Origin: Candidatus Saccharimonadota bacterium
Lineage (GTDB): Bacteria; Patescibacteria; Saccharimonadia; Saccharimonadales; Nanosyncoccaceae
Assembly: GCA_017429465.1 (NCBI GenBank)
Contig: JAFROU010000043.1
Coordinates: 1 to 21,793 of the forward strand
DNA length: 21,793 bases
Reading direction: 5' to 3'
Position 1 is the stretch's first letter; every line of letters starts with the position of its first letter. The translations under genes and the position numbers were made by a program. Below, one piece after another: positions 1 to 21,793 of this stretch. A model generated the notes under the pieces. That model worked only from the letters and a program-made list of their open reading frames with translations. It made no database searches and was not told the DNA's origin.

Positions 1-1268
1 ATAATCTAAATGTGATTTTTGAATCAATCATCAATGATATCCCAGCCACACGCATTGATGAGGATGCTTCTAAAGGTGCACAATTATTAGTGGCCGCTCT
101 CGCTGCCGATAACTATCTTGGCAAATATTGCATTGGCAAAATTGTTCGCGGCAAATTAAAAAAGGGCGAGACCGTTAAAGTTTTGCAAAATGGCACCACT
201 AAATCCGCTAAGATCGACCAAATCTTTACCTACAAAGGTCTTGGCAAGGAAGAAGCCACTGAAGTTTTGGCTGGCGACATCGTAGCTTTAACCGGCGTCT
301 CCTCCGCCAACATCGGTGACACTATCGCTACTGGCGAAAATCCAGAAGCCTTGCCAACTATCGAACTTGAGCCACCAACTCTTAGTATTTATATTGGGCC
401 AAACACTTCGCCACTCAAAGGTAAGGAAGGTGAATTTACCACTTCTCGCCAAATCGCTGAACGTCTAGAAAGGGAACTCGAAACCAACATTGCTCTTAAA
501 ATTGAACCAGAAGGTCTTGGCTACAAAGTTTCTGGTCGTGGCGAATTACACTTATCCGTTTTAATTGAAACTATGCGTCGCGAAGGTTACGAGCTCGAAG
601 CCGGCCGCCCAGAAGTTGTCTACAAAGAAATTGACGGTGTTAAATGTGAACCAATTGAGTCTTTGACTATCGAAGTTGAACCAGAATTTGTCGGTGCCGT
701 TTCACAGGAGCTTGGAATCAGAAAAGCCGAACTAAAATCTCAAGAGTTAACATCCGCCGGCTCTACCCGCTTTACTTATGAAATCACCACCGCTGCTTTA
801 ATTGGCCTTCGCAATAACTTGCTTACCGCTACGCGCGGTACCGCCATTATGTCTTCTATTCCATATGGCTACAAGCCAGTTGATACTAAATACAAACCAG
901 AACGTAACGGCGCCTTAATTGCCTTTGAATCTGGTGTCTCCACCGCCTACGCTCTTGATGCCGCCCAGGCTCGTGGAACGCTTTACATTCCACCGCAAGT
1001 TGCGGTCTATCAAGGTATGATTGTCGGTCTTTCTAATAAAAAAGAAGATATCGACATCAATATTTGTAAAGAAAAACAACTTACTAACATGCGTACACAC
1101 GCTAGTGACGGCGCTATCCAATTAACGCCTTATACTCAACTTTCGCTCGAACAGTGTCTCGATTTTCTACTAGATGACGAACTACTAGAAGTTACGCCAA
1201 AGAATTTGCGTCTCCGCAAACGCCAACTCGATCCAATCAAACGCAAGCGTGAGAATAGGACCTATTAA
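1..1268 (+). CDS. typA: Translational GTPase TypA/BipA, 5'-truncated by the window edge
   Basis: Ribosome-associated GTPase of the EF-G/LepA superfamily, involved in stress adaptation and 50S assembly. The frame is open to the left edge with no stop (codons from base 3), so the GTG at 12 is internal and the N-terminal G domain lies upstream. Roughly 420 residues remain. They cover the end of the G domain (IFESIINDIPAT), the beta-barrel domain II, the EF-G III and V-like domains, and the BipA-specific C-terminal domain. Diagnostic motifs are RGTAIMSSIPYGYKP, NGALIAFESGVSTAYALD, NICKEKQLTNMR and DDELLEVTPKNLRLRKRQLD, all close to the family pattern. The stop overlaps the tatD start by one base (TAATG), which implies cotranscription and translational coupling. 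Confidence 0.95.
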   Translation, partial: NLNVIFESIINDIPATRIDEDASKGAQLLVAALAADNYLGKYCIGKIVRGKLKKGETVKVLQNGTTKSAKIDQIFTYKGLGKEEATEVLAGDIVALTGVSSANIGDTIATGENPEALPTIELEPPTLSIYIGPNTSPLKGKEGEFTTSRQIAERLERELETNIALKIEPEGLGYKVSGRGELHLSVLIETMRREGYELEAGRPEVVYKEIDGVKCEPIESLTIEVEPEFVGAVSQELGIRKAELKSQELTSAGSTRFTYEITTAALIGLRNNLLTATRGTAIMSSIPYGYKPVDTKYKPERNGALIAFESGVSTAYALDAAQARGTLYIPPQVAVYQGMIVGLSNKKEDIDINICKEKQLTNMRTHASDGAIQLTPYTQLSLEQCLDFLLDDELLEVTPKNLRLRKRQLDPIKRKRENRTY

Positions 1269-2005
1269 TGTTGGTTGATGCTCACTGTCATCTGCACGAC
1301 CGCGAGTTCTTCACTGAAGAGCAGGCGGCAGAATTCCTAAAAAATGCCGAAAAAAATGGCGTTAAAAAAATTATTTGTATTGGTACCGATCCAGAAGATT
1401 CTTTGAACGCTAAAAAGTATGCCGAAGCCCATAAAAATGTATACTGGACTTATGGTGTACACCCAGGCAATACCGACAAAACCACCGATTTCGAAAAAGC
1501 TTTAAAAGCTAACCAATCTTCTAAATTAGTTGCGATTGGCGAAGTGGGGCTTGATTACCATTATGGCGAAAACCATGAAGAGCAAATCAAACTTTTCCGC
1601 GAGATGTTAGACTTGGCTGCCAAATTTGACTTACCAGTTTCGTTCCATATTCGCGAAGCATTTGATGATTTTTTTGAGATCATCAAAGACTATCCCACCA
1701 TTCGCGGCGTAGTCCATTCCTACTCGGATAACAAAAAGAATTTACGCAAGATTTTAGAAAACACAGACTTCTACGTGGGTGTAAATGGCCTCGCGACTTA
1801 CAGCACTTTGCCAACCCCGCCACTTGAAAAAATCATCTTAGAAACAGATGCGCCATTCTTGACACCGGTCCCAAATCGTGGTAAAATAAACGAACCTGCG
1901 TATATCAAAGATATCGCACAATTTTTAGCAAATAAGTTGGGAGTTTCTGAGGCAGAAGTCGCAGAAAAAACTACTGAAAATGTCGCAAGCTTGTTCGGAA
2001 TATAA
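1268..2005 (+). CDS. tatD: TatD-family metal-dependent deoxyribonuclease
   Basis: TIM-barrel metallohydrolase of the TatD family. Members are two-metal 3'-5' exonucleases acting on DNA or RNA, implicated in DNA repair and quality control. At 245 residues it has about the usual length (255-265). Metal ligands are visible: H6 and H8 in DAHCHLH, E92 in GEVGLDYHYG, H127 in VSFHIRE, H150 in VVHSYSD and D194 in LETDAPFLTPVPNRGK. The H150 motif is VHSYS rather than the common HCFSG, a mild variation. It starts by TAATG overlap with typA, with a weak purine-rich AGGA about 7 bases upstream. The exact substrate cannot be read from sequence. The paralogue names ycfH and yabD refer to the same family. 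Confidence 0.93.
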   Translation: MLVDAHCHLHDREFFTEEQAAEFLKNAEKNGVKKIICIGTDPEDSLNAKKYAEAHKNVYWTYGVHPGNTDKTTDFEKALKANQSSKLVAIGEVGLDYHYGENHEEQIKLFREMLDLAAKFDLPVSFHIREAFDDFFEIIKDYPTIRGVVHSYSDNKKNLRKILENTDFYVGVNGLATYSTLPTPPLEKIILETDAPFLTPVPNRGKINEPAYIKDIAQFLANKLGVSEAEVAEKTTENVASLFGI

Positions 2006-2132
2006 AATTCCAGAGACTCAAAAAAAGAAGCCGATCGCTAGCAATGCTGATGACCGCGCGGTTTTTGAAGAGTTAAACGCTATTGCTGAGGAGATTGAAA
2101 AATGCAGATTAACAGCCTACTCAAAAAAATAG
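1980..2132 (+). CDS. Possible small 50-residue protein between tatD and the next gene
   Basis: This reading frame fills the gap of about 95 bases between tatD and the gene at 2102. It begins at an ATG inside the last codons of tatD (26-base overlap) and ends 31 bases into the following gene. The predicted 50-residue peptide is charged. It has a Lys/Pro-rich front (PETQKKKPIAS) and a likely amphipathic helix with Glu/Ala/Leu spacing (FEELNAIAEEIEK). No SD was found before its ATG, so it would depend on coupling from tatD. In its favour: it uniquely explains the gap, and its composition resembles a real helical protein. Against: it is short, overlaps genes at both ends, and I recognise no family. 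It could simply be untranslated spacer. Confidence 0.4.
   Translation: MSQACSEYKIPETQKKKPIASNADDRAVFEELNAIAEEIEKCRLTAYSKK
2088..2093 (+). promoter_or_regulatory. Shine-Dalgarno site (GAGGAG) for the 126-residue protein
   Basis: GAGGAG lies eight bases before the ATG at 2102. It fixes that start and shows that genes inside operons here use SD-led initiation, unlike the first genes of leaderless units. Confidence 0.7.
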
Positions 2133-2482
2133 CTCCCCTCACCAAAAAGAAAACTGGACCAGTCGTTCAATATCAGTTGCCGTATGCCCAATTGATTAAT
2201 GCTGAATCTTTTTATGGTCGCACAATTTTTGGACCAATTCCGGCCGGACACCAACGCGAGTTTTTTGAACAAACCAAAAATGTTTGGGTCTGGTATGAAA
2301 GTTGGACCGAGCAAGGCGTCAAAAAGGAATCTACCATCCGATACGAGGTTCGTCCAGACGGAGTCTACAAAAAGCCACTTGGTGGTAAAATCCGCCGCAT
2401 TTATGGCGATGAACTTGATAATTTTCGCATGGCCGCCCTCACTTATTTGAAGCTCATCAAAGCCAACCTTTATCATAAATAA
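2102..2482 (+). CDS. Conserved-looking hypothetical protein, 126 residues
   Basis: I do not recognise this protein. It has a basic N-terminus (a Lys-rich stretch at residues 8-17) and no signal peptide or transmembrane helix. The middle is aromatic-rich (VWVWYESW around residues 60-67), followed by alternating beta-like segments (IRYEVRPDGVYKKP) and an ending helix with LTYLKLIKANLY. The pattern suggests a small soluble alpha/beta protein. The start is well supported by GAGGAG at 2088-2093, eight bases before the ATG. It is the last gene of the typA-tatD unit: a new promoter sits immediately downstream at 2489-2497. An antisense frame covers nearly the same span but has no start signal and looks like a shadow. 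No function is proposed. Confidence 0.75.
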   Translation: MQINSLLKKIAPLTKKKTGPVVQYQLPYAQLINAESFYGRTIFGPIPAGHQREFFEQTKNVWVWYESWTEQGVKKESTIRYEVRPDGVYKKPLGGKIRRIYGDELDNFRMAALTYLKLIKANLYHK

Positions 2483-2488
2483 TCTGCG

Positions 2489-2497
2489 TGCTATAAT
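2489..2497 (+). promoter_or_regulatory. Extended -10 promoter, TGCTATAAT, leaderless unit
   Basis: TGnTATAAT whose last T is followed by six bases and then the ATG at 2504. Transcription starting seven bases after the hexamer would begin on the A of the start codon. No convincing -35 box or SD is visible. Confidence 0.75.
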
Positions 2498-2503
2498 TAA
2501 AGC

Positions 2504-2917
2504 ATGAGCAAAGTCGTAAAACGTCTTTTGATTGGGTTAGGTGTTATTATTGGACTTGCTGCCCTTGTTGTGGGCGGTTTTTTTGGCGCTCGCTTTATTG
2601 ATACTTTAAATCCATATTCACACATGAACACTCAAGAATATTTAGCTTCAGTTGGTACCTGGAAGCGCGAAGATGCTGATCTCGTAATTTGGAAATTTAA
2701 TAAAGATGGCACCGGCCAAATTACTGTCAACGGTGGCGAAAAATATTACGATACCACTTGGTATATTGATGCAGACCACTTAATCATTAACACCGTCTGG
2801 CTCTACGAGAAGAATGACAGCTATCCACTAACAATCGACAAGGAAAAAACTACCTTCACTATCGACGAGGGAACTGAAGAAGAGCCGAAACCGATTACCT
2901 TTGTAAAAACTGAATAA
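2504..2917 (+). CDS. Single-pass membrane protein with a lipocalin-like/DUF5640-like external domain
   Basis: A 137-residue protein with a basic start (MSKVVKR) and one strong hydrophobic helix at about residues 8-30, rich in Gly, Leu, Ile and Val. A soluble outer domain of about 105 residues follows. That domain is beta-rich and contains GTWKRED, a WKFNKDGTGQITV hairpin and further strands ending in ITFVKTE. The GTW...F..DGTG pattern resembles small extracytoplasmic domains such as DUF5640 and lipocalin-like proteins; this likeness is from memory of the pattern only. The helix most likely acts as an N-terminal anchor (N-in, C-out), since there is no lipobox cysteine. It has its own promoter with a predicted leaderless start and stands alone: the next unit begins with another promoter at 2921. 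Function unknown. Confidence 0.8.
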   Translation: MSKVVKRLLIGLGVIIGLAALVVGGFFGARFIDTLNPYSHMNTQEYLASVGTWKREDADLVIWKFNKDGTGQITVNGGEKYYDTTWYIDADHLIINTVWLYEKNDSYPLTIDKEKTTFTIDEGTEEEPKPITFVKTE

Positions 2918-2920
2918 AAA

Positions 2921-2929
2921 TGTTATAAT
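2921..2929 (+). promoter_or_regulatory. Extended -10 promoter, TGTTATAAT, for iscS-mnmA
   Basis: TGnTATAAT ends six bases before the ATG at 2936, so the transcript should start at or next to the start codon (leaderless). No SD is present before the ATG. Confidence 0.78.
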
Positions 2930-2935
2930 ATATTC

Positions 2936-4072
2936 ATGATTTATCTTGATCATGCCGCTGCAACACCCGTGAGCGCCAAGGCCCTAGAAGCGATGACGCC
3001 GTATTTTGCTGAACAGTTTTTTAATCCTTCTGCTGCCTATCTACCAGCCAAAAAAATACGCGAGGCTTACGAAGATGCTAAAGCTCGTATTGCTCATTGT
3101 ATTGGTGCCAAAGGTAGCGACTTAGTAATGACTTCCGGTGCAACTGAAGCTACTAATCTCGCCTTTACCATCGTGACCAAAAAATGTCTCTATCTAGCTA
3201 CCGAGCACGATTCTGTACGTAAAATTGCGGAGAAGCATCACGGTACCGCCATCAACGTTGACCACACCGGATTAATTGATCTAAAAGATTTTCGTTCTAA
3301 ACTAAATGACGAAATAGAATTAGTCTCGATTTCGCTTGCAAATAATGAAATCGGCACCATTCAACCAATTGCTGAAATCGCGCAAATTTTACGTGATGTC
3401 AAAATGGATCGTTTAAAACGCGATGTAACTACGCCAATTTATCTACATAGCGATGCTTCGCAAGCCCTTAATTTAATTGATATTAGCGTTGCTAGGCTCG
3501 GCGTTGATTTAATGACTTTAAATGCCGCCAAAGTTTATGGGCCAAAAGGCGTAGGTGCTCTTTACGTTGGGCACGGCATAAAACTACAACCAATTTCTTA
3601 CGGTGGCGGTCAAGAGCGTGGCCTACGTTCTGGCACCGAAAACGTTGCTGGCACGATTGGCTTTGCCGTGGCTTTTGAAGAAGCTAAAACCCACTTGAAT
3701 GGCAATCGCAAAAAGTATGAGAAACTATCAAAAATTCTTAAAGACGAACTTAGAACTGCTGCAATTGAGCCAATTTTTCTTGGCAACAAAAAGCATCAGC
3801 TTCTAAATTTTGTGCCAGTTTGTTTTGCTGGACTCGATGCCGAGCGTTTAATCTATAAACTCGAAGACCAAGATGTCTACGTTTCAACCGGTGCCGCCTG
3901 CGCCGCATCAAAAGGCCAAAAATCTCATGTTCTAACTGCCATTGGTCTAAGCGAGCAAGAAATTGCTGGCTCTTTGCGTATTTCTTTAGGCGCTTTGAAT
4001 GATGAAGAAAATGTTCTAGCCGCCGCTAAAATCATCAAACAAGTCATAAAGGAAGAACATGACCGCAAATAA
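2936..4072 (+). CDS. iscS: Cysteine desulfurase (IscS/NifS class)
   Basis: PLP enzyme that removes sulfur from L-cysteine to give alanine and an enzyme persulfide for tRNA thiolation or Fe-S clusters. It has 378 residues, close to the family norm. Visible hallmarks are the N-terminal YLDHAAATP, SGATEATNLA (phosphate-binding region), H91 in ATEHDSV (stacks on PLP), NNEIGTIQPI and SDASQA. Also visible are the PLP-binding K199 in NAAKVYGPKGVGALY, RGLRSGTENV, and the sulfur-carrying C322 in STGAACAASK. All catalytic residues are intact. The residue before the usual HK pair is changed (AAK instead of xHK). The gene overlaps mnmA by 14 bases and no iscU or regulator is nearby. This suggests a dedicated donor for MnmA, as for the YrvO-MnmA pair of Bacillus. 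It may serve Fe-S assembly as well. Confidence 0.93.
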   Translation: MIYLDHAAATPVSAKALEAMTPYFAEQFFNPSAAYLPAKKIREAYEDAKARIAHCIGAKGSDLVMTSGATEATNLAFTIVTKKCLYLATEHDSVRKIAEKHHGTAINVDHTGLIDLKDFRSKLNDEIELVSISLANNEIGTIQPIAEIAQILRDVKMDRLKRDVTTPIYLHSDASQALNLIDISVARLGVDLMTLNAAKVYGPKGVGALYVGHGIKLQPISYGGGQERGLRSGTENVAGTIGFAVAFEEAKTHLNGNRKKYEKLSKILKDELRTAAIEPIFLGNKKHQLLNFVPVCFAGLDAERLIYKLEDQDVYVSTGAACAASKGQKSHVLTAIGLSEQEIAGSLRISLGALNDEENVLAAAKIIKQVIKEEHDRK

Positions 4073-5093
4073 AACTGTTTACCTCGGCATGTCCGGCGGC
4101 GTCGATTCTTCTGTCTCAGCCGTTCTTTTAAAAGAGCAAGGTTACAAGGTTGTGGGCGTTTATATGAAAAACTGGAGCCAGGATTTACCTGGCATGAAAT
4201 GTCCATGGGCCGAAGATCTAGCTGATGCTAAACGCGTAGCAGTCAAACTCGATCTTGATTTTGAAGTCTGGGATTTTGAAAAAGAATATAAACAAAAAGT
4301 AGTTGACTATATGCTAGCCGAGTTTAAAAAAGGTCGCACGCCAAACCCAGACATTATGTGTAACCAAGAAATCAAATTTAAACTCTTTTACGAAATTGCT
4401 CGTGAACGTGGCGCTGATTACATTGCTACTGGACATTACGCTAAAACCGACGGCAAAAACCTTCTCCGTGCCGTAGACGAAAATAAAGACCAAACCTACT
4501 TCCTATATCGCATTTCAAAAGACGCTATCGCCCACACTATTTTTCCAATCGGCGACATGAAAAAACCAGACGTTAAGAAACTTGCTAAAGAGCGTGGACT
4601 AGCCAACGCTTACAAAAAAGAATCGATGGGCGTATGTTTTGTAGGCGAAGTCGGCATGAAAGATTTTTTGAAAGAGTACATCGACGTAAAACCAGGCGAA
4701 ATTCGCGACGCCAAAACCGACCAAGTTTTGGGCTACCACGAGGGCGCGATTTTTTACACTATTGGCCAACGCCACGGCCTATATGTGGGTGGCGGTTTGC
4801 CATACTACGTTGTAAAAAAGGATTTAGAAAAGAACGTTGTTTACGTTTCGCAAAATTTAAATGACAATCATTTATGGACCAAAAAACTATTATTAGAAGA
4901 CGTAATTGATCGTTCTAACGGCAATACTAAAAATGTGCTCGTGCGTTTGCGCCACCGCGCTCCACTTGTTGAAGCTACTTTTGATGGACAAAAACTGGAG
5001 TTCAAAGAACCAATTAAGCGCCCAGCCGCCGGTCAGTCTGCCGTAATTTATGACGGCGAAATTTGCCTTGGTGGCGGCATTATCTCAGAGTAG
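4059..5093 (+). CDS. mnmA: tRNA-specific 2-thiouridylase MnmA
   Basis: ATP-dependent enzyme that thiolates U34 at position 2 in tRNA Lys, Glu and Gln, taking sulfur from the desulfurase encoded just upstream. It has 344 residues, slightly short of the common 360-370. The PP-loop ATP site is MSGGVDSSVSA at residues 11-21. The catalytic cysteines are C101 in NPDIMCNQEIKF and C193 in SMGVCFVGE. Other family motifs are YIATGHYAK, DQTYFLYRI, FYTIGQRHGLYVGGG, and a C-terminal beta-barrel ending in GQSAVIYDGEICLGGGII. The ATG lies inside the end of iscS, with AAGGAAG just upstream, so the two are translationally coupled. A terminator hairpin follows the stop directly, making mnmA the last gene of the unit. 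Confidence 0.95.
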   Translation: MTANKTVYLGMSGGVDSSVSAVLLKEQGYKVVGVYMKNWSQDLPGMKCPWAEDLADAKRVAVKLDLDFEVWDFEKEYKQKVVDYMLAEFKKGRTPNPDIMCNQEIKFKLFYEIARERGADYIATGHYAKTDGKNLLRAVDENKDQTYFLYRISKDAIAHTIFPIGDMKKPDVKKLAKERGLANAYKKESMGVCFVGEVGMKDFLKEYIDVKPGEIRDAKTDQVLGYHEGAIFYTIGQRHGLYVGGGLPYYVVKKDLEKNVVYVSQNLNDNHLWTKKLLLEDVIDRSNGNTKNVLVRLRHRAPLVEATFDGQKLEFKEPIKRPAAGQSAVIYDGEICLGGGIISE

Positions 5094-5128
5094 AAAAAAG
5101 CGGCCCGAAGGCCGCTGCGATGGTTTTT
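5094..5128. terminator. Bidirectional intrinsic terminator between mnmA and the convergent membrane gene
   Basis: A 7-bp G+C-rich stem (AGCGGCC, 5099-5105, with GGCCGCT, 5110-5116) and a 4-base loop. Read on the minus strand the loop is UUCG and the stem is followed by six Ts (complement of 5094-5099), a textbook terminator for the minus-strand gene. Read on the plus strand the loop is CGAA and a T5 run comes seven bases later (5124-5128), so it is weaker but probably also ends iscS-mnmA. Confidence 0.88.
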
Positions 5129-5450
5129 AAGCGCCAATTTGAAGATAGTAACTATATCCAACGCAAAAGATTGAAAAGAAGGCTAGTCCCGCCTCAATTA
5201 GAGTTCCCGGTGCATGAGTGTCTAGATCGAAGAGCGAGAGCATGAAAGAAATATGAAGAGACAATAAAATGCCTATTTTTGCATAGCCAAAGTTATTCCA
5301 GCCGGTCAGATTTAACAGCACGGCGTAAATAACCACCATTGGCACAGTAATGTAGGCAATTAGTTTTGCGTATTTCTTTTGCTCGTTCCATGCTCCGATA
5401 CCGGAGATCAAGACGATTGCTAGCCAGAGTCCAAACCTTACATGATACAT
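5127..5450 (-). CDS. Small four-helix integral membrane protein of unknown function
   Basis: A 107-residue, very hydrophobic protein with about four predicted transmembrane helices (near residues 5-22, 28-48, 55-75 and 83-103) and short polar loops such as NEQKKYAK and DLDTHAPG. I recognise no family. The start is unusually well supported: GAGGAGGGG (complement of 5456-5464) sits five bases before the ATG. A promoter with a recognisable -35 box lies about 60 bases upstream, leaving a leader of roughly 55 bases. This contrasts with the leaderless units around it. The gene is monocistronic, converges on mnmA across a shared terminator, and diverges from alaS, whose promoter region overlaps its own. 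Two other frames in this span are shadows. Confidence 0.82.
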   Translation of the reverse strand: MYHVRFGLWLAIVLISGIGAWNEQKKYAKLIAYITVPMVVIYAVLLNLTGWNNFGYAKIGILLSLHISFMLSLFDLDTHAPGTLIEAGLAFFSIFCVGYSYYLQIGA

Positions 5451-5455
5451 ACTTA

Positions 5456-5464
5456 CCCCTCCTC
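5456..5464 (-). promoter_or_regulatory. Strong Shine-Dalgarno site, GAGGAGGGG
   Basis: The longest anti-SD match in the window, five bases from the ATG at 5450 on the minus strand. It decides the start of the small membrane protein and confirms that this lineage retains SD-led initiation. Confidence 0.85.
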
Positions 5465-5509
5465 AAAAAATGTATATTTGGCACCCTTTTAAAGTACAAC
5501 CATAATAAA

Positions 5510-5537
5510 ATTATACTATAAAACTACAAAAAATCAA
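5510..5537 (-). promoter_or_regulatory. Promoter TTGATT-16-TATAAT for the minus-strand membrane gene
   Basis: On the minus strand TTGATT (5537-5532) and TATAAT (5515-5510) are separated by 16 bases. The -10 has no TGn extension, in line with use of a -35 box. The predicted start near 5503 leaves a leader of about 50-55 bases that carries the strong SD. The -35 is a few bases from the alaS -10 on the other strand, so the two promoters may interfere with each other. Confidence 0.65.
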
Positions 5538-5541
5538 GTTA

Positions 5542-5550
5542 TGGTATAAT
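5542..5550 (+). promoter_or_regulatory. Extended -10 promoter, TGGTATAAT, for alaS
   Basis: TGnTATAAT ends seven bases before the alaS ATG at 5558. The predicted transcript is leaderless or has at most one extra base. No SD is present. Confidence 0.78.
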
Positions 5551-5557
5551 ATTCTGC

Positions 5558-7438
5558 ATGAACGCAAATGAAATCCGACAAAAATATTTAGATTTTCAAG
5601 TTAAGAAAGGGCACAAAGTTATTAATCCAGCCCCGCTCGTACTCGAAAACGACCCAACAACTTTATTTACTGGTGCTGGTATGCAGCCACTCTTGCCTTA
5701 TCTGCTTGGCAAAGAGCATCCAGATGGTAAACGCCTAGCCGATTCACAGCCTTGTATGCGCTTGCAAGATATCGAAGACGTTGGTGATCCGCGCCACACT
5801 ACCGTGTTTGAAATGCTCGGCAACTGGTCTTTAGGAGACTATTTCAAAGAAGAACAAATTCGCAATTTCTTTGAATTCTTAACTAAAGAAGTAGGTCTAA
5901 ACCCGGAAAACATTTACGTTACTTGTTTTATTGGCAATAAAGAATACGGCATTCCAAAAGACGATGAAGCCGCTGCTATTTGGCAACAAGTTTTTAAAGA
6001 AGCTGGTATTGATGCCAAAATCGCCGAAATCGGCACCGCCGAACAAGGCGACATGCGTGGTATCAAACCAGGTGAACGCATCTTCTTCTATGACGATCAT
6101 GAAAACTGGTGGAGCCGTGGTGGTGCCTGTGACTCAACGCCAATTGGCGATCCATGCGGCCCAGATTCAGAAGTGTTCTATGATTTTGGTGAAGACAAGC
6201 AGGACGTTGCCAAATATGGCAAATCTCACCCAGCCTCAGATGGCGCTCGCTTCATGGAAATCGGCAACTCCGTCTTTATGCAGTATAAGCGCGAAGCGGA
6301 TGGCTCATTTAGCGAATTAGAAAAGAAGAACGTCGACTTTGGCGGCGGCCTTGAACGTATTGCCGCTGCAGCCATTGGTAGTTTTGACGTCTTCAAAACC
6401 TCTTTAATGTTACCAATTATTGAAAAACTCGAGCAGATTTCACATAAATCTTACGATCAAAACACTGACGAAATGCGCATTATCGCCGATCATTTACGTG
6501 GTGCTTATTTACTAACTGCCCAAGGGTTAGTGCCTTCTAATAAGGCTCAAGGATATGCATTGCGTCGTCTCATTCGCCGCGCTATTCTACGTGCACTAGA
6601 CCTTGGCATTTCGCAAAACTTCCTTTCGGAAACCTTACCAGTCATTGCTAAGAATTATGAATCTTTGCCAGATTCAATTTTGACTAATCGTAGTGATGCA
6701 CTTGCCGTGATGGAAAAAGAAGAAAAAGCATTCCGCCAAACCCTTAATCAGGGTCTCCGTGAACTTAGAAAACTTTCCGCTACCGGCGAGGTTTTAACTG
6801 GTACAGATTTATTTAAACTACAAGACACCTACGGCTTCCCACTAGAATTATCTGTGGAAGAAATCTACCGTGAAGGCGTGCAGCTTTCAGAAGATTACCA
6901 ACAAGAATTTGAGAATGCTTTGAACGAACAGCGCGAACGTAGTAAAACCGCTTCAAAAGGCATGTTCAAAGGTGGACTTTCCGATACTTCCGACGCTACC
7001 GTAAAGTATCACACAGCTGCTCATTTACTACTAGCCGCTATGCAAAAGCACATCAATAAAGAAACCATGCAAAAAGGCGCCAATATCACGCCAGAACGTC
7101 TGCGCTTTGACTTTTCTTCAGACCACAAGCTCACGCCAGAAGAATTAAAGACTCTGGAAGACCAAGTCAACGAATGGATTGAACAAGATTTACCTGTGGT
7201 ACATGATGATTACGATAAGAATTACGCCAAAGATACACTGAAGGCTCATGGTCAATTCTGGGATCGTTATCCAGACAAAGTTACTGTTTATACTATTGGC
7301 GATACTAAAACGCCAATCTCTCGCGAAATTTGTGGTGGCCCACACGTTGAACACACTGGCATGCTCGGCAAGTTTAGAATCAAGAAAGAAGAATCTTCCT
7401 CTGCTGGCGTTCGCCGTATCAAAGCTATCTTAGAGTAA
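5558..7438 (+). CDS. alaS: Alanyl-tRNA synthetase, short form lacking the C-terminal C-Ala domain
   Basis: Class II synthetase that charges tRNA-Ala with alanine. It has 626 residues against about 870 in typical bacteria. The N-terminal catalytic core is complete, with motif 1/2 region sequences (FTGAGMQPLLPYL, DVGDPRHTTVFEMLGNWSLG) and motif 3 in FGGGLERIAA. A helical tRNA-binding domain follows (LRRLIRRAILRA). The editing domain carries all four zinc or catalytic ligands: H485 and H489 in HTAAHLL, and C592 and H596 in CGGPHVEHTG. The protein ends about 30 residues later, at VRRIKAILE, where the linker to DHHA1/C-Ala would start. The stop is clean and the next gene has its own promoter 15 bases on, so I see a genuine short protein, not a frameshift. 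C-Ala-less enzymes have been described in CPR bacteria. Confidence 0.95.
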   Translation: MNANEIRQKYLDFQVKKGHKVINPAPLVLENDPTTLFTGAGMQPLLPYLLGKEHPDGKRLADSQPCMRLQDIEDVGDPRHTTVFEMLGNWSLGDYFKEEQIRNFFEFLTKEVGLNPENIYVTCFIGNKEYGIPKDDEAAAIWQQVFKEAGIDAKIAEIGTAEQGDMRGIKPGERIFFYDDHENWWSRGGACDSTPIGDPCGPDSEVFYDFGEDKQDVAKYGKSHPASDGARFMEIGNSVFMQYKREADGSFSELEKKNVDFGGGLERIAAAAIGSFDVFKTSLMLPIIEKLEQISHKSYDQNTDEMRIIADHLRGAYLLTAQGLVPSNKAQGYALRRLIRRAILRALDLGISQNFLSETLPVIAKNYESLPDSILTNRSDALAVMEKEEKAFRQTLNQGLRELRKLSATGEVLTGTDLFKLQDTYGFPLELSVEEIYREGVQLSEDYQQEFENALNEQRERSKTASKGMFKGGLSDTSDATVKYHTAAHLLLAAMQKHINKETMQKGANITPERLRFDFSSDHKLTPEELKTLEDQVNEWIEQDLPVVHDDYDKNYAKDTLKAHGQFWDRYPDKVTVYTIGDTKTPISREICGGPHVEHTGMLGKFRIKKEESSSAGVRRIKAILE

Positions 7439-7452
7439 CCTCTTGCCAACTG

Positions 7453-7461
7453 TGGTATAAT
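7453..7461 (+). promoter_or_regulatory. Extended -10 promoter, TGGTATAAT, for the FtsA-like gene
   Basis: TGnTATAAT ends six bases before the ATG at 7468, only 15 bases after the alaS stop. Leaderless start predicted. There is no terminator between alaS and this promoter, so read-through from alaS is also likely. Confidence 0.77.
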
Positions 7462-7467
7462 AGTACC

Positions 7468-8733
7468 ATGAGCATTATACGCAAAGAAAAACTCGAAAAA
7501 GCTCCTCTTGACGATGCAATCTTAGCCCTCGATATTGGTACTGAATTTGTTAAAGCTGTGATTGCTAGACCAGCTAAAGATGGCACACTCAAAATAATTG
7601 GTGTAGGCAGAGCTCATCAAGCCGCCAATAATATGTATGCCGGCGCCATTGCCGATATTCCTGCCGTTACGACCGTTTGTGAAAAAGCTCTCAGTATCGC
7701 TGAAAACCAGGCACAATTAACTGCTAAAACTGTTGTGGTTGGCATTGCTGGCGAACTCGTAAAAGGCAACACTTCTACCGTGCGTTATCACCGCCAAAAC
7801 GGCAACAAGCCACTCTCTAACCAAGAAATGGAACTAATTATAAAGAAAGTTCAAGACGCCGCGCGTGAAGAAGCTAGAAACGAGGTTGCACTCGAAACTA
7901 ATAACCCAAACGTCGAAGTTCGCTTAATTAATTCAGCCGTAGTGTCACTCACGATTGATGGCTATAAAGTTAGTAACCCAATTGGCTTCAAAGGCTCAGA
8001 CGTGATGATTCAGTTCTATACCGCCTTCGCTCCGCTCGTACATATTTCAGCCATCGAAAAAGTTTGTGCTGAGCTTAATCTTGATTTATTAGCCGTAGCC
8101 GTAGAACCATTCGCGGTTTGTCGCGCTTGCCTTGGTGATGATGACGACAATAACCTCTCAGCAGTGGTGATGGACATCGGTGGCGGCACTACCGACATTG
8201 CCGTAGTCGATGATGGAGGTGTAGAAGGCACCAAAATGTTTGGCATCGGTGGCCGCAGCTTTACGCACCAAATTGCCGAATCGCTAGGCGTAGAATTTGC
8301 CGTAGCCGAGAAGTATAAATTGCAAATTGATAAAGGTAAGCTTGAAAAACGTCTAGAAGAAAAGGTTGAAATGGCAGTCGATCGCAATCTTTCGGTTTGG
8401 CTCGCCGGCATTCAAATTGCGCTTGAAGATTTTCGTTTAGTAGAAGTGATGCCTAATAATATTTTACTTTGTGGTGGTGGCGCTGGCTTAATTGCCTTAC
8501 AAGAAAAACTCGCCACTGGCGATTGGTACAAAGAACTTTCCTTTGCCCGCCGCCCAGTAGTGCACCTGGTTGAAACTGAAGATATTCCAGGAATTTCAAA
8601 TTCTACCAACACTAAACTTGATCATTCTTATATCACCGCTCTTGGTTTACTGCGTGTTGCTATGGATACTACCGCCGAAATTCCAGAAGAAGGCGGACTC
8701 CGTTCTAAATTAGCTAAAATTACTAAGATTTAA
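7468..8733 (+). CDS. ftsA: FtsA-like actin-fold cell division protein
   Basis: Member of the actin/HSP70 ATPase superfamily. FtsA anchors FtsZ filaments to the membrane. It has 421 residues, matching FtsA. The phosphate-1 loop is LALDIGTEFVKAVI (about residues 19-32). An SHS2 insertion follows at about residues 85-190, with the FtsA-type GYKVSNPIGFKG. The phosphate-2 loop is VVMDIGGGTTDIAVVDDGG (about 232-250), and the adenosine-binding GG is in ILLCGGGAGL. The short C-terminal tail (GGLRSKLAKITKI) is basic and amphipathic, as expected of a membrane-targeting helix. The SHS2 domain favours FtsA over PilM, but PilM of type IV pili is a relative and cannot be fully excluded. No ftsZ is adjacent. 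The 3' end overlaps the convergent pseudouridine synthase by 11 bases. Confidence 0.75.
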   Translation: MSIIRKEKLEKAPLDDAILALDIGTEFVKAVIARPAKDGTLKIIGVGRAHQAANNMYAGAIADIPAVTTVCEKALSIAENQAQLTAKTVVVGIAGELVKGNTSTVRYHRQNGNKPLSNQEMELIIKKVQDAAREEARNEVALETNNPNVEVRLINSAVVSLTIDGYKVSNPIGFKGSDVMIQFYTAFAPLVHISAIEKVCAELNLDLLAVAVEPFAVCRACLGDDDDNNLSAVVMDIGGGTTDIAVVDDGGVEGTKMFGIGGRSFTHQIAESLGVEFAVAEKYKLQIDKGKLEKRLEEKVEMAVDRNLSVWLAGIQIALEDFRLVEVMPNNILLCGGGAGLIALQEKLATGDWYKELSFARRPVVHLVETEDIPGISNSTNTKLDHSYITALGLLRVAMDTTAEIPEEGGLRSKLAKITKI

Positions 8734-9478
8734 ATTCACTAAATTCACCCGGCTTTAGTCCAGACAAAGCATACTGGCCGAATTGTTTGCGATGCAATTT
8801 AACTACTTGGTAGCCGAGCGCATTAAAAGTGCGCCTGATTTGGCGATTACGACCTTCGCTCATGGTTACTTCCCAATTTAGGCGGGAATCATCCAGGCGA
8901 GTAAGGCCTAGTTTACTAATGCCGTCACCAATTTCAATACCAAAATCGCTGATCTCTTGCTGGTGTAATGGTTCTAGTGCGCGGCTAAGCTGCACTTCGT
9001 AAATCTTAGTTTTAATAAACTTTGGGTGTGTCATCTGAAAAGCAAAATCGCCATCGTTGGTCAAAAGAATAATGCCAGAAGAATCCTTATCAAGCCTACC
9101 AACAGACTTTAATGCCTGGTATTTCTTTGGCAGCAGCTCGTAAATAGTTGGCGCATCACCCTGTTTTTTTCGTGAGCAAACGTAGCCTACCGGTTTATTT
9201 AACGCGAGATAAAGAAAATCCGTTGCAAACGGAACGACTTTATTATTATAGCATATTTTATCATTATTGTCAATACGAGAACCTAAAACAGCGATCTTAC
9301 CATTAATGAGAACCTTACCACCACCAATCGCATCGTCGGCTTCACGACGAGATATTCCTAATCTTTCTGCTAAAAACTTATTGAGCCGGAGTTGGTGGGA
9401 CGGCTGGTCCAGCTGTTGCGGCTGGTGCTGGTGCAGCGGCTGGCGCGGCTGCAGGAGCGGCTGGTGCTGCTTGTCCAT
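8723..9478 (-). CDS. RsuA/RluB-family rRNA pseudouridine synthase
   Basis: Isomerises uridine to pseudouridine in rRNA. It has 251 residues. The first 30 are an unusual Gln/His/Pro-rich extension. An S4 RNA-binding domain follows (RLNKFLAERLGISRREADDAI, about residues 31-75), then the catalytic domain with the Asp in SVGRLDKDSSGIILLTNDGD, the YEVQLSRAL strand, and the family signature MSEGRNRQIRRTFNALGYQV. RluB, RsuA, RluE and RluF cannot be separated by eye; length and S4 domain favour an RluB type. The start at 9478 is the only ATG/GTG/TTG in frame before the S4 domain and has AAGGAG six bases upstream. It lies 101 bases inside the response regulator gene, in another frame, so the N-terminal extension is overprinted on that gene's Ala/Pro tail. 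The 3' end overlaps the FtsA-like gene. Confidence 0.88.
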   Translation of the reverse strand: MDKQHQPLLQPRQPLHQHQPQQLDQPSHQLRLNKFLAERLGISRREADDAIGGGKVLINGKIAVLGSRIDNNDKICYNNKVVPFATDFLYLALNKPVGYVCSRKKQGDAPTIYELLPKKYQALKSVGRLDKDSSGIILLTNDGDFAFQMTHPKFIKTKIYEVQLSRALEPLHQQEISDFGIEIGDGISKLGLTRLDDSRLNWEVTMSEGRNRQIRRTFNALGYQVVKLHRKQFGQYALSGLKPGEFSEFKS

Positions 9479-9860
9479 TAGTGGCTCCTTGGCGATCGCC
9501 TAATATTTCATGAATAACATTTACCACGTCCTCAATTCCAACTTGAGACTTAACTAGATAGCGGTCTGCTCCTAGTGACTCACCACGTTGGCGCTGATCG
9601 TCAGACGAAAGAGCGGTCATGATGATAACCTTAGTCTTGGCGGTATCTGGAGTCGAGCGCAAGATATCGAGAAAATCAAAACCAGAAATTTTTGGCATCA
9701 TCACATCGAGCAAAACCAAATCTGGTTTTTCACGCATGGCAGTAGCTAAGGCTTCTTCACCATCAGCAGCAGAGACCACGTCATACATCTCGGCGACGAG
9801 ACGAATACTGTAAATCTCGCGTAGGCTGGAATCGTCTTCTACAATCATTATTTTTGTCAT
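9378..9860 (-). CDS. Single-domain (receiver-only) response regulator with Ala/Pro-rich tail
   Basis: CheY-like receiver of a two-component system. It has 160 residues, of which about 1-125 are the receiver. The acidic pair is D9/D10 in IVEDDSS, the phospho-acceptor is D52 in LVLLDVMMPKISG, the switch residue is T82 in VIIMTALSS, and the invariant lysine is K104 in DRYLVKS. All key residues are intact. No DNA-binding or enzymatic output domain follows. Instead the last 30 or so residues are almost only Ala and Pro. The upstream kinase gene has a similar tail, so they are very likely cognate. The start has AGGAG five bases upstream, and a possible own promoter lies between the two genes. Its output is presumably protein-protein interaction; the target cannot be read here. 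Confidence 0.92.
   Translation of the reverse strand: MTKIMIVEDDSSLREIYSIRLVAEMYDVVSAADGEEALATAMREKPDLVLLDVMMPKISGFDFLDILRSTPDTAKTKVIIMTALSSDDQRQRGESLGADRYLVKSQVGIEDVVNVIHEILGDRQGATNGQAAPAAPAAAPAAAPAPAATAGPAVPPTPAQ
9395..9475 (-). repeat. Low-complexity GCN/CCN region encoding the regulator's Ala/Pro tail
   Basis: A G+C-rich run of Ala and Pro codons, imperfectly repetitive (recurring GCTGGTGCTGG-like units on the plus strand). In the overlapping frame it is read as the Gln/His/Pro-rich start of the pseudouridine synthase. It resembles the sequence at 9900-10110 in the kinase tail, so the two may have exchanged or copied sequence. Confidence 0.6.
9485..9490 (-). promoter_or_regulatory. Shine-Dalgarno site (AAGGAG) inside the response regulator gene
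   Basis: AAGGAG on the minus strand, six bases before the ATG at 9478. It supports initiation of the pseudouridine synthase within the coding region of the upstream regulator. Confidence 0.7.
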
Positions 9861-9865
9861 AGGTT

Positions 9866-9885
9866 CTCCTTATAGTGTTATTATA
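9866..9885 (-). promoter_or_regulatory. Possible internal promoter (TATAAT) and SD for the response regulator
   Basis: On the minus strand TATAAT (9885-9880) lies just after the kinase stop, and AGGAG (9870-9866) lies five bases before the ATG at 9860. The TATAAT lacks the TGn extension seen at the leaderless genes, and no clear -35 was found. It may be a secondary promoter or chance A+T sequence; the SD is solid. Confidence 0.5.
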
Positions 9886-9887
9886 CC

Positions 9888-11465
9888 CTAGTTTTGTTGT
9901 TGCGGTGAAATTTGTGTTGGCGGAGCAGCTGGCGCTGGAGGCTGGACTGGGGCCTGCGGTGCCGGTTGTGGTGTTGGCGCGGTTGGCGCTGGAGCAACCG
10001 GTGCTGCTTGCGGAGCTGGTTGCGCAGCTTGTGGCGCTGGTGCAGCGGCTGGCGCTTGCGCGGCCGGTGCAGCTTGTGACGCTGCGGTCGTTGGGGCGGC
10101 TGCTTCCTCAGTACGGTAATCCGTCATGCGATTAATTGGAATTGGGCGAGCTGGTTGGAGCAAGGCAGCATTAAGTCCATCACTGGTGCCATCACCAGCA
10201 ACTTTTATTCCGCCCGTCTTAGCTTCAAATTGAGCAGTTTTTTCGGTGAAAGCCTGAACTTTTTCTTCATTTTCAATTGCGATACGACGTTTCTCGTACT
10301 CGTCAGAAGATAGACGAGGTAGGGAAATATAAAAGGTTGAACCAGAACCTAACGTACTTTCTACCCATGCGCGACCACCCATTGATTCTGTACGCTCCTT
10401 TACGAGATAGAGACCAAGACCAGTACCACCAATTGTACGTGTCTGGGAATTATCCACGCGGTAGAACTTCTGGAAAATGTGCGCCACATCATCCGGCGCG
10501 ATACCAATACCTGTATCAGAAACACTAATTACTACGCGGTCGCCTTCGCCGCGAGCATTCACCTGGACGGTGCCACCGTTACCAGTGTATTTAAAAGCGT
10601 TTTCAATCAAATTTGAAAGAATTTCGTGCAAGAAACCAGTATCCGCAAAAGTATATAACACCTGGTCAAGTTTGCGTTGCTGGTTGAAATTATTTGTATC
10701 ACCACCAATCACATACTTAATTTGCTTCTTTTGCATGTTTGGAATATATTCTTCGGCCACTTTATGAACAAATTCGGCAGCTTCTAGCGGCACTAAGTGC
10801 ATACGCACGCGGCCGTCATCAAGTTTAGTTACGTCGAGCAAATCCTGGAATAAGCGACCAAGGTGTTTACTAGCGGCGTGAGCCTCTTCAAGATATTTAC
10901 GAGCGCGATCATCAATCGTTGCCGTTTGCGGGTTAAGCGCAATACCTAGATAGCCTTCAATTGAAGCTACCGGTGTACGCATCTCATGACTGGCGGTTGA
11001 AATAAACTCAGTTTGTGCGTTGTCTTCTTCTAGTTCCTTAGTAATATCGCGGAAAGTAATAATACGATCGCCTAATATACCATTAGTTGGCAAAACTGAA
11101 ATATAAATTGGCACTTGGCGATCCTTGCCAGATTGAATTAAAGAAAAATCACGTGATTCATAATTTTTGCTACCACGCACAGCCATTACTACGGGGTTTT
11201 CAGTATCTCTCATCTGGGCGCCTTCATTATTTGCCAGTTTTAATACCGTGAGATAGTCTAGCCCTACTGCATTTTTTGGATTAGAAATACCTGCCAAAGC
11301 GGCAGCAGCCGGGTTGCATAAGCGCACAATGCCATTACGGTCAACGATAATCACGCCATCCTGAATGACATTAAGGGCCAACTCTGCCATTGCAGAATTA
11401 GACATCGCATCAGCGGCGCGCAGAGGCGTTCCGGTAGATTTTTTTCCAAAACTAAAAATGCCCAT
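9888..11465 (-). CDS. Soluble PAS-domain sensor histidine kinase with Ala/Pro/Gln-rich tail
   Basis: Two-component sensor kinase of 525 residues with no transmembrane segment, so it should sense a cytoplasmic signal or be tethered by partners. A PAS domain spans about residues 28-140 (IQDGVIIVDRNGIVRLCNPA; ITFRDITKE). The HisKA dimerisation domain has the phospho-acceptor H160 in STASHEMRTPVASIEGYLG. The HATPase domain shows the N box (NLIENAFKYTGNGG, about 285-298), the G1 box DTGIGIAPDD, the F box FQKFYRVD and the G2 box GGTGLGLYLVKER. The final 75 or so residues are low-complexity Ala, Pro and Gln. The catalytic parts are intact. It is followed after 27 bases by the receiver gene. It has a predicted leaderless promoter, divergent from the wall operon. 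Confidence 0.93.
   Translation of the reverse strand: MGIFSFGKKSTGTPLRAADAMSNSAMAELALNVIQDGVIIVDRNGIVRLCNPAAAALAGISNPKNAVGLDYLTVLKLANNEGAQMRDTENPVVMAVRGSKNYESRDFSLIQSGKDRQVPIYISVLPTNGILGDRIITFRDITKELEEDNAQTEFISTASHEMRTPVASIEGYLGIALNPQTATIDDRARKYLEEAHAASKHLGRLFQDLLDVTKLDDGRVRMHLVPLEAAEFVHKVAEEYIPNMQKKQIKYVIGGDTNNFNQQRKLDQVLYTFADTGFLHEILSNLIENAFKYTGNGGTVQVNARGEGDRVVISVSDTGIGIAPDDVAHIFQKFYRVDNSQTRTIGGTGLGLYLVKERTESMGGRAWVESTLGSGSTFYISLPRLSSDEYEKRRIAIENEEKVQAFTEKTAQFEAKTGGIKVAGDGTSDGLNAALLQPARPIPINRMTDYRTEEAAAPTTAASQAAPAAQAPAAAPAPQAAQPAPQAAPVAPAPTAPTPQPAPQAPVQPPAPAAPPTQISPQQQN
9900..10110 (-). repeat. Low-complexity region encoding the kinase's Ala/Pro/Gln tail
   Basis: Imperfect repeats of Ala, Pro and Gln codons (plus-strand units such as GGCGCTGGTGCAGCGGCTGG). 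A near copy of that unit is also found in the regulator tail near 9425-9450. The kinase catalytic domain ends well before this stretch. Confidence 0.6.
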
Positions 11466-11471
11466 ATACTT

Positions 11472-11480
11472 ATTTTAACA
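11472..11480 (-). promoter_or_regulatory. Extended -10 promoter, TGTTAAAAT, for the kinase operon
   Basis: On the minus strand TGnTAAAAT ends six bases before the kinase ATG at 11465, again predicting a leaderless mRNA. It shares a 49-base divergent intergenic region with the promoter at 11497. Confidence 0.68.
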
Positions 11481-11496
11481 CAAGCATGATAAAATG

Positions 11497-11505
11497 TGGT
11501 ATATT
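11497..11505 (+). promoter_or_regulatory. Extended -10 promoter, TGGTATATT, for the wall operon
   Basis: TGnTATATT ends nine bases before the ATG at 11515, so the leader would be about three bases at most. No SD is present. It is a weaker match than the other promoters (TATATT). Confidence 0.6.
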
Positions 11506-11514
11506 TAAATTAAT

Positions 11515-13167
11515 ATGAATAAAGACGTTATCTATGTAGAGCCTGAGGATGATATTACTGATATCATTACAAAGTTAAAAGCGGCCAAGCAAAAGGTGGT
11601 AGCGTTGGTTCCGCCAAAGAAGGCTAGCGTTTTTCGAAGCGCTGTTAACATTAAACTTATTTCTAAATCTGCGAAGGATAATAGCAAACTAGTTGTTTTT
11701 GTAACAACGGATTCCGCTATCATGAAGCTTGCCATGGCCTCTCGTATTCCAGTCGCACCAAATCTCCAGACTCGCCCAATCATTCCGAAAGCCGAAGACA
11801 TTAAAGTTTCAGCCCCAGCCGAAGTCGAAGAAGAAGTCACCGAAGAAGAGATTGAAGATGGAGAGTCAGCCAAGGCAGAAAAAGTTATCGAGTCAGACGA
11901 AATTGAAGATGAAGATTCCGAAGAAGATGCCAAGGCTAAAAAGAAGGCTGCAAAAGAAGGCAAAATTACTGGTAAAGTACCAACTCTAGATAAATATCGT
12001 AAGTGGATCATTATCGGTTCTTCTACTTTTATCGCTCTAATATTATTCTTGGTCTGGGCGTTTGTCTTTGCGCCACATGCTACCATTAATGTCAAAGTTC
12101 GCACTACCGCCGCCCCGTTTTCTGAGACAGTCACTTTCACCACCAAAGAATCCGAAGTTGACAATGAAGCCGGCAAATTCTACATAGACAATAATACGCT
12201 TGAAAAAGAATCCGAAATTACCTTTGAGGCTACTGGTAGAAAAAACACTGGTAACAAAGCATCCGGTAGTATTAAAGTCGCCGCCTATTTCTCCGCCCAA
12301 GGCTCATTAAACATTGATAGCGGTACTACATTTACTTTTAATAATCTCGTCTATGTCGCTTCAGCCGCTACCTCGTTATCTTGGAACGGAGAAGAAAGCG
12401 TCTGCGAGAATCATGGCAGTCTCATCATCGACAGGAGTTGTCGCGTTTCCGTTAACGTATCTGTTGTGGCTAGTGGTGCTGGTGCTCAGTATAACATTGA
12501 TGCCGCCAATTCTGGTTGGACCAGTGGCAATAAGAATCTTAGCATTGTCTCTGCCAGCGCAATGGCCGGAGGAACAGACAACTTCATCACCGTCGTTCAA
12601 CAATCAGATATAGATAAAGCCAAAGAAAGTCTTAAGACCGAGAATGAATCTGATGGCAAGAAGGAACTGATAGAAAAAATTGGCGAAGCAAACGTAATTA
12701 TTGATGAGAGTTTTGCTGTCACTACCACAGATCCAATTGTCAGTCCAAAACTTGGCGAAGAAGTAAAAGAGGGCGTTACTCCAACTATTACCGCTAAAAC
12801 CACCTTCTCTATATTTTCCGTAGATCTTCCTCCGATTAGAGACTTTATCAATAAAAAAGCTAATATTGGCAGTGACGAAAAAGTCTATGCTGTTGGCGAA
12901 CCATACTTTGAACGCTTTGCCAAAAATTCCGATACACTTTATTCTGCTAGATTAAAGACTGATTATGAATTTGGTCCAAAAATTACCGAAGAAAGCATCC
13001 TTGAGTTGGTCAAAGGCCGCAAGATTGGCGAGGTAAGCTCACTAATTAAGGGTTCTAACGCTAATGGCGTGTCAGATGTTAATGCCCTCACTTCTTTCTT
13101 CTGGGTTACTTCCGTTCCAAACGACCCGAATAAGATTACTATCAACCTAACGATTCAAGAAAAATAA
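11515..13167 (+). CDS. Single-pass membrane protein with a baseplate J-like external domain
   Basis: A 550-residue protein in four parts. An N-terminal cytoplasmic alpha/beta domain of about 95 residues comes first (VIYVEPEDDITDIITKLKAA, KVVALVPPKKASVF, SKLVVFVTTD). A very acidic linker follows at about 100-145 (runs of Glu and Asp), then Lys-rich residues. One transmembrane helix lies at about 163-185. The extracytoplasmic part of about 360 residues contains ASGSIKVAAYF...SGTTFTFNNLVYVA, a pattern shared with baseplate J/gp47-like domains in annotated CPR proteins. No other phage gene is nearby, so I take it as a cellular envelope protein, not a tail part. It heads an operon with RuvX-MltG (TAATG overlap) and a CHAP hydrolase, which hints at a role in wall or surface structure. 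The function is not established. Confidence 0.78.
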   Translation: MNKDVIYVEPEDDITDIITKLKAAKQKVVALVPPKKASVFRSAVNIKLISKSAKDNSKLVVFVTTDSAIMKLAMASRIPVAPNLQTRPIIPKAEDIKVSAPAEVEEEVTEEEIEDGESAKAEKVIESDEIEDEDSEEDAKAKKKAAKEGKITGKVPTLDKYRKWIIIGSSTFIALILFLVWAFVFAPHATINVKVRTTAAPFSETVTFTTKESEVDNEAGKFYIDNNTLEKESEITFEATGRKNTGNKASGSIKVAAYFSAQGSLNIDSGTTFTFNNLVYVASAATSLSWNGEESVCENHGSLIIDRSCRVSVNVSVVASGAGAQYNIDAANSGWTSGNKNLSIVSASAMAGGTDNFITVVQQSDIDKAKESLKTENESDGKKELIEKIGEANVIIDESFAVTTTDPIVSPKLGEEVKEGVTPTITAKTTFSIFSVDLPPIRDFINKKANIGSDEKVYAVGEPYFERFAKNSDTLYSARLKTDYEFGPKITEESILELVKGRKIGEVSSLIKGSNANGVSDVNALTSFFWVTSVPNDPNKITINLTIQEK

Positions 13168-14705
13168 TGAAATTAATTGGCCTTGATATTGGTACGAAAC
13201 GCATTGGTGTCGCCAAGGTGGATATGGATAGCGTCAAAATAGCTGTCCCATATGGCACGATTGATGTTGATGGTACCGAATTTAACCAAATTGCTTCGTT
13301 CTCTCGCGTCTATGGCACCGAGATGTTTGTCTTAGGTCTGCCACGTAATTCTCAAGGACAAGAAACTAAACAAAGCGAATATGTCAGAGACTTTGCAAAA
13401 AAACTAAAAAAGGCAATCCCAAGCGCTAAAGTTTGTTTTCAGGACGAGTCACTTACCTCGGTTGAAGCTGAAGAACGTCTAAAAAGCCGCAAGCAGAATT
13501 ACGAAAAGGGCGAAATCGACGCAGAGGCTGCCACTATTATTTTGCAGGACTTTGTCGAGAACTTTTCCGAACAAACCATCACTGACCAGGATAAATATGC
13601 TAAAAAAAAGACGCATAGCCACAAAAAACTCGGCTTCAAGATTTTGAGTGTCGCAATTGTTATTGCTATATTATTAGTAATTTTTGCAGCTGGTTCTGTA
13701 ATATGGTACAAACAGATGGTCAAGCCAGTTGGTATGGAATGTGCCGCTACTAGTGCCGAAGCAAACGATACGTGCGAACCTACCGCATACATCGTTGCCG
13801 ACGGGGCTACCGTTAGTCAAATTGGCGACGGACTCGCTTCTGCCGGTCTCATCAAGAACTCTCTCGCCTTCCAAATCTACATTCGTATTAATCATCTAAC
13901 CGAGCAAATTAAATCTGGTAAATATCACCTTTATCCATACCAGTCAGTAGCGGAAATTGTAGAAGAACTCAAAACCGGTGGCACAAGCGACAATGTTTTT
14001 CGTCTTACCATTCTGCCGGGTGAAACTATTAGGGAAGTGAAAGCCAGGCTGATTAAGGTTGGCTATGCCCAATCCGACATCGATGCTGCCTTCTCTAAGC
14101 AGTACGATCACCCATTACTTGCTACTAAACCAGCCAATGCCTCACTCGAGGGTTATCTTTATGGCGATACTTATGAGTTTTATAACGACGATACCGTTGA
14201 AACGGTTTTAACGCGCCTCTTCGACGAGCTATATAGTGTAGTTCAAGACAATGATTTAGAAAACAAATTTAAAGCCCAAGGTTTAACGCTCCATCAGGGA
14301 ATTATTCTAGCTTCTATCGTCCAAAAAGAAGCTCATCCAGCCGACCAGGCCACCGTGGCCCAAGTCTTTTATAAGCGTCTTAAAATGGGCATCATGCTTG
14401 GTAGCGACGTGACGGTTAAATACGCCGTTGACCAAGTTGATCCAGAGCGAAAAGTATATACTGATAACGCCAAAGCTCTACGTATTAATTCTTGCTACAA
14501 CACACGCATGAATAGTGGTCTACCTTGCGGCGCCATCTCTAATCCAGGCAAGAGCGCACTCGTTGCCACTGCTAATCCAGCCAATACCTCTTACCTTTAT
14601 TTCTTGACAGGTGATGATGGTAAGATGTATTATGGTAATACGGAGGCCGAGCACAATCAGAATATTCGCGTCCATTGCCAGGTCTCTTGTTACGCTTCAT
14701 TATGA
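13167..14705 (+). CDS. mltG: RuvX (YqgF)-MltG fusion: Holliday junction resolvase-like domain joined to endolytic transglycosylase
   Basis: One 512-residue frame holding two usually separate proteins. Residues 1 to about 135 are RuvX/YqgF, an RNase H-fold nuclease involved in 16S rRNA 5' processing and possibly Holliday junction resolution. It shows LIGLDIGTKRIGVAKVD, FVLGLPRN, CFQDESLTSVEAEERL and EIDAEAATIILQDF, with the acidic residues kept. A Lys/His-rich linker leads to a transmembrane helix at about 157-181. Residues from about 205 are a LysM-like part and the MltG/YceG domain, which cuts nascent glycan strands. The catalytic glutamate is E388 in ILASIVQKEAH, and NSGLPCGAISNPG, a variant of the usual GLPPGPI motif, is present. 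Topology fits: nuclease inside, transglycosylase outside. The start overlaps the previous stop (TAATG), and the stop overlaps the next start (ATGA). Confidence 0.9.
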   Translation: MKLIGLDIGTKRIGVAKVDMDSVKIAVPYGTIDVDGTEFNQIASFSRVYGTEMFVLGLPRNSQGQETKQSEYVRDFAKKLKKAIPSAKVCFQDESLTSVEAEERLKSRKQNYEKGEIDAEAATIILQDFVENFSEQTITDQDKYAKKKTHSHKKLGFKILSVAIVIAILLVIFAAGSVIWYKQMVKPVGMECAATSAEANDTCEPTAYIVADGATVSQIGDGLASAGLIKNSLAFQIYIRINHLTEQIKSGKYHLYPYQSVAEIVEELKTGGTSDNVFRLTILPGETIREVKARLIKVGYAQSDIDAAFSKQYDHPLLATKPANASLEGYLYGDTYEFYNDDTVETVLTRLFDELYSVVQDNDLENKFKAQGLTLHQGIILASIVQKEAHPADQATVAQVFYKRLKMGIMLGSDVTVKYAVDQVDPERKVYTDNAKALRINSCYNTRMNSGLPCGAISNPGKSALVATANPANTSYLYFLTGDDGKMYYGNTEAEHNQNIRVHCQVSCYASL

Positions 14706-15844
14706 AACTGAAACTCAAGAAATCGACTAAAAACTTTTTACTCGAGCTAATACCATATACTCTTGTAGCCGCAGTAGTTTTAGCTGTGGCAATTTTTGGT
14801 TCCATCGATAAAAAATCCAGTACCTCTAGTTTAAATCTAGCTTATCTAGATAATGATAATTTTACTGTTTCCTCAGACCAGTTATCCGAGATGTATGTGG
14901 TCGCCAGCATGTCTGACTCGATGAATCTTGCTAGTACAGATGTAGTTTCTAACAACTACGTTATCGTTTCTGTGATGCGCGACGTCGGCCAAAGTGCTAG
15001 CGCCAACACGTCTTCTGTACAAAAACCTACAGTAGTAGATACTTCTAATCTTACTCGCGGTGTATTCACATACACTGTCAAGGCTGGTGATACAATGGAT
15101 AAAATTATCGAACAGCTCAGAAAGGAACGTAATAATCTTACCTTAACTAAAGATCAAATCCGCTGGTCTAATAAACTTAAAACTACAAATCTTAATGCTG
15201 GACAAGTTCTATATCTTCCAAGCACTTCAGGTATTGTTTATACCGTTAAGGCTGGCGATACAGTTAACTCCATTGCTTCACGTTACAGCTCTCCTGCTGA
15301 CCAAATTATTTCTTACAATGACTTAGAGAACGCTGGCCTAGTAGTTGGTGAGCGCATCGTGTTGCCTAATGGCGTGCTTCCAGAAAGAGAACGCCCAGAA
15401 TACGTTGCGCCTATTGTTCGCACTTACACCTACACCTACACCTATTCCGGTATGAGCCGCAGCCGTCTAAATCTCCGTGTAGTTGGATACATGCGCGGTG
15501 TTTCCTCGCCTGGTAATCCAGGCGTGCCTGGTCAATGTACCTGGTATGCTTGGTATTGGCGTGCTACTGATCCAAAATCCCTTGGCAGACTCCCAGGAGG
15601 ATTACACAATGCTAGAGACTGGGTTGGACAGCTCAGAGCTCAAGGCTACCGTGTTGACCACACGCCACAAGTTGGTGCTGTCTTCCACACTTATTCTGGC
15701 TACTATGGGCATGTTGGCGTGGTTACTGCTATTAATGCCGACGGCACTATTACCGTCCGCGAGATGAACCTTGGCGTGCCATACCGTGTGACGGAGGCCG
15801 AAATCCCAGCCAACCTCATTGGTACCTTCAACTATATTCACTAG
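14702..15844 (+). CDS. Membrane-anchored LysM-LysM-CHAP peptidoglycan hydrolase
   Basis: A 380-residue cell-wall enzyme. The chosen ATG at 14702 overlaps the mltG stop as ATGA; an in-frame ATG at 14675 would add nine residues but lies deeper in mltG. A basic start is followed by a hydrophobic helix at about 13-35, a signal anchor or uncleaved signal. Two LysM peptidoglycan-binding domains lie at about 122-173 (YTVKAGDTMDKII) and 179-223 (YTVKAGDTVNSIASRY). A Thr/Tyr repeat linker (TYTYTYTY, 241-248) comes next. The C-terminal CHAP domain at about 270-380 has C279 in GQCTWYAWYW, H337 in YYGHVGVVTAIN and the following EMN. CHAP domains act as amidases or endopeptidases on stem peptides. Paired with MltG, it would trim newly made wall. 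Confidence 0.9.
   Translation: MKLKLKKSTKNFLLELIPYTLVAAVVLAVAIFGSIDKKSSTSSLNLAYLDNDNFTVSSDQLSEMYVVASMSDSMNLASTDVVSNNYVIVSVMRDVGQSASANTSSVQKPTVVDTSNLTRGVFTYTVKAGDTMDKIIEQLRKERNNLTLTKDQIRWSNKLKTTNLNAGQVLYLPSTSGIVYTVKAGDTVNSIASRYSSPADQIISYNDLENAGLVVGERIVLPNGVLPERERPEYVAPIVRTYTYTYTYSGMSRSRLNLRVVGYMRGVSSPGNPGVPGQCTWYAWYWRATDPKSLGRLPGGLHNARDWVGQLRAQGYRVDHTPQVGAVFHTYSGYYGHVGVVTAINADGTITVREMNLGVPYRVTEAEIPANLIGTFNYIH
15425..15442 (+). repeat. Short tandem repeat (TACACC)3 in the CHAP gene
   Basis: Three perfect copies of the hexamer TACACC, coding for Tyr-Thr units in the linker between the second LysM and CHAP domains. The linker could vary in length by slippage without loss of frame. Confidence 0.8.
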
Positions 15845-15860
15845 CATTTTTAATAAAATA

Positions 15861-15869
15861 TGGTATAAT
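15861..15869 (+). promoter_or_regulatory. Extended -10 promoter, TGGTATAAT, for obgE
   Basis: TGnTATAAT ends nine bases before the ATG at 15879 and twelve before the second ATG at 15882. The leader would be three to six bases at most, with no SD: leaderless or nearly so. Confidence 0.75.
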
Positions 15870-15878
15870 TAAACCATT

Positions 15879-17174
15879 ATGATGTTTGTTGATACCGCAA
15901 AAGTAAAACTAAAAGCCGGCAAAGGTGGTGACGGTGCAGTTTCTTTTCGCCACGAAATTTACATCCCAAAGGGTGGACCAGACGGTGGAGACGGCGGTAA
16001 AGGCGGTTCCATCATTTTTAAGGCTGATAAAGATACTAATACCTTGCTAGATTTTCGTTTCAATCAAGAGCTTAAAGCTGAAGACGGTAAAAACGGTGCT
16101 GGTACTCGTTCTGCTGGTCGTGGCGGCAAAGATTTAATCGTGGAAGTGCCAATTGGCACAGTTGTCTATAAAACCATCGATAATAAACGCATCCAAATTG
16201 CCGATTTAACCAAGGACGGAGAAGAAGCAATTATCGCTAAGGGTGGCGATGGTGGTTTTGGTAACGCTCATTTTAAGAGCTCAACTCGTCAAGCCCCAAT
16301 TATTGCTGAAGTTGGCGAACCAGGCGAAGAATTTGAAGCCGAAATTGAACTAAAACTCCTAGCCGATGTTGGTTTAGTCGGTTTACCGAATGCTGGTAAA
16401 TCCACTTTCCTATCAGTTGTTTCTAATGCTAAGCCAGAAATTGCCGATTATCCATTTACTACTATCACGCCAAATCTTGGCATGGCTACTGTTGATGGAA
16501 AAGATATTTTGATTGCCGATATCCCAGGTCTTATTGAAGGAGCTTCTGAGGGTAAAGGTCTTGGCCATGCTTTCTTGCGTCACGTTGATCGTACCGCTGT
16601 GTTGTTGCATTTAATTGATATCTATAATGATGATGCCGGCAAAGCCTACCAAACAATTCGTACCGAGCTAGAAAAGTATTCTGATCTCAAAGATCGCCCA
16701 GAAATTGTTGCTCTCACCAAATGTGAAGGCGTTGACGCTGAGATTATTAAAATGCAAAAGGATGCAATCCTAAAAATCAATAAAGATGCCAACATTTTTG
16801 AAATCTCATCTGTGGCGCATCAAGGAATTACTCCACTGCTTCGTGAAATCAAAAAGGTGATTGCAAACTGCCAAGTTAAAAGAGTTGAAAAAACCGAAGA
16901 AAAGCCAGAGCTGCCAGTAATATCACTTAACAAAAATGATTTAAAAGACACCTTCAAAGTCGAAAAAACTGAAGATGGTAAATTTATTGTAACCGGCGAA
17001 AAAATCGAAAAATTTGCACGCCGTACCGACCTAAATAACTACGCCTCACTAAACCGCTTACGCGATATCATGAAAAAGCTTGGTATCCGCGCCGAGCTTA
17101 CTTCTCTAGGCGCCGAACCAGATTCTATCATCTGTATTGCAGATAGAGAATTCACGCTTGTGGAAGATTATTAA
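15879..17174 (+). CDS. obgE: GTPase ObgE/CgtA
   Basis: Essential Obg GTPase in large-subunit assembly and the stringent and cell-cycle response. It has 431 residues. The glycine-rich Obg fold occupies about 1-158 (AGKGGDGAVSFRHE; GGPDGGDGGKGGSI). The G domain follows: P-loop GLPNAGKST near residue 170, switch I DYPFTTITPNLG, and switch II ADIPGLIEGASEGKGLG. The base-specificity motif reads LTKCEGVD where NKxD is usual. A C-terminal OCT domain is present (about 355-431, RTDLNNYASLNRLRDIMKKLG). Two ATGs in tandem make 15879 or 15882 equally possible; most relatives begin MFVD, which fits 15882. It is a single-gene unit: the next element is the promoter of the structured RNA, ten bases after the stop. 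Confidence 0.94.
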   Translation: MMFVDTAKVKLKAGKGGDGAVSFRHEIYIPKGGPDGGDGGKGGSIIFKADKDTNTLLDFRFNQELKAEDGKNGAGTRSAGRGGKDLIVEVPIGTVVYKTIDNKRIQIADLTKDGEEAIIAKGGDGGFGNAHFKSSTRQAPIIAEVGEPGEEFEAEIELKLLADVGLVGLPNAGKSTFLSVVSNAKPEIADYPFTTITPNLGMATVDGKDILIADIPGLIEGASEGKGLGHAFLRHVDRTAVLLHLIDIYNDDAGKAYQTIRTELEKYSDLKDRPEIVALTKCEGVDAEIIKMQKDAILKINKDANIFEISSVAHQGITPLLREIKKVIANCQVKRVEKTEEKPELPVISLNKNDLKDTFKVEKTEDGKFIVTGEKIEKFARRTDLNNYASLNRLRDIMKKLGIRAELTSLGAEPDSIICIADREFTLVEDY

Positions 17175-17183
17175 AAACCGCTC

Positions 17184-17212
17184 TTGACAAAACGCTTATG
17201 TTACGATAGAAT
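17184..17212 (+). promoter_or_regulatory. Near-consensus sigma70 promoter TTGACA-17-TAGAAT for the structured RNA
   Basis: TTGACA at 17184-17189, a 17-base spacer, and TAGAAT at 17207-17212. The predicted start is about 17219. This is the best -35/-10 pair in the window, and its type differs from the extended -10 promoters of the protein genes, as is common for stable RNA genes. Confidence 0.82.
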
Positions 17213-17274
17213 AAAATCAAGCTGATACGCTTCACAGGGGTTCCACTGATTCAATAGTGGAGTGTGGAGACTAC

Positions 17275-17303
17275 ATTAAAACAAACAGCGGATTAAAACA
17301 AAC
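17275..17303 (+). repeat. Direct repeat ATTAAAACAAAC x2 inside the structured RNA
   Basis: ATTAAAACAAAC occurs at 17275-17286 and 17292-17303, with AGCGG between (period 17). It falls in the predicted unpaired apical part of the RNA and could be a repeated protein- or RNA-binding site. Confidence 0.75.
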
Positions 17304-17338
17304 CAATGTGCCCCAGGGTGGGCGCGCGTCAGCGCGAT

Positions 17339-17370
17339 AGAGACCGAGCAATCGGTCTCTTCGGGTTTTT
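17339..17370 (+). terminator. Intrinsic terminator of the structured RNA
   Basis: A 9-bp stem AGAGACCGA (17339-17347) with TCGGTCTCT (17352-17360) closed by a GCAA tetraloop, then TCGGG and a T5 run (17366-17370). The T run is five bases from the stem, so termination may be imperfect. It abuts the trmD promoter, separating the RNA from trmD. Confidence 0.8.
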
Positions 17371-17371
17371 A

Positions 17372-17380
17372 TGGTATAAT
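17372..17380 (+). promoter_or_regulatory. Extended -10 promoter, TGGTATAAT, for trmD
   Basis: TGnTATAAT ends six bases before the ATG at 17387. It supports that ATG over an in-frame one at 17306, which would lie inside the structured RNA. Leaderless start predicted. Confidence 0.8.
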
Positions 17381-17386
17381 ATATTT

Positions 17387-18046
17387 ATGAGCAAAATCAA
17401 GTTTACTATTATTACGTTATTCCAAGAAGCGATGGAACCATATCTTAACGCATCAATGATGTGGAAGGCCAAAGATAAAGGCATCGCCGAATTTGATTTT
17501 GTGAATTTACGCGAGTTTGGACTTGGCCCTCATAAATCTGTCGATGACACACCTTACGGCGGTGGTGATGGTATGCTGCTCCGCTGCGAACCAGTTTTTG
17601 CTGCTATTGAATCCGTCAAGGAAAAAGATCCAACTGCTAAAGTAATTCTACCTACTCCAGCTGGTGAAACCTGGAGTCAGCAGCAAGCACAGAAGTTTGC
17701 TGAGGCTGGCGGGCACTATATTATTCTTTGCCCTCATTATGAAGGCTATGACGAACGCATCCTGAGCCTTGTAGATTATCAAATCTCGCTCGGACATTTT
17801 GTCTTAACTGGTGGGGAACTACCAGCACTCACGATGATTGATTCCATCGTACGCCTAATTCCAGGCGTACTCGGTGGCGAAACTTCAGCCGAAATCGAAA
17901 GCTTTTCAGACGGTGATAACATTGAATACCCACAATACACTAAGCCGGCAGAATTTCGTGGCATGAAAGTGCCAGAAGTCTTATTATCCGGTAATCACGG
18001 CGCAGTCGATAAGTGGCGCGCTGAAAATTCAAAAAAGGCTAAATAG
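17387..18046 (+). CDS. trmD: tRNA (guanine-N1)-methyltransferase TrmD
   Basis: SPOUT-class enzyme that puts m1G at position 37 of tRNAs reading CUN, CCN and CGG codons, preventing +1 frameshifts. It has 219 residues from the chosen start, somewhat shorter than the usual 240-255. Motifs in order are MSKIKFTIITLFQEAMEPY, the conserved DDTPYGGGDGMLLRCEPV, LCPHYEGYDERIL (usually CGRYEGxDER), SLGHFVLTGGELPAL and RLIPGVLGG, which form the trefoil knot that binds AdoMet. PQYTKPAEFRGMKVPEVLLSG closes the domain, with a short C-terminal part. It stands alone here, without rpsP, rimM or rplS, its common partners elsewhere. The next promoter begins about ten bases after the stop. Confidence 0.95.
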   Translation: MSKIKFTIITLFQEAMEPYLNASMMWKAKDKGIAEFDFVNLREFGLGPHKSVDDTPYGGGDGMLLRCEPVFAAIESVKEKDPTAKVILPTPAGETWSQQQAQKFAEAGGHYIILCPHYEGYDERILSLVDYQISLGHFVLTGGELPALTMIDSIVRLIPGVLGGETSAEIESFSDGDNIEYPQYTKPAEFRGMKVPEVLLSGNHGAVDKWRAENSKKAK

Positions 18047-18056
18047 TCTATCTATC

Positions 18057-18065
18057 TGCTAAAAT
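18057..18065 (+). promoter_or_regulatory. Extended -10 promoter, TGCTAAAAT, for recG and following genes
   Basis: TGnTAAAAT ends six bases before the recG ATG at 18072. Leaderless start predicted; no SD. Confidence 0.7.
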
Positions 18066-18071
18066 AGATTT

Positions 18072-20117
18072 ATGGATCTTTCTCTATCGATTGAGAATGC
18101 TAAGGGAGTGGGCCCAAAAACTGCGGAGGTGCTTGGAAAGGCCGGTATTAAAACTCTGCGTGATCTTTTTTATACTCTGCCTCGCGCCTATGAAAACTAC
18201 CAAGCGCCAACCAAAATTCGTGATATTAAACCAGGCAAAGTCGTAATTAAGGGCAAGATTAGCGACATCAATACCAGATATACTCGTCGTCGCAATTTCA
18301 CCGTTACTGAGGCGGTAGTTAGCGACAATACCGATTCCGTCCGCGTAGTCTGGTTTAACCAACCATACCGCGCCAAACAATTTATTGAAGGCAAAGAATA
18401 CTATTTTTCAGGAGAATTTAACCTGTCGCACGGACGCTATCAATTATCTTCACCATCCGCAACGCTTGCTACCGAAGTGGACCAAGACGAAACCTTTCGC
18501 CCCATCTATGTCGCGCATCACAACATAAAATCACTTAATTTCAAGCGTATCATTAGTAATTTAAGACCAGAATTTGCCACTATACCAGATTTGCTTCCAA
18601 CTGAAAATGCCCCAGTCTTCGTCAAAACTCATGCTCGCGCAGAAGCACTCTTTAATGTTCACTTTCCAACCGACCAAACTAATGTGGACGATGGTCGCAG
18701 ATACTTGGCTTACGAAGAATTGTTTGAACTGATTTTGGCCGCAAATCTTAACCGCAACGAAAACCAGAAATTAAAATCAATTCCACTACCATTTAGCGCC
18801 GCCAAAACTAAAGCCTTTGTCGAAAACCTACCTTTTAAGCTTACTAACGCTCAGCGTCGAGCCACTTGGGAAATCCTGCAAGATCTTGAGAAACCTACAC
18901 CAATGAATCGTCTACTGCAAGGCGATGTTGGTTCTGGTAAAACCGTGGTTGCGGCGATTGCGGCTGCTCAAGCCGCACAGAACGGCCATCAGACCGCCCT
19001 ACTTGCACCAACCGCCATTCTGGCCACTCAGCATGCTGAAAAATTGCAGAGCCTACTTTCACCATTTGGCATTTCTGTGGCACTCTTGACTGGCGCCACC
19101 AAAAATAAGCCGGAACTTAAAAAACACATTTTGAACGGCGATGTAGACTTAGTGGTTGGCACACACGCTATTATTACAGACGATACAGAGTTCAAGTCTT
19201 TGGCCCTCTGTATTATTGACGAGCAGCACCGCTTTGGGGTGAATCAGCGCCAGAAACTTGTGCTAAAAAGCCCTAAAGGTGCTGCGCCACATCTTCTTTC
19301 GATGACCGCCACACCAATTCCACGCTCGCTTCAACTCACTATCTTTGGTGATCTTGACGTTTCGATTTTGAACGAGCTACCGAAAGGCCGTCAGCCGATT
19401 GAGACACAGATTATCTCGGAAGTAAATCTTGCTCTTGATCTCTATCCAATAATCAGTGCGACTTATCATCAGAAACATCAGGTTTATTGGATTTGTAAGG
19501 CAATTGACGATAATCCAAGCACCGAAACCGCCTCCGTTAAAAAACAAACCCTAAAGCTTAAACAGATCTTTTCAGACGCCAAAATTGAATTTTTGCACGG
19601 GCGCATGAAACCAGCCGAAAAAGACGAAGTGATGAGTAGATTTGCCGCAGGCGAGATTGATATACTAGTTTCCACCACTGTCGTGGAAGTTGGCGTCGAT
19701 GTTCCGAATGCGTCTATCATCGTAATCCAAGACGCCGAACAATATGGTTTGGCGCAATTACATCAATTACGCGGTCGCGTGGGTCGCGGACCAATCAAGA
19801 GCTATTGCTATCTGCTTTCAGACAATGAAAATGGACCATCTAGACGCCTAAAAGAGCTTGAAAAATCTAACGACGGTTTTTATCTTGCCGAAATTGATCT
19901 TAAACTCCGTGGCCCAGGCGAAATCTATGGTCAGTTGCAACATGGCGCCCTAGACCTTCGCATCGCTTCTTTGACTGATACCTACCTTATCGCACTTGCT
20001 CAAAAACAGGCCAAGAGTTTTGCCAGAAGCATTAGCCAAAATCCCGAAATTATGTTAAAATATCCAGAGTTAGCTTCCGGAATTCAGAAATATCAACAGC
20101 TAACCACTCTAAATTAG
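18072..20117 (+). CDS. recG: ATP-dependent DNA helicase RecG
   Basis: Superfamily 2 translocase that remodels stalled replication forks and branch-migrates junctions. It has 681 residues, the usual size. The N-terminal helix-hairpin-helix and wedge/OB domain comes first (IENAKGVGPKTAEVLGKAGI; then the OB barrel at about 60-140). The helicase core shows Walker A LLQGDVGSGKTVVAA near residue 283, APTAILATQH (Ia), motif II IIDEQHRFGVNQR near 381, motif III SMTATPIPRSL, motif V VSTTVVEVGVDVPNA and motif VI QLHQLRGRVGRG. The TRG region follows (ELEKSNDGFYLAEIDLKLRGPGE). All motifs are intact. It heads a unit with the next two genes, one base separating it from the second. Confidence 0.95.
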   Translation: MDLSLSIENAKGVGPKTAEVLGKAGIKTLRDLFYTLPRAYENYQAPTKIRDIKPGKVVIKGKISDINTRYTRRRNFTVTEAVVSDNTDSVRVVWFNQPYRAKQFIEGKEYYFSGEFNLSHGRYQLSSPSATLATEVDQDETFRPIYVAHHNIKSLNFKRIISNLRPEFATIPDLLPTENAPVFVKTHARAEALFNVHFPTDQTNVDDGRRYLAYEELFELILAANLNRNENQKLKSIPLPFSAAKTKAFVENLPFKLTNAQRRATWEILQDLEKPTPMNRLLQGDVGSGKTVVAAIAAAQAAQNGHQTALLAPTAILATQHAEKLQSLLSPFGISVALLTGATKNKPELKKHILNGDVDLVVGTHAIITDDTEFKSLALCIIDEQHRFGVNQRQKLVLKSPKGAAPHLLSMTATPIPRSLQLTIFGDLDVSILNELPKGRQPIETQIISEVNLALDLYPIISATYHQKHQVYWICKAIDDNPSTETASVKKQTLKLKQIFSDAKIEFLHGRMKPAEKDEVMSRFAAGEIDILVSTTVVEVGVDVPNASIIVIQDAEQYGLAQLHQLRGRVGRGPIKSYCYLLSDNENGPSRRLKELEKSNDGFYLAEIDLKLRGPGEIYGQLQHGALDLRIASLTDTYLIALAQKQAKSFARSISQNPEIMLKYPELASGIQKYQQLTTLN

Positions 20118-20118
20118 T

Positions 20119-20940
20119 ATGTATTCAGCAGGATCAATCTTTAAAACTCCGAAAAGGACGCAAGGCCGCATTGTCGGCACACATCAACGCCTTGATCGAA
20201 TTGCTAGGCATATTTTTGGTCGTCGTTTTAAAAATGTGGATTTTCCTACCACCAAAGAAATCTTACATTTTGAAGGTGAACGTGGTCCAGACGCTATCAA
20301 GAAAAAATCTCCTGGCGTTGATGACCCGCTGCATTTTATTCAACCAGAGCAGGACGACGGCAAACTCATCAAAATCATTCTTGACCACCAGTTTAACCTG
20401 CGCACAGCCTTAAAGAAGGGGAATCGCGAACGTGCTGCCTTTGAAGCGGCCTGGTTAGCTCATGCCGTTACCGATGGTCTCACTCCTGCCCATCATTTTC
20501 CTTGGGAAGAGGCCATCGGCGAATTGATGTCTGAAAACGATTTTTTCAAGGTTTTTGGTCATCCAATTAAGGGAATTATGCATGGCCATAACGCTGCCGA
20601 AACCGCACGTAACAACTGGCTATATTGGGGCGCCAATGGTTATATGAGTAAACACGTCGCCTTTGAATATGGCGTTGGCCTTATTGTTTCGACTTCCACC
20701 GAAAAATCATTATCACCAATAATTCAGCCGCACGAACTAGATAACATTAATTTAAAAGCCGAATTTTACAAAGCCTTAGACAAGATTTATCGCCTAGATA
20801 TGTATGGACGTTTCCGCCGTGAAGGTTGGAACGCCTCTCTCGCCTTTGACACCACAGAAGTGTTAGTGCCAGAAATCATCCGTTTAATCGTAATTGCTTG
20901 GGCTTCGGCCATTCCGGAGGATAAAGATGAACGTCATTAG
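20119..20940 (+). CDS. Zinc-dependent phospholipase C / S1-P1 nuclease-like protein
   Basis: A 273-residue protein with a His/Asp pattern typical of the all-alpha zinc phospholipase C and S1/P1 nuclease fold. H22 and D26 lie in GTHQRLDRIARHI. Further metal-ligand candidates are D58 and H72 in the stretch GPDAI...DDPLHF. The clearest match is WLAHAVTDGLTPAHHFPWEE, where H115, D119 and H125 or H126 fit the family's H-x3-D-x(5,6)-H. More His residues follow (GHPIKGIMHGHNAAE). There is no signal peptide, unlike the secreted relatives, so a cytoplasmic role or unusual export is implied. The assignment rests on motif pattern only, and the substrate is unknown. It sits one base after recG with no SD of its own, and overlaps rsmD by 14 bases. 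Confidence 0.7.
   Translation: MYSAGSIFKTPKRTQGRIVGTHQRLDRIARHIFGRRFKNVDFPTTKEILHFEGERGPDAIKKKSPGVDDPLHFIQPEQDDGKLIKIILDHQFNLRTALKKGNRERAAFEAAWLAHAVTDGLTPAHHFPWEEAIGELMSENDFFKVFGHPIKGIMHGHNAAETARNNWLYWGANGYMSKHVAFEYGVGLIVSTSTEKSLSPIIQPHELDNINLKAEFYKALDKIYRLDMYGRFRREGWNASLAFDTTEVLVPEIIRLIVIAWASAIPEDKDERH
20916..20920 (+). promoter_or_regulatory. Shine-Dalgarno site (GGAGG) fixing the rsmD start
   Basis: GGAGG lies six bases before the ATG at 20927 and selects that codon over an upstream in-frame start at 20894. Confidence 0.78.
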
Positions 20941-21439
20941 CGGTAAGTTTAAAGGTCATAATATTAAATCTCCCCACGATTTACGTACTCACCCAATGGG
21001 CTCACGCGAGAAGCTTGCCCTCTTTAATATGCTTGCACCGTATTTAGAAAATGCAGATGTGCTAGATGCCTTTGCCGGCTCTGGCGCTCTCGGTATTGAA
21101 GCCTTATCGCGCGGGGCAAAAACTGTTACCTTTATCGAAAAAGCGCCTAAAATTGCCCGCACCATCAGGGAAAACTTACAATCATTAGGTCTATCCGCAG
21201 ACATCATCATTTCTGACGTTAAGAACGCCAAACTTGATCAATCATTTGATATTATCATTGCTGACCCGCCTTATGACCACTTTATTTTAGAAGACGTTGT
21301 TTATTTGACAACATTCATAAAAGATGATGGAATATTAGCTTTATCACACCCTGATGTTGAATCTGAGATTCCTGGTTTCAGGAGATTATCGACGCATAAA
21401 TACGCGTCTGCTAATCTTTCTATTTATATTAAAACATAA
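20927..21439 (+). CDS. rsmD: 16S rRNA (guanine(966)-N2)-methyltransferase RsmD
   Basis: AdoMet-dependent methyltransferase that forms m2G966 in 16S rRNA on the assembling 30S subunit. It has 170 residues from the SD-supported ATG. The N-terminus is characteristic (MNVISGKFKGHNIKSP, then a RTHPMGSREKLALFNML segment corresponding to RPTxdrvREALFNiL). The AdoMet-binding motif I is DVLDAFAGSGALGIEALSRGA, and the catalytic motif IV is IIADPPYDH. All expected motifs are intact and the length is slightly below the usual 180-200. It is the last gene of the recG unit. About 100 non-coding bases follow, with no clear terminator hairpin, then a new promoter. coaD, a frequent neighbour of rsmD elsewhere, is not seen. 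Confidence 0.93.
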   Translation: MNVISGKFKGHNIKSPHDLRTHPMGSREKLALFNMLAPYLENADVLDAFAGSGALGIEALSRGAKTVTFIEKAPKIARTIRENLQSLGLSADIIISDVKNAKLDQSFDIIIADPPYDHFILEDVVYLTTFIKDDGILALSHPDVESEIPGFRRLSTHKYASANLSIYIKT

Positions 21440-21478
21440 TTTTGTCAAAAACCATAAGCGCTATCCCTATAAAAAGTC

Positions 21479-21507
21479 TTTTCAAAATATTTTTTCTGTG
21501 TTATAAT
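21479..21507 (+). promoter_or_regulatory. Promoter TTTTCA-17-TGTTATAAT with a leader and SD
   Basis: An extended -10 (TGTTATAAT, 21499-21507) with a poor -35 candidate TTTTCA at 21479. Unlike the leaderless units, the gene starts 35 bases downstream of the hexamer, and AGGGAG (about 21527-21532) precedes its ATG, so a conventional leader of about 30 bases is expected. Confidence 0.6.
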
Positions 21508-21542
21508 AATAAGCACTAATCCAAACAGGGAGTTTGTTTTAT

Positions 21543-21793
21543 ATGAATAACTATGATCCAGAATACCAAAGAAGGCGCAGAGTCTTTTTAATCACCGTTG
21601 TAATGGTGATTGCTATTGCATGTTTAATTGCTTTTATTATTGTCATGGCTAACAACCGCCACCGCAACACTACTAATGTTGCCGTCGACGATTCTTCCTT
21701 AGTTACCGGCAATACTGATGATAAATCATCTAAGTCCGGCTCTGATTCTAAATCAAACTCTTCTGACGGATCTTCTAGCTCATCTAGCTCATC
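21543..21793 (+). CDS. Membrane-anchored Ser-rich protein, cut by the window end
   Basis: The first 83 codons of a gene continuing past the edge. The start is basic (QRRRRVF, residues 9-15) and is followed by one hydrophobic helix at about 14-35 (VFLITVVMVIAIACLIAFII). A polar stretch (NNRHRNTTN) and a low-complexity Ser/Asp/Lys region of at least 30 residues come next. The topology is N-in, C-out. A Ser-rich spacer right after an anchor usually tethers an outer domain away from the membrane, but that domain is not in view. The start is supported by AGGGAG about ten bases upstream. No family is recognised. Confidence 0.8.
   Translation, partial: MNNYDPEYQRRRRVFLITVVMVIAIACLIAFIIVMANNRHRNTTNVAVDDSSLVTGNTDDKSSKSGSDSKSNSSDGSSSSSSS
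21774..21793 (+). repeat. 9-base tandem repeat TCTAGCTCA in the Ser-rich region
   Basis: Two full copies and the start of a third of TCTAGCTCA (Ser-Ser-Ser) at the window edge. The repeat may continue outside and could vary in copy number without changing frame. Confidence 0.65.

Follow-up and report, generated by a model that had tools for sequence, protein, structure and literature searches.

The described RNAs with which the locus reported here is best compared are 6S RNA, a long rod with a large central bubble and a length of about 160–200 nt, and raiA, OLE and ROOL, which are stand-alone, strongly conserved, lineage-restricted RNAs whose partner was unknown at discovery. The genome of Nanosynbacter HMT352 KC1 has been reported with two ncRNAs, not named in the available part of that paper (PMC8830319), and the available part of the TM7x transcriptome paper (PMC10768705) uses none of the terms ncRNA, noncoding and small RNA. 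In the literature searched we recognised no paper on the RNA described below.

The window, a stretch of 21,793 nucleotides analysed at its full length, encodes a TrmD whose closest named relatives among the best matches are Candidatus Saccharibacteria. No Rfam 15 family reaches its gathering score in the window. At E values up to 5 the 271 bases of 17150-17420 gave DUF805 RNA (RF03081) alone, a cis-regulatory class whose 15.8 bits against a gathering score of 51.1 (E 1.8) are at chance level, and in 20 related loci tRNAs were the only Rfam matches. The first-pass annotation, which had placed between obgE and trmD a structured RNA of no recognised class and without tmRNA, SRP or RNase P signature, is in agreement with this search, as no Rfam 15 family, including RF00023, RF00169 and RF00010, matches here. 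As identities of the locus tmRNA and RNase P RNA were both rejected: elsewhere in the genomes RF00023 is over its cut-off in 31 of 32 (weak in the other) and RF00010 in 32 of 32. A small protein is likewise unlikely, the core lengths of relatives differing by single bases. With no match in Rfam 15 and no paper recognised, this is a new RNA family.

The locus between obgE and trmD

The features of the spacer, collected in Table 1, almost certainly make up a stand-alone structured RNA gene. The main elements first read from the DNA are all there: the TTGACA-17-TAGAAT promoter occupies 17184-17212 and carries 11 of the 12 consensus bases, no credible separate gene lies in the spacer from obgE (15879-17174) to trmD (ATG at 17387), 17221-17235 pair with 17318-17333 and 17237-17240 with 17311-17314, the internal hairpin is formed by 17242-17247 and 17256-17261, and the terminator has its 9-bp stem with GCAA loop at 17339-17360. 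The predicted fold of 17214-17370 reaches -57.8 kcal/mol against -39.2 ± 4.1 for shuffled sequences (z -4.53) and beats 200 of 200 shuffles. What did not hold was the statement that no other full -35/-10 promoter exists here: a 12/12 site lies at 9273-9245 (-) and 11/12 sites at 1859 and 14604, and positions 1-19999 contain 47 promoter-like sites against 36.3 ± 6.8 expected. The promoter has weight because it is conserved across members, not because it is unique in the window.

Table 1. Features of the RNA gene and its neighbours in the window, and loci followed by a tRNA gene. A4 and A6 are alignments of 70 and 32 sequences.
Feature	Position	Strand	Remarks
RNA gene locus	17184-17370	+	promoter, folded core of ~119 nt, terminator
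-35 element TTGACA	17184..17189	+	exactly TTGACA in 50/109 members
-10 element TAGAAT	17207..17212	+	17-bp spacer; spacer of 17 in 83/109 members
Conserved RNA core	17219..17337	+	predicted 5' end ~17218-17220, start site from sequence
P1 5' strand GCUGAUACGC	17221..17230	+	ten of ten pairs with double-sided change in A6
P1 3' strand GCGCGUCAGC	17324..17333	+	partner of 17221-17230
UUCAC	17231..17235	+	P1 extension via 17318-17322 (GUGGG), or local pairing within 17230-17236
P2 5' strand GGGGU	17237..17241	+	seven of seven P2 pair columns with double-sided change in A6
P2 3' strand GCCCC	17310..17314	+	partner of 17237-17241
Extra inner hairpin UCCACU(8)AGUGGA	17242..17261	+	long form of the RNA; absent from short form
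Possible competing local 5' hairpin	17230..17269	+	CUUCACA 17230-17236 with UGUGGAG 17263-17269, read from sequence
A-rich loop, two AAAACAAAC repeats	17275..17304	+	at least 2 AAA[CU]A motifs in 94/109 members
Fixed GGGUGGGC adjoining P1	17316..17323	+	69/70 in A4, 30/32 in A6
Intrinsic terminator	17339..17370	+	9-bp stem 17339-17360, GCAA loop, T run 17366-17370
obgE, upstream neighbour	15879..17174	+	
trmD, downstream neighbour	17387..18046	+	ATG at 17387
Loci followed by tRNA-Ala(GGC)			L110, L142, L145, L147, L149, L151, L155, L158, L159, L161, L162, L164, L165, L168, L175, L176, L188, L190, L192, L195-L198

Across a set of 109 members, made up of the window and its relatives, at least 9 of 12 promoter bases are found near the right place in 75, compared with 13% of mononucleotide shuffles; the distance from the end of the -10 element to the start of the core is 5–7 nt in 90, and a terminator-like hairpin with a T run follows in 100, compared with 70 of 545 shuffles. 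Since the set was partly picked with motif patterns, these and the other motif counts in the 109 lean upward. Two loci (L093 and L102) in which the script missed the end motif were left out of the set; both have the RNA and both are in A4. From the placement of promoter and terminator, the predicted transcript begins at the foot of P1 and ends just past P1.

Some other features of the window are recorded here in their own right. Gene callers may extend trmD upstream into the RNA: the open reading frame list starts trmD at 17306 (17306-17386, +), and an identical database entry marked as encoded by the window (P0001) gives TrmD 242 aa, against the 219 used here. The minus-strand promoter-like site at 9273-9245 matches TTGACA-17-TATAAT in full and has a TG in front of the -10 element; it sits inside a minus-strand frame (8723-9475) with S4 and pseudouridine synthase domains, and a response-regulator frame (9378-9857) lies upstream of it. 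At 13167-14702 (+) RuvX (Holliday junction resolvase, residues 4-131) and MltG (endolytic transglycosylase, residues 163-500) are joined in one open reading frame, and the two share a single open frame in 15 of the 15 loci where both matched, which correspond to 14 distinct places (L016 and L241 being the same one).

Covariation and a possible second fold

The family has a common architecture, in which P1 (10 bp) closes the molecule from its first bases and P2 (5–7 bp) lies inside it, the two being separated by a small asymmetric loop with the fixed GG(G)UGGGC strand between them, and an A-rich loop of about 30 nt is present as well. Core length across members is 80–130 nt. A short form of about 90 nt, which was revealed by the weaker matches of our first covariance model (R1), is without the inner hairpin. 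The A-rich loop is strongly conserved in long forms, and its length and spacing vary between lineages.

For the analysis of covariation we counted 17 pairs in the two long-range helices, ten in P1 and seven columns in P2. The stems are conserved and covary in relatives, one of the outcomes on which the first-pass annotation had made its RNA depend: in the 70 sequences of A4, 12 of 17 pairs have changed on both sides (shuffle mean 2.5, with 0 of 500 shuffles as high), and in the 32 divergent sequences of A6 all 17 of 17 have done so, in 75 cells (shuffle mean 8.1), both counts being helped by alignment with models that contain these helices and the motif, and by shuffles that ignore relatedness. 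The covariation score of A6 is 0.422 against 0.148 ± 0.015 for shuffles, and slid registers reach at most 9 pairs. Counted without gaps from the sequence ends, P1 has double-sided change at 5 of 10 positions, with positions 5 and 7 paired in 36/93 and 61/93 (one of 94 sequences, with a variant motif, was dropped). The same weak spots are seen in the alignments: the fifth P1 pair is mostly mismatched (21/32 in A6, 49/70 in A4), the seventh is unpaired in 17/70 (A4), and weakness is also seen at the last two P2 pairs, both in A4 (32 and 4 unpaired, 13 and 25 gapped, of 70) and in A6 (7 and 9 unpaired of 32). Compensatory changes can be followed in single loci, as in L178 (GCUCGUGCGC with GCGCACGAGC and GGCUCUUC with GAAGAGCC), L179 (GGGCGG with CCGCCC), L206 (UCGCGCAG with CUGCGCGA) and L207 (CGGGUGU with ACACCCG and GGCUCG with CGAGCC). 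Given this covariation, selection on the fold is hardly in doubt. While the helices change, GGUGGGC is kept in 70 of 70 (A4) and 32 of 32 (A6) model-aligned members, and the constancy of GGGUGGGC is partly one of ascertainment, because models as well as scripts lean towards it.

Many short forms offer their 5' strand RCGC...GG a second partner, a ...CC...GCGY close by. The local hairpin so formed is better than mononucleotide shuffles (p≤0.05) in 23 of 54 short members (mean z 1.84) and is not in the other 31, including the deepest ones (L201, L203-L207). According to partition functions, RCGC has a pairing probability above 0.5 with the distal strand in 27 and with the local one in 23 of the 54 members of up to 112 nt; in the 55 longer members (>112 nt), three of which are not of the long-form type (L160, L178 and L179), the numbers are 41 distal and 4 local. 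In the window the RCGC strand is distal at 0.75 and local at 0.00, and so the competing hairpin is not favoured there. These calculations suggest that some of the short forms have a second fold, by way of a competing 5' hairpin, and the switch that we discuss below is a reasoned proposal for that part of the RNA family.

Distribution and gene neighbourhood

A TrmD profile search gave 80 loci, 36 of them titled Saccharibacteria, and in many the RNA stands near trmD, in either orientation and with promoter- and terminator-like flanks. By whole-genome BLASTN the RNA was found in 31 of 34 genomes with one match each, three of these matches being partial and weak (E 7.6e-6 to 2.9e-5), and long forms are 77–95% identical to the RNA of the window. 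Covariance model R1 matched 140 of 294 genomes of the class, always once, and R2 matched 232 of 294 at E≤0.01, with 11 of the 232 weaker than 1e-5; 62 of 294 had no R2 match among the best 12-13 first-look candidates per genome, and since just these candidates were scored, misses and second copies are possible. Two genomes (G022 and G031) are the sole ones of the 232 with two R2 matches. We assign the members to one family on finding P1 and P2 with compensatory changes, GGUGGGC and the A-rich loop. The RNA thus appears to be mostly single-copy and widespread in the class Saccharimonadia.

In the phylum, where the best 10 candidates per genome were scored, R2 matched 31 of 379 genomes (a draw whose class share is not stated), and all 31 are also in the class list; 30 are clear and one (G090) is doubtful, being weak and 36 bases long. 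Model R3, built on divergent members, found the same 31 and 7 more genomes at E 0.005–0.045 (one with two matches), which is no more than the chance expectation over 379 genomes. A stricter limit removed 5 weak wrong-strand matches, and phage records gave no match to the RNA. On this sampling the RNA appears to be specific to the class, and the suggestion that it is lineage-specific has stood up well, with 232 of 294 class genomes positive and no R2 match in the phylum draw outside the class list.

What we describe is, on this evidence, a stand-alone RNA family without a match in Rfam release 15, which most of the genomes tested in one class of ultrasmall bacteria contain. An important role is suggested because the RNA is kept in genomes of about 0.6–1.3 Mb (rounded, for genomes with a match). 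The family provides a marker gene, covariance models and a target for the biology of the Candidate Phyla Radiation.

The neighbourhood of the RNA is variable. Of 72 distinct loci, obtained from 87 after setting aside 10 that the motif script did not locate (nine of these from L186 upward) and counting repeated places once, 13 have trmD downstream in the orientation of the RNA, 12 have it in another position or orientation and 23 have obgE but no trmD, while in 24 neither these two genes nor recG come within 600 bases. The latter is the case in all 13 deep loci located from L187 on. A conserved obgE/trmD/recG neighbour was considered and rejected, as these genes do flank many long forms but keep no fixed strand.

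A different neighbour is found in deep loci: in 23 of 60 distinct places (Table 1) the RNA is followed, within about 260 bases and in the same orientation, by tRNA-Ala(GGC). The 60 places come from 64 deep loci scanned, 11 picked by eye and 53 others. In L167, read in its longer copy L191, the gene is about 750 bases away. It was not seen that near upstream or on the opposite strand in deep loci, and 28 long-form loci and the 21.8-kb window are free of tRNA genes. Since a terminator stands between the two genes and long forms have moved away, we tentatively read the adjacency as an old shared place, and it leaves room for a local role in those loci.

Proposed function, rival explanations and comparison with known RNAs

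What is the role of this RNA then? To the full proposal, a constitutive trans-acting RNA which is bound by a conserved protein of the core machinery and refolds in part of the family, we give close to an even chance, and its parts differ in strength. Action in trans is very probable, because obgE and trmD differ from locus to locus in their order and strand relative to the RNA. Protein binding as the main mode is fairly likely: a protein partner is favoured over pairing with many mRNAs because the single-stranded letters are fixed and the helices are changing. That the partner is RNA polymerase or the ribosome, working together with a switch, we consider unlikely in this precise form. The RNA would be abundant. 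The proposed RNA would be made constitutively and at high level from its own promoter and would act in trans, with RNA polymerase or the ribosome as first candidates for the core-machinery partner. The A-rich loop and the GGGUGGGC strand would contact this partner, their letters staying while the helices change. In part of the family the RCGC(NNN)GGGG strand would either pair distally, giving a rod, or fold as a local hairpin, and the exchange between the two might serve to load the partner or let it go, which would resemble the working of 6S RNA without descent from it. One may go further and imagine, in bacteria where we detected neither 6S RNA nor the SRP (RNA or Ffh), a class-defining bistable RNA with a core housekeeping job, an independently arisen functional counterpart of 6S RNA, in which a strand-exchange switch lets the A-rich arm and GGGUGGGC hold and release RNA polymerase or the reduced ribosome; this extended version is speculative and we doubt that it holds as a whole.

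The main mode of action could instead be antisense, with the A-rich loop pairing in trans with U-rich stretches around start codons and so blocking or protecting mRNAs. The strong conservation of the loop in long forms fits this, and the start regions of one contig (G150) contain 30 complementary 8-mers against 12.9 ± 5.3 in shuffles and 72 7-mers against 44.1 ± 7.5; in a second one (G014), however, there is no clear excess (20 against 20.1 ± 6.5 and 59 against 50.2 ± 10.5), all of these being counts from two contigs with crudely called start codons and one loop sequence for both. Loop-complementary words do exceed in-gene controls in both contigs, but T-rich start regions account for much of the remaining excess, words complementary to GGGUGGGC show no clear excess in either contig, and loop length and spacing differ between lineages. 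We regard antisense action as rather improbable. A leader of trmD, that is a cis-acting element or riboswitch with the terminator as its output, would explain why a terminator stands between fold and trmD in the window, but a TATAAT sequence follows between terminator and trmD, and a leader's fixed position and strand are not found: 13 of 72 loci have trmD behind the RNA in its orientation, 12 have it in another place or orientation, and the 13 deep loci located from L187 on lack it, as well as obgE and recG, within 600 bases; such a leader is hardly credible. A tie to the tRNA-Ala(GGC) gene, for example as a leader setting its transcription or processing, has in its favour the 23 of 60 distinct deep loci with that arrangement. 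It has against it the terminator-like hairpin after the RNA in 100 of 109 members and the 28 long-form loci and the window, where the RNA is still 77–95% identical with no tRNA gene present, and the remaining cases would follow from common descent of the place, which leaves a small probability for this reading as a general one.

Two known RNAs could be hidden here in much altered form. That of the signal recognition particle was attractive at first, as the search for small SRP RNA (RF00169) gave 0 of 32 genomes (11 of 14 controls), whole-genome runs being made with this model and not with that of the large form (RF01854). It was dropped once RF00169 gave 0 of 286 in the phylum and the protein Ffh was also not found: of 13 Patescibacteria genomes other than the window's own, 12 are without a TIGR00959 match (8 of 8 in the class) and the thirteenth yields a 22.6-bit fragment alone, while all 14 of 14 controls are positive. 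An SRP RNA is not expected where Ffh is also not found, the sequence has no GNRA-capped domain IV, and a domain-IV pattern gave no more matches than its reversed control, so that we give an altered SRP RNA next to no probability. As an observation apart, bacterial SRP seems absent or unrecognisable in these Patescibacteria genomes, judging from RF00169 in 0/286 and the lack of a TIGR00959 match in 12/13. The other candidate is a true but very divergent and shrunken 6S RNA, as the first-pass annotation had considered. In its favour, RF00013 matches in 0 of 32 genomes, a result weak by itself because the same search is positive in 5 of 14 control genomes, and the strong promoter, the hairpin with an internal loop and the possible alternative fold would suit it. 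The suggestion is not supported by the rest: there is no 6S match at E up to 5 in the 271 bases searched, the core is a two-helix one of 80–130 nt, an A-rich loop stands in place of the terminal stem, and there is a fixed GGGUGGGC, for which 6S RNA is not known. True 6S ancestry is thus very unlikely, and we return to the trans-acting, protein-bound RNA as our working proposal.

How does this RNA compare with those already described? It is much smaller than raiA, OLE and ROOL, and has no Rfam match. With bacterial small SRP RNA (RF00169) it shares the form of a short single-copy hairpin RNA gene; unlike it, it is without a GNRA-capped domain IV, and the protein of that pathway was not found in 12 of 13 genomes. 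The likeness to 6S RNA is a divided one. Membership in the 6S family fails on model match and geometry, and a 6S-like role is conceivable. The newness that we claim refers to the RNA family and not to a biochemical action. Like 6S RNA, the RNA is encoded by a stand-alone gene with a strong sigma-70-type promoter, forms a hairpin with an internal loop and, as we propose, may refold; unlike 6S RNA, it is built from two short helices, an A-rich apical loop and a fixed GGGUGGGC, within a core of 80–130 nt.
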